Below, piece after piece: positions 1 to 64,000 of a stretch of DNA of 64,000 bases. Source of the DNA: Watersipora subatra (taxonomy: Eukaryota; Bryozoa; Gymnolaemata; Cheilostomatida; Watersiporidae); NCBI RefSeq assembly GCF_963576615.1, contig NC_088716.1:4588001-4652000 (forward strand), read 5' to 3'. Position numbers and translations under genes: made by a program. Within the stretch, counting starts at the first letter, position 1, and the number at the start of each line of letters is the position of its first letter. The notes under the pieces are model-generated. The model did no database searches, was not told where the DNA came from, and worked only from the letters and a program-made list of their open reading frames with translations.

Positions 1-305
1 AGTTAGCACTGGTTTGTTTACTTGCTTGTTTATAAAACAGTGTGTAATACAAAATTAAATTAGAAGAATGTGTAAAGAAAACTGCTGGTTCACTTTACCT
101 TTCACAAAACTGTCAAACAACAACACCGCTTGCTAAGCGGCAATGAGATATATATTTAACAAATAAGTATAAAAATATACATGCATGACTAGCAAGGGCA
201 TACATGCAGAAAGTGTGTGCGGTATAACTCTAACTTCTGAATGATATCATCTCCCTTTTTAAATTTTAAGTTGTTGCTTGGCGCCATTCCTTTTCCTTTG
301 TTAAT

Positions 306-599
306 TTACACGGACGTCTTGCCTGTCCTTCGGTTTCCTCTCTTGGTACTTCCGTCTATTCTATCAGTTATTCGGTTTGCTTTTGGTATCCTGGGCTCTT
401 CTTGATAGCTAAACCCATATTGGTTTCTAGCAGGGTTGGTCTTGTGATTGCGATGGCTAAGAATTTTATTATCATTACTGACTTTGCCACCACGTTCTGC
501 TGTTACAGCTGCTGATATTAACAATTTCACAATAACTAGCATAATGGTAAAGATGAATATTTTTAGCCATGTTTGTTTAGAATTATTCCTAAACTGCAT
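306..599 (-). other. Candidate terminal exon with a transmembrane segment (uncertain)
   Basis: An open frame on the minus strand contains one strongly hydrophobic stretch of about 20 residues (LKIFIFTIMLVIVKLLISAA), followed by a basic, polar tail of about 55 residues and a stop. That layout would suit a membrane anchor with a short cytoplasmic tail for the F5/8C-FN3 gene whose exons run down to 1.2 kb on the same strand. However, the last clear FN3 exon ends in phase 1, and none of the acceptors seen just upstream (TGCAG or TTTAG near 595-605) joins to it directly without a stop. An unseen exon would be needed in between. No homology was recognised; it could be a chance ORF. Confidence 0.25.
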
Positions 600-712
600 A
601 TAGCAATTACTTTCACAACTTTCACAACGGCATCAAAGAAACCAACATAAATTTTAAAGTTTATCAAGAAAATACTTAAATATAATTAACATATAAAAAT
701 ATAAAAATATAA

Positions 713-946
713 TTACATGTATAAAAATATCAAAGTAGAAATTTTATGTAGATGCTCTGTAGAGTGAACTCTAACTCTGCATCGGTATGTGTCCACCCTT
801 TCAATAATAATGTCATTAGCAAGCCAATTATATTGGTTATGTATTAGATTTATTAAAAACTTCGCACTGCTCTCATACTTTTTGTCTATGACATATATAT
901 TCCACATGAATGTTTGATTGCTCATTCTTAGAAAAGCACATAGCAA
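713..946 (-). other. Candidate extracellular exon, unrecognised (weak)
   Basis: A minus-strand open frame of 77 codons lies between the last clear FN3 exon (1211) and the candidate membrane exon (306-599). It contains a beta-strand-like run (DTYRCRVRVHS) and a potential polypyrimidine/AG acceptor (GCTTTTCTAAG) just before it. The acceptor phase does not match the phase-1 end of the exon at 1211. No domain was recognised. It is recorded only as a possible part of the missing 3' end of the gene. Confidence 0.15.
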
Positions 947-1210
947 ATGATAGGTTTGGTGGTTTTAGTGTTATTTTTGGTATAAAAACCAAAATACCTT
1001 AATAGTAGTTTTAGCTGACTGTTATATAAAACTAAACTAATCAAATCATTAATACACTGAACAATGTGGATAGGTTTTGCAAAAACCACAAATAAATACA
1101 TAGGCCTATATGTCAAAAATATCTACATATACTGTTTTCTGCATGACCTTTTAAAGTGTAATTTGATATTCATTCTTAAGAGTCATACTACATGTAGGTA
1201 CTAAACTTAC

Positions 1211-1409
1211 TCAGGGCTCCAGATGTTCCACTTTTATTTCTGAACCCAGATGGACCAATGCCATTTTCAGCTCTGACAGCAAACTCATACTTTTCTACTC
1301 CATCAACATAGAATACCGCAATTGTTGTCTCCTGTTTAGCTGTTAGTGAGCCTTTATTTATTTTATATTGATAGTTCAACTTGTCTCCACAGTTGGCTCT
1401 GGTTGGCGG
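1211..1409 (-). CDS. F5/8C-FN3 surface protein, exon 17: C-terminal part of an FN3 domain
   Basis: A 199-bp exon bounded by TTTCAG before 1409 and GTAAG after 1211, phase 0 in and phase 1 out. It encodes the second part of a fibronectin type III domain, with the typical YEFAVRAENGIGPSGF segment (strands F and G) and an ending SGALS. It is clearly paralogous to the exons at 9788-9983 and 21456-21654, with almost the same length (199, 196, 199 bp) and the same phases. It is the last exon of this gene that can be read with confidence. Any membrane and cytoplasmic portion lies nearer position 1 or outside the window. Confidence 0.85.
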
Positions 1410-1556
1410 CTGAAATAAATGTTCAGGTATTGTTGTTTCCAGTTTTTAAATTTCTGAGTATTAGCATAAATTACCATATCTCACTTTTCTAACTGAATCT
1501 CTCTATAACACATTTGTAATTTTCAAGCCTGCTAGATTTTAGTACAAACATATTAC

Positions 1557-1645
1557 CTGCCATGATGCAGTGTATTGCCATCTCTGTCTATCATTATTCC
1601 TAGTTTTTGTAGAGGTAAAGGTGATTGTTCCAGGTAACTCAGGAA
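1557..1645 (-). CDS. F5/8C-FN3 surface protein, exon 16: N-terminal part of an FN3 domain
   Basis: An 89-bp exon with acceptor TTGTAG and donor GTAATA, phase 1 in and phase 0 out. The peptide starts VPELPGTITF and ends RWQYTASWQ, the first strands of an FN3 domain with the core tryptophans. It matches the exons at 14652-14740 and 24086-24174 in exact length, phase and sequence pattern (P..P..ITF, RW.YTA.W). It therefore opens the third copy of the tandemly duplicated FN3 module. Confidence 0.85.
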
Positions 1646-2039
1646 CTACAATGTACATGATCAAACAAATTCAGGGTTAAATATAACATTTATAACTATA
1701 GCGAGGATATAAATCCCTCATTTAAACTCACATAATAAGTAAACCTGTTAAAACTTAGCAAAGTTTAGCAAAATCTAAGCTTTTTAAAATGTAATAGTTA
1801 ATATTTAGACCGGTGCAATCAATTGGTACAAGTGCATCATTGTACATGTAGGTCAAATGCTGGAAAAACGGAGCAAATAGCAAATTATTCAACAACAATA
1901 ACTTATATAGAGTTATGTAACAAAAATCATTGTTATTTTTCAAATAAGTTACATTTGAAGCAAATGTTTCCATCAAACGATGAAGCAGTATTGTTTTCAA
2001 TAAGCTCGAGCTAGTACCAATTTGTGGAATTGATTACAT

Positions 2040-3540
2040 ATTTTATTAGACAATTTATTTGTTTTCTTACTTCTTCTTGTGCGTAGGTAAAAACTTGAGA
2101 AAACGCTAAAAACTTATCAACACACTTTTTTTTCAAAACACCTTTTAAACAATATTTATCAAATTAGTTTTATTGATACTTTTTCAGAAAAAAGTATGAA
2201 TAAAATTTAATCAAGTCACAATTTTAAAGCTTTAGGTTTTGCAAAATTAAATTAGGCCTAAACTGTTTTTATTTAAACTAGAACTTTGAAGCCACAGAGT
2301 TTCTTCTTAACTTTAAATAAGCAGAAAGCCAATTATTTTTTGCTTTTGTATCTGTTATATACTTTTATACTTGATGAATGTCCAAAATTGTTTGGGTAAT
2401 AAAAGAAATCTTTGCACAGAAAATTTATCTTTATTTTAAATATAATAAAAGTTAGCATTCTAAATTTCAAAGTTTATATCAGGGAAAGCAAAATTTTTCA
2501 GTTCAAATAAATCAACTGTAAAAATAAAGCAACTGTAAGCGTTTTTACACTTTTTCAAACCAATGTAACAATTAAATTTCCTATCATGAAAAAGCTTTTT
2601 GCCGAAATAAATTAAAAGGAAAAATCAAACAATCTTGAAGGTTTTTAAATTTAGATAGGAAATAATTAGCAATTAATGACTAAGTAATTTGTGTTTTGCT
2701 ACAATTAAAATGAAAAGTTATTGGGCATAAAATTATATTATTTTAATCTCTCTTATTACTTTAAGAAACAAGACAAATTACTGGCCAGACTTAAAGTAAT
2801 ATGTAATATTACATTAGGACTTGGCATTGAATAAGAAAAAATTTGAAAAGAGGAGTATGAAAACCCATAGTAATTATCTAATGCAAACATCTTTAGTAAA
2901 AGTCATCAAAGTTTTATACACATACTGTATATTTACATACTAAACTTCATTTGGAAAATAATATGTTAGCCTTAGTAACTTCAGTTACCTAAACCATCTT
3001 AGCTTATTGAGTGGCTTTGATTTGTATGTAAATGTAACATTACAAAGTACTATGTGTATTTCGTACCATGGGAAGTTCTTACTTTGGAGAAAGACATATA
3101 GCCTACATGTAACATATACATTTAATTTACTTTAACTGAATTTAGCCTATTAAGCATATACTTGAAACGAAGTTTTATTATGTATTTTACAAAATTAATT
3201 TTCAACTGAGTGCTGGGCTAAAATTTTATGACTTATTGGTTTTTGGTTTCATCTTCACTACAACTCATAGCAAATAATGTGAAACTGAGATAGCGAGCAT
3301 TGTATAGCTCATTTAGGCGTTGTTGGAAAGATAGCAAATTGCACATAGGCATTTTTGTTATTATGTGGTAATCATTAAATTGAGCGCCAAACTTTATTTT
3401 TGAGACCACTTTTTGTCGATATCATGTGGCGGCAAAAAGTTCCAAAAAAACTGGTAAAAAACAACCCGAAAACAGCAACAACATTGGGTTCCATGTAGTC
3501 TAGCAAAAGCAATCTTATTACAGGAGCATTGTGAGCTAAG
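2040..3540. repeat. Dispersed repeat, diverged copy of 41.9-42.97 kb
   Basis: This intronic stretch aligns by eye, in the same orientation and with gaps, to about 41930-42970. Shared blocks include GGTTTTTAAATTTAGAT, AGCAATTAATG and a CATCTAATGCAAACA-type block near 2875/42420, and a segment near 3380-3540 around a GCCAAACTTTA-type core. No ORF was recognised. It looks like an old non-autonomous transposon, possibly related to the Helitron-like family of this window. Edges are approximate. Confidence 0.5.
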
Positions 3541-3660
3541 GAAGCACTGTCTTAAATAGTAATTTATTAGGTGCAATTGCAAATGAAAGATATACAGTAT
3601 ATGGTGAGAGCAATGGGTGTGATCAGAACTGTTTAGCCTTTTAATTGTGAGGCAGTTTAG

Positions 3661-3715
3661 GGACTGCAAGCAGGAGCGGGAGCGAGGAGCCGGAGCGAGC
3701 GGGAGCGAAGTTTTG
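3661..3715. repeat. GAGC-rich simple repeat
   Basis: A short stretch of imperfect GGAGCG/GAGC units in otherwise AT-rich intron. It is locally GC-rich. No further function is seen. Confidence 0.6.
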
Positions 3716-4841
3716 AGAGTTTTTATAATAAATGCATGTGCACACCACTTACGAAAATTATTCATCAACAATGAGACGAACTCTTGTCTCGAAATCTCAT
3801 CAACAAATTTAACCATGGTTTTGTAGAGTCGTTAAATTATAATAACAATACAAAACGCATATAAGCATATTTAAATGTTGCCAAATCTTTGAAAAGTGTC
3901 AACATATTCTTAAAACTCACCCATCTGATCGGATTATACACAAATAGACAGATTAATTTGGCAGAAAATCCTCAAAAAATGCTTGAAAAACTTAGTTTAA
4001 TAAAAGTTATGACCGGAAATTGAAACGCCGAGCGACAGAGAATAGAACCACTAAATCGTGTGCATTTTACAAAAAATAACGTGCAAATTTCGCCAGTCTA
4101 TAGCATTGTTCAATTGTCAAAGGTTTCTGTAATTAACGTAAATGTACAGAAATCGTTTCCATTTTCCTGATTTTAACTGACATTTTGGAAATTTTTGAGT
4201 TCTTTGGTATTCTAACTGATGTCCAACGCAGTGTAAATAAAGGAAATGGCAATGATGTTTTTCTAATAATTCTTATGATTTTATTACAATATTCAATTAA
4301 TAGTTTTGATGACTACAGAACAATGACTACGTAGTACAGATTTTCTAAAAATCTATATAAATATCACAACTTCTTGATATTGCTAGCTAGGACATTTTGA
4401 AATGTAAAAAAAATTGTGCATTGGTTTTATATTGTCACTATATTAATAATATTGGTTATTCTAATAATATCAGTGCATTTTATTTCTAATATTGGCCAAT
4501 ATTGTATTTCTCCTATTGCAGGGGGAGAGATATAAACAAATAATCTTTTCCTTTCATTATGGCTATTTGTTGCATATAATTACACCCACACCCAGTACAT
4601 TACAGCTACCATTGCAGTTATCATATTGCACTGCAGTGCCATTTGACTGCTAATATTGCATTTCTCAACCATCATTACCCTTTCTTTTTTTCAATAGCAC
4701 TTTGGTCGTGAGCTGTATGACAGGGGAATTTCTAGTTATTATGTCGCAAGTTCAAATTCAGCTTGAAAGTGATTTTTCATTTCTTAAACTTTATTGCTGT
4801 AACTGGACCAACAAATGACAGAGAAACTCTGAACTTTATAT

Positions 4842-5133
4842 TGTTTTGGACTGTATAAGTCATACTAAGCCAGACTCGGTCAGAGCAAAGCTGAGCCAAG
4901 CCGAATCGAGCCAAGCCAGCTGAGTCTAGCCAGGTAGAACAGGAGTCGGGGCGTTCCACTATATACGAGCACACACCCTAATCAGAAGACATAGCTGTTC
5001 TTTGCCCGTTCATTACAGGTTGCATGCTTTCTATTGTAACCCTTAATGAATGAAGTAGACAAATATATGTATAAACTCTTGCACTGAGTCTTGTACTTGT
5101 GGAGCAGTAAAGGTAGCACACCAAACCTTTACA
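4842..5133 (+). repeat. Left LTR of the small LTR element
   Basis: Direct-repeat partner of 6508-6805. It starts TGTTTTGGACTG and ends TTACA next to the putative primer-binding site. Divergence from the right copy is substantial, so the insertion is old. Confidence 0.7.
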
Positions 5134-6507
5134 CTGGTTGCAGCAGTGGGATAAGGTGATCCTCAACAAGCTCAATCTCAAGGCTAATACTGGGAATACT
5201 TTTTGCTGCCTTCAAAGTGGCAGTAGAAAGAATTCCAGGAAGCACGGAGTAGGGCCTGCTTATAAAACAGCAGCACCGCTCCAACTGGAAGAACTTTCTG
5301 CGTCCTTCAAAGTGACTGTAGGAACAACCCAGAGAGAGCGGTGTAAGCTGGATCGGTACGGAGATAGAATATACTATTAAGTAGAGTCACCAGAAAACGG
5401 TCTAAAGGTCGGAAAGGAAAGTGGTAAAACGGCTTTCACAGCCGCTACCAAGGCTTTCCTATTAAATCACACGCTTACTCCGGACACTATCAGTTTACTA
5501 AAGAACATGGACAATGCCTGCAAGACCTGTCTGCATGAACTATTAACTTCGGTCACAAAAAGCTTGAAAGAGGCTGAGGAAACTTATAATGGAAATAGAG
5601 AAGAACAGTAACCCACAAACAAAGCTAACATAAGCCACTCCGAGTCAGTCGCTCTGAAAATAAACGATGAGAGCGCAGAGGCACAAGTGGAGGAAACCTT
5701 AACTGAAGGAGTGGATGAGGTCTGCTGAGTGGCTGCCATGAGGACTGCGAAAAAATGAATAGATCTACCAACAATGGGCATGCTCTCACTTCTCTTTGCT
5801 AAGGCACTCTGAGCAAGCACTCCCATCAGAGAGGCTCGACAGACAGAGAGCTACCCTCGAGGAAGCCAATTGTAAAAACTGGTAAATACTTGCCTGCACG
5901 CACATCGGCACAAATGGAAAAACAAGCAAATACAGAAATCTGCCGACTCTGCTGATTTGTGATCAGCCATCAGCGTATTAGGTTTCATGTGCTACAACAC
6001 CACGCCGTGTTCGCTCGCGTCTGTGATTAGCAGCATGTTTCTCGAGACCAGGTGCTGCAACATCAAGCCACTTATCAGATGAGAGAGGTCGACCCCATAA
6101 TGCACCTAGTGGATATAGAGATGTGATTGCCTGTACCCCTAATACAAAGAGAGATGCCCCACTCCACGCCAAGATGCCGCCGGCCCTCCAGAACATGCCT
6201 TGCCCTGCAGTCAGCCTGCAGTAAGCTAAGTGTCCACGTGCTGAGACGAATGTGTGCCAGCTAGCCAGGCATTGCAGCAGATTCAACACACTCAAGCACG
6301 GTTGCTAGCCCAAGATACCAAGAATTGGGAGAAGGCCGCCGAGGCCATGCAGACCCTGCTACAAAAGGGAAGATTGGAAGATAAGGATCGACAACTCCTC
6401 CAAGAAGAAATAGAGCCTCCACTGTGGTGCCCACCAACCGAGGCTCTGGCCCAGTTGACTCTCCTACAGAACATTTATTGAAGACCGTAGTCGCGAATGG
6501 AGGGGAG

Positions 6508-6805
6508 TGTTTTATGAACTGTACAAGTCATACTGAGTGAGACTCAGTCAGAGCCTAGCCGAGCCAAGTTGAGCCAACCCAAGCCAAGCCAGCTGAGTCT
6601 AGACAGGTGGAACAGGAGGCACGGCCTTCAACTATCTAAGAGCACGCACCCCGATCAGAAAGCAGAGCTGTTCCGCGCATGTTCACTACATGTTGCATTA
6701 TTTCTATTGTATCTCTTATGAACGATGTAGAGAAATATATGTATCAACTCTTGTAATGAGTCTTGTACTTGTGAAGCAGTAAAGGTAGCACACAAAACTT
6801 TTACG
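6508..6805 (+). repeat. Right LTR of the small LTR element
   Basis: Starts TGTTTTATGAACTG directly after the purine tract and ends CTTTTAC followed by an AT-rich flank. Many substitutions separate it from the left LTR, although order and length are preserved. Confidence 0.7.
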
Positions 6806-8069
6806 ATATATACATGTACACTAGACAAAAGCCCATTGTTGCACCCTTATTAGAAACAGTTTATAAATAGTGCCAAGTAATGTAGATGCTTGCCACTTGC
6901 TATTAGTTTTTGTAGATTGTCAACGGCTAATTTGAGTAAGCTATTTTCCATATTGCTAAACTTCCTAATAGGAGCTGTGAGAGCAAGCTTTAGTGGCATT
7001 GTGTAATGCAGAAGGCTGCACGTGTTTTAACCCAGATAATGAATCATATTGCCCAATGAATCCATTAAATTTCACTTAGCTTAAATAGTTAGATTATTGC
7101 ATGGTGAATGGGAAAATCTGAGAATAAAATATTTTTTGACTGTAGCACAATAAAAATTCTGCTACCGCAAATTTGTTCTCATTGAACCACTTAGCTCTTC
7201 TAAAAATTGTTATAATTACCAAAAATTTAGAATTTAGTAACATATAAACCCACTTTTTAATACAAATAATGTAAGAGAGTAGGCCTTAGCAGTATTAAGG
7301 AAACCACTTTCATTTCACAATTTCAATTCGGTAATTTTAACAAGCGAAAAGCCTTTCAGAAAATCTGTCTATTTGCAAAGCATGCTTTGTAGCATATACT
7401 GATCCATCTTAAAGGGAAATCATATGGTCATATTTTAGCATAGTGAGCAGACTAGAAAGCTTGTAGTTGGAATATAGTTTTATGGCTGAATAATCATCTT
7501 GAAACAGGGTCGCTACATAAAAGCTGTACTATTCTATGTTTACAATTCACAACTTGTACAGTGAGTGTTTATATTTAATATGTAGTGTAAAATGCTATTC
7601 GTATCACCCAAGGCAAAAATTCATATATCATTCACATCGTTTGTGGACATTTACCAATAGTTTGGCATTACCATTATCAAAATATATTTCACAACGTCTT
7701 TTGTTTACCAATGTGCTATTAGATAAATTGACTGCAGAATTCTTATTAGCCTGTGTTTTAATATATAGTGTTCAAAGCTTGGATGACTACAAAATCATGT
7801 AGATTATAGTTGATGAAATTGATATATATAGAAAGCAACTTTTTTGACCTTTCTATTAATAAATTTTGCGGTTAAAGTTTTTTCTTAAATGTAGATTTTA
7901 CTGTTTCCGCAACATTTCTCATACATTGTCTATTGATTATGTTTTAAAAATTTATTCATTACTGAATTTGCCGGATTAATATCTAGTTGATATTTTTAGT
8001 ACTGTGCCTAAACCTTTTTAAAAACAACTTATAAAAGTTCAAATGTTTTATTTAGTTCATATTACTAAC

Positions 8070-8229
8070 CTGCACAAAGAGTTGTAGCTTGAAGTTTATT
8101 TGAAGTTCCCCATCCTGCAGTATTCATGGCTCTTAGTTCACACTCGGTAACAGTATATGGTTGATAATCACAAATACTTATAGGATCTGACTCTTCCGCA
8201 TTTATCCAGCTGCCACCATCACATCTATA
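8070..8229 (-). CDS. F5/8C-FN3 surface protein, exon 15: second part of an FN3 domain
   Basis: A 160-bp exon with acceptor CTGTAG and donor GTTAGT, phase 0 in and phase 1 out. It encodes YRCDGGSW at the start and a TECELRAMNTAGWGTS-type FN3 F/G-strand region near the end. Several cysteines suggest extra disulphides. It has exactly the same length and phase as 17432-17591, its duplicate in the preceding module. Confidence 0.85.
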
Positions 8230-8416
8230 CTACAGGAATAACATTATGATCGAGTAGCATTGTTAGTTGATTATCATAGTACATAGAAACAGTATTATGT
8301 TCATAAAATGGTTTAGTTGTGTTCTAGATGAAATGCAATAGCAAAAAATTTCATTTGATATTTAAAAATTTACACTATTATAATGCGGCATACTCAAAAT
8401 GGCCTAATTGTAATAC

Positions 8417-8526
8417 CTGATACTTAGTGATAGTTCCACCAGGGTACTCAGGCTCTACTTTCGAGAGACTCACACAATTTGGACTTGTAGCTGTGAGAGA
8501 TGGCTGATTCCTTTCGAATTGAGGGC
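8417..8526 (-). CDS. F5/8C-FN3 surface protein, exon 14: first part of an FN3 domain
   Basis: A 110-bp exon with acceptor TGCAG and donor GTATTA, phase 1 in and phase 0 out. It encodes QPSLTATSPNCVSLS followed by VEPEYPGGTITKYQ, the A-C strands of an FN3 domain. It is the same length as, and strongly similar to, 17769-17878. Confidence 0.85.
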
Positions 8527-9787
8527 CTGCATATTAGAATATTATCAATGCAAGAAGAAAAATGGCCAAAGTGATGTAGAAGCATGCATAGGTGTTACAA
8601 TGTTTAAACATATTGCAAAGTACATTGCCATATTCTCCTGTAAAGTTTCAGAATTTAAATGTATAATTATGAATCTAGAATAATACAACAACATTATAAT
8701 ATGATATGTATGTATACATATTCATAAATAGGTAGGTTTATAATCTTTACTCTGTTCTCTTAGTTTTTTCCCGCAATTGCCTTTTGATTTTTACCAAATG
8801 TAAAAACGGCTTGTGCCAATATAGATTGCCTAGCAGTTGTATATGCAAGTTGAAGTTGTTCTCTACAATATTTGTGTTTATTTGAATGTTTTATCTCATA
8901 TTACAATCACATATTATTTCTTTACATGTTGTTAACTTTGTTAGTTTATTTGCTCTTCTATGCTTGGAGAAAACATAAAAGCTACTTTTGAATGTATGAA
9001 CAATATATGGCAAATGTATACGCAAAATATAATAACATTAGTTAGAATTTTTTATGTGTCAAGGTCTCATTTTTTACAATCATAATTTATTTTTCTATTT
9101 ACTTTGTACTTAATATTGCTTACCCATAAAGCTGCAAAAACCAGTACCAATGAACCTAGGTTATTTTTTACTTTCAATCAGAAAAGGATGGTACAAGTTT
9201 CTATGCCTCGATAGACTGTTAGCTATGTGACTTCAAGGTATATAGTAGCAGAATGTGCTCTCAAAAGAAATCACACTCTCAACTTTTTTATGTACATGCT
9301 GTTTTTTGCTAGTTTAAGTGTCGCTTCGGAAAAAGAAGTATTTTAGAGTAGCATGACTGAAACAAGGATTTACAGCCACCTTAACTCATGCAGTGTTAAT
9401 ATAACCATTATGCACTTGCTTTTTTAACCAACTACAAAGATGACGTATGCTTACTCTATTTTATGAAGCAAAGTCATTTAAGATTCTGGATCTAGTCTCA
9501 GATTTAGAAATACCTTTTTAAATTACTTACTTTTATCAATTCATTTTAAACTTAAAAATAAATTAAAGCAAAATGCACTAACATAAATGCACAAACACTA
9601 ACATGCACTAACATAAATGTCAAACTATCTAAATATGCAATATACATATAAATGCATATACATATATGTGTTTACAGCCAAACAACTAAGTCTAATTTTA
9701 TGTCAAAATAACAACTAATTATTTATTATCCATTAAACATAGAAAGTCTGAACTGTCAGTAATCTTATAAGCTACTGCCCAACTTAC

Positions 9788-9983
9788 TAAGAGCTCCAGA
9801 AGCCTCCTTTTTACTTCTAAACTCTGATGGTCCTATTGAGTTTACAGCTCTGACAGCAAATTCAAACTCTTCATCACCATCAACATGAAATTCGGCAGCT
9901 CTTTCGATTTGATTAGGCGATAAGGAACCTTCATTTAGTTTATATCTATATCTCAGCCAATTGCAGTTGAGTCTGTTTGGTGC
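9788..9983 (-). CDS. F5/8C-FN3 surface protein, exon 13: second part of an FN3 domain
   Basis: A 196-bp exon (three bases shorter than its two paralogues) with acceptor CCTAG context at 9984 and donor GTAAG. Phase 0 in, phase 1 out. It encodes an FN3 C-terminal half with VDGDEEFEFAVRAVNSIGPS and the module-typical ending SGALS. Confidence 0.85.
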
Positions 9984-11049
9984 CTAAAACATGTTTAATA
10001 TATTTTTATAAGTTACAGAAAGTATTTGAATCTGTGAAAAAACCAAGAACTACTTGCTACAAAGGGCCATCGATCATGTTCCCAAATGCTTTTTAAGCAA
10101 TTTTAGTTTTTTGTAATGATACCAAAGCTCAATTTTATCATTAGTCTATAGAATATGAATATGATATACTTTGTAATTGTTGCTAGTGTAATAGAACTTG
10201 TCTTAAGTATTTTATCACTGAATAAAACTAGTAAAGCTTTTTCTTTTGTTTTTTTAAATCTTGTTTTGTTGCCGATGCATGAATGCCAATGGTAGCTATT
10301 GTAAACTTTGATGCACAAGTCAATAAGTTCTAAACTTTGTGACAAAAACCTTGGATTTGGTAAATACCTGCCATTTAAGTCAGCCTCTTTTCTGGCGCAA
10401 ATTGTTTGCAGAATAATTCAGTCAGCATTAGAAGTGGGCAAAGCGTAGCGGAGAAAATGGCCTTCAAAAATTCTATCAGCAAAAGCTTATGCTTTTTAGT
10501 AATCGGCAATACAATAATTAACAAAATAATGAGCACAAACATTCTTAGTGAATGCATAAAAAACAAAACTTCACCATTTTTAAGCTCTCGCGACAATAGA
10601 ATAAAACTGTCACTTATGATAATACTTATTTAACAAAAGACAATGCAACAAGGCAATTTTTTGTTTGAAAACGTGATTCATGCACAAGAGAAATGATGGA
10701 TAGACAAGCGATAGTAGATGTGTCAAATGTCCTACCAAAAATAGGGCTTGTAGGTAGATAATAGGATAAAGCTTTCAATAAAATATGTTATTCCCAAAGT
10801 GAGTTCTAGTGATGACAATTTGAAGGGTAAGGAATAGGACTGTAGATTTGTCTCATGTAAAAGACGATTTCTAATGTTTTGCCATTTCACGAATAAATCC
10901 CTTTATGCCATATGTAACGTTGATTTTTGATTGGTTTTCTAATTGAAAATTCACTTGAATTTTAATCATGAAAAATGTATTTTCTGTATAGGAACAACTG
11001 TATAATTTTTTAACATAAAATTTGGTGTCAATTTTATCGACTCACCATA

Positions 11050-11360
11050 AAACCTTTAAATGAATGCCACCTTTATTTGACCGCCATTTTGAAATGTTTT
11101 GATCTTTATAAACCTATAACAGCAAAAGATCAGAAAAAAGTGTCTACAAAACTGTACTAATAATGACTCGGTTTCAAAAATTACAATTAATCCTTTCATT
11201 GTGTCTGTTTGTATCAAATTTCATGTTTTAATACCAAAGCTTTACATAATGTTTTGTAAAAGTTTTCAAAGCGTCGGCACAGAAATAACCAATTACTGTT
11301 CATGGCTAATAATAGTTTCTTGTTTACAGCGTTTTTTATATTTCGATGCATGTAAAAAAT
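11050..11360. repeat. Dispersed repeat shared with 60.5-60.87 kb
   Basis: Aligns by eye to about 60480-60870 in the same orientation. Shared blocks are GAATGCCACCTTTATTTGA, GTACTAATAATGACTCG, a TCTGTTTGTAT block and GGCTAATAATAGTT, then TTTCGATGCATG or its variant. No coding potential was seen. Confidence 0.55.
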
Positions 11361-11629
11361 GAAGCATGAAAAAAATTAAAAAAAATAAAAAAATAAAAAG
11401 CATTTTTATGGAATCTGTACTATTAACTTGTGCATAGCAAGCATACGGCTAAAGATATATTATTACATATGTAAAAAGCAACAGGTCAAAGTTTTGCCTT
11501 GCCAAAAGATTTTTCCGAAACTAATATTTATTAGTTCTGCAATTCAGAAAAAAGAGTCGAGATAATAAAACATTTGTAAGGTAATGAACAGCAGAAGAAG
11601 TTGAAATGGGTTGAAAAAAAATATCAATC

Positions 11630-12050
11630 CAAATTCAACCGTTAAATGATGCAAATATCTTTGTTTCATAACTGTTAATTTTTGTGTGCATGTATTATTA
11701 GTACAATTTGTTTATGTCACTTACTTTTGAGCCTATTTTTGTGGCATTTGATATATTACTTTATATAATTTGCATATAGGGCTGAAAAGACAAAATAAGG
11801 AAAAGCCACCAATACCACGAAGACCGAGCTCCGAAGCGGGCAAAAACCCGGCCTTGTTAGAGCCACTCGGTCAGCCTTTAGGTTCACCGTTCTTTTGAGG
11901 GTTAGGGCTTAACACATCAGAAAGACCTTGTAGAAAAGTTTCCAAGCTAATCAAAACCATATATCTGCTTGCGGCCTGTGGCGTGCAATTACTTGCAAGC
12001 ATACACACACTGAATTGTTAGTACTTCTATTTTACTTGTACAATATATAT
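11630..12050. repeat. Diverged intronic repeat, copy 1
   Basis: Same order of blocks as 13390-13830: a TGTTAATTTTTGTGTGCATG-like start, a GTTTATGTCA/GTTTACGCCA block, AAGACCGAGCT/AAGACCAAATCGAGCT, CCACT(C/G)GGTCAGC, and an AAGCTAAT end. It appears to be two old copies of one repeat family; the class is unknown. Confidence 0.45.
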
Positions 12051-12272
12051 ATTTGCGATTGCACGCACCTGGTTCGATTTTTTGCAAAGCACTAAAATAA
12101 CTGTAGCAGTTTCCTTTACAATATTTTTTGATGGCATCATTTCAGTTATCTAAGCTCGACTTACAATGAATCAACCCTCATAACTACTTCATTATTGCAC
12201 ATAAAAAGCCAGTTTTTGCTAAGCAGTGCCAAACATATCAATGGGTTCAATAAATTGTATGCAGCAGGTAAA

Positions 12273-12845
12273 TCTTTATATATATAAATATCAATACTTG
12301 TCAGTCTGTACTTCTGTCTGTCCAGCTAAGGTCATAAAGTTTTAAGAATGAGATCTATGCTGAAAATTCGATTTTAGCCTACAACCTTCAGTTATGTGGT
12401 CATCTATTTATTTAACGCACTACACTGTTTAACTGGAAAAAATGACGGAATAAATATGACACATAAATGGAATACATGTCAATCTTTCAAGGCTTTATGT
12501 TGAACACTACAGCTAGTGTTATGCGTAAAGTCATACTAAAGAAAATTCTGTGAAGCCATATCAGGAGAACAATGCGTACCTATAAGTGAATAAAAATGTG
12601 TAAACTAACATAGCCAACAAGACTATTGCAATCAGTATAGATCTGCAGTAGGCACTGCACCCGGTTTGGTATGATTCTCAGAGCAATGAACTTAGTAAAC
12701 CAAATATAGCGCAGTACACAGAAATAAACAAATGCATTCATTTAAAAGTCAGAGTGGTAAATGTTGATGTTGAACATGTTGATTAAATTAGGTTTTTTGT
12801 ACAAAGTTTTTTTTATTACCTATGCAGTGCCGGGCATCAAGCTAG
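12273..12845 (+). mobile_element. Helitron-like non-autonomous element, complete candidate
   Basis: Starts TCTTTATATATATAAATATC after an A. It carries a CTGTCTGTCCAGCTA block near 12315-12330. It ends GTGCCGGGCATCAAGCTAG followed by T. A 5' TC, a GC-rich terminal palindrome and a CTAG (CTRR) 3' end inserted between A and T are Helitron hallmarks. Four other loci in the window (18865, 33053, 44232, 51668) share the terminal hairpin and ending. No Rep/helicase ORF is present. A segment near 12340-12430 resembles an inverted tRNA-like SINE head, so a SINE-type origin is an alternative. Confidence 0.5.
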
Positions 12846-13389
12846 TATAGTTATGTAATAGGAATGTAAAATTTAAAGCTTCAACAAACTGCAAATCAGG
12901 GCACAGGCTATTATGTCATTGCAGGTTAATTGCAAGAAATAGATATTAACTGGTAAATATAATTCTCAGCTTCCATATACATATTTATTTAGAGATTTAC
13001 AACAGGATGAAAGTGCTTTAAAATATTTTTTTAATTCTAAAAAGGCACTGTTGCTCTACCCAAAGGAGAGTACTCAATATAACCAACTATTTCCAAAACT
13101 CTGAAGAATTGTGGGTAAAATACAAAACCAGCTTCTATTTGAATTTCTTGTCTAAAAGATCATGTGGCTAAGGATTTTCATTATTTGTACGAAAAGCAAC
13201 TCAAAAATGTTTCACTCAGCTAAAATACGTGTTCAAAAGGTAATATCAACTAGCCTAGCAACTAGCTAAGTAATATCAGAGGAAGAGCCATGGTCAGAAA
13301 ATGCTGAGGGAGCTATTTACCAGCTGTGAAAACAGCTGGAAAAAAAATAAACTGGTTTTAGACAAAAGCAACACTCAGAGCAAAACAAG

Positions 13390-13830
13390 CAAGTGATGCA
13401 AACATTTTTGTCTCTAAATCATTAACTTTTGTTTCTGCATGTAATGTGAGTATGGTTTGTTTACGCCATTTGTTCTCAAAGATATATCTGCAGCATCTAC
13501 TATGCTATTGTTAAATATCTTATAAATTGAATTGCCAAACTCAAGGCTAAGACGAAGACAGAAAGAAAAGCAGCTAGCACTGCAAAGACCAAATCGAGCT
13601 TTGATTCGGCTGAAGACACGGATTTATTAAAACCACTGGGTCAGCTTTTGTGTTAGCCTTGCTGTTGAGTGCTAAGGCTCACCTTACTAAAGCTTAAATC
13701 GTACAGACCATATAGCAAGGCACATAAGCTAATGAAAGGAAAAAATCCACTAGCAGTTTCTTGCACGCGATTTTTTGTAAACACACAATAAATTGTTTAT
13801 ATTCATGCAATTATTCGTTAAACATAAATA
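13390..13830. repeat. Diverged intronic repeat, copy 2
   Basis: Partner of 11630-12050, with the same block order and orientation. It ends after an ACATAAGCTAATGAAAGG-like block. No ORF and no clear termini. Confidence 0.45.
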
Positions 13831-14651
13831 TCTGCTATTGTACTCAAGTAGTTGGAATTTAGGGATTTAGAAGAAAAACATCTCATTTTCTTTTGCAGTT
13901 CAGTTCATGTCATCGCTGCGGTTAGCTGAATAAGAATATGATTTCAAATTTAGAATAAAAGACCAAATTAATAGCTTCAAAAAAGTGCCAAGTAGGACAC
14001 AGGCTATGATGTCATTGCAGGTTAATTGCAAGTAATAATTATCAATTGGTAGAAAAATTTCTCAGCTTTTCATTACATATTTACTTTTTTATTTACAACA
14101 GGTCGGAGGTAAATTAGACGATTTCTCGCATCTAAAAGGGTAATGTCGTTCTGCCCGAAAAAGAGTACAGAATCTAGGTGACATTTACTTTGCCTGTGAA
14201 TAGGTTACACTTATTTCCTCTAGTGACTAATGAGCTGTTTGAAAAAAACAATGCTATCTTTCATTTGAACATTACCTTTCAGAAAGCACTACTACAGACT
14301 AATGGTTGAAAAATAAAGTTTCATGGCGTACAAATAGACATTGTACTGCATACTCTGGAATTTATGGTAGCTAAAAACGACTGGTGCCTAAATTACAGAA
14401 GGTAGTGCATAAAGACTTTGCTTCTATATTTCTAGAATTTGTTCTATTTCTGCTTGAAAAGTCAAAACTTAACCAAAGCTGATGTAATTATGTAGTTTAA
14501 TAATAATTTTTGAACAACAGAATAGCCAAGTCCGGTATATCACACAGTTTCAGTAAATAAATTTTCTTGTTTTGTTTTAAAAGCGGAGGTTTTTGTCAGT
14601 ATTAACTGGCAGAAATAAATTGGCAGATAAACAGCTTGCTAAATACATTAC

Positions 14652-14740
14652 CTCCCATTCTGCAGTATATCTCCATCTCTGCCTGTTTTGATGCTCGACT
14701 TCAGTAGAAGAGAATGTAATTGGCTTAGGCTCTGCTGGAG
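14652..14740 (-). CDS. F5/8C-FN3 surface protein, exon 12: first part of an FN3 domain
   Basis: An 89-bp exon with donor GTAATG. Acceptor CGCCAG is chosen because the resulting length and phase equal those of the paralogous exons at 1557-1645 and 24086-24174. It encodes APAEPKPITFSSTEVEHQ and RWRYTAEWE, and opens the second copy of the duplicated module. The acceptor has a poor pyrimidine tract, so the 5' edge could shift slightly. Confidence 0.8.
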
Positions 14741-14759
14741 CTGGCGTTGCAGTACAAAG

Positions 14760-17431
14760 AATGTTAAAATTGTGAGTACTATTACAGAAATTTAGTGCAA
14801 TACAAAGGTATCTGATCAGGTGTTATAAATTGTCCAATACTTTGTCCTTCTTAGCACTTCTTAGCAAAGTCCAAAAGTTTCTGCGGCATAGTGAAACAAG
14901 GTGGATAATTTCAGAGCAAACTTCATACCCTTTGGCCAACATCATTTAGGTAGTTGCAAAAGTGGAGCTGCCAAGTTACAATAACATTAATGATTTGAGG
15001 CACTAACGACATGGCATTAGAAAAACTTTGCATATTTAAACTTTAGGCCCCAATTAGTTCATAAACAAGTAATTTAATATTTGCACTAATTTTATAGTAT
15101 GACTCATAAATAGTAGTTTTAATGTTACAAAAATTGCACTCCTTAACATAGATACTTATTTGAATAAAATATTTTTGCGAACGTCTCACAAACTATCCAA
15201 ATTGGTGAGTATCAGTATATTTTTATATTTGTTTAGACTTCCTTCCTGTTTTTAGCTTCTGTATTGAGGATCACTATATTAAGTATGTGACAAGCATTAA
15301 CGCTCTAAACCAGTGGTTCTATAATGAAGATCAGACAAGAGCAGAGGTCTCTGTCAGTCTCTTGTGTGCAGTTCTTTGTCTCCACACATCAATTTTTCTG
15401 GTATTATTACATCTATTTATCAAATATATATATTTGCCTTGTGCTCAAGTGTTTTTGTTTTGGTGGTGCAGCAAAAGAACATGGCAGTTCCTTTACACTA
15501 GCACAAAAAGCAGTAGCAATAATTTTTTCTAGCCTTGAACAGGCCAATTAAAAAGCTGTTTACAGATTTAATGCCATAATTAATATTCTGCATATTGTAA
15601 TGAGCTGAAATAAATACTCGAGAAAGTAACTAATAGCTGAAGTGAAGCTTACTATTGCAAAAAAGTTCTACCATAACCAATTTATCTCGTTTAAGGCATA
15701 TCTATTGAGATTGAAGCAACTCATTTGTTTACGTTTTACCAAGCCTCAACGATAATACAATGAGTTCTGTATTTTTTATTTAAGTGAGAGCTCTGAAGAT
15801 GTGTAAGAATTTCAGCAGATTTTTCTAAACTGAAGCCTAATAATTTTTTAGTATCCACGTCTTTAATATTAACTTGCAAAATGCTTTCAAAGTTGACGTT
15901 GCCAAGTTGTGTGTAATATAGGCATGTTAAGTTTGTTGGGTATTGCAGTTATCTTGCTAAAATATATCAAAAAAGTAATTTATTCCATCAGCCTTTTAGT
16001 TTTTGAGTTATCACATTTAGTATCTTAACAGTTCAGTTGCGCAGAAAACATTTCAGTATAATTCACAATCAATAATTTAATGCTGAAATGTTTTAAAATA
16101 TTAACAAATTTTCATTATTTTTTTAAAATTTACTAACAGCATGAACAATTTGACCTTTCTTGCGCTGTTGGATTGTTATAAAGATCTACTCAGTTTCCAT
16201 AAAAGTTTTATCTTTGCATGTTCAAGTAGTTTTAGATAAATGATTGCTCACTGTTCAAACAAGGTAATAATAAATGGGAGGCTGACTTAAGGCTGTCGTT
16301 TGTGGTAACCATGTGAATAATTTTACACTGCATTATCAAAACCTGTTCAAATTAATCTTAGTGTTATATTTAAGGTTAAACTTAGACGCCACACTATAAA
16401 TGTGTACATCTTAAAGTAGCGATGACTTTCCTCATCCACTTACCACATTACCGTACAGTAGGCATGCTGAACTAAACTTTCTGGATTAGATAGCCTATGC
16501 CACGGTGGAACCTACTCGATAATCGCTTTCACACAAAACCTCATATATTGTGAGCTGGTGAGTTTGGCTTATTTTAATGATACCACCATAACATAATAAG
16601 TTATGAGAATGAATAGTTTTCTCATAACTTTGTATGTTAGGAAATAAAGGCTTATAGTTAGCTAACATGAGTAAAAAATTATGTTCAGTGATGCATAAAA
16701 CATTTTACAAGTAAAATACTATCCGAGAGTTATTTTCTTCAACAGTGAGCAATTTATATGGGTTTTATGTCTTAAATTCCACAAATTAAATGTTTCTCTC
16801 AAAAAAATGTGTTTCTTTTGCCGCAAAAGCTCTATGGCCTTTACTATTCAATATAGTATTCAATAAGGTTTTTTTATGTTGAAAACATAACTTGCCTAAA
16901 AGGATTGCCACTCATTTTATTAAAATAATTGTTGGCAACGCTGAGGGCAAAAATATACATATGATAATCTCATGAAAAGTTGCTTGATGATAGACCACCT
17001 ATTAAAATAAGGAATCTTGTTTAACAGTGTCTCTTATTCCCTATTCTTTTATATACTGGAGTGCTCAAAAGCTTTCTATTGTTCTATGACGCATTATAAG
17101 ATGTTTTGTCTCTCTCGGACAAAAAATTAAAAACGGTTGATTAGATTTCTAAAAAAAGTTGACCATTTCTTGAAATATCTAATAATTTTAGCTACAACTG
17201 AAACGGTTTGCAAATTATTCTGAGTTATAAATTGCTTTGAAATAAGATCTATTGTCTTAACTGCATTATGTTTTGCAGCTTTGACCGCATATAGTCTGCA
17301 AAATGTTTTTCTTAATGCATGTGATGTGATAATTTATTATCTACATGTGAATAGTTTTCATGTGCAACTCCTATTTTTAACAATAAAACTTTCAAAATGT
17401 AAACATGTCTAATCTTTGTTTTTAGTATTAC
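14760..17431. other. Intron, nothing recognised
   Basis: About 2.7 kb of AT-rich sequence between exons 11 and 12. Short overlapping open frames near 15287-15551 show no recognisable domain and no paired splice sites. No structured repeat was noticed. Confidence 0.5.
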
Positions 17432-17591
17432 CTGCACACATTGTTGTAACTGAAAACTCATTTGAAGTTCCAAATCCTGCCGAATTCATGGCTCCGAGTT
17501 GACACACTGTAACAGTATATGGCTGATATCCGCATATGCTAATAGGGTATGAGTCCTCAGCATTCTTCCAGTCACCACCATCACATCGGTA
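17432..17591 (-). CDS. F5/8C-FN3 surface protein, exon 11: second part of an FN3 domain
   Basis: A 160-bp exon with acceptor TTGCAG and donor GTAATA, phase 0 in and phase 1 out. It encodes YRCDGGDW at the start, then QPYTVTVCQLGAMNSAGFG and TSNEFSVTTMCAG. The FN3 strand pattern carries extra cysteines. Length and phase are identical to exon 15. Confidence 0.87.
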
Positions 17592-17768
17592 CTGCAAATA
17601 TAAATGATTTATGAATAAACATAAATTGTGAGATAAGAATGGTTGTACATACACAATAGTGTGATTTAAAATGATATGATTGTGTTTTACATGTAGATAA
17701 ACCTATTTTGTAAAGAATAGGATTTTACTGCTTAAATGTTAGACACAAATACTCTATGAGTAAACTAC

Positions 17769-17878
17769 CTGATACTGGTTGATGGTTCCACCAGGATACT
17801 CTGGTTCTACTCTAGATAAACTGACACAGTTTGAACTTGTAGCTGTGAGAGATGGTTGGTTTTCCTTAAACTGTGGTT
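17769..17878 (-). CDS. F5/8C-FN3 surface protein, exon 10: first part of an FN3 domain
   Basis: A 110-bp exon with acceptor TATACAG and donor GTAGTT, phase 1 in and phase 0 out. It encodes QPSLTATSSNCVSLSRVEPE and YPGGTINQYQ. It is the close duplicate of exon 14. Confidence 0.87.
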
Positions 17879-18844
17879 CTGTATAATAGATTATCACTCT
17901 TTAGGCATATGGAATATGTTTATATATAATATAATTGCATTGCAAAAAGTGAAGAGAAGGAGAGCAAAGCTGATGAAAAAACAAATATTGGCTTTAAAAA
18001 AATTCAATATGCTGAAAACTGCATGGCTTTTGTAACCACCTTGCCGAGGCTTGGAATAGTGATGCGTATAAACATTACACATCATGATCTCTCACAACAA
18101 ATCAGACTGCAAGCAATGTTTTTGACGAGATCTGGCACTTATTTTTATTCTAGTAGTTTTTTAAAAGTTAGTTCAAGTTCTTTCAGCAGGTCAAGCATGG
18201 TGGCATTGGTAGTACTAATCATTATTAATTTGTAATCAACAGCAAGCGTGCATATTCTAGCCAATAGCTGTAAATTGGACATAAGTCAGACAAACGAACC
18301 CATAATATTATATGTTTACCAGTTGAATGCCTGAAGTTGCATGAGTCTTAAAAAAAACTTTTACAGCGAAAACTTGTTTTTAATCAATGTAAACAACATT
18401 TACCATTTTAACTTGTAAATCAAAGTGTTTCGTTTATTTATTCGTACTGTGTTAATGTTCGCGTAATTTATACTGTACCAGCTGATGTGCCTACAATGCT
18501 TTAAATTGATTGTGAGAGTATTGTTGGCTATGTGATTTTAAACATTTTTCTTTTTGTATTGGCTCAAAATTTCTTCTGGTATGGCTTCACACTTCTACCT
18601 GCATTGTTCAGCATAAAAGGCATACAAAATTGTCATGTATACTAAGTATGTACCCAATTGATTCTATGATATAAACAGTTGGACTGTGTAGTGTATTAGA
18701 TAAATGCTTGTTAGCAGAACTAGAGGTTGTGAGTGCACATTCAGTTTGCAGCAGATGTTTCATTCCTAAAACTTTAGCGCTAGTAAACTTTGTATATGCT
18801 AAATAAGAAAACCACTTCTGCGCAAACACTTATTGTTTCTCCGG

Positions 18845-18865
18845 CAATGCCGGGTATTCAACTAG
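18845..18865 (+). mobile_element. Helitron-like 3' terminus
   Basis: The palindromic CCGGCAATGCCGG is followed by GTATTCAA and CTAG, then T. This is the same ending as the elements at 12845, 33053, 44232 and 51668. A matching 5' TC end was not found upstream, so the element is probably truncated. A TA microsatellite follows directly. Confidence 0.5.
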
Positions 18866-18866
18866 T

Positions 18867-18958
18867 ATATAGATAAATATAGACATATATATATATATAT
18901 ATATAGATATATATATATAGATACATAGATACATATATATATACATATATATATATAC

Positions 18959-19032
<74 letters not shown>

Positions 19033-19044
19033 TGTAGTATAGTA

Positions 19045-19104
<60 letters not shown>

Positions 19105-19136
19105 CATTTATATATATATATATATGTATATATATA
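18867..19136. repeat. (TA)n microsatellite with interruptions
   Basis: About 270 bp of TA/TATG/TACA repeats that continues beyond the mariner at 20442-20481, so the transposon sits inside the microsatellite. Apparent Tyr/Ile-repeat reading frames here are artefacts. Confidence 0.95.
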
Positions 19137-20440
19137 CGAGGGTTAGTCAATAAGTAGTGGGAATTTTGTCATAACATTTTATTACAACAAGATATAGCTA
19201 CAGTTTTTTTCCACTTTTCAACATAATCCTCTTCTTTTTCTATGCACTTGCTCTACTTTCCTGGAAGTTTCTCAATTCCTGCAGAATAAAATTTTGGCTG
19301 CTGGGTTCTAAACCATTCGGGCACAGCTTCCATGACGGCTGCATCAGTAGTGAAGTGCTTGCCTCTCATGTGGTTCTTTAATGGTCCAAAAAGATGAAAA
19401 TTGCTTGGTGCTAGATCTGGACTATAAGGAGAGTGTACTAACAGCTCCCAGCCTAGTTCTTCAATTTTGGCCATTGTACGGGCAGCAGTATGTGGGCGGG
19501 CATTGTCCTGGTGAAATACGACATCTCTATTCTGGAGGCCTCTTATCTTGTTCTTTAGGTCTTGCTTCACCACAGCCAAGAGCTCACAGTAGTTTTCAGA
19601 GTTAACAGTGTTACTTTGGCTTTTGAAATTCAAAGTTATAGGGCCCTTTCTATCCCAGAATACTGTGAGCATTACTTTCCGTGTCATCTTCTGGGATTTG
19701 AACTTCTTCTTTACAGGAGAGGTTGTATGCTTCCACTCCATTGATTGTCGTTTTGATTCTGGTTCGTAGTGATACACCCAGGTTTAATCTGTGGTTACAA
19801 TCCTAAATAGGAAACCATCTCCTTCCAGTCTGAGTCTTTTCATGCACTGTCTGGCAGCCATAACACGCTGCGCTTTGAGATCATCATTCAGCATCTTCGG
19901 TACCCAGCGTGCGCTGACTTTGTTGAAAGCTAGCTTCTTATGGACAATACTGTGTGCAGTTCCATGTGAAATGTCCATGGTCTTAGCAACATCATCTATT
20001 GTGAGTCTTCTATCAGATTTAATCAGCTTTTCCACCTCAGCCTCTGTATCTGAATTTCAAACATCCATTGGTCTACCATTTCTTGGCTCATCAGTAATGT
20101 CTTCTCGCCCATTCTTGAATTCATCAACCCATCTATAGCAGCTTGTTTGTGACTTACAGCTTTCCCCATACTCTTGTTTCATTCTTCTGTGTATGACTCT
20201 TGTTTTCACACTTTCGGCTCTCAAAAATCTTGTAACAGCTCTTTGCTCTATGAGTGTGCATGAATTCAGCTTGGCGGCCATTTTGGATATAAATAATATC
20301 AAAAGTTGAATCACTAAAATGATGAATCTTTGGGTCAGTGATGACAACTCCCATGTATAAAATTCTAGAAAATATTAAATTGCTAGATAAAATAGAACAA
20401 AAGTTATGAGAAAATTCCCACTACATTTTGACTGACCCTC

Positions 20441-20441
<1 letters not shown>
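19137..20441 (-). mobile_element. mariner-family DNA transposon, 1.3 kb, inactive
   Basis: Complete Tc1/mariner-type element of 1305 bp flanked by TA dinucleotides. The imperfect terminal inverted repeats are about 30 bp, starting CGAGGGTTAGTCAA on the left; the right end read inward starts CGAGGGTCAGTCAA, and both continue to GTAGTGGGAATTTT. It lies in an intron of the F5/8C-FN3 gene, on the same strand, and inside a TA microsatellite that offers many TA targets. The encoded transposase is broken (see the separate entry), so the copy is not autonomous. Confidence 0.95.
19253..20281 (-). pseudogene. mariner transposase, degenerate
   Basis: Reading from the start MAAKLNSC at 20281, one frame runs 343 codons to a stop at 19253, the usual mariner length. 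It contains an N-terminal helix-turn-helix region (SCYRWVDEFKNGRED, then DEPRNGRP), followed by the catalytic core. The first catalytic Asp is in the IVTTD segment, the second in HQDNARPH. In-frame TGA (near 20057) and TAA (near 19784, right after the first Asp, where the family normally has Glu) interrupt it. The third catalytic Asp, expected 34 residues after the second in the PSDYHLF-type motif, reads Asn here (PSNFHLF). These three lesions make activity very unlikely. The domain assignments are family knowledge; the lesions are seen directly. Confidence 0.93.

Positions 20442-20481
<40 letters not shown>
20442..20481. repeat. (TA)n microsatellite, right side of mariner
   Basis: Continuation of the TA tract interrupted by the mariner insertion. 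Confidence 0.9.
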
Positions 20482-20485
<4 letters not shown>

Positions 20486-20990
20486 GCAGGTCATATATGT
20501 CACGTCGCCGGTGTTGTGTACAGAAGTCTATGTGATGAGTATCGCCTTAATACACCACAACACTGGTGGGAAGCTCCCGGTAAGATCAATAAAAATGATC
20601 ACGCTATGATCCTCTGGGACTTCTACATCCAGTCTAGCAAGCATGTCCTAGCAAATCAATCAGATATAGTGGTGGTAGACAAGGAGAACAAGAGGGCTAC
20701 TATAATAGATATAACAGTACCCAATGACTACAATATAGCCAGCAAAGAAAAAGAAAAGGTAGAGAAATGTCTCCCTCTTGGAGAAGAGATTGAAAAATGC
20801 TGGGATGTAAGAACAACTGTGATTCCAGCAGTCATTGGGGCACTGGGCGCAATAACTCGGCGCTTAGAATGTGTCTTGCCCAGATACCGACAGCAATCAA
20901 CTCAGGTGAGTTGCAGAAAAGTGTGCTATTGTGAACAGCTAAAATCTTGAGGCAAGTGCTCAAACTCCTAGGCCTATGGTATGAAACAAG
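20482..20990 (+). pseudogene. Non-LTR retrotransposon C-terminus (restriction-like endonuclease type), truncated
   Basis: A plus-strand frame of about 140 codons carries HWWEAPGKINKNDHA, ILWDFYIQ and DIVVVDKENKRATIIDITVP. This pattern occurs at the C-terminus of some LINE proteins. The spacing of SD-X14-D resembles the PD-X12-14-D endonuclease core of R2/R4-type elements, with the usual Pro replaced by Ser. Near 20890 the frame shifts, and the continuing frame (GELQKSVLL, then TAKILRQVLK) is interrupted by a TGA. The reverse transcriptase part is absent, so this is a 5'-truncated dead copy, as is usual for LINE insertions. Clade assignment is inference. Confidence 0.65.
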
Positions 20991-21011
20991 AGTTGGAGCA
21001 GAAATTACCAT

Positions 21012-21086
21012 CCATACGGGTTTACCTCGGTAAATAAACAATTTTATTAATATAAATTGTTTCCTCACCCCGGTTAACCCGTATGG
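21012..21086. repeat. Inverted repeat in the LINE 3' region
   Basis: CCATACGGGTTTACCTCGGT (21012-21031) is the imperfect reverse complement of 21067-21086 (three mismatches), and the next bases inward (AAACAATTTTA / TAAATTGTTT) also pair. It could form a hairpin of about 30 bp with a short loop. It lies just 3' of the LINE ORF remnant and probably belongs to its 3' untranslated region. Confidence 0.7.
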
Positions 21087-21455
21087 GTAGTACTTTTGAT
21101 ACACCCAACAATGTACAGCATTCGTGAGATTTCTGCAATGGTCAAACACCACCTTCAGTAAAAACCTATTATAATAGTACTTTATAAAAAATATATCGTA
21201 GAATACGTTGTCACTTCATATTCTATAGACTTAGGTTTATATCTTTCTTAATTTATTTCAAATTAAAAAATGGTTGGAACAAAATATATGTATTAACTTA
21301 CATGTAAATTCACAAACAACAAAAAATGTTTCTAGCAATACCCTAAACATAAATTCATGTGTGAATCATGATAAATACTTAAAATACGTTGAATATGAAA
21401 ATCTATGTACTAAACTGTCAGTTACATGTGCCTTATGAGCTACCGCTAAACTTAC

Positions 21456-21654
21456 TTAGGGCTCCAGATGTCTCAGCTTCACTTCTAAAATTTGATCGTC
21501 CTACAGAGTTCACAGCTCTGACACTGAACTCAAACTCCTCATCTCCATCAACATAAAATACTGCAGTTCTTGTACTTTGTTCAGCTGATACGGTGCCTTT
21601 ATTCAGTCTGTAGCTATATTGTAACTGATCAGGACAGTTAGCTTCACTTGGAGT
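21456..21654 (-). CDS. F5/8C-FN3 surface protein, exon 9: second part of an FN3 domain
   Basis: A 199-bp exon with acceptor TTGTAG and donor GTAAGT, phase 0 in and phase 1 out. It encodes QLQYSYRLNKG, then VDGDEEFEFSVRAVNSVG and the module-typical SGAL ending. It completes the FN3 domain begun by exon 8. Confidence 0.87.
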
Positions 21655-21699
21655 CTACAAGGTACTTCACATGTTGTAGTACAAAACCAGATAAAAAAT

Positions 21700-24080
21700 A
21701 AGATTTTTAAGATTAAAATAGTTAAAAGCATCTTAAACTTGTGACATAGCTTTCAGCTTCTAATGTTCAGAGATAATAAATAAATCACTATGTTCGATCA
21801 GAGTTCATTAAGGATAAAACTAATCACGATTCTTATTTATAATAATTTGGTAATATATTTTAAAAAGCCAGTTAAGATTACTATTTATATATTCAAACAA
21901 AAAGCCACAGATTAGTGCAGCTTTCACTAGGAAATTTGTAAAAACTCATTGAAAAACTAGTTTTAGTTAAAATACATAGTTTGTTATTTGTGTTTAAAAA
22001 AAGCTCATTTTTTATTGTTGGTACTTTAAAACTCATCCGAAAGTAGTTTTTGTTTTTTTAGCTTGGGTTGTCTTAGTTAGAAAACTCATTTTTCATGTTT
22101 GATTTGACTGAAATTCATGGAACTCTCTGCTCGGACTCCAGTAATATTACCATGGGAAAATGTAGGTAAATGTTGAAGAAACAATTCTAAAGCATAAGAA
22201 TAAAACTGACAGAGTAAAAGATAGAGGAACTTTTCGACTTTGAAACAAGTTTAGTTGGTAGAAAGATATTCCGCAACAACAAAGTACAATTTTGGCAATA
22301 TGTTATGTTTTAACTTTAAAGACATTATGATTTTTTAATATTAGATAAATGAATCTTAATGAACCTCATAACTTTTTTGTGTTATGTCTGAATATCTGTC
22401 ATAACTAGCAGAGATACAAAGTTGACACAAGGTTGTTGTTGTTCTTTTTAGATGTTACCAATTGGCATCATCTTATATCAGTCTTTTAATTGATTTTTTT
22501 GTAGAACTTTGACAATAAAAGTTGTATTTTTTGTTATTCCAAGCTGCATTCAAAGTTTAATTTACTATTATACACCATGTATTTCAATATTGTCAAACAA
22601 AATTGGTCAAGCGCCAATTCTTACATGTGTGCAGTTTATTTAACTAGTTCACAAAACAGATTCGTTGCATCTGGTTACATCAGACAAGCTACATCTAAAA
22701 TTTCAGTGGTGCTGCAACAGGGCAGTATGCGTAAATTATAAGTAGAATAAATATCTAAAAATAATAGAGGCAACAACTTGCTTAAATCTATCACTCCAGA
22801 GTGAGTTATTTTGTTCTAATATCCATATGTTGCATCCTTAACAAAACTACATTACAAAATGTGACTACGTGAGCTATCTGTGTCTTCCATATATTTAATA
22901 CTTGTAATTTAAAGACATATGTGGATGTAAAAAAAGGTCTAAAAAATAAGGGATCTGTAGAAAAAGCTGTACAGTAAAAAGAAGCTTTTCAATGATCAAT
23001 GAAAACATTAATTAACTAGTGGGTGCAGTGATTGTACCAAACGCAGGCACAGTAGAATTATTATTTCACTTTCAAAAAGCAAAAAACATTTTCTAATAAC
23101 TTTCAGCAATAGCTAAAAATATGTCAATAAATACAAAATGGATTACTAACATTAGAAAAGCAGTAGACGCTTCTATAAAATAGGCTTTGTCTAACTTAGT
23201 TCCTTGTGACATAAACATATATGTGAAATTTTTGCTTCGCGGAACTGAAAAACTACATGTATATGTAACATAAACTGCCAAGTTGATACCAGTTTTTAAA
23301 ATGTAATAGATTATTAATAATCTTGTAGTTAGCCTATGAATCATTTTTCTCCTCTCATCACAATTGTGAGAGAAAATTACATTAGTATGACGTCATTTTT
23401 TAAAAATATATCATGCCAGGTCCATGACATTCTAGTTCATCATGACGTATTGTCAGATGTGTTAGACATACAAAAAAAGAAGTAGTTGTGCATATGTCCA
23501 GAAATAAAGGCAATCAATTGATGCAGGTGGTACATCGTTGGTCTACTGAGTAGAATTTTACGAGTTGGAGTGCCGTCAAAAGCTATCAATTAGATAGATG
23601 ACGAACAGGTAAAAACGCTCTTACTTTAATAAAAACCCAAATTTTTTTTGTTCATTGTAGATATATCAATATTTTCTGCTAGTTTTATTTTGCAAAAACT
23701 ATCTTGTTTCTAGAAAATAGTAAATAAATTGTTGTAAAAAGACATCAAAGGTTCGCACTCCCATAAATTGTTGCCAAATTTCTGTGACCATGAACCAGTT
23801 GAGCAATTGAGAGTGATAAGAAGAAGGAGAACAAAACTGTGATGCTAGCCGATAATTATGCCGGTACTGTACAGCCAACAAGTTTCACCTGCAGGTCCAG
23901 TTTTTTTTATTGCATAAGGCCAAAGGGGAGGGTTTGAAAAGATATTCAAACGGATAATCCAATTCACATATATTTTAGTGTTCGTTTAACGTAAAATCTC
24001 CTTAAGGTTAACAAACCATGGATTATTGGCGTTGTAGAAGCATCCATTGTACATGTATATGAGGAGTAGAGAAAATTAAT
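21700..24080. other. Intron, nothing recognised
   Basis: About 2.4 kb of AT-rich intron between exons 8 and 9. Open frames near 23093-23344 and 23699-23881 have no recognisable domain. No repeat with clear termini was noticed. Confidence 0.45.
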
Positions 24081-24085
24081 CTTAC

Positions 24086-24174
24086 CTCCCATGAAGAAGT
24101 GTACTGCCATCTTTTTCTACCACTGTGTTGCGTTGTTTTTGGTGAAAATGTTATGATGCCAGGTTTTTCAGGAA
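24086..24174 (-). CDS. F5/8C-FN3 surface protein, exon 8: first part of an FN3 domain
   Basis: An 89-bp exon with acceptor CTTTTAG and donor GTAAGA, phase 1 in and phase 0 out. It encodes VPEKPGIITFSPKTTQHSG and RWQYTSSWE. First copy of the opening exon of the duplicated two-FN3 module. Confidence 0.87.
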
Positions 24175-25271
24175 CTAAAAGGGTAATAAGCTTCACTTGT
24201 CTTCTACATGTAGTGTTCATAGAAACCCTTAACAGGTATGAGGTACTAACAGAAAAACCATATGATTAGTCTTTATAAAGAAATATGAGATGTAAATTAA
24301 CAAGCTGTTTTGCAATCAGCTGCTCAAAGTGAACATTGAATTTTTTTAAACAAAAATTAAAATCAAATTTTCTGATTGATTTTTTAAGCTGATTTACAAT
24401 CCTCTGCTGATGGTATTTCTTATCTAACTGCAGTTTCTATGTCACAAAGCAAATGTATGCATCAACCTACTCTACATCAATTATAGGTAACAGCCTAAAA
24501 CATATTTAAACTCAACACTGTTCATCCTAAATCTCAAGTTCTAATAAGTTCGCTAACATGGTAAATATGAACTGACGTTACGGAAAAGATCTCATGTTAG
24601 AACTTTATGCGAAGTCTGCAGCATATTGGCATAGATTTAGGTACAGCATGCAGTACACTCGGTCAAGTTAATGAGCCATCATCCATAACCTTTTGCATTG
24701 GTATTAGTATTGACTCAGTGCTTGGTATTTTTTGGCTTTGAGATTAACACTGTTAAATATTTTAGATAAAATTACGCATATAACACTAATAGTAAAATCT
24801 TAACTATCTTCAATTGACAAACTTTAATGCAATATTGGCAAAACTATTCTATTCATATATCTAAATGGTTTACCACTCACAGTGCATTCTGTATGCAAAA
24901 TTCATGTTTTTATGGCCTAGTTCTTTTTAGCATTTCAGCAGTTTTTAATGAATGGAAGAGCAGAAAGGGTCTCAACAAATTGTTATAATAACAAGCAGGC
25001 TAAGGCATATGAAGCTGCAAACATGCAGAAACAGAGTAACTCTATTACAGGATAACTCTACGTCCAAAAATTATTTTGTGTGTAAACCTTTAACAGTGCC
25101 TAGCAAGTGTAAAAAAATTAATGGCTAGGCTAGAATGTTTTTTGGAGACGTGCTCTCTAGCACATTTTATAATGACTTACATAATATTTCATAATAACTG
25201 ATTTTATAATAACTGAAGATTATAAAAACTTTATATTAACTGATATAATAATGAATCTAGTCTGGCTTTAA

Positions 25272-26169
25272 ATGCTGACTTGCAACAGAATTCATATTAC
25301 AGTTATTTGATATGAAAAGATTCACCATGTCTTACTCTGCTGTTCTGTAGGTGCAAAACATGTGGAAATGTGATTACAAGCTCTTAAAAGCTAAAAAATG
25401 AAAGGCTGTCGTATATTGGAATCAGTTTATTTCTCTGACATATTCATTACAGTTTGGTTATTGTCTTTTCTCGTGATGTTCTCACATGAATTGAAAGGCC
25501 AATAAAAGGTTCCACATAAAACTTTTCGTAGCACTAGGTTATGACAAACACTTTGGGTTTTACCGAAGACCCCGCATCAAATACCGATGCTCGCTGAAAG
25601 ATGCTCGCTACTTTACAGTTTTGTTTCGGCATGGTCTAATTGTCTAGTCGCAATTTGATCATGTGACCCATACTTTGCAAATAATTTCTGCAGCAGTTTT
25701 CGATTATCAAATGTGAGCAACCAGCTTGTCATGTTTATCAGACAATAATATGTACTCCTTCGAACTACGGTTGAAAAATTAAACAAATTTTCACGGTAGG
25801 TTATAAGATAGCAGGGCTGAAAGTCACACCATTACAATGACAATAAAACAAACACGTAAGAACAATATACCTGGCTTTATTGAATTCGTGAAGTATATTT
25901 GTGAAAATAATTCGACGAATCGTGATCGAGATTGAGTGAAAATGTAACCAGAAGCCATATTGTACAACTACGCCCCATTTAAGTCGTTTTCAAAAGAGGT
26001 TCCAATTTATGACGGTTTTGTGATGGCAGCGATTAACTGTTCGTTTTTAGCTTTTACGAGCTTGTAATTACATTTCGACATATTTTACACCTACAACACA
26101 GCAGAGTAAGACATAGTGAACCTTTTGATATCAAATAACTGTAATGTGAATTTTGTTGCAAGTCAACCT
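25272..26169. mobile_element. Long-TIR non-autonomous DNA transposon (MITE-like), copy 1
   Basis: About 898 bp bounded by TTAA on both sides. The left end (ATGCTGACTTGCAAC) and the reverse complement of the right end (AGGTTGACTTGCAAC) begin terminal inverted repeats of at least about 125 bp. The repeats run through TACAGTTATTTGATAT and ATTACAAGCTC on both arms. The interior has no transposase motif. A second copy in the same orientation lies at 56419-57293. A TTAA duplication is typical of piggyBac-type transposition, but the termini do not begin with CCC, so the superfamily is left open. Confidence 0.8.
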
Positions 26170-26375
26170 TTAAGGATGGTGGGTTTGTTTAAAAGGGCTT
26201 GAGTAGTAAGATTACTGAAATATTCACTGCTACTGACATTTTCTATTTACCGTACTATCAAACGCAATAAATGGGAGATTTAGCCTATTGTTATTAAATA
26301 AGAATAATGATGTTACAACCAATGAAGATGTACAACTATGACTAGGCATCCATCCAAATAAAAACAGCTTCGAAC

Positions 26376-26566
26376 CTGTACAATCAGTAGACTGAAAAAC
26401 CAAGGGAGTGTTTCCAGGACATTTGTATCCTTGAATCAAACAAGAGAGAGTAAAACTGTAAGAGGTCCCAGGATCCAGTTCAGAGAAGGTTACACTCAGT
26501 CTTTGAAGGTTGTTGGTGTGAGTAACAGTTTTGTTGGCACCAGAATTATTTGCTTTTATTTCATAT
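26376..26566 (-). CDS. F5/8C-FN3 surface protein, exon 7: second part of the first FN3-like domain
   Basis: A 191-bp exon with acceptor ATTTTAG and donor GTTCGA, phase 2 in and phase 1 out. It encodes RYEIKANNSGANKTVTH, then LSVTFSELDPGTSYSFTLSC. The last segment is the classic FN3 L-x-P-x-T-x-Y motif. Its exon structure differs from the later duplicated modules, so it is the membrane-distal, non-duplicated FN3. Confidence 0.82.
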
Positions 26567-26993
26567 CTAAAATAGTTAGAACAAATCTTGTCATTCGTAC
26601 CAAACAAAGTAATTAATTATGTTAATACAATGATATGTTTTAAGTAAATTTCTTAAGTACAAGCCATCGAAACTGCATGCAAAAGCATTTGAGAATAATT
26701 GTTAAATACAGCCAAGTTATCCTTATTTGTGGTTGATATTGCTAAATATTTTAGCTATTGCTAACGCCAAAATCAGTTCCTATAATGTAATATAGGCTTA
26801 CTATATGCTTAAAACAGACGTAAAATATTTGGTGAGAGCATGGTAAAATTTTATCATACAAGTGATATACAATGGCCATGCAATGTAAGTTCATCGAACC
26901 AACTTGTAGATGTACAACTACACCACTTGCATGAAATTTACAAACCTTTGCACTGAGTAGGCTGGTCAAGGTGTATAACCTGTTTCTACTCAC

Positions 26994-27117
26994 CTATTAG
27001 GTGGCAGGCCTCCAATCATTACCTGGGCCCATGGTTTAAAGGAAATTGTAATTGATTTTGTAGTTACTCCTTCTGATTTAACATCTACATGGGTATTGCT
27101 GCTGAGCTGAGGAAGTT
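26994..27117 (-). CDS. F5/8C-FN3 surface protein, exon 6: first part of the first FN3-like domain
   Basis: A 124-bp exon with acceptor TTGTAG. Donor GTGAGT at 26993 is preferred over an in-frame GTAATG at 27022, because only the longer form leaves the phase 2 required by exon 7. It encodes ELPQLSSNTHVDVKSEG, then SITISFKPWAQVMIGGLPPN. It links F5/8C domain 2 to the FN3 series. Confidence 0.8.
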
Positions 27118-27637
27118 CTACAAAATTATGGCAACTATTGAACATCTAGTCAGGTTATAAATTGTGATGATATTAAAGCTTAATACAACAGCTCAAATTC
27201 ATGCTTATCTTCGAATATCCAAGCTGTAAAACACCTATATGAACAATTTACCTCTTCATTTGCTTTTAACGTTTACAAAAAATTTAAAATCTCAGAATTT
27301 GTGTTTTTTTGCCGGGTATAAATCTAAATAAACAAATAACTTTCAAAACTAACTTGCTGGATTATTATATATACATAGAGAATATATAATAGCTTTAAGT
27401 ATCTATAATGCAGTATTAAAAGGTTGAAAAAGTTTATTCTGATTATAAGTTGATCAAACAATAGTAACTATTCTATAAAAAAATGTTTGATAACCTGAAC
27501 TTAACAGGCTGTTTACTGCTCAATAACTGATACAAACTCTAGTTCGAAAAATAATTGGTTAAGATAAGGTTAACGCATTACAAAAAGCAAGTTATATACT
27601 ATTATATGCTTAGAATATGGATTTACAATATTCTCAC

Positions 27638-27871
27638 CGTTTCCATAAACCTCTACCTGTCTCAACTCTATCCAGGTGTTAGCTGTACTAAATATACTGA
27701 ACTGTCTTGTAAGGGGATTGTTGGGAACTCTGTCACAAGATCGGATATACTCTACTCCTATTGCTGACTTGCTGTAAAAGCAGATCTGCCAGTCATCAGC
27801 ACCGTTGATATTAGGAATGGAGTTTCTATTTGTTGGATTAGTGAGGAAGTAGACCTCTTTGAGTCGACTTG
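27638..27871 (-). CDS. F5/8C-FN3 surface protein, exon 5: second half of F5/8C domain 2
   Basis: A 234-bp exon with acceptor ATTGTAG and donor GTGAGA, phase 1 at both ends. It encodes SRLKEVYFLTNPTNRN, then DDWQICFYSKSAIGVEY, and closes with TWIELRQVEVYGN. The WIELRQVEVYG-type ending is characteristic of the last strand of fucolectin/F5-8C (galactose-binding-like) domains. Two cysteines may pair within the domain. Confidence 0.85.
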
Positions 27872-28368
27872 CTACAATATGACACAATCCCTTTAAGATG
27901 ACTATAAAACAATTTAAGATTGTTACATCAAATAAGTTGGATTATGAAAATGATCTCTGCAGGGCAGTGAGACAAAAAGCTGTACCAATAATTTTGAAAT
28001 TGATTTATATTTTGTCCGAGTCATGAAAGCAGAAGTGCTGTCTCTGGTTCAAATCTCTTGAACTGTTATGTTTTGCAATAAAACAAATTTAAAGAAGCAG
28101 TACTCAAAAACACAGTTAGAATGATTGTTTGGTAGTTGGTAATGGTCAGTTAAAATAATTGGTAATAAAGTGTTTTACATGTGTTTTACAGTGTGTCTAG
28201 CATTTTCATTTAGTAGTAATCTTATTTTACTGCAGTGACAGGTAAGAGGATTAAACTGTTATAGCTGCTTCAAACTATTAGCTCATTAAATATTATTAAC
28301 AAAGTTTAGCTTTTGGGTCTGGCTAATCTTCATACGTAGGGAGATTGAGCTAATGTGTATATACTTAC

Positions 28369-28578
28369 AGCAAGGATTGTTCCCACATTGACCATTTCTC
28401 ACAAAGACTTTGACCTTTCTAAAAAGAATTTGTCCTCCCAAATTCACCTTCCACCAAACATTTTCACCTTTTTGTGTTGCGGAATATTTTGTGAGATTAC
28501 CATCAACTGCATCAGATGCTGGGTTGGCATTATTAGAAAGAGAATGAGAGCAACTTTTTTTCTTGGAATAACTGTAAT
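28369..28578 (-). CDS. F5/8C-FN3 surface protein, exon 4: first half of F5/8C domain 2
   Basis: A 210-bp exon with acceptor TTTTTTAG and donor GTAAGT, phase 1 at both ends. It encodes NANPASDAVDGNLTKYSATQ, then NVWWKVNLGGQILFRKVKVF. The A-x-DGN and WW-x-V-x-LG motifs identify the N-terminal half of a fucolectin/F5-8C domain. The exon has exactly the same length and phase as the corresponding exon of domain 1 (40738-40947, now on the plus strand). Confidence 0.87.
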
Positions 28579-28619
28579 CTAAAAAATAGTTTAATTTAAG
28601 AATGTTACTAAACACCAAA

Positions 28620-30770
28620 CCTTATATATTTGGAGCAAGATACTTTTTTACTGCTTGCCTTATTACAGTGGCTATGTCTATTTAGTATGAGAAATTTTGT
28701 ATTCAATGCACCATTTTTCATTTTTGATGTCAAAACATATAAAACCATTTTCTAAGGACTATTTAGTTTTTTCAAACCTGCAATGGTCATTAAAAGTCTA
28801 TCCACTGAGTAACTCAAAATAAGATGCAGTAGCAAAAATTTCATAGTACATATTTTTTATTTATAAATTATTCAGACGAAAAACTTTTTCAATTAAATAA
28901 TTTTAGCCAAATTGTTTCAAAATCATCAGAAAACATTTGCTTTTAACTGCTAATTTATCTTATGTCAATACATCGCTCTGCTTGTGTTTACCACTCATAC
29001 AGTTACAAAATTTTTTTCAATAATATTATACTACCCTATTACACGATTGTTTCACAAGACATCAGCCAAGTTCTGCAATTAAAATTACTGCGTTATTTGT
29101 GCACTTGTAAAAATGCTGCTATGTGTCTCCCTATTTTACTAATGGAACATAAAAAAATATTAAAACAGCCACTTTCTCATTCAATCCCAACATGACTTGA
29201 AATTAGTTTAAGCTAATTGTATGACTTATTCATCCTTTTTCTTTACTATATAAAATTAATTATATACTCAAAATATGCATTAAAACTTCACCTTTATTTT
29301 GGCCTTTTCTAACTAAGGCCTACCACTTGTGAGATTAAATTCCACTTACCTTGTTATCACAAAGTAACAAATACCTACCTAGCATCAATGCGCTGCAAAA
29401 ATGTGACTTTAATAGGCACAGTACTAATGGAGTTTTTGCCTTTCAGACCAACATGGTAGCTACATGTGAGAAGTACTCGACAACAGCCCGTTCAAAGCAC
29501 AACATTTTTCTGAGACTATTTAAAGTATCCTAAACATTAATTCAGATTTTGGTGAATTTAACTTAATATTCAAATACTTGAAAATAAGATTTACTCATGC
29601 ACTAAGGTTAAGTTAACTTCTGCGTCAATTTGCAGTTTTGTTGTCTTTTTTTCACTTTTTACCCTTTTGATCCTACTCTCATTTTCATTTTTAGCCAGCT
29701 TTTTTAAACTATTTCAAACAAATCCAGCTATTGTAGAAACCTAATAAGACTGACAAGGCTAATAATAATTCAAAGATTTATTTTTGTTACTAATCAAACA
29801 GTTAGATGCCAAACAATTTAAATCATTGTTTCATTTACCTTTTTACTTTTATATAATCAAAGACTATTGCAGTAAACACAGTGATCATTTTCAAAATAAA
29901 TGAGTTGAAAATCAAAGTTACTCCGTAGCTCAAGATTAGTGTTATTATACAAAAAGAAAGCAAAACACTATTTTCCACTAGCTAGAGAATAAAACTATCT
30001 AATAAAATTAACGGAAACTACCCAAAACGCGTTCATAAGTTTGAGATGACTTATTGTAGCTTTGCTTGTGTATTTTAGTTTCGATTGAAAACTTTTAATG
30101 GAAAATAAACGCTGACTAAATCAAACTTCACTGTACTTCTATTTTACCAGTTATTTAGCAGCATTTACAAAGTATTTTAGCATACTAAAATATATGTCCA
30201 ATTTTTGTGGGTTTGAAATGTGTTTCAAAGTTTACTATGTAAGAAAGCGACTTTATTTATTAACACTTCTGGTTGTTCCCGGAATTTTTTTATAATCACA
30301 CATACAGTGGGCTTCTCGCCATATGACAATAATTCATTTTGGTGGCGTCATCATAAGGCAAAAATGTTGTATGGTAAAGTATAAAAACCTCCAGCAATTA
30401 ACTAATTTAAACATCTCATGATAAAGAAAACATCAAAGTTTTATTGGTGTACTGTGCATATCAAAAATTAGTAGCAAATATCATTTTTATTTTATTAGCT
30501 ATTATTACCTTATAGTTAACCTAGTAACTCTAGTTTTGTTGTCGTATTAATCATTTTCTTATTACTTCCTTTGGTATCGTTATCAGTACTATGCCCAATG
30601 GCTAATGAAATAAAGCTATATATATAGTTTAATAGTTATACAGGCATAATAGAAGTTAATTCATATCAGATCTTATATTAAATGTTAAAATGCACAATTA
30701 GTTTTCACTTTTGCTTACTTTTCACAAATTTTCTCATGTAATATGAAGCATGTATGAAACACGTATAATG
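28620..30770. other. Intron, nothing recognised
   Basis: AT-rich intron between exons 3 and 4. The phase match of exons 3 and 4 means no exon is needed here, and none was seen. A stretch near 30340-30420 resembles part of the dispersed repeat at 2.0-3.5 kb (TCATAAGGC, TATAAAAACC). Confidence 0.4.
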
Positions 30771-30778
30771 CTGAAGAT

Positions 30779-30800
30779 AGAGAGAAAAAGACAAAGATAG

Positions 30801-30873
<73 letters not shown>

Positions 30874-30913
30874 GGTGAGAGAGAGAGAAGTAGAAAGAGT
30901 GAGAAAGAGAAGT

Positions 30914-30962
<49 letters not shown>

Positions 30963-31250
30963 AGAAGAGGTAGAAAGAGAGAGAGGAAAAGAGAGAAAGA
31001 GAGGGAAAGAGAAGAAGGTAAAGGGACAGAGAAAGAAAGAGAGGGAGAGAGAGAGGGAAAGAGAGGAAAGTTGAGGCAGGGAGAAGAAAGGGAGAGAGAG
31101 GGAGAGAGAGGGAAAGATAGGGAGTGGGAGAGAGAGAGGGTGAGAGGGAGAGAAGAAAAGAGGGAAAGGGAAAGAGGGAGAGAGAGGAAGAGAGAGGGAG
31201 AGAGAGAGAAAAAGAAAAAAAGAGAAAAAGAGGAAAAGAGAGAAAGAGAG
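30779..31250. repeat. Long (GA)n purine tract
   Basis: About 470 bp of nearly uninterrupted purine on the plus strand, mainly GAGA with A-rich spacers. Ser/Leu/Phe-rich or Glu/Arg-rich frames across it are translation artefacts. Such mirror-like tracts can adopt triplex structures and often cause sequencing gaps. Confidence 0.95.
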
Positions 31251-31966
31251 ATAGTTATGTATATCATTCAAGTGTAGTCAGAGAGTTCGACAAATAGCAT
31301 ATCAGCATCTTTGTGATTCCACAGTATGTATCACAATTGTCTAATTTGAATTTAAAGAGATATCTTTCTTTATGCCTCAAGGGAAAAAAAGGCCATAAAA
31401 AGGTACAAAAAAACATAAAATTCTCAAAATGAAAAATATGAATAACTTGTCACAAGCTTGCACTATACCTCTATAATTTGTTTGAATTGCAACAAATTAG
31501 GCATAATGGCTGTTACAAGATATTTGAAGTTTCAAAATATTTAAATAACTGGTCTTACCAAACACTTTGATTAGAATATGAGAATAACTTTGTGAGTTAG
31601 AATGCTTGTAATTTTTGGCCGTATCTCATATCTTCTGACAGATAATTAGATACAACTTTGTTTTTATAAAAAAAATTATGGATTCCCCATTATAGCTATA
31701 ACCTGCGCAATCTAAATTATTGATCTAATATTTTATTTTATTATTATTATTTTATTAATGATCTATATTTTATAGTAATATTTTTGTCTTTAGTATATAA
31801 AAATATAGAATTCCCGTAACCCATTACAAAACATACCATACAAAAATGTTATCATACTTAAGTGTTGCTTCCTTTGTATGTGAAATTAACATTAGTTAGA
31901 TAATGTATGATTTGAGAACTATTACTAAGTAATAAGGTATTTATATTAGCAAAGCGTATAACAACA

Positions 31967-33053
31967 TCTATATAATTTTCAAAATTTTGTGTCTGTTTCT
32001 GTGTATGTCTAGCTATAGCTATTAATCTGTGATTAATGCTGCAGCTTGTTGTATTTGAAATCACAGTGATTACACCCGTAATCTTCCAATCTATGCGCTG
32101 AACCACAGAGCTATACAGATCTTATAAATGTGTTGAACTTATATTTTAGTGCATACCGTACGCACACACATACGGTGCAAAAGTGCATGCCAAATGTGCA
32201 CTTTGATTATTAACTAATATTGTATATACCTTTAGAATTTATTCTTTTTAAACAGTTGAAAAACTAAGTTTTCCCTACCACTATTTACATATAATATTTA
32301 TTTAAATTTTAATTTTTAAATGGGCTGTTTCAATTTCAAATGTGGCTGACATTTCTATTTTTGGTTTATAATATGGCCTAATTGCTAAATCGGAAAAGGC
32401 TAATACATTTTACGCGAACATTTTATCTCAACTAGAAATAACTTTTACATTATCTCACTGTTTGGTCAGACAAAGTACCAGACAAAAACAGTCCTATACC
32501 TCATTTTTACTTTTGTAGCAGCGTCAAAAGGTACCAGCATTGCTGTTTTCAAAGTTTTGATGGATAGCGTCTTTTGGAACAGTAACTTTTTTATACACAC
32601 ACAAACACACTTCTATGCACGAATGGTTATTATTCATTCATTATATTCAGGATTTTTATTATGTTTTTTCAGTTTGCATTAATTGTCTCATTACCAAATC
32701 ATCTTTTGTTGTCATCATAGCAAAACAGACTTAATTTAACTATTACTAGCTAGTTATTTCACATAAGCATTTACACACTTTTATATTTGTTCTATGTTGT
32801 TTCTTATAAAATTCTAAATGCACAAAAACTTTCCTTACATTATTAAGTTTGAAAGTTACAGTTGTTTGACAAAGTATGTAAACCTTTACAATTGTGTTAT
32901 TTTTCTTCATAATTTATTTAAACTGAACAAAAACATTTTTCTCATCATATGAGGTTAGAAAGTTAGAATGTTAAATGTTGCTACAAGTTAAACAAAAATA
33001 ATTTTTTTGAGCAGAGACTTTGAGTACCTGGGCAAAGCCAGGTATTCATTTAG
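31967..33053 (+). mobile_element. Helitron-like non-autonomous element, complete candidate
   Basis: Starts TCTATATAATTTTC after an A. A GTGTCTGTTTCTGTGTATGTC block is followed by an inverted tRNA-like stretch (to about 32115). It ends with the palindrome CCTGGGCAAAGCCAGG, TATTCAT, TTAG and then T. The 300 bp before the end align with the ends of the 44232 and 51668 copies (AAATGTTG, ACAAAAAC blocks). The CTAG end is changed to TTAG here. Confidence 0.45.
31985..32115 (-). repeat. tRNA-like SINE segment (inverted)
   Basis: Read on the minus strand, TAGCTCTGTGGTTCAGCGCA resembles an A-box region, and the TGATTTCAAATAC stretch about 45 bases later resembles a degenerate B box. The order and spacing resemble a tRNA-derived SINE head. 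The related segment at 43182-43337 lies in the opposite orientation. Confidence 0.4.
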
Positions 33054-33919
33054 TCATTGATATAGTTCAAATTCTTATTTTTACACAAGTGAGTTCAGGT
33101 CAGAAGTTGTCTTCGTGTTTTTTTTACAATGTAAAGTTTTAAAAAGAACAGAAAATGACTATATTACGATCATTGAATACACCAATTTATGCCTGATGAC
33201 CAACTCAACAGGTATATTAGCACTGTAATATAGCTAATTTGGTTTATAAAATATCTTGAAAACAAAAATCATTGTTTAAAAGTATAAATATTAAATATAT
33301 TGCTGTAAATGACAATTTAACAGTGCAACTCCGTTGAATGCAAACTGATAAACTGGTTGGTAACTTGCCCGTTTCAATTTGAAACATGTAACTTATTATA
33401 AGCCTTTTTCATTTATATTAATAAAATTGTTATTAACTTTTGCAATATTGAGCTGAAATAGCTGAAAAAAGAAATCAAGTAAAATTTTAAACTCTCACAA
33501 GTTTGTTCCTTTAAAATTATTTTCTGCCTAATAAACAAGCATGCAGAACTTGCTTTGTGGTTAAATAATATAAGTTAAGGTAAGGCTTTAGGTAATGACT
33601 TTATAGTTTTTAGTCAGCAAGTTATCGCACTAACAATTTGTTAAAGGTGTGCAGTGCTGGTAAATAATTGTAAAAGCAATGTTATTAAGTAACTGAACTA
33701 TCTATCCATATTCAATTAATTTATTCAGCCTTTTAAAGATAAATGATAAAATATGTTTTATCTTATAATTTATGGTTCTCATTCTCAACCCATTATCATT
33801 TATAAGAATAATTGGTTTGGCTTACTTCCCTTCTCTCTCTAGTTAAACAGTTTTCATCAGTGCTTTTTAAAGAGCTGCAACACATGGTTTATGTACTCAT
33901 TATGAAGGTTTATAATTAC

Positions 33920-34135
33920 CTCTTATCTCTACTTCTGCTAGTGCCAGACCCTCCTCATGAGTGTTCAGTATAGCAACATGCTGTCCTTCTGTTGGTAGAT
34001 CAAAGTTGTGAGTTGCAACATCAGAATAAGGAGGATCTTGGTAAGAAACTCTTATCCAATCATCTGATGATAGAGAAGGATCTGATGGTTCAGCTCTGGC
34101 AGAGGTTAGTATACTCACTTTCCTCAGCCTCTCAT
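33920..34135 (-). CDS. F5/8C-FN3 surface protein, exon 3: second half of F5/8C domain 1
   Basis: A 216-bp exon with acceptor ATTACAG and donor GTAATT, phase 1 at both ends. It encodes DERLRKVSILTSARAE, then DDWIRVSYQDPPYSD and closes with GLALAEVEIRG, the last strand of a fucolectin/F5-8C domain. No first half lies upstream on this strand within 15 kb. The missing half, ending in phase 1 after LYNRPEPF, is on the plus strand at 40738-40947. Joining the two gives one normal domain, so this exon marks where the inversion cut the gene. Confidence 0.87.
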
Positions 34136-34199
34136 CTGTAATACACAACTTTCAATAGTGAGATTGAGTTATAGAGAGTAAATTGATAGGCCGAACTTC

Positions 34200-36680
34200 T
34201 AAGGTAAGCTGCTCACATGTGGAGCTGAGTTACCTATAAAGAGTTGTGACAATTTATTGTGCAAAATTAAACTTATAAGGTTGTGGCGGATGCCGGTCAC
34301 AAGTCTGTTTCTGATGTTTTATCTTTATGTGCTAGCATTCAATTACTCTTATATATACAATGTATTTTGCATATTGCGTCTGTTTTTATTGTTTTTCATT
34401 GCTAATACTTTGTTAGTTTGGCCGTAACTAAGCCAACGTGTTAGTGACTCTATTGATTGTTATTCTTCTATGGCTATTAATCTATTAATCATTATTTCCT
34501 ATAGGGTTTCTTACCATGTTCCACTATATGGTATGGGTGACAACATGCATATATATAGGGGAGCGCCCTCACAAGGAGGGCAGAGTAATCCAAGATTCTT
34601 GACCATTGGAAATTCCTTTGGAATAAAACAAACAAAAACCACACTCACTTCTCATACATTTTTTGCAGCATTTCTTGCAATATAGATTGTGCCTGGCTAA
34701 AGACCGGCAGAATCCTTTACAATATTTGATCTCAGCTAATACTACTAGAGTTGAAATAGTTGTAAAAATTATTGTTTCATGGATTTTGAAAAATTTATTA
34801 TGAAATGTTGTCTCAACTTGTCACAAACAATAATTGTGTGACCTTTGTTACCTTCAGCACTTCAAATGAGTCAGTGGTACGACTGCTCAAATAACAAAAC
34901 GAGTCAACCATTTTACTACACCAAACTTTATTGATTTAAAAAAACTGTAAAAGGTACTAAACAGCTTGAAGTGCAAAACTATCTCTGTTTTCGAGCATCA
35001 GTACAGATAAATTTTCATGCATTTGCAATCTTATCACTTACTTATAAAATATTTTGAGTAAATGTGTGATGTCCAAAAACATAACTAGTCATATTAGATT
35101 TGACAAAAATTTGAGATTCTGAAAAGATTGTATGCTTTGCAAAAAAGTTGGATAACATAAAACTAGAATAACAGTATTTGCTTGATATAATGGAATACCA
35201 GATAAGTATACTATTAGTCTACAAATAAGGAAATCTATCTCTAGTCAATATCCTTAAGTATTTCTTTCTAATCCTGTGGCGCATTTTAACTTTGCATGAT
35301 TTGTGTTTGTAATTTTATAAGTCAATCATGGTGGATTGGTGAACCTATTAAATATATTATACCTTTGGTAACAATTCGATTTGTTTAAATATTTCCCATA
35401 AAAATTCATCATGTCATTGATTAGCAGCACAGCAACCTGTAGATATTTGTTGATGACCGCATAATAAAACGAAAGGATTATAGTACTAATGTACGGCTAT
35501 GAAACTTTGTTTAAAAAATTAAGAAAATTTAAAAAAGGTTAATTTCATCCACCAAAAATAAACCACCAAATCAAAATAAGGGATGACTCTGTTAAAGCAA
35601 TTTGTATCAGAAATATTTTCAACATTTTATAGTAAAAAAGTTTTATCTTTTGTCAAAAAGAACATAATCAATGGAAATAATTGAATCAGTTAATGGTTAT
35701 TGCTAAATATAACAGCATAGAAAACATTGAACACAAATAAAAAGCAAAGGGTATATGGGCACAAAAACCGAACCATAAAAACTCACAATGATGAAACATG
35801 GGATCAATTTAATTTCATGTCAGAGTAAAACATGTGCAGCTGCATTTTACAGGTTAATTTCTAAATATGCTACAAAAGATTTTCGTCAAACTTACATAGA
35901 CAAACCTTTTAATAGACAAATTATTTCTAATTTTTATATCTAATTTGACATTCTATTGCCCAATGGTAAACTTTTTTTCAACTTATAACCTGCTCTTCAA
36001 TATGGTAGAAGTGTAACAAGCCAGCTCAGAGCTTTAGAAATATTACACTTTTGAATAAAGTACCTGATTCATTGTTTAATTCTAATCTTACTTTGGCTAC
36101 CTTAAAGCAGTGAAAAGAAAGGCTTCCAGAATACATAGCTATCATATTTATCAAGCCATAAATTGAACTTCTCATACATTATGTACAACAACTAGGTCGC
36201 ATGTTGTTGTGTTTATAAACGCAACATACTTACTATAATTAACAAATAAACTACACTACATGCAGTGATGATGATTTGAATGCATGCACTATTAAAGTAA
36301 AAATAGATAAACTATTTCCTATAATAGATATCAATGCTTTTTGCTATTTTTCAAAAGAGTCAGAACATTATTTGGTTTCACAGATATTAAATAGTTTAAA
36401 CACAAAAAAAGTTTTATTGATATCTATATGCAGCATGTCAATATTTAGTAACCATGTTTTAATTTTCAGCACCAGAGTGAGATTAGGATTGAAATGGCAA
36501 AAACTAATCAGTCATTTATTAAAGTCATTGTGCTAAATAAATATTAATCATATCTAAGTAGAAACAACAAATCTGACAAATATTGCTAACTTCTATTTTT
36601 AAGGACAGTTTAGCCTAAGTCATATAAAACAAAATACTTCTGCAGAATTGTGATGTTTCCTTCTAACAATCTTTGACATA
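34200..36680. other. Intron, nothing recognised
   Basis: About 2.5 kb of AT-rich sequence between exon 3 and the BEL insertion. No exon, RNA gene or repeat with clear termini was seen. Confidence 0.4.
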
Positions 36681-36685
36681 ACCAA
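36681..36685 (+). other. Target site duplication of the BEL element, left
   Basis: ACCAA immediately precedes the 5' LTR. The same ACCAA, read on the minus strand, follows the 3' LTR at 44431-44435. BEL/Pao elements typically create duplications of 4-6 bp. Confidence 0.8.
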
Positions 36686-37278
36686 TGTAAGGATTATGTG
36701 TACTTCCTATGCAGTTTATAAAATGTTAGATACAATTTTTGCTTGTTTCAGCCTTCAGGCTGCCTTGGTAGTATATCAGTTACTGATGGCTTGATTTGAA
36801 TTCGGTGGGCTGCCGTGTGATTGGTTTGCATTTGTGGGGCTATTTCTGTCAGCCAATGACGCGATATCTGTGTTGATGGCATGCGGTTTTTGTAACTTGC
36901 TTCTAGCCGGTCACGCAGTCAGCCAGTTTAGTAAAATCGATCCAGTCTTAATGTTGTAAGCAAATCACTGGAGCTTGTTTTATAATCAAATGAAACTACA
37001 GGAGGCAAAAGGTATTTACCACTGTTCCCTATTATAATATGTATCAATTTGTATCATTTCTTTTCTGTCAAATAATGTTACATTGTGTTACACTTGCTAA
37101 TTAAGACTACTTCGTTCTATTTTTTAGTTGTACTGTTTTATTTTAGACTTCACGGTTGTTGTGTGGTGTCATTAAAGTAAAGATAAATAAAGTTGACACT
37201 TACATCGAACCAGTAAAGTTCGTAACCTCAAAAGGAATCTAATAGTCAAAAGTCTAGCAATGCTCCCACATTGCTAAA
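36686..37278 (+). repeat. BEL/Pao 5' LTR
   Basis: 593 bp from TGTAAGGATTATG to CATTGCTAAA. Comparison with the reverse complement of 44436-45028 shows the same length and about six substitutions with no indel noticed. It contains an AATAAA signal at 37186-37191. No primer-binding site could be fixed with confidence; a TGGAGCAAAG occurs 24 bases downstream. Confidence 0.9.
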
Positions 37279-39410
37279 GTGAAGTCTTTCTCCGCTAAAG
37301 ATTGGAGCAAAGATTAAAGTTCGTTTAAGAGTTATGCAATCCGTTTGCGACAAAGTCATTCAACAGAACTGAAGTCTACAGTTAATCTACCAAGTAACCG
37401 AGAGCTAAAAGAATATCAGCCAACTAAGTTACAGAGACACAACCCCATTCGTTACATTCGCTAAGGAAATACCCAGAGACAATTAACTTTATTATTCCTT
37501 AACATTTTCGACTCCAAGGCTATTATCGGCTAAACAATTCCAAGTCAACGAGCAGAGGTCAACATCACAGCTAAGTAAATGCGTTGTGCCTTTGCTTGTG
37601 TCATCATATCGTATGGTCTGGTCAAACTGTATACGCGTGTATTCAATATTCACTGTTGTTCATTGCTAACTAGAAAGGAATACTGCTCTAGTTAATTCTG
37701 GATAAATTATATTAAAAGGTTTACAGTTTTAGCATACCTTTCCTCCATAGCCTTTTTGTAAAAATAACTTTTGCTTTCACACCGTTTTTCTTTTCACCTG
37801 TTTGTAAACTAAACAGGCTGACTGTGTGTATAATTCAAGGCAGTGGAAATTCCTAATACTTTGTTTTCACTGGTATCGCGCGTCATTTTGGCTGACAGAC
37901 TGGTCCCCTGCACATCCAGTCTCACTGCTGTTCATGTTTGGGTGTTAGCTTGCAGTTTTGGTTTGCTTTCACCAGGTAGCTAGGCTTTGAAGCTCACTCG
38001 AGCATAGACATATAGCCTTAGTGGTTTCATATTTTACTGTATGCCTTATTTTTGACTGTCAATAATGTCAGAGAGCGAATCAGAGCCTGCTGAAAGCCAA
38101 TCAGCAAATGCTGATTTAGCAAATGACAGTACACTTTCTGTGTCTAATGCTGTACATAGCCCAGTTTCTGAGAGTGTCTCAAACATTGAGGTTAGTGTTA
38201 GGAAATCAACTAGAACCAAAACGCTAAGCAGTGTGGCCAAACAAAACCAGTGCTTGGAATTAAATACTGCTCTGTACAAGCAGATTAACAAGGCCCAAAT
38301 GTATTTTGACACTGTATATAACAATTTTGAGCAGCTCACAGGGCTTGATGTTGCAAATAACACACTCGAAACAGTTGATGCAGCTGTACAATATGTCAAT
38401 GAGCTGTATGATGAGTTATATGAACTTTCTGATAATAAAGTTGATTTGTCCATCTCAAAACAATTTGATGAATATATGGAAGAAGTTTCTGTACTGAAAG
38501 ACCAAGTAAATGCCAGAATAAAGCTATTAATGGATACCAAGGCTGAAGAAATAGCAGAAGAGCAAGAGATCACAAGATTGGAAGAATCAATAGCGAAAAT
38601 GAAGGAAGAACTGGAAGAACAGAATAGAATCTATGAAAGCAGGAAAGCTGACAGAGCAGCAATACAACAGAGGGCCTTCAGCCACCCCAAAGAGTTGTCC
38701 ACTTCAGTAGGCTCTCAACGGAGAAGTTCTGTTCTGGATCCCCAAAGGGATAACTCTGAGGAAGTTTTCTCACATAAGCAACACTCACAGTTACATAGTT
38801 TAGCTTTCGAACAACAAAGGAATAACTTCGATGAAGTTTTGTCGCATCAACCACCTCAACTTACACCTATACAAGGAGCTACAGTCACCAATCAAGATGG
38901 AAGGATGCCCATTCAAAGACAAGATGATGGCATGAGTGCTGTAAGGGAGTTGACACAAAGTCTGGTAACTGCTATGAAGGCAACCAAGCGTTCAACACCA
39001 GCACCAACAATCTATGACGGCAATCCTAGCAACTTCCAAGATTGGGAACAGGATTTCGAGGCCTACATTGAGTCAGAGGGACTTGTTGGAAAAGAACCAC
39101 TTCGATATTTGAAAAAAATTGTGACGGGTAAAGCAAAAGATGCTATCAGTGGGCATTTGATGACCAACACAGAAGCTGCATACAAAGCAGCAAGATGTGA
39201 CCTAAAAGAGAGGTTTGGAAGTAAGCATACTGTTAACAGAGCACTGCGAAAAAAGCTTGATGAATGGTCGCGAGTAGGTGCAAAAGACGCGAAAGCGCTA
39301 CGGGATTACGCTGATTTCCTGTCACACTTGAGGGCAGCAATGTCAGATGTTCCGGAGCTACAGTCCCTTGATCTTAGTCAAGAAAATGAAAAAATGGCTG
39401 CAAAACTTCC
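36686..39410 (+). mobile_element. BEL/Pao retrotransposon, left half (5' LTR and gag)
   Basis: Plus-strand part of a BEL/Pao LTR retrotransposon: 593-bp 5' LTR, leader of about 0.8 kb, and a gag frame that loses homology at about 39410. The remaining 3' half (pol and LTR) lies inverted at 44436-49111. LTR length, near identity and shared ACCAA target duplication indicate that both halves come from one insertion. The part expected between DUF1759 and the protease (end of gag, zinc knuckles) is not found in either half, so the break was probably accompanied by a loss. Confidence 0.88.
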
Positions 39411-39552
39411 AGTCAAGCAATCAAAATGGAGCGTATTCCCCATTCAGTCATCAGCATTGATGTTTGAGCCCCACAATGATTATCATGAGTCTCAAAGTTC
39501 AAACTGTGCATCAGCACCTTTAAATGTTCCTAAGCCTCACTTTTGTCCATAA
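38065..39552 (+). pseudogene. gag: BEL/Pao Gag polyprotein, 3' truncated and fused to flanking DNA
   Basis: The frame starts ATG TCA GAG at 38065. Residues about 1-50 are acidic and Ser-rich. Residues about 85-205 are helical, with a Glu/Lys-rich coiled coil (EEQEITRLEESIAKMKEELE) near 170-190. From about residue 305, TPAPTIYDGNPSNFQDWEQD starts the DUF1759-type Gag domain usual in BEL/Pao elements, continuing through RYLKKIVTGKAKDAI. After NEKMAAKLP (about residue 447) the similarity stops. The last 47 residues are read-through into host DNA that is itself repeated 300 bp downstream. The zinc knuckles normally following DUF1759 are absent. As the left half of an inverted-split element it cannot produce Gag-Pol. 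Confidence 0.9.
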
Positions 39553-39810
39553 CTAACAAGTTGGCAGTTGTTTATAATCACTCAGTAAGCAATACATTAG
39601 CATGTGGATATTCAACCAATTGTTTAGTGGATACCTTTATGGTTTGGAAATAGTGAGTCAATGTTTTTCACGTAAATGTTGGTTTCAGTCACTAAAAACG
39701 AATATTAGTGTGCAGTCGAGCATTCAAAATAGAGTGTATTTGCATAGGATTATTAGGTAGTTGATATTCACAGTCATCGGCATTGATGTTAGAGCCTTAC
39801 AATGATTTTC
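39411..39810 (+). repeat. Partial tandem duplication upstream of the signal-peptide exons
   Basis: The segment starting CAGTCAAGCAATCAAAATGG (39410-39490) recurs with changes at about 39709-39810 (CAGTCGAGCATTCAAAAT, then CATCGGCATTGATGTT, CAATGAT). Because the first copy begins exactly where the Gag similarity stops, the left breakpoint can be placed at about 39405-39411. Confidence 0.7.
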
Positions 39811-39973
39811 ATGAACAACTAAATGGTCTTTTGTTTGTCTGAGAAACGCATGTGAGCTCTGGAATGTGGAGCTGATTGTGTAAGTTATATTTAGCAAAGG
39901 AGGAAGTTAGTTTACTACCTTATTCCTTGCTGTATCCTGCTAGGAGCTACAAGTAAGACTGAACATTTCTGAT

Positions 39974-40031
39974 ATGTTGTTCTTGCTTGAGCTCACTTTA
40001 CTTGTGGTGAGGCTCACCCTTCCTGCAGAAG
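39974..40031 (+). CDS. F5/8C-FN3 surface protein, exon 1: signal peptide
   Basis: A plus-strand coding exon from ATG at 39974 to a donor GTAAG at 40032, ending phase 1. It encodes MLFLLELTLLVVRLTLPAE, a hydrophobic leader suitable as a secretion signal. It splices in frame to exon 2 at 40738, giving ...PAE-G-EVNLALNKPA, a typical start of a secreted fucolectin/F5-8C domain. It lies inside the inverted segment, which explains why it is on the opposite strand from the rest of the gene. A tandem copy follows at 40153-40210. Confidence 0.72.
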
Positions 40032-40152
40032 GTAAGTCTGGAATGTAAAGTTTGTTATGTAAGTTATATTTAGTTAAGGAGGTAGTTAGTTCACTACTTT
40101 ATTCCTAGTTAAAACATTCTATGAACTACAAGTAAGACTCGGTAGCTCTGAT

Positions 40153-40210
40153 GTGTTGTACTTGTTAGAGCTCACTTTACTGCTGGCTGTACATGTTCTT
40201 CCTGCAGAAG
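40153..40210 (+). pseudogene. Tandem duplicate of the signal-peptide exon, start codon changed
   Basis: A 58-bp copy of exon 1 inside a duplication of about 180 bp (39850-40031 versus 40035-40210). It keeps the frame (LYLLELTLLLAVHVLPAE), the same phase and the GTAAG donor. The codon aligned with the ATG of copy 1 is GTG, and no in-frame ATG was seen just upstream. It is either a relic or an alternative exon used from an upstream start. Confidence 0.65.
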
Positions 40211-40737
40211 GTAAGTTTGTTACATCTCATGACTCCTATTTATAGTGTAGTAGTTGTATGAATGCTGAGAGACTGTTTGAATGGTTCGCTTATCGTTTTA
40301 TTATAGGTTTTATGGTAACATTATTATGCTTATTTAGAAGCAATTAAGGCTTTGAACAAAACAATGTCTTACACGTCTAATGCTAAAGTATTGTGAAGGT
40401 AATATATTTTAATAAAATTCAACTTCCGGGGCAAATTCCATCTTGTTTTTATATAATTCGTAAAACTGTCTATGCAAGTAGCTAATACTTTCATGTTAAA
40501 CCAAAATGGTACCAGTATGTTTTAATTAAATCTTATTTGCCTGCATAATTGTAGCAAACAGTGCGTAATGAGACCATATTTTGTTTAAACTGAAGTAAAC
40601 TAACTCTTGACCAATAAGGGATGGTGTCTTGTTTGATAAGTGCACATAATTGACACAACCTAAATTGTCTCGCAATGCTATAAACATCAACTAAACTTAA
40701 TAGTCATTTTATTATTTCCCATCTATTTGCATTTCAG

Positions 40738-40947
40738 GAGAAGTAAATCTAGCCCTTAATAAACCAGCCAGGCAGAGTGGTGAATATAAACCTAATGAGG
40801 TTTACCTAGCCAGCAATGCAGTCAATGGTAACACATCAGACTTCTCTCATACAGCAGCTAATCAACAAGTAAACTGGTGGACAGTGAACTTGGGTGCTAA
40901 GTACAGCATTGGCAGCATAACACTGTATAACAGACCTGAACCTTTTG
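40738..40947 (+). CDS. F5/8C-FN3 surface protein, exon 2: first half of F5/8C domain 1
   Basis: A 210-bp plus-strand exon with acceptor ATTTCAG and donor GTAAGT, phase 1 at both ends. It encodes EVNLALNKPARQSG, then NAVNGNTSDFSHTAA and VNWWTVNLGAKYSIGSITLY, the N-terminal half of a fucolectin/F5-8C domain. No second half follows on this strand before the BEL pol half. The compatible second half is on the minus strand at 33920-34135; the junction codon (G plus AT) gives Asp. Length and phase are identical to exon 4, the equivalent exon of domain 2. Confidence 0.87.
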
Positions 40948-41929
40948 GTAAGTCTAATGAGTATTTAGTGGCTCTTCTTCAATAGTAACGGAATAATGTA
41001 AAATGAAGCAAATAAGTTTTTTTGGTAAAAAGTTGTTTTTGTGGGTTTTTATCACACATACGTACTAAAACTAAAATGAATATGTGTTTGTTTATCAAAA
41101 TAACTTTGAATGATAAAATGTTAGCTGATAGAATAGCACCATGAAAATAGTTGCTGAACGAAAGCTGTTGTAATTTTGCACACTTTTTTTTACTTTTGCA
41201 ACCTTTTGAAATTGTGTAACTTTTTCAAATGATCCAATAAAAACTGACGCAAGTTCTAGGGTTTTCATGGAAAGCAAACAGCCATGCTTTCTAATATCGA
41301 TATTGTGCTTTAAACGCAAGAAAATATTCTTTTTAAGCAAGTGCTTCTCAAAAAGCCCAACAGCAAGTAAAAGATTAAGCGGTTTTTAACTTTTTATAAA
41401 GAATTTGTTAATTTTGTAGAGGAGCACACTTGCAGTCCCGTTCGCCCTACGAGATCATCTTGTCTAATAATTATTTGCGCAATTATTGTTAGATGATAAA
41501 ATGAGGGTGCATAGTACAGTGGTAAATGCATTAATTTGTCCTAATGACCCTAACACTGATTTAGCCAGATGCATGGATAGAGAGACATGGCTCTTATTGT
41601 AAAGATTGATAGGCCTAACTACATGCAATTGGTAAAACTGGTAACACAATCTTCATGACATCAATATTTGCCGGGCAGCAGTTATGCAAAAATATAATGT
41701 CACAAAAATATAAGCTACAATGAAGCTTGTAAAATTAGCCTTTGTACTCTTGCTGTCCTGCTAAACTTGCAAATCAAATTTTAAAAAACAACTACCAATA
41801 CTAGTACACTGGCAGTCTAGTAAACTGTGAGATATTAGCCGATGTAATAAATAAATGTCTATAAATTTTCCTGTTTTCAGCAAGTTCGTTACAAAATGAA
41901 ATATTGGAGTTTGATTTTTTCATGAGAGA

Positions 41930-42970
41930 ACCTTGTTTCCTAACATTTTTTATTTTGCGTTGATTGAACATACTGATGTCCACAACTCTAGTTCAAGTGA
42001 AGTGTATCTGAATGACCGGCGTTGTTCGGGTAGTAAAAAAGTCTTTGGACAGGAAATTTATTTTAATTTAACATATGCAACATATACCATTCAAATAAAT
42101 TATGGAGAAAATAGATTAGGAGAAAAATAAAACAATTTTGAATGTTGTCGAACTTTTTTAAACAGCTGTAACTTTTAAATTTCATTTCATGAAGAAGTTT
42201 TTTGTTGTAATGAATTAGGAGAAAAGAAAAACTGTAAAGGTTTTTAAATTTAGATGTGAAATCATTAGCAATTAATGGCTAAATATAGTCAGTTTTGGTA
42301 TGATTACAATGAAAAATTATTTGGTATACTATTATATGATTTTAGTTCTTTTCAGTGTTGGGATCATAAGGCGAAAATATTGTGTAGACGTATAGAGTGG
42401 TATAGAAACCCGTAGTAATCATCTAATGCAAACACCGCCTAGGAAAAATTATCAAAATCATCATCATTAAAACAGTAACAAAACAACATTTCAGCCTTCA
42501 TAACTATAGTTACCTGCAATAACTTTAGTGCATTTTGTGTCTATGATCTGCTAAAAAGTGTAAAATTATAATGTACTATCTGCAGAGTTCTTAACTTCAA
42601 CACAGATGTGTAAAATAAACGCTGAAACTAACTTAAATTGATTTAGCTTATTAAACACGTACTTCAAGAAAGTTTTAGTTTGCATTTTAGTAAACTTGAC
42701 ACTGTTAAATAAAATTTTATCATTTACCTGTATGCGAATTTTTTTATCATAACAGATAATGCTGAACTAATATAGCAAAAAAATAGCATATTGCCATTTT
42801 TGTTCTTTCGTCATAATCAGTACAAAAATCGCCCAATTTTAATTTTGAGATGAATTTTTTTTGCAATTGTTGTAGTGTTTCTGGCAATTGTTGATATTTA
42901 TCAAAAGGCGGAAAACAATTACCCCTAGTATGGCAAGGTCGAAAAAGCGTTGCGTTCCATAAAGTCAGGC
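41930..42970. repeat. Dispersed repeat, left arm of an inverted pair
   Basis: Aligns directly to 2040-3540, and as a diverged inverted repeat to about 43540-44150. Examples are a GCCAAACTTTAA-type block near 43575 read on the minus strand, and the GTAAAGG-TTT block at 42235 versus 44070. It surrounds the SINE-like centre at 42977-43337. Confidence 0.45.
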
Positions 42971-42976
42971 AAAAAA

Positions 42977-44232
42977 TCTATATATGTTAACCTCAGTATC
43001 CGTCCGTCTGTCCAGCTAAAGCTATTTACATATTTCCATTGCACCCACGATTACCCGGCACAATGGATTTCAGCAGATTAAAATCATAATCTATGTGTGC
43101 AATGGATCAATTAAAGCGTTGTTCAACGTATGCGAATAAAAAAGGGTATATGACATATGATAAGAGCTTTAGAATTCTAAAGACAGTGAAGCTCAGCGGT
43201 TAAATGTGTGCTTAGAAACTTGGGGTTGTAATCTTCTCGAGTCCAAATCCAGCAAGAAGTGAACTTTCCACTTCAGGATTTTAATAGCTATATAACTGGA
43301 CAGGTGGACAGACACTGAGATTTATATCTACATGTATATATATTTTTCAAAATTGGTTGTATGTGTGTTCGTGTATTTTTGTATTCGTCATTTGGATTGT
43401 CCAGTTTTAACTATTATTTTAGCAGTGCGCCCATGCGTTACAATGTCCAGGTTTAAAAATATTTTGGGACACAAGTATTTGCAACAATATGTTTCTTTGT
43501 CTTCATTTTGTTTGGGCTAATTTGTTCAGCTCCACGATATCGACAATAATTTACTTACAAACTTAAAGTTTGGCGTTTTTTGTAATGATTATATGCGTTA
43601 TTAAGAGATATCAGTTGCTAGCTACTGCGGGCTCAGCATTATCCATTATCCGGTATATCCAGTATCCGTTATAATAAAAGCTTTTAACAAATGGATAAAT
43701 GATAAAATTTTGGTTGGAAGTTCACTAAAATACATACTAAAACTTTCTTCAAGCATGTGTTTAGTGAACTAAATTCATTTAAGTTAGATTCAGCGTTTGT
43801 GTTACACGTCTGTTTCAAAAGTAAGAACCATCCATGTAATACATTGTACATGTATAAGGCTATATTACCTTGCAGATCATAAACACAAAATACACCAAAG
43901 TCATTTTAGGTACTTATAGTTACTAAAGTTAACATAGTATTTTGGTACAATTTTATATTTTACAATTTTGTATTTATTTTTAATTTAGTTGTCCTGCACA
44001 GAACCTTTTCCTCATGATATGAAGTTTGAAAGTTTGAGGTGTTTGACAAAGTTTGAAACCCTTTACAGTTCTATTTATTTTCTCTCTTAATTTATTTCAA
44101 CTACACAAAAACTTTGCTCATGATATGTAGTTTGAAACTTAGGGTAGCAAATGTTGTTATATGTTTAATACAAATCAGTTTTCTGTCCAAAGACTCTTTT
44201 ATTAACTGGGCAATGCCTGGTAGCACAGCTAG
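42977..44232 (+). mobile_element. Helitron-like element candidate
   Basis: Starts TCTATATATGTTAACC after an A and has the CCGTCTGTCCAGCTAAAGC block. It ends with the palindromic TGGGCAATGCCTGG, then TAGCACAG, CTAG and T. Within it, 43260-43337 is an inverted copy of its own first part. The composite may be a Helitron-like element with a nested inverted SINE. No ORF. Confidence 0.45.
43182..43337 (+). repeat. tRNA-like SINE candidate
   Basis: GAAGCTCAGCGGTTAAATG resembles a tRNA A-box region and GAGTCCAAATCC a B box about 45 bases later. It is followed by a body ending TGGACAGACACTGAGATTTA. This is the expected order for a tRNA-derived SINE; the inverse of the same body starts the Helitron-like elements of this window. 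Confidence 0.45.
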
Positions 44233-44430
44233 TATATAGATAAATTTGATAGTTGAACCATCAAGCGTTATCCTAAAATAATAACAGCTCATTTTTAAAA
44301 AGTATTTCAGAGAATTCCTACAACTTTTAAATGGTGCCTTTGCTTTTTTTTATTATTGTATTATGTAGTTACCCAGAATGAACGCTACGTCTTTGCATAT
44401 TAAATTGTTGTTAAATTAAATTTTTTGAAG

Positions 44431-44435
44431 TTGGT
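44431..44435 (-). other. Target site duplication of the BEL element, right (inverted)
   Basis: Plus strand TTGGT, that is ACCAA in the orientation of the element, immediately after the end of the 3' LTR. It matches 36681-36685 and supports a single insertion later split by an inversion. Confidence 0.8.
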
Positions 44436-45028
44436 TTTAGCAATGTGGGAGCATTGCTAGACTTTTGACTATTAGATTTCTTTTGAGGTTACTAACTTTA
44501 CTGGTTCAATGTAAGTGTCAACTTTATTTATCTTTACTTTAATGACACCACACGACAACCGTGAAGTCTAAAATAAAACAGTACAACTAAAAAATAGAAC
44601 GAAGTAGTCTTAATTAGCAAGTGTAACACAATGTAACATTATTTGACAGAAAAGAAATGATACAAATTGATACATATTATAATAGGGAACAGTGGTAAAT
44701 ACCTTTTGCCTCCTGTAGTTTCATTTGATTATAAAACAAGCTCCAGTGATTTGCTTACAACATTAAGACTGGATCGATTTTACTAAACTGGCTGACTGCG
44801 TGACCGGCTAGAAGCAAGTTACAAAAACCGCATGCCATCAACACAGATATCGCGTATTTGGCTGACAGAAATAGCCCCACAAATGCAAACCAATCACACG
44901 GCAGCCCACCGAATTCAAATCAAGCCATCAGTAACTGATATACTACCAAGGCAGCCTGAAGGCTGAAACAAGCAAAAATTGTATCTAACATTTTATAAAC
45001 TGCATAGGAAGTACACATAATCCTTACA
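44436..45028 (-). repeat. BEL/Pao 3' LTR (inverted)
   Basis: 593 bp on the minus strand, the same length as the 5' LTR and differing from it at about six positions by eye (about 99% identity). The purine tract GGTGGGAG (45029-45036 on the minus strand) directly precedes it, as expected for second-strand priming of an LTR retroelement. Confidence 0.92.
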
Positions 45029-45231
45029 CTCCCACCAAATTTACACTATAAATTTCAAAAGTTACAAGGTACGCTCAGGCGTTTACCTACTCTATATGAC
45101 AGGACAGGAACCAAGTTGTGCATACATTGATAATTAGAAGCACAAAAGCTAAAATAATATACACAGCATACATGAGTATGAAAACAAACTAAACACAGAC
45201 TGCGTAAGCTGCATTATACATAACCAAATAT

Positions 45232-48200
45232 TTACAAAAGTTTAACCAGTTTCTGAACTGGTCTCTGAAGCACAGTAGATTTCTCTATAGGTTTGCCTTT
45301 GCTATCCAACATTTTTGTGGCTACCTTTACCGTTGCCTTTCTTACGAGACCGTCTTGTCCATGAAAAACTTCTTCGATAACTGCCAGTCTCCAACTGTTC
45401 CTTGGCTGATCTGATTCCACAATCATAACTATGTCTCCTACTTTCAAATTACCTTGTGATGTTGTCCATTTCTGTCGCTTCGTTATGTTGTCCAAATATT
45501 CCACCTTCCAGCAGTTCCAGAAATCTTCAGCAATGGCCTGAACCTTTTTCCATCGCCATTTGCAATACCTTTCCTCACTGTCAAAGTCTCCAGGAGGGGA
45601 GGTGTTGACTCAACTTTTCCTGTCAGTAATGCATTTGGAGTCAGTGGCACCTCTTCATGATTGTTGAGGTGCATGGTAGAGAGAGGTCGGTGGTTTACAA
45701 TAGATGCAACTTCGAAAAGGATCGTTCTGAGTGATGCTGTGTCTATTTGACCTTGATATTTCGACATGGCTTGATTTAACACGAAACGCACAGTTCTGAT
45801 CTGGCGCTCCCACACTCCACCTTGGTGACTAGCTGCAGGAGTTGTGGTGATGAACTCTATACGTCTGTTGATGAGATACCTTTTTACTTCCTCATTAGTC
45901 ATTGTTGTGAACTGTCTGTTCATCTCATTTATTCCTCCAATAAAATTCGTGCCGTGATCGCAGTATATTCTCTTGACAGAGCCTCTGATAGCTAGGAAAC
46001 ATCTAAGGGCATTTATGAATGCGTCTGTGGTGAGATCATCAACCACTTCAATGTGTATGGCTCGACTATAGAAGCAAGTGAACAGCAAGCCATAACGCTT
46101 GAGCAGTGTACGCCGTTCTTTTACCGTGAAAGTCCCAAAACAGTCGATTCCAGTCATAGTGAAAGGCGGTGTTTGTTGTAGTCTATCTTCTGGTAATTCG
46201 CCCATCTGCTGCTGCACGAAGCTTCCTCTCAACTTTTTGCACACCACACAATTTTTACAATGTCTTTGGTTATCCTTGTGCCTGAGATCACCCAGTACCC
46301 ACTTTGTCTCACCATGTTGAGGGTGTAACCCATGCCTAGGTGAGCTTTGTTATGGACGTCTCTAATGAGTAACTTGGCTAGATGACAATTCTTAGGAACA
46401 ATTATAGGATGCTTTTCTTCAAAGCTCAGAGTTGTTGATTTCGTGGCCCTCCCACCAATCCGAAGTATGCCTTCCTTGTCAATGTAAGGATTGAGACCGA
46501 TAATGCTACTAGCGGCGGGTAGTGTTTGTCCTTTATGTAGTGCATCCAATTCTGTCCAGAAGTGCTTTCTTTGTGTAATCTTTATGACCAATTGCTTTGC
46601 ATCTTCCAGCTGTGTCACTGTGGGGGTAGAAATCGCACTTCATGATTTCTTCCGTGCAATCTGTTGCAGATATGCGAAAGACGTTATTAGTCTTTTTAGG
46701 CTGCTGAACTTGGGGAGTTGGTCATATTATGCCGTACTGTACTGAGTTTTGGTCAACTTGACCTCTTTTATTTTCTTTACCTCAGGGTCATCGTCTGCGA
46801 TACACTTTGCTAATTTGCGGTCATTTTGCAGTCTACTCTGTATGTTACGCTGCATGAGAAATGTGGGTCCAGTAAACCACATAGAATTTGGTAGCTTACT
46901 GCAATCTAGGCCCCTCGAGGCGATGTCAGCGGGATTTTCAGAGCTGCTAACGTGGTGCCATTGTTCAGCTTTAGTTGTCATCTTTATTTCACGCACTCTA
47001 TTCGCCACATAAACATGAAACTTCTTCTTCTCGTTAGATAGGTATGCTAGAACAATCTCTGAGTCCGTCCAGAAATGCTCTTGGTTAACTTTGATATTGA
47101 GCTATTTTTTCAGAATAGAGTGCAGCTGAGTGGCCACAACTGCACCTTGAAGCTCCAAGTGTGGCACTGTAATGATGCCTTTACTAGGAACGACTCTAGA
47201 TTTTGCCAAAAGCAAACATGTGTGCACATTACCATTTATATCTATCAGTCTCATATAAGAACAAGCTCCTATCCCACTAAGGCTTGCATCACAAAAGTGG
47301 TGAAGCTCTGCTTGTGCAGTGGGTCCAAAGTCAGCCGGTTTGATGCATCGTGGTATAAGCACATCATCTAGGTTGCCTAGCTCCTTCACCCATTCTTTCC
47401 ATGGCTGAATCAGACCAGGTGGAATCCCTTTGTTCCAGTCGTCATCTACTTTGTTGATTTTCTGCAAGATATTCTTTCCCTTTAGAGAGAATGGAGCCAA
47501 AAAACCTAACGGGTCATATAGCTGGCTTACAGTTGACAGCACTCCTCTCCGTGTCATAGGCTTTGGTTGAAACTCCTTGTCTGTAAATTTCAATACATCT
47601 TCTTTCATCGACCATTCTAGGCCTAGTGTTCTTTGAGGGAGGAAGCATCCATTGTACAGATCAACATCTTTGACTGATCTCTCTGATTCAGGTATTCCTT
47701 TCAGTACTTGTGCATTATTTGAAACAAATTTGTGCAGTCTCAAGTTTCCCTTTTGACAAAGTTTTCGCGAACTTTCAATGAGCTCAAGCGCTTCTTCCAC
47801 TGTAGGTACGCTTGTAATGCCGTCGTCTACGTAAAAGTTTTTTTGAATAAATTGAGAAGCCGTAGGGTAGGTTTTTTTATGACTTTCTGCTAGTGTTTGA
47901 AGGCCATAGGTTGCCACTGCTGGCGATGAAGTAGCCCCAAACAAGTGGACTGTCATACGATACTGTTTTATCTCTCCGCTGTTTCCAAACCAAAGGAATC
48001 GCAAGTAGTTTCTATCATCTGCGTTGACTTGGAAGTTATAGAACATCCTCTCAACGTCGCATGCTATTGCCACAGGCTCTTCTCTAAATCTTAACAATAT
48101 TCCCAGCATGTTGTTAAAAAGATCTGGGCCCTGCAGTAGGTGATCGTTCAGTGATGTGCCGTCGAACTTTGCGCTGCAGTCGAAGACCACTCTTATCTTG

Positions 48201-49111
48201 TTTTTCTTCGGATGCACAACGGCGAAATGGGGGATGTACCACACTTCACCTGTACGGATTTTTTCTCCTGATGAAAGAACCTCTTCAGCATGACCCTTTT
48301 CTAGCAAATCAGCCATGAAAGTTGTGTATTCCTTGCGGAATGTTTCATTTGTACCAAACTTCTTCTTCAAACCCATCAGCCTTTTTTCGGCCTGCACTTT
48401 GTTGTTGGGCATGATCGGTCGTTGTCTAAATGGCAGTGGCATCTCATATGATCCATTTTCTTTGATGAGAGCCTCTTCATGCATTATATTCATGAATTTT
48501 ATGTCTTCTTGTGAGATCAATGTGATTTCATCATGATCCTTAAAGCACACTGATGTGGCGTTGACTTTAGTCTTTTGATTCAGTTTGCCTTCAACTGTTG
48601 TTAGCTGTTCTTTCCCACCTAAAACTGTCCATCCCAGAATGGTTCGTTGCGCAAATGGTTGTCCCTTGTCTCCTGGTATACATTCCAGAGGCTCAAAAGC
48701 TTCTACACAGCCTGCGCCTATCAACATACCCATTGGTATATCTAAAGGAGGTGGCAGTTTTTGGGTGTGTTCTTTGAGATGGGGTAGATGTTGAACATTG
48801 ACACTGTTGGGTATTTGTTGACCACTATACAAAAGCTCGCTCCATTCATACGCTTCTAGGGTTGTCGACTCAATCTGCTGGTAACCCCGAATTCGCAAAT
48901 TGCTGTACCTTTTCACCCAATCTGTAGTTTCACCCGTAAGGGTGCTAATAGTTACTGTTTCGGTAGAATAAGCTGGCTTAACAATGTGAGCGATTTCTTT
49001 ACTGAGATAGGACGAATCGGATTGTGTGTCCAGCATAGCGTAAATGAGGGTTTCTTCAGAAGGATTTTGTAAGGTTGATACGTACACAGGTATAACCATG
49101 CTTAGCATCAT
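45232..49111 (-). pseudogene. pol: BEL/Pao Pol polyprotein, interrupted
   Basis: Minus-strand pol covering: aspartic protease (YAMLDTQSD, about residues 23-31 of the long N-terminal frame 49111-47102); reverse transcriptase with YVDD near residue 425; RNase H (HFCDAS near residue 603); integrase with HHCC-type residues (VHNKAHLG, then CVVCKK), D-D-E residues in TGIDCFG, YCDHGTNFIGG and GGVWERQ; and a C-terminal DUF5641-type tail ending at 45232. Lesions seen: in-frame stops at about 47102, 46727 and 46641, and frameshifts at about 46257 (A run) and 45565. Upstream of 49111 the frame continues only about 25 codons before a stop, and Gag is absent. It is the inverted right half of the element at 36686. 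Confidence 0.93.
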
Positions 49112-49260
49112 CTTTCCAGCCCTAGTTGTCTTTGTAGTTAGTATCCTTGTTTCTTCCTTTGGAAGCGCTCAGAGGCTAAATGGTTGTGGTAGTTCAGAAG
49201 GATTGCTTGTGTCATATAATCTATCTATAGTCTTTTATTTATCACATATAAACATCCTAT
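49112..49260. other. Right inversion breakpoint zone
   Basis: The pol frame extends upstream of 49111 through LTTKTTRAGK to an in-frame TGA near 49182. Somewhere here BEL sequence gives way to host DNA. The precise junction cannot be set without a reference copy of the element. Confidence 0.6.
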
Positions 49261-49435
49261 TTTAAGCCATTTTACTTGCGTGAAACTACACGATGAACCA
49301 ACTATTTTTTCTTGCTGGTATATTTTACAGAAACTTCATTTCAACTTACCAACTATGACTAGTGTAATCAAACCATCGAGTTAGGGTTGATGATTCTCCA
49401 GGTCTATACACTTATCTAGATTGGTACTTGTTCTC

Positions 49436-49693
49436 ATGCTCTCTCTCTCCCCCCTTCTCTCTCTCTCCCCCCTTCTCTCCCTCTCTCTCCCCTTCTCTCT
49501 CTCCCCTTCTCTCTCTCCCCTTCTCTCTCTCCCCTTCTCTCTCTCCCCTTCTCTCTCTCCCCTTCTCTCTCTCCCCTTCTCTCTCTCCCCTTCTCCCCCC
49601 CCCCTTCTCTCTCTCCCCTTCTCTCCCCCCCCCCCTTCTCTCTCTCTCCCCCCCCCCCTTCTCTCTCTCCCTCTCTCTCCCTCCCTCTCTCAC
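49436..49693. repeat. Pyrimidine tract with a CCCCTTCTCTCTCT minisatellite
   Basis: About 255 bp of almost pure C/T on the plus strand. The unit CCCCTTCTCTCTCT is repeated many times, with C runs up to about 12. Lies about 250-300 bp from the inversion breakpoint. Reading frames through it are artefacts. Confidence 0.95.
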
Positions 49694-49699
49694 TAAGGG

Positions 49700-52600
49700 A
49701 GAGATTTCTGCCCTATTCCTTTTATTGCCTGACAGTTCCGATTATGGATTAACAACTGAATAAATACCTCCTAGCTAATTTATTTTCTCTACATGGGATT
49801 CTATCGATGATTTTTGTTTTAGATGGAGAGTTTTCTGTTGCCTGTTTGTATCACCAAGGATGTTTGTCTGCATATCTTTGGAAGGGATGCTAGGATACTT
49901 CCTTCAAGGTATGTTTCTGCTGGTCTTTAATTTAAAGTTACTCCCTACTGGCTGGTTACGTCTTCAATGTTTCAGTCTCGTCAGAAAATTCGATATATCA
50001 CTCACTTACACGATATGGCTGTTTCATGGGATGTAGATGTGTATCTTGACTCAGTGTACCCATATGTTGCTTCTCACTCTCCATCTGCCTGAACAAATAT
50101 AAGCCCTCACTCATTTCAGCTTGTCAGCTTTCCAGTCTTACAACTTCTATTGTTCTCTTGTTACTCCTTCAGCTGTTTAACCTGCCTGAGCTCTTTGCTA
50201 AATGTTTCTTTGTCTACTTGCGTTTCTCGCTAATTTTTGTCATGTCCAAATATGTATTTAGTTTTTGAGCTATTTGCTGCATGCACTTATATTTCGCTAG
50301 TATTTAGTTTCGTGAGTAGCATACCAAGTAAAATTTCGCTGCTACTAAATTTCGCAGCTCTGATGAGTGCGAAAATATTGTGGCGCTTGCTGCCATTTGT
50401 CCTTGACGAATATTTGTTAACTGACTTAAACCTTGGCACGTGTCCAAACATTTGCATGAAAAAAACTGACTGATTGTTTTCCAACTACAAAGGTATCTGC
50501 TAACAAATTAGCTGGAAGTCTGCGTGCTGAACTGTTGCTTACTGAGTGATTATAAACAACTGCCAAGTTGTTAGCTTTGAACAAGTGAGAATTAAGAAAA
50601 CTTAATGGTCCTGACACGCAGTCCGAATTTTGGTACCAAATACCTCTCTTAATATTTTCTTCACAATATTCTTTTTTAATCCATTTTAGATAGTAGAAGC
50701 CTTTCCTATTTTTATGCATTTATAATTGTTTAATAAGCATTTAATTTGCATGTTAGACTTCATAAAGCATTTTAAGCAATGTTACATGGCCTGCCTGAAC
50801 TAACCATACTAAACCAGCCACTGAGTGATTTGTGACACCGCTACAGTAATTAGTATGTAAACCAGAACTATATCGATGAGCTCAGTTTGTAACACATGCC
50901 ATCAAAAGAAAGGAAAATTCAACATACCATTTCAATTAAAAGTTGTGAGTTTCGATTTGGAAACTACCAACTGTCATGCTGCCAAAGTTTTTTGTGGTAA
51001 TAAAAGTCAACTCAATGAATGTAATCCAGAGCTGGAAACAACATATGAGAGTGACCACAACAATCGACTTTTTGAGGCCAGTATAAGGACAAGCTGAATA
51101 TTTCCTTGCATCTTATTGTTGAATAAATTATTTTTAGCCTTTTCACATTTCCACAATTAATTCAAATTGTACTAATAATTAATATTATGAAATCTTATGT
51201 AAACTTACTAGTTGCTAACATTACATTTACTAAGGTTACGCAAGTTTTTAATAAGAGCAAGTATGATTCCTGTGTTCCCTTTTTTCCTAACACTCTCCTT
51301 TGGTTTTGGGATAGCACTATCCTTATTATAATAAATACCAAAAATATTAGTTTGAGTTACTAGCTCTTGTTACTCAAATTTATTGGGTACAAGAACCTTG
51401 CGTCAACTAAGTTACCTGTCAGTGTTTATGAGCTATTTTAAATCTTGAGCAAATGTGTAGTGTAAGAGATAAGGGATGGTTTTCACCAATCAATTTTAAC
51501 TATGCCTCAAGTTTTCCAATATTTGAATTGTACCTTGGTCAAACAATCACAAAATAAAACAACACTTTCATTTAAAAGTTGGATGTGGAAATGTTGTAAA
51601 TGTTGATTCAAAATAATTTTTTTTTGAAATACTTTTAATTAGCCGGGCAATGCTGGGCCTTTATCTAGTAGAATATACTGTATAAAATCAGATGACCTAA
51701 AACTCTCAAGTATAAGCAAAAGTCTGCAACAGCATGACAGCATATTTCATAACTGTTCTATCACAAAGAAGCAATGTTGAAATTGTCAACAGATATATTA
51801 TATCTGCATGTATAGGTATAAAATATAGAGACAGTGGTGAAATAACTTAGGCTATATTACACTTAGGTAAGTAAAGAAGTCCTACAGTTGATATACTTGT
51901 TATGATTATTGTAGAAGTCAGCTGATTAGATATGAATACAGTAATCTGTACCACTTCACAAAGTTACTTTCCATACTAACCTCTGGAGTGGAAAGTCCCA
52001 CAAAATAAAAACCAGTTTTTATTAAGTCCCAGCCAACATTGTAACACTTGAGAACAGCTTCCTAGTTGTTTGCAATCACGATGTAAGTTTGTACCAGTCG
52101 TCATACAACCGGCTTATTTGTATGGTGCAGTATATTCACAATAATTAAAACTGTAGGCCTGCAAGGATTCTAAGAACTGAATGGCAAAGCATGAATGGGT
52201 CAAATTTCAAAGAGACGTATTCAGTACTAGGCCTAAATATCTTTGAGCTAATTTGCACCAAGATGGCAAAATGATAGCAAGCACTAATTAGCGATTGCTT
52301 TCAGATAAACAAGGAAGGGTGGTCAAATGCCACCAAATATTTGAAAAGGTGGTTTTAGTCTATTTCATAAAAGTTATTCTACTTCCATCGTTAGCATCAA
52401 CTAGCTAATTGCTAGGTGACTTCCATATCAATAAACATCGCTCTTTGCAATGTACTACAAATACTGCTACAGTATATGTATCCGGCCACTGTGAACAGAA
52501 AACTACCTGTAGTCATCTAGAGCCAAAACCATACTGCAATGCATCATACTGTACCAAATCGTTAATTTTTCCATCTTATGTCAACAAAACGCCTTTTAAC

Positions 52601-54315
52601 AATAATATAGAATTATGACATAAAATGAAGAAACTCAAGTGATCGCCAATCACCTATAGTTGAAGGGTTTAAGTAGGAGAGCTCACTGTTTACAGTATAA
52701 TGGCTAATAAGCTAATTGTCTTTGTAATCCTACAAAAAAAATCTGTAAAAAGAGAATATGTGTGACTCAACCGTTAATCTTATATAAAACACAAAGTTAA
52801 AGAATGACAAACATACAGTTTCAGTACAAATCTGCTCCATGTAAGGTAACAGAGGTTCCCATGTTATGATCAGCGAGTGAAACTTGAACCATGCAGATTA
52901 CATCAGTAACTTACAGAGTGTTTTTGAATTGAGACTCATCTCAACATTTGTTTAAAAACATTTAAGCTGGTACGGCAAAAACACTGATAAAACTTGGCTT
53001 TATTTGTCATAAAATATTAAACATCCCAAAAGCCTCTTCTATTTACATTAAAAATATGACAGGATATCTGAGAAAAATCTTGAAGTATAGCAGCCTCTTT
53101 AAAATAAAATTATAACAATTATTTACTTATCAGTGTTTTGTGAGTTATTTGATAATTATAGAGATCTGTGTAGATCGTTTGACTTCCAGAGGTTCTCATG
53201 AGACATTATACTTGTTTGTAACGCAAATTGGCTGTATTTAGTTCTGTATGAAAACATAACAGAGCTACATGTTTGTTAAAGGTTCTATTTCTTATGCTTA
53301 GCAATACAAATAACTTATAAGTCTCTGCAGAGCAAACAGAAATAGCAATCATTTAAATTTAACTTGCATTGAAAGCAGAACAGGAACTACTAGAGATTGC
53401 CAACTTTATAAACAAGTTTGCTAGGAGGTTCTAGCAGCATCTGAAGATAGAGTGCTTCAGCTTTCAATTTTTGTAAAAATGAAAAGGCAACAAGTGATTA
53501 TAGTGCCATATAGATTTGCTTTATGCGATTCTGTCCAATTTAAAGAAGTTGTTTCATAAACAAGCTTTGTTACTGTATAAAGAGATAAAATAACACTTAC
53601 AATATAACTAATAATAGAGCCAATCTACAGCAAAGCTAACTTTGAAATTACATGAATAAAATGTGTGTCTTTTCACGGCAGCGGTCATTCAAACGATATA
53701 ACTTGACTTTATGACTGAATCTCATTTCATATAAAATAAATATTTTATTAGGAACAACTCTCTATTTCTTAAGAAAATAAACAAAATAATTAGCTCAATG
53801 AATCTAACAGTATAATATCACAACAATGACTGACTAGAACATAAGATAACAACAAAAATATATCACATGAAATATGCACAAGTACACCGAGGTGAGTGAA
53901 ATATCTCTGTCAGTGATTGAATTTTATACCAATGATAACATATTGTTCAGTATGGACATACACATAAAATGCTAAATCGAGAACAGACAGAATAATAGCC
54001 TTGGATAAGCATCAAACAATGTGAGCTGATTTGCTGTGGATGAGTATTGACACACCCTGCAGGTGTTCATAATGAATGTAAATGGTTGTTGATTGAATGA
54101 GGTGTCATACATCCTGGCAGTAATAAACACAAATTCATATAAAATATAGATTGTTCGTTAGAGATTACTTTCTGAAGATTAAATACACAAAAATATAGTT
54201 TAAATCCAAAAAGAATATTTTCGTATCAGTTAATATAATGATGGGGATTGCCGGACAAATATATAAATTACAGATATACCTATTTACTAGTAGCCAATGA
54301 GAGAGTCTGTTACTA
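49700..54315. other. Intergenic region, mostly unrecognised
   Basis: About 4.6 kb between the breakpoint and the 3' end of the kinesin gene. It holds a Helitron-like 3' end (to 51668). Short open frames, for example 50426-50719 minus and 50876-51097 plus, show no recognisable domain or splice partners. On the minus strand an AATAAA (53744-53749) could serve as the kinesin polyadenylation signal about 570 nt after its stop. Confidence 0.4.
51540..51668 (+). mobile_element. Helitron-like 3' terminus
   Basis: GGAAATGTTGTAAATGTTG is followed by the palindrome GCCGGGCAATGCTGGGC, TTTAT, CTAG and T. It aligns with the last about 120 bp of the copy ending at 12845. The 5' end was not located. Confidence 0.45.
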
Positions 54316-54473
54316 TCACGATTGTGTCCTATTTTTGTTACCCAATTGCGATTGAATTTGTCCAGCTAGCAGAGGGTTGAGTGCGTACAGCCAATCAAAT
54401 ACATCCTTCTCATCTAGTGATTGGATGATGTAGCCTTTATAAGGGGTGATTATGGAAAATGTATTCTGTACAC
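54316..54473 (-). CDS. KIF1A/B homologue: Kinesin-3 (KIF1/unc-104 type), last coding exon: C-terminal part of the PH domain
   Basis: A 158-bp coding exon with acceptor TTGCAG, phase 1 in, ending at a TGA (54316-54318). It encodes [20 protein letters not shown], then [20 protein letters not shown] and a short basic tail. This is the end of the pleckstrin-homology domain of KIF1-type motors (known form NTFAVCT...[14 protein letters not shown]). The PH domain binds phosphoinositides on synaptic-vesicle precursors and other cargo. The protein ends only about ten residues after the domain, as in UNC-104/KIF1A. Confidence 0.9.
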
Positions 54474-55431
54474 CTGCAATATGTATAACAGCAAACTAGG
54501 ACAAGCGTGAGAGCAGTCTATAGTTAGTTGCAGTGTTGGTAAAAACTATGATGATTGAATCATCGTTAATAACTCTAGCTACAGTAGACACCCCTATAAT
54601 ATAGATAATCCGGTCCCAAGACATTACAGAGACTTTACTGCATGTGGGGGGAGGTAAAATACATGTGAATAGCTTAATTTAATTCCAAATCTTCTAAAAC
54701 TTTTAAAACTCGCCACTCTGGCTCCTCAAAATAAGAAAGTCTAAACTTATTTTCTAAATTCATTCCCGACCATGACAAGTATACTCGCATATTGATCATC
54801 GGAAGGCTACCAATGCAGGTTAGCTCACCTTTGAATTTTCTTATATTCCAATTATGACAATTTTTTGTTGTAAAAGAAAATTTTTGATTGGTATGAAAAA
54901 ATTTGTAAAATTACACATTTTTACATTTAAATCACTGTCAATTTGAATCAATGTTTTCCTTTTCTTCTCCAAAACAGTTTCTACCCTATAAAAACTTTGT
55001 ATATGTCTAAAATGAAGTGAGAAAGAATAAATAAATATATAAAATATACCAGCACAGATATCCTTATGCAACACTATCTTTCCCATGTGTGGTAAGAAAA
55101 AAGTACAAGTTTGAGAGCTTGCACCGGCTTCCCGTTGTCCATTACATTAATACGGTTAATTTTATTGAGCATTCTTTGGACAACGCTGTCACTACCATAA
55201 AATTCCTAAAGGTCATTGGTGATGTTGTCAATTAATAAAATAATAATAAAATTAAGTTACTACATAATTGCTCAAAAAATCGCAAAAATGTGCATACGAC
55301 AATCGACCATAGATTTCGCATAAATGAGCATATGGCAATGAAAAGGTTAAACTATCAACAATGCATAACAAAAATCTGAACAGCGTGAATAAATATAAAT
55401 TTAAAAATAGAGACAAATGAGTGAATCTTAC

Positions 55432-55549
55432 CAAGTAACTGCTGTTGATCATCACTGCACTCAATCCTAGCAGTGCTCAGATTGATAACAGCTCTCTCTA
55501 CACAGTCTTTACTTCCGGAGTAGAGAAACAGGTATGGTCGTCGAATCAC
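55432..55549 (-). CDS. KIF1A/B homologue: Kinesin-3 (KIF1 type), PH-domain exon
   Basis: A 118-bp exon with acceptor TTGCAG and donor GTAAGA, phase 0 in and phase 1 out. It encodes VIRRPYLFLYSGSKDCVERA and VINLSTARIECSDDQQQLL. The RRPY-x-F-x-Y, VERG/A-INL-T-A and SEDQQ-type signature of KIF1 PH domains is clear. The family Asp-Pro (KDPVER) is Asp-Cys here, and the usual Tyr after Glu (VEYSEDQQ) is Cys (IECSDDQQ). Confidence 0.93.
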
Positions 55550-55824
55550 CTGCAATTGATAATTATTACTTATAATATCATGGTTAAGTGGTGAGTAAGT
55601 TGAAGTATAAACAAAAATATATAAAATACAAATGAAAACTGATGATATACTCGTGACTGTTGAACACGGTTGAACATCTGATTGTGAACATGAATACATG
55701 AGGCTGACTCTCCGATGATAGGGGTTTGCATACTACATTAATGCATATAAGGCAGATAATGGATTGAAACATATCTACAGAAGACACTCCATAACTAGTA
55801 TATTAGTCAATACAAAAAACATAC

Positions 55825-56038
55825 CACATGACATTTAGACCACTTGTTCCTGTGGTGGGGCTGGTCAAATACATTGATGAAGCCTTTTTTAGAGATGATT
55901 GGGTTGGGAAATATCTCTTCTGTGTCTATGATGAGCTGATGACTTGCTTCCCCAACTGAACTACTATCCGATGACACAGTATGCATGCTACCACATGACA
56001 TAGATGCCTTTTTACGTTCATCAGCATTCGACATAGAT
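55825..56038 (-). CDS. KIF1A/B homologue: Kinesin-3 (KIF1 type), exon entering the PH domain
   Basis: A 214-bp exon with acceptor GTTTTAG and donor GTATGT, phase 2 in and phase 0 out. A Ser-rich linker (SSDSSSVGEASHQ) and an acidic stretch lead into IISKKGFINVFDQPHHRNKW and SKCHV, the first strands of the PH domain. The join to the next exon gives CHV-VIRRPY, matching the family pattern of aromatic/hydrophobic-VV-RRPY. Confidence 0.9.
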
Positions 56039-56418
56039 CTAAAACATTAGTATATCAACTGATAAGCTACCTTTAATTCTAATGGCAAAATAGAAAACTA
56101 TCTCTAACTTATTGAAGAGTCAATACGTAGAAAGAGTCACACCCATAGTGACACCAACCAAAACTTCACTTGCTAGAAAATGTTTTGGACAATTATTAAC
56201 ACCCTGTTCAAGGAACACAATGGTTTACAGGTTTCAAGTTTTGTGCTTTCATGGCTTGTCATGTTAAGCATTGTCAAAATTTAGTCGAAGAGAGTAAATG
56301 TCTTACAAATTATTATCATCATTTTAAATGAACAAGTTTCCACTAGCAGTAACTACATAATCACTTCAACTAACAACTCCTCAAAAGGAAAAGCATTTCA
56401 AGTTAAAGGGATGTTTAA

Positions 56419-57293
56419 AAGTTGACTTGCAACAAAATTCACATTACAGTTATTTGGTATCCAAAGATTCACTATGTCTTACTCTGTTGTGTTGTAAGTA
56501 CCAAATATGTGGAAATGTGATTACAAGCTCTTAAAAGCTCAAAAACGAAAAGCCGCCATAGATTGGAATTTCTTTATTTCGATGACAAAACCACGAAATT
56601 TTGTTATTGTCTTGTCACGTATGTTCTCACGCGAATTGAAAGGCCAATACAAAAATCAAAATAAAACTTATCGTAGTACTAGTTTATGACAAACCCTTCG
56701 GGTTTTACCAAAGACCCCGTATCAAATATAGATGCTCGCTACTTTACAATTTTGTTTCGGCCTGGTCTAATTGGCAAGTCGTAATCTGATCGTGTGACCC
56801 AATACTTCGCAAATAATTTCTGCAGCACTTTTCAATTATCACAAGTGACCAACAGGCTCGGCATGATTATCAGATAATGATATGTACTCCTTCAAGCTAA
56901 GGCTAAAAAATTAAACGAATTTTTATGGTAAGTTATAACATATCGGTACTAAAAGTGACAGCATTACAATGATGATAAAACAGACGCGTAAGAACAATAG
57001 ACATAGTTTTATTGAATGCGTGAAGTATATTTGTAAAAATATTTCGACGAATAAGGTTGCATGAAAGTGTAAACAGAAACCCTCTCTCACAACTAATCAC
57101 ATTTGAGCCGTTTTGGAAAAAGGAATCCAAACTATGGCGGTCTCATGTGGCTGCGATTAACTGTTCGTTTTTAGCTTTTAAGAGCTTGTAATCACCTTTC
57201 CACATATTTTTCACCTACAAAACAACAGAGTAAGACATGGTGAATATTTTCATATCAAATAACGGTAATGTGAATTTTGTTGCAAGTCAACCT
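56419..57293. mobile_element. Long-TIR non-autonomous DNA transposon (MITE-like), copy 2
   Basis: About 875 bp, TTAA on both sides, in an intron of the kinesin gene. Begins AAGTTGACTTGCAAC and ends with GTTGCAAGTCAACCT. The arms pair over at least about 120 bp, and the whole element aligns end-to-end and in the same orientation with 25272-26169 (shared GACCCCG, GATGCTCGCTACTTTACA, TTTCTGCAGCA blocks). No transposase motif. Confidence 0.8.
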
Positions 57294-58173
57294 TTAAAGA
57301 TAATAAATTTAGTTGCATGCTGGGTTGAATGCTATTATCAGCACTGGTTACAACAACAGTGATTGGGATATGATGTCATTTAGAAACCTTATCAAACAGT
57401 ACCGCTTAATAAAAAGCGTCAACTAAATAATAAATGATTTAGTTGAATAATATAATTAATCAGTTTCTATAATACTGTAAGTATTGGCAGTTAATTAAAT
57501 TAAATCTTTTCTAGAGGAAACAAGAACCTTCTTATACAACCTTCTCTAGCAAAGCCAGCTTGTTAGGTTACAAACTAAACAGGTATGGTTTGATCAAGGT
57601 GATATGAATCACTATTAAGCAGTGATTGAAACTATAATGACTGTGATTCGCTAATCAAAGTGATTATATAAACCATAAGTTAACACATATACACAGATCC
57701 TGAATGCTACAACATGTAATAGTTATTGATAACTAAACTGTACCAACCTTGCAGTGCCAATACCAGAAAGACTAAAACTATAATAGCAAATTTAGCAACG
57801 GTACCTAGCGCGGAAGTATTGATTGACACAACAAGTATTGAAGTACAACAAAGTAAAAAAATACAAAAAAAACAATTAAATGCTCAACTTAAAAAGTTGT
57901 ATAGACAGAATAAACTAACAGAACTACAATAGGAACAATACTACACGATGATAAAAATTGTGATAATAAAATATTAGTTATCTATTCAATCAATACAATG
58001 ACAGAACATAGACATGAGATAAACTGACCAAATATAATACAGCTATTTATGCTATGAATTATTATTGTTATCATGTTGAGAATGCCTACACATTCATTGA
58101 AAACAGAACTTTTTATGGAAGAAAGTAAACAAATATTAGGGTACATGATTGTGGCACTTTATGACCGACTCAC

Positions 58174-58305
58174 TTGGAAAGCCCTGATACGACAGAGCTG
58201 CTCGGTGTGAGTTTATCTGAGTCTGAGCTAAAGCTCTCACTAGAGTCTGACTTCCTCATACACCAGCTGGATGAAGCAACACCGGAACTCATCAAAGCAA
58301 TCACC
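58174..58305 (-). CDS. KIF1A/B homologue: Kinesin-3 (KIF1 type), Ser-rich linker exon
   Basis: A 132-bp exon with acceptor TTTCAG and donor GTGAGT, phase 0 in and phase 2 out. Its reading frame joins in phase to both neighbours. It encodes VIALMSSGVASSSWCMRKSD and a Ser/Asp-rich run. This corresponds to the variable linker before the PH domain in KIF1 proteins, where sequence is poorly conserved. Support comes from splice sites and phase rather than sequence. Confidence 0.75.
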
Positions 58306-58411
58306 TGAAAGTAAGACCACAACTTATCAATGGTACCATTTGGTTGCTTTTAGCAAAAAATTCCAAGATAGACTTGGCATGTCAATCTAATCTAAATGTC
58401 CAATAGTTTAA

Positions 58412-59081
58412 CCCTTTCACTGCCATAGCTGCATAAATGCGTTTTCGTTGGACGACTGCCGTAGACGCATTATTGCGACTTTCCCAGAAATTACATAGTT
58501 ACCTAATTTACTATTCGTTGACAACATAACCCACAGTCTTTAAGACTTATGAAATTGACAGTGTTGTACGAAGACTTGTCTATAAAATTAGTCTAAAATA
58601 ACGAAGCAATTTTAAACCTTTGTTTGAGAATTTTTAATTTAAAAACAAACGCTTTTTGTGTGAGTTCATTAATTACCGCGCGCGTCAGAAAACAGGTAAT
58701 TAGTTATGTTGATGACATTATAGCCAATTCAGATTTTCGTGATTATACAAATAATTAAACCAGCAGCACTGTGTCTGATAGTGGTGAAAGTAATAGTTTT
58801 TAAGAGTAAGGAACATTATGGAGAATCGCTTTAGCTTCGCATCGATCGTAGCTTTACATAGCTTTATCATCGCACAAAGTATAATAGACCCATTGAGTTT
58901 TTGCATAGCAATGTTTGTTAAAATGTTGGTAAAATAAAATATGTAACACAAATGTTCTAGATAGAGATTGAAATTGGAAAAAAATAGTGTTAGCATAGCA
59001 TGAAGAAGTATTGGCCATTTTCGGTAAAATGGCTGGCACTAGGCAGATACCCGAATTAGTACATGGTTGGCAGTGAAAGGG
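58412..59081. mobile_element. piggyBac-like MITE
   Basis: About 670 bp flanked by TTAA on both sides (58408-58411 and 59082-59085). Both termini read CCCTTTCACTGCCA inward, as in piggyBac-superfamily elements (TTAA target, CCC-starting terminal repeats). The interior has no transposase motif. Lies in an intron of the kinesin gene. Confidence 0.8.
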
Positions 59082-59802
59082 TTAAATGAAGATACAATAT
59101 ATTTCAATCGAAGGAACACATTTTTGTGAAGCCAACCTAGCCTACAGAGATGAGTGTAATCAATTTAAAAGCCAAACACAATTTTGCCTTGAGGTACACA
59201 GGCTTACTTCCAATGAATCATACTATCGAGTTTTGGAAATATTTAGCTATTTTGCTAGAAAGATAATTGTATTCTGTATATCAGAAAATTCTTCTTAATA
59301 AGATGCAGAGTTTAAACAATTAACGACTTCAGCAAAACAGGTGATGAACTTCTTATTTTCAATAAGCTATCTACGATGTATTAGATTACTGAAACTATCT
59401 TTAGACCATTCGATAAGACTTTGATCTACTTAACAAATGACTATAGAATATAGTGGCAAGAGAGAGACAGATCATTCTAGTCAACATTGTGGTTTCTAAT
59501 ATGAGTTCATTTCAGATAAAATCATGAATAAAACGACAGCTTTCACAAACAGTGGGGGACAGGAAGTGAAGGTGCAGCACCACTGCATCATATATGATTG
59601 ATTTAAAAGTCATGAGTTTTATGGAAGGTAGCTTGAACACCCTTATGAGAATCGGATTTGATTTTTGTGATAAAGCAACCACCATATTATGCCTATGAAG
59701 TCATTATTAATACTCACGACGGAACAGAAACTCAATTAAGATATACAACAAACAAACCGGGTGTCGCGCACATGGAATACTCTGAAAGACAGTAAAATAT
59801 AC

Positions 59803-60012
59803 CTTCATCGCAAGCTGCTTGTTAGACTCATTATCTATTACACTCATGTCAGCACTGTTTTTTGGACTAACACCACGTTTGTCCGCTGTATCACAACTGC
59901 TAAGTGAACTCGTCTCTGAGGTACCTCCTTTTCCCGGTTCTCTTGGACAAACAGGAGCAGCCCGTTCCTGAACCTTTTCTCGCACTAGAAATGTGTGTCG
60001 TACTTTTTCAAC
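59803..60012 (-). CDS. KIF1A/B homologue: Kinesin-3 (KIF1 type), stalk exon
   Basis: A 210-bp exon (70 codons) with acceptor TTTTCAG and donor GTATAT, phase 0 at both ends. It starts VEKVRHTFLVREKVQE, matching the conserved KIF1 segment EVEKVRH-x-LLLREKL, then a variable Ser/Gly-rich linker and NESNKQLAMK. It follows directly on the 63092-63237 exon, whose end completes the same conserved segment. Confidence 0.9.
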
Positions 60013-60454
60013 CTGAAAAAAATAGGTCATCTTAAGTGTTTCAAACTGCAAAACACATGATTATGTAGAATAAATAAATACAAAGGACTGACACGAGGAA
60101 GTGAATTGTAAATGTTGTCCCTGTAAAATAGTGGGTCATAAATACCAACAGAGAGGTGATTACTCTTGCTACTCACGAGGCTTTAAGCATAACAAATCAT
60201 CTCAACCAATTGTATTATTGGTTCAGCTTTTGGTTGACTGTGTACCCAGCCACTATATAATGAATTTGTTTGAGAGAAAGACCTTATAGCTCAGCAAGAA
60301 TAATCACTCCGTCAGTGCATAAGAAAATGTACTCGAAGACCGGAAAGGTTACTTGAACACAGTTTTATTTTACTTAACAACGCATTAATACCAATAGTTT
60401 CACAACAGAACATTTGCTAAACAAAACTAATAAACTAAGAAACCCGTATTTAAC

Positions 60455-60530
60455 ACTACCTTTATTTAAATGCCACCTTTATTTGAACGCCACCTTTTAT
60501 TTGAATGCCACCTTTATTTGAATGCTACTA
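60455..60530. repeat. Short tandem repeat of a ~17-bp unit
   Basis: Four to five imperfect units of AATGCCACCTTTATTTG in a row. A shorter version occurs at 11060 in the related dispersed repeat. Confidence 0.75.
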
Positions 60531-60870
60531 TTGGAGAAGGGTTGAAAAACATATGGCCACACTTCAATTGAACACCACTTCTATATGACTGCCGATACTT
60601 GATATTCTTCATCTTTACAAACCCGTAATAAAAGGCGATCAGTCGAAAAGCGTTCCTCAAACCGTACTAATAATGACTCGATTACATCAAAAGCAATTGT
60701 TTCTGTTTGTATTGAAGTTCAATCTATAACTCAAAAGCTTTACGCTTTTTTTATTAAAACTTTGAAAGGAACGCCATAAAAATAATTAATAATTGCATTG
60801 TATCAGGCTAATAATAGTTCTGTGTTTAACACGGTCTTGATACTTTGATGCATGCTAAAAGTTTTCCTAT
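60480..60870. repeat. Dispersed repeat shared with 11.05-11.36 kb
   Basis: Same orientation and block order as 11050-11360, with an extra insert of about 60 bp near 60530. Noncoding; termini not resolved. Confidence 0.55.
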
Positions 60871-60889
60871 TTGCTATGAGTCTGTCTTA

Positions 60890-61719
60890 AGCCGTGGTCA
60901 CACGGGCACCGAACCGAACTAAATGACGCAAAACGACGTCGTTTTCAGCTCTAAAAAGTTCGGCTGAGGACATTTCTGGCCGAAACGAACTATTTCGGTA
61001 CTGCTCGAAATTTCGTGCCGAACCCTTGCTCTTATTGGCTGGTTAAAATTCTAGAATTCTAGCGAGCACGCGTCACATTTCTTCTTACGTGCGTGTGAGT
61101 AAAGTTAAAAAAGAAATGGGACGATACTTTTATTTCGTTAAATAAACAACATGAAGCAATTTACGACAAGGTTCACCCGGACTTGTGATTGGGTTGCATA
61201 AATGTAAGATGTTGCACTTAAGTTTTGCATAAATGTAAGGGAATGGTTGTGATTTTCTTTCGTGTAGAATATAAGTAATGTGTCATATTCATCCTGATGA
61301 ACTATCGTTGACTGATTTATTTATGTAAAACCACAGTACTATGATAAAGACTGTTTTTGTTTGTTATGTACTCAGCATAGAAAAACATTCATATGTTAAT
61401 AAAAAAAATATAATTATGTTGATGGGAAGGGTTAGCAAAATATTTGTATCGAGTGATTTATTTTGAGCAGCCGAACGATCTTCTGATAAATCTGCTGTGT
61501 AATTATAATTTATAATTGTTCCTCAAAGTTTTTTTGTTTACAATAGAAATATTTAACTCAAATACATAACAACTACTAATGAAACCGTGTCCTGTCTCTA
61601 TACGTATGGTATCTAGGAAGGGAAGTTACTTCGGTGGCCGTGTGACATGTGCCACGAACCGAACCAGCCTCCGAACCGAACCGATCCTACGTCGGTTCGG
61701 TGCTCGTGTGACCACGCCT
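60890..61719. mobile_element. Harbinger-like MITE with TTA duplication
   Basis: About 830 bp with TTA on each side (60887-60889 and 61720-61722). Terminal inverted repeats of about 28 bp read AGCCGTGGTCACACGGGCAC on the left, and AGGCGTGGTCACACGAGCAC inward on the right; both continue to CGAACCGA. A TWA target is usual for PIF/Harbinger elements. GGTTCGGTTCGG repeats sit near the right end. No transposase frame recognised, so it is non-autonomous. Confidence 0.75.
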
Positions 61720-61759
61720 TTAGTAGCCGCTGCCTTACAGTCTCCTCCAGTCATCACAA

Positions 61760-63080
61760 CTTTCATAGTCAGCCTACATAGTAAGCAAATGTATGCGATG
61801 TCCAGCCACTGAGAAAAGCCTAAGTCATTAGCCTATATAGAAATTACCTCACAAGTGGTTTGATTAAACATTGTGTTAGTTTATTTTAAGCTGCCCTAAC
61901 TGACCAAAAGTAAATTTTTTAAAAGAAACTCTTTGATAAAAATTGCTATTGATCAGCTTATGGCAGATGCTAGGTATTATAATTTTTGTGTATTATTTTT
62001 CCATTTAGAGATTCTATCCGGTTGAACACCACCGTCTAAGTTTTCTACAAGATGCTATTTTCGGTTATGAAAAGCAAAAATTGGCAACATAATTACATTT
62101 CTTTTACCAAAAATGAAGCGAAACATAAAATTTGCCAACATTTGTCTGATTCAACTTACTCCTAATGAGGCTGCACATTTTAGAGCGATAAATAAACTTG
62201 GTGTGAGCCACTAGTGGCTACGGTTTGACAAAAGGAGATTTGACATAGAGTAGTACTTTCCAAGTATAGAAGGCTAAGAGAGAGATAAAAATATGAAAAA
62301 TGTATAAATGGATTGAATGTTAAATTGTTTAAATAGTGAAGCTGACGAAAGTGTTGCTATTAGCGATTAATGATGCAAAGAAGATGCATTCGTATTGGAA
62401 TTTTTGCTTACATATATTTTTGTTTGGTTTATATATTTTAATTTGAACTACATGCCATGCTGATGAAAACTTATATGGAGGGGTTAAATTCAGTAACTAT
62501 GAGATCAACGTTAATATCAATGTTAGAGTTTGTTGGAAAAAGCCCCTGCAATTAATTTTAGCTACCAATTCTCTATTTGCGGTACCTCATAGAGAGAATA
62601 TCGAGGTCTACGTTACTATTCATGAAAACACATTAATCCCATGTAATTTTATGGTTATAACAACTTATTATGGCATCATCAACAACAGCAACATCATCTT
62701 CTACCAAATATGAAGTAGTTGAGAGCATTGGTACAACCTAATAAAACCATGATAAGTTTGAGGAATAGTCAGTATTTACTATAATACTGAGCTCATTAAA
62801 ACACAACCTTCCATTTGGGTCTCCCATACTATTACTCTCTGACTAGTATATTAATCCTACTAATGACATTACTTTAATACAATTGCAATATTATTTTATC
62901 CAAATTTACTAGATTCACATGTCTTCAGTTTGTAATAACTTAACTTTTGTTAGCTAGTGGTCAGGGCATGAACTATAGCATGACACAGAAATAAAACTAA
63001 CTAAACACGGATGTCAGAAATAACACAACGGCAAAAGTTAACACAGCTGCAATATTAACTATTGACTAGAGATCAGTTAC
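61760..63080. other. Intron, nothing recognised
   Basis: About 1.3 kb of AT-rich kinesin intron. No exon or repeat with clear termini noticed. Confidence 0.4.
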
Positions 63081-63091
63081 CACTCACTAAC

Positions 63092-63237
63092 CATCTCAAG
63101 GCGTTTGATTTTCTCAAGTTCCCACTGATGCTCAAAGATGAGAGAGTCGCTTCGAGGCCTCCAACCACCGAGATTCTCTTCACCTCTTACATACGCTTGT
63201 GAGGTGTCAATCACCTGCCGAGTACGCCTCAAGAGAC
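63092..63237 (-). CDS. KIF1A/B homologue: Kinesin-3 (KIF1 type), conserved stalk exon
   Basis: A 146-bp exon with acceptor CTGTAG and donor GTTAGT. It encodes [19 protein letters not shown], then [20 protein letters not shown]. The YVRGEENL[20 protein letters not shown] signature is highly conserved in KIF1A/KIF1B/UNC-104, in the region between the CC/DUF3694 part and the PH domain. The motor, FHA and earlier stalk exons must lie to the right, outside the window. The acceptor could instead be CGGCAG before 63214, but its pyrimidine tract is poor. Confidence 0.93.
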
Positions 63238-63239
63238 CT

Positions 63240-64000
63240 ACAGAAGTGATGACAAACTGGTGAAACAATGGTACCGAACCTGCTAATATGTGTTTACAAA
63301 GTGATGTCCAACAAACTCTATAAATTATTATAATATCCAGTCATAAGCAACCTGAGGCCATCTTAAATGATTTCAATTGTTTTAAAAGGTAGTTTTTTAC
63401 TAATAAGCAGGTTTGCAGAACATACACTAATGTAGAACATAACAGTTTTAATAAAATGCACAGTAGAGGGTAATTGGGAGATCATTCAAACCACTATCAT
63501 CATCATTAGTGTAACGATTTCATCCCATTGTATGAATGAAATAATTGCTCCACAAATGCATTACGGTCTGGCTCTCCTAATTCAAATTCTAGACAATGTA
63601 ACACTGTGACTTGGTACTGTAAATTCTGGAGTAGCCAAACTCAACTATGCTTATGCCTATTACGGGAAGCCTGAAAGTAGATCGGCAAATGAAGAATTGA
63701 CTGCAAACATTTAGACTGAATAAATTGAAAGATACCATTTGCTAAAGAACTATCCCAGTGGCCTATCCGACTAACCCAGTCTTTGATGGTACTTGCGCAA
63801 GGAGGTGTCTACCATAAACCTTAAAATGGCTGACTTGAACCGATAACTCAATTCTAAAAGCCAGTTCTAATAAGCACTAATTATCGCAACTCTAAAGCAA
63901 AGATCACACTCTGATATATCCCTAGAACAGAGCGTGTGAGAAGCGAGAACAAAGATGACTACAAAAAACTCAACAGAAAATGCTGCTACTGGTGCTGTTC
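63240..64000. other. Nothing recognised to the window end
   Basis: Presumably kinesin intron. A minus-strand open frame near 63870-64000 shows no kinesin similarity and was not annotated. Confidence 0.4.

Follow-up and report, generated by a model that had tools for sequence, protein, structure and literature searches.

Five of the 13 human inversions resolved in the excerpt of PMC7702065 have been read as products of MMBIR; the insertions at their junctions measure 8 to 59 bp, and other cases described there carry copy-number gains of up to 350 kb. Microhomology of at least 1 bp is reported, in the excerpt of PMC8421209, at 138 of 155 and 135 of 148 junctions in two donors. For Drosophila, the quoted part of PMC3355041 describes inversions whose ends bear inverted duplications derived from staggered breaks. 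The origins of inversions are mostly blurred by later change; at the bryozoan locus described here, paralogs still reveal the parent order.

We propose, with a probability of roughly 0.88, that a BEL/Pao element inserted into an F5/8C gene of Watersipora subatra, that an inversion followed, and that the break was repaired with template switching (MMBIR/FoSTeS-like). The window, by which we mean the whole 64,000-nucleotide stretch that was analysed (C9:4588001-4652000), contains no N and is 34% G+C. The genome searched was the 784-Mb assembly of 239 contigs, among which C2, C3, C5, C6, C7 and C9 measure 64-77 Mb. Elsewhere in the window lie mariner-like transposase pieces, identified by eye and spread over several frames (19256-20374, minus strand; near an inverted-repeat cluster at 18862-19140), and two copies of a ~0.9-kb repeat (25267-26177 and 56414-57301; 81.6% identical) with partly self-complementary ends.

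A divided element and a divided gene

The element now lies in two parts of opposite orientation:

36681..36685, plus strand: left copy of the target site duplication ACCAA, read next to the LTR
36686..37278, plus strand: 5' LTR of the BEL/Pao element, from the LTR alignment
37279..39412, plus strand: element leader and part of gag; homology to intact copies ends at 39412; DUF1759 match
44431..44435, minus strand: right copy of the target site duplication (ACCAA in element orientation)
44436..45028, minus strand: 3' LTR, inverted, from the LTR alignment
45029..49170, minus strand: inverted pol part of the element, homologous to intact copies as far as 49170; Peptidase_A17

The first-pass annotation had given these LTR positions and strands, with about six differences, and had placed ACCAA before the left LTR and, in element orientation, after the right one. 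Both readings hold: the LTRs are 593 bp long, in inverted arrangement and 98.99% identical (6 substitutions), and the duplication was read at 36681-36685 and, in element orientation, at 44435-44431. Within pol, a profile search recognised Peptidase_A17 (the Pao peptidase; E 2.9e-37). Searched in pieces, pol also gave RVT_1 at 21.5 bits and Integrase_H2C2 at 20.7 bits, both under their curated cut-offs (29.6 and 25.5), and no profile match in two other pieces. The open frame that enters from gag runs on to 39552, inside host DNA. The element has LTRs, gag, a Pao peptidase and 5-bp target duplications in common with BEL/Pao LTR retrotransposons, the secondary break being the sole difference found.

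Searching the genome with the LTR returned at least 19 matches. Two are those of our locus; twelve form six pairs, each on one strand and with its starts spaced by about 7.4 kb; for the other five no partner was listed. Target duplications of 5 bp are readable in five of these six intact pairs (one of them by eye, its LTR start being variant) and unreadable in the sixth, where the search word is absent at the 3' LTR end. The six pairs differ at 3, 2, 1, 14, 2 and 11 sites, and the pair at our locus is thus of middle age within the family by difference counts. At five of the six sites that differ here, the odd base is absent from all 17 other LTRs, the pattern that post-insertion changes should leave; at the remaining site (column 522), the left LTR's base is also present in three other LTRs.

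The element breaks were placed by comparing 1,201-bp pieces that span the gag/pol junction in each of the six paired copies. In all six, gag-side homology stops at 39412 and pol-side homology at 49170, with a constant 507 bp between them, and the element has lost these 507 bp at the break. The reversed gag and pol parts had been recognised beforehand, with a gag stop at ~39410 and a pol start at ~49111; the reversal stands, the exact ends are corrected to 39412 and 49170, and the loss of sequence that had been suspected at this junction is borne out. The missing 507 bp were sought in the 84 kb at hand and were not found relocated there, no match being better than E 0.035. The best of these matches (24 bp, 87.5%, at 50257-50280) lies 4 bp from the switch between the two templated pieces A and B listed below, and is probably due to chance.

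Three exons of the host gene are similarly distributed over both strands:

33920..34135, minus strand: exon 3, which encodes the second F5/8C half and stayed in place; profile match of the joined exons
39974..40031, plus strand: exon 1 with start codon and hydrophobic leader (putative signal peptide), inverted
40738..40947, plus strand: inverted exon 2, which encodes the first F5/8C half; profile match of the joined exons

That these exons form one split F5/8C domain had been proposed from their strands and from splicing in phase 1. The join is confirmed: the phases match, and joined exons 1-3 score 49.7 bits against PF22633 (cut-off 27.8) and 44.8 bits against PF00754 (cut-off 28.2). The best PDB relative of the joined domain is 3cqo, FBP32, a fucolectin-type lectin. 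Other frames on the minus strand encode a second F5/8C-like half, which scores 29.3 bits against a cut-off of 27.8, and FN3-like pieces at 21.9 and 14 bits, both below the Pfam cut-off of 25, while frame 27573-27941 gave no profile match. Exon 1 and its leader lie in a tandem duplicate (39858-40040 and 40037-40219, 77% identical), the second copy of which, by eye, has GTG instead of the start ATG.

The parent order in a receptor-like array

By its exon matches, the host gene belongs to a large tandem array of F5/8C receptor-like genes. Exon 2 has at least 150 matches on C9, C7 and C37 (150 of 274 candidates scored), and exon 3 at least 143 on these contigs, plus one on C4, this last included in the count (150 of 165 candidates scored). 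The family is very large at C9:3.9-8.3 Mb and on C7, and its orientation switches in blocks.

On C9, exon 2 has 70 matches; for 62 of them, an exon 3 follows on the same strand less than 20 kb downstream, some of them sharing one exon 3. Seven of the other eight have no exon 3 within 20 kb on either strand, and the exon 2 of our locus is the only one of the 70 with a nearby exon 3 on the opposite strand. In the interval from 3.9 to 5.3 Mb, exon 2 has 25 matches, counting fragments; 24 of them lie on the minus strand, and the single plus-strand match is that of the locus. Conversely, an exon 2 lies less than 20 kb upstream of 60 of the 67 exon-3 matches on C9; the seven without a same-strand one are that of the locus, three with an exon 2 on the wrong side at a distance of 2.36 kb, and three with no exon 2 nearby. 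The array therefore holds other incomplete or rearranged pairs of exons 2 and 3 besides the gene at our locus. Values of dN/dS for exons 2 and 3 against four paralogs (0.19 to 0.38) indicate that the family was under constraint, which does not prove that the gene at this locus worked just before the inversion.

Four paralog regions (p4714, p5489, p5983 and p7356) were compared with the following parts of the locus:

39413..44430, minus strand: inverted host segment with promoter region, exons 1 and 2 and part of intron 2; its exons now read on the plus strand
42018..44217, no strand assigned: foldback-like extra insert in intron 2, with no counterpart at this place in the four paralogs
50407..58721, minus strand: the gene's original upstream flank; p4714 is collinear with it to 58721, short gaps apart, and the other three paralogs less far

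In all four, the right-hand flank (reverse) is followed by 39.5-41.2 kb or more (forward) and then by the left flank (reverse), an order that corresponds to the locus with its inversion undone; the few additional matches are local repeats. The foldback-like insert has nested inverted arms, and related pieces occur at 2520-2745, at 32819-33044 and in p4714.

The left-flank match reaches the insertion point (36685) in p4714, p5489 and p7356, and ends at 36141 in p5983. With the element removed and its flanks joined at one ACCAA, the sequence aligns across the target site in the same three paralogs at 72.5-72.7% identity; the p5983 alignment does not reach the empty site. Joining the host break at one TCAAG gives a one-piece alignment in p4714 (65.6%) and p5983 (66.7%) and none in p5489 or p7356, the restored junction falling over an old, diverged tandem promoter duplication. 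A two-break inversion is thereby shown both by the un-inverted order in relatives and by both reciprocal junctions. The earlier proposal of a single insertion, then a single inversion that cut element and gene together, draws support from the intact copies, the paralog order (4/4), the empty site (3/4), the host junction (2/4) and the strands of neighbouring genes. Flipping ~39.41-49.1 kb, which had been expected to restore the parent, recovers its order but is insufficient alone, as a 1.23-kb templated insertion stands at the right junction.

Taken by itself, the present order might reflect a pair of truncated elements with separate origins and a pair of unrelated gene fragments. Such a reading can practically be dismissed in view of the common target duplication, the complementary element parts, the splice phase and the continuity of paralogs over the empty site. 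Homologous recombination between the copies of an inverted repeat (39493-39680 and 50447-50632), which lies close to both breaks, would be another route to the same inversion. However, the copies are 75.5% identical over 188 bp, and the junctions (39412/39413 and 49170/49171) fall outside them, which rules out this repeat as the cause and makes the route extremely improbable. The copies furthermore map to one place in p4714, p5489 and p5983, and would thus represent an old tandem promoter duplication that looks inverted through the event.

Junctions, templated patch and relative age

The two junctions of the inversion comprise these features:

39413..39417, plus strand: left-hand TCAAG of the 5-bp host-break duplication
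49168..50284, plus strand: templated piece A, a copy of C9:4655704-4654596 (minus strand, outside the window)
50284..50400, plus strand: templated piece B, a copy of C9:4656452-4656568 (plus strand)
50402..50406, plus strand: right-hand member of the host-break duplication, here CTTGA (TCAAG in reverse complement)

A host breakpoint at ~49.1 kb, as first suggested, has to be abandoned: the host end is at 50402-50406, and 49168-50400 is a templated copy of distant DNA and not old flank. Piece A matches its source, 2.6 kb past the right end of the window, with 0 mismatches and three poly-C gaps of 2, 2 and 4 bp, the poly-C tracts being 8 bp longer in the patch; piece B matches at 117 of 117 positions, and the patch in total has no substitution in ~1,222 aligned bases. 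In a genome search with the patch, these sources were the best match among the 40 of 439 candidates scored, that of A being reported as C9:4654596-4655701. The next listed relatives, in other array units, reached at most 90% where they covered A, which they did in parts, and 94% for B, over 99 bp. When 20-64 kb was compared with 58-84 kb (at least 85% identity over at least 60 bp), the matches of A and B were the only ones. In the restored order the source lies 17.5 kb from exon 2, as against 16.5, 17.6, 19.1 and 22.0 kb in four other units, which suggests that the distant copy is the original.

The BEL/Pao element inserted into intron 2 in minus orientation relative to the gene, with the ACCAA seen at its ends as the duplicated target. 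Later breaks, placed by comparison with intact copies and paralogs, opened the element between gag and pol, with the 507-bp loss, and the host DNA ~0.55 kb upstream of exon 1; TCAAG is now present on either side of the host break, as a staggered cut of 5 nt would leave it. The same comparison shows that the ~9.8-kb piece between the breaks was rejoined in reverse. On the left the join is direct; on the right, a polymerase may have extended the end on DNA 16-18 kb off, switched strand once, copied 117 bp more and met the host end. We infer microhomology-mediated template switching of the MMBIR/FoSTeS kind from the structure of the right junction, which carries a templated insertion from nearby DNA. 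The pol end and A share CTC (3 bp), A and B share one C, the gag/TCAAG join shares at most one G, and base 50401 is assigned to no piece; with microhomology as short as this (3, 1 and at most 1 bp), end joining with captured fragments is a possible alternative.

The chief rival of template switching retains the same inversion and explains the 1.23-kb patch by end-joining capture of free DNA fragments or of transcript cDNA. Human class 2 templated insertions have end-joining junctions (excerpt of PMC5110952), and the 5-bp host duplication fits a filled-in staggered break. On the other hand, both pieces derive from opposite strands of a single 2-kb neighbourhood, with a 1-bp join and an adjoining 3-bp microhomology, and independent capture of two neighbours would be less simple; no poly-A tract was seen at the patch joins. 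Capture is thus possible but unlikely, and template switching remains our preferred reading. The TCAAG duplication, at 5 bp, also has the target duplication size of the element family, as would fit self-integration or an integrase-cut host site. The ends that meet at TCAAG are nevertheless internal gag and the templated patch, not LTR ends, and self-integration would not be expected to enclose host exons, so that a rearrangement made by the element's machinery is very improbable.

An artefact of assembly or library, whether a chimeric molecule or a wrong contig path, would also fit a substitution-free patch, and amplification chimeras prefer inverted nearby joins. Yet both reciprocal junctions occur in one N-free stretch, together with the 5-bp host duplication, the 507-bp loss and the longer poly-C tracts, and a chimeric molecule should give one junction instead of a matched pair; an artefact is improbable. 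The left element-flank junction, allowing up to 2 mismatches, occurs once in the assembly, with no second haplotype copy there. On the evidence of this single assembly, the inversion may be fixed or polymorphic and is unlikely to be artefactual.

If LTRs and patch are assumed to share age and rate, the probability that all six changes fall in the LTRs (593 sites against 1,225 patch sites) is 0.0012, or 0.0037 if two adjacent LTR changes are counted as one, and patch divergence has a 95% upper limit of 0.24%. Zero changes in the patch against six in the LTRs indicate that the inversion is younger than the insertion (P about 0.001), a conclusion weakened if patch and source underwent gene conversion or if rates are unequal. 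The event thus carries two clocks, the element providing an age ceiling and the patch a second measure. That the inversion is recent had been deduced from LTR identity; recency stands, although the LTRs give only an upper age limit and the patch a tighter one.

Consequences and comparison with known systems

With exons 3 onward separated from promoter and leader, the allele is probably null, and one member of a large receptor family has probably been disabled. Exons 1 and 2 would now lie downstream of the LTR and gag in the same orientation. It is tempting to speculate that this is a segregating knock-out allele, and one instance of repeated template-switch rearrangement by which members of a possibly recognition-related F5/8C array are both reshuffled and inactivated, so that copy content varies between individuals; we consider this doubtful.

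A literature search on the receptor family, BEL/Pao target duplications and templated or TE-linked inversions yielded no paper on this locus or on an identical case, which is not proof of absence. The event is a known kind of mutation, unusually legible, and is a clean case from nature of an inversion repaired with DNA copied across 16-18 kb; the templated patch, the two clocks and the receptor array add to the case. Class 2 templated sequence insertion polymorphisms likewise place a patch of distant DNA at a repaired double-strand break, but the excerpt of PMC5110952 describes them as plain insertions, whereas the patch here lies in an inversion junction with its source 16-18 kb away. With the Drosophila inversions of PMC3355041, as excerpted, our locus has in common that break sequence is copied to both ends, although the duplications of inversion 2q measure ~1 kb and 4.3 kb and those here 5 bp. 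Human germline inversions with templated insertions, as presented in the excerpt of PMC7702065, resemble it in the inversion itself, the short microhomology and the copied insertion at one junction; in contrast to their insertions of 8-59 bp, the insertion at this locus is 1.23 kb long, consists of two strand-switched pieces and lies within a gene array.
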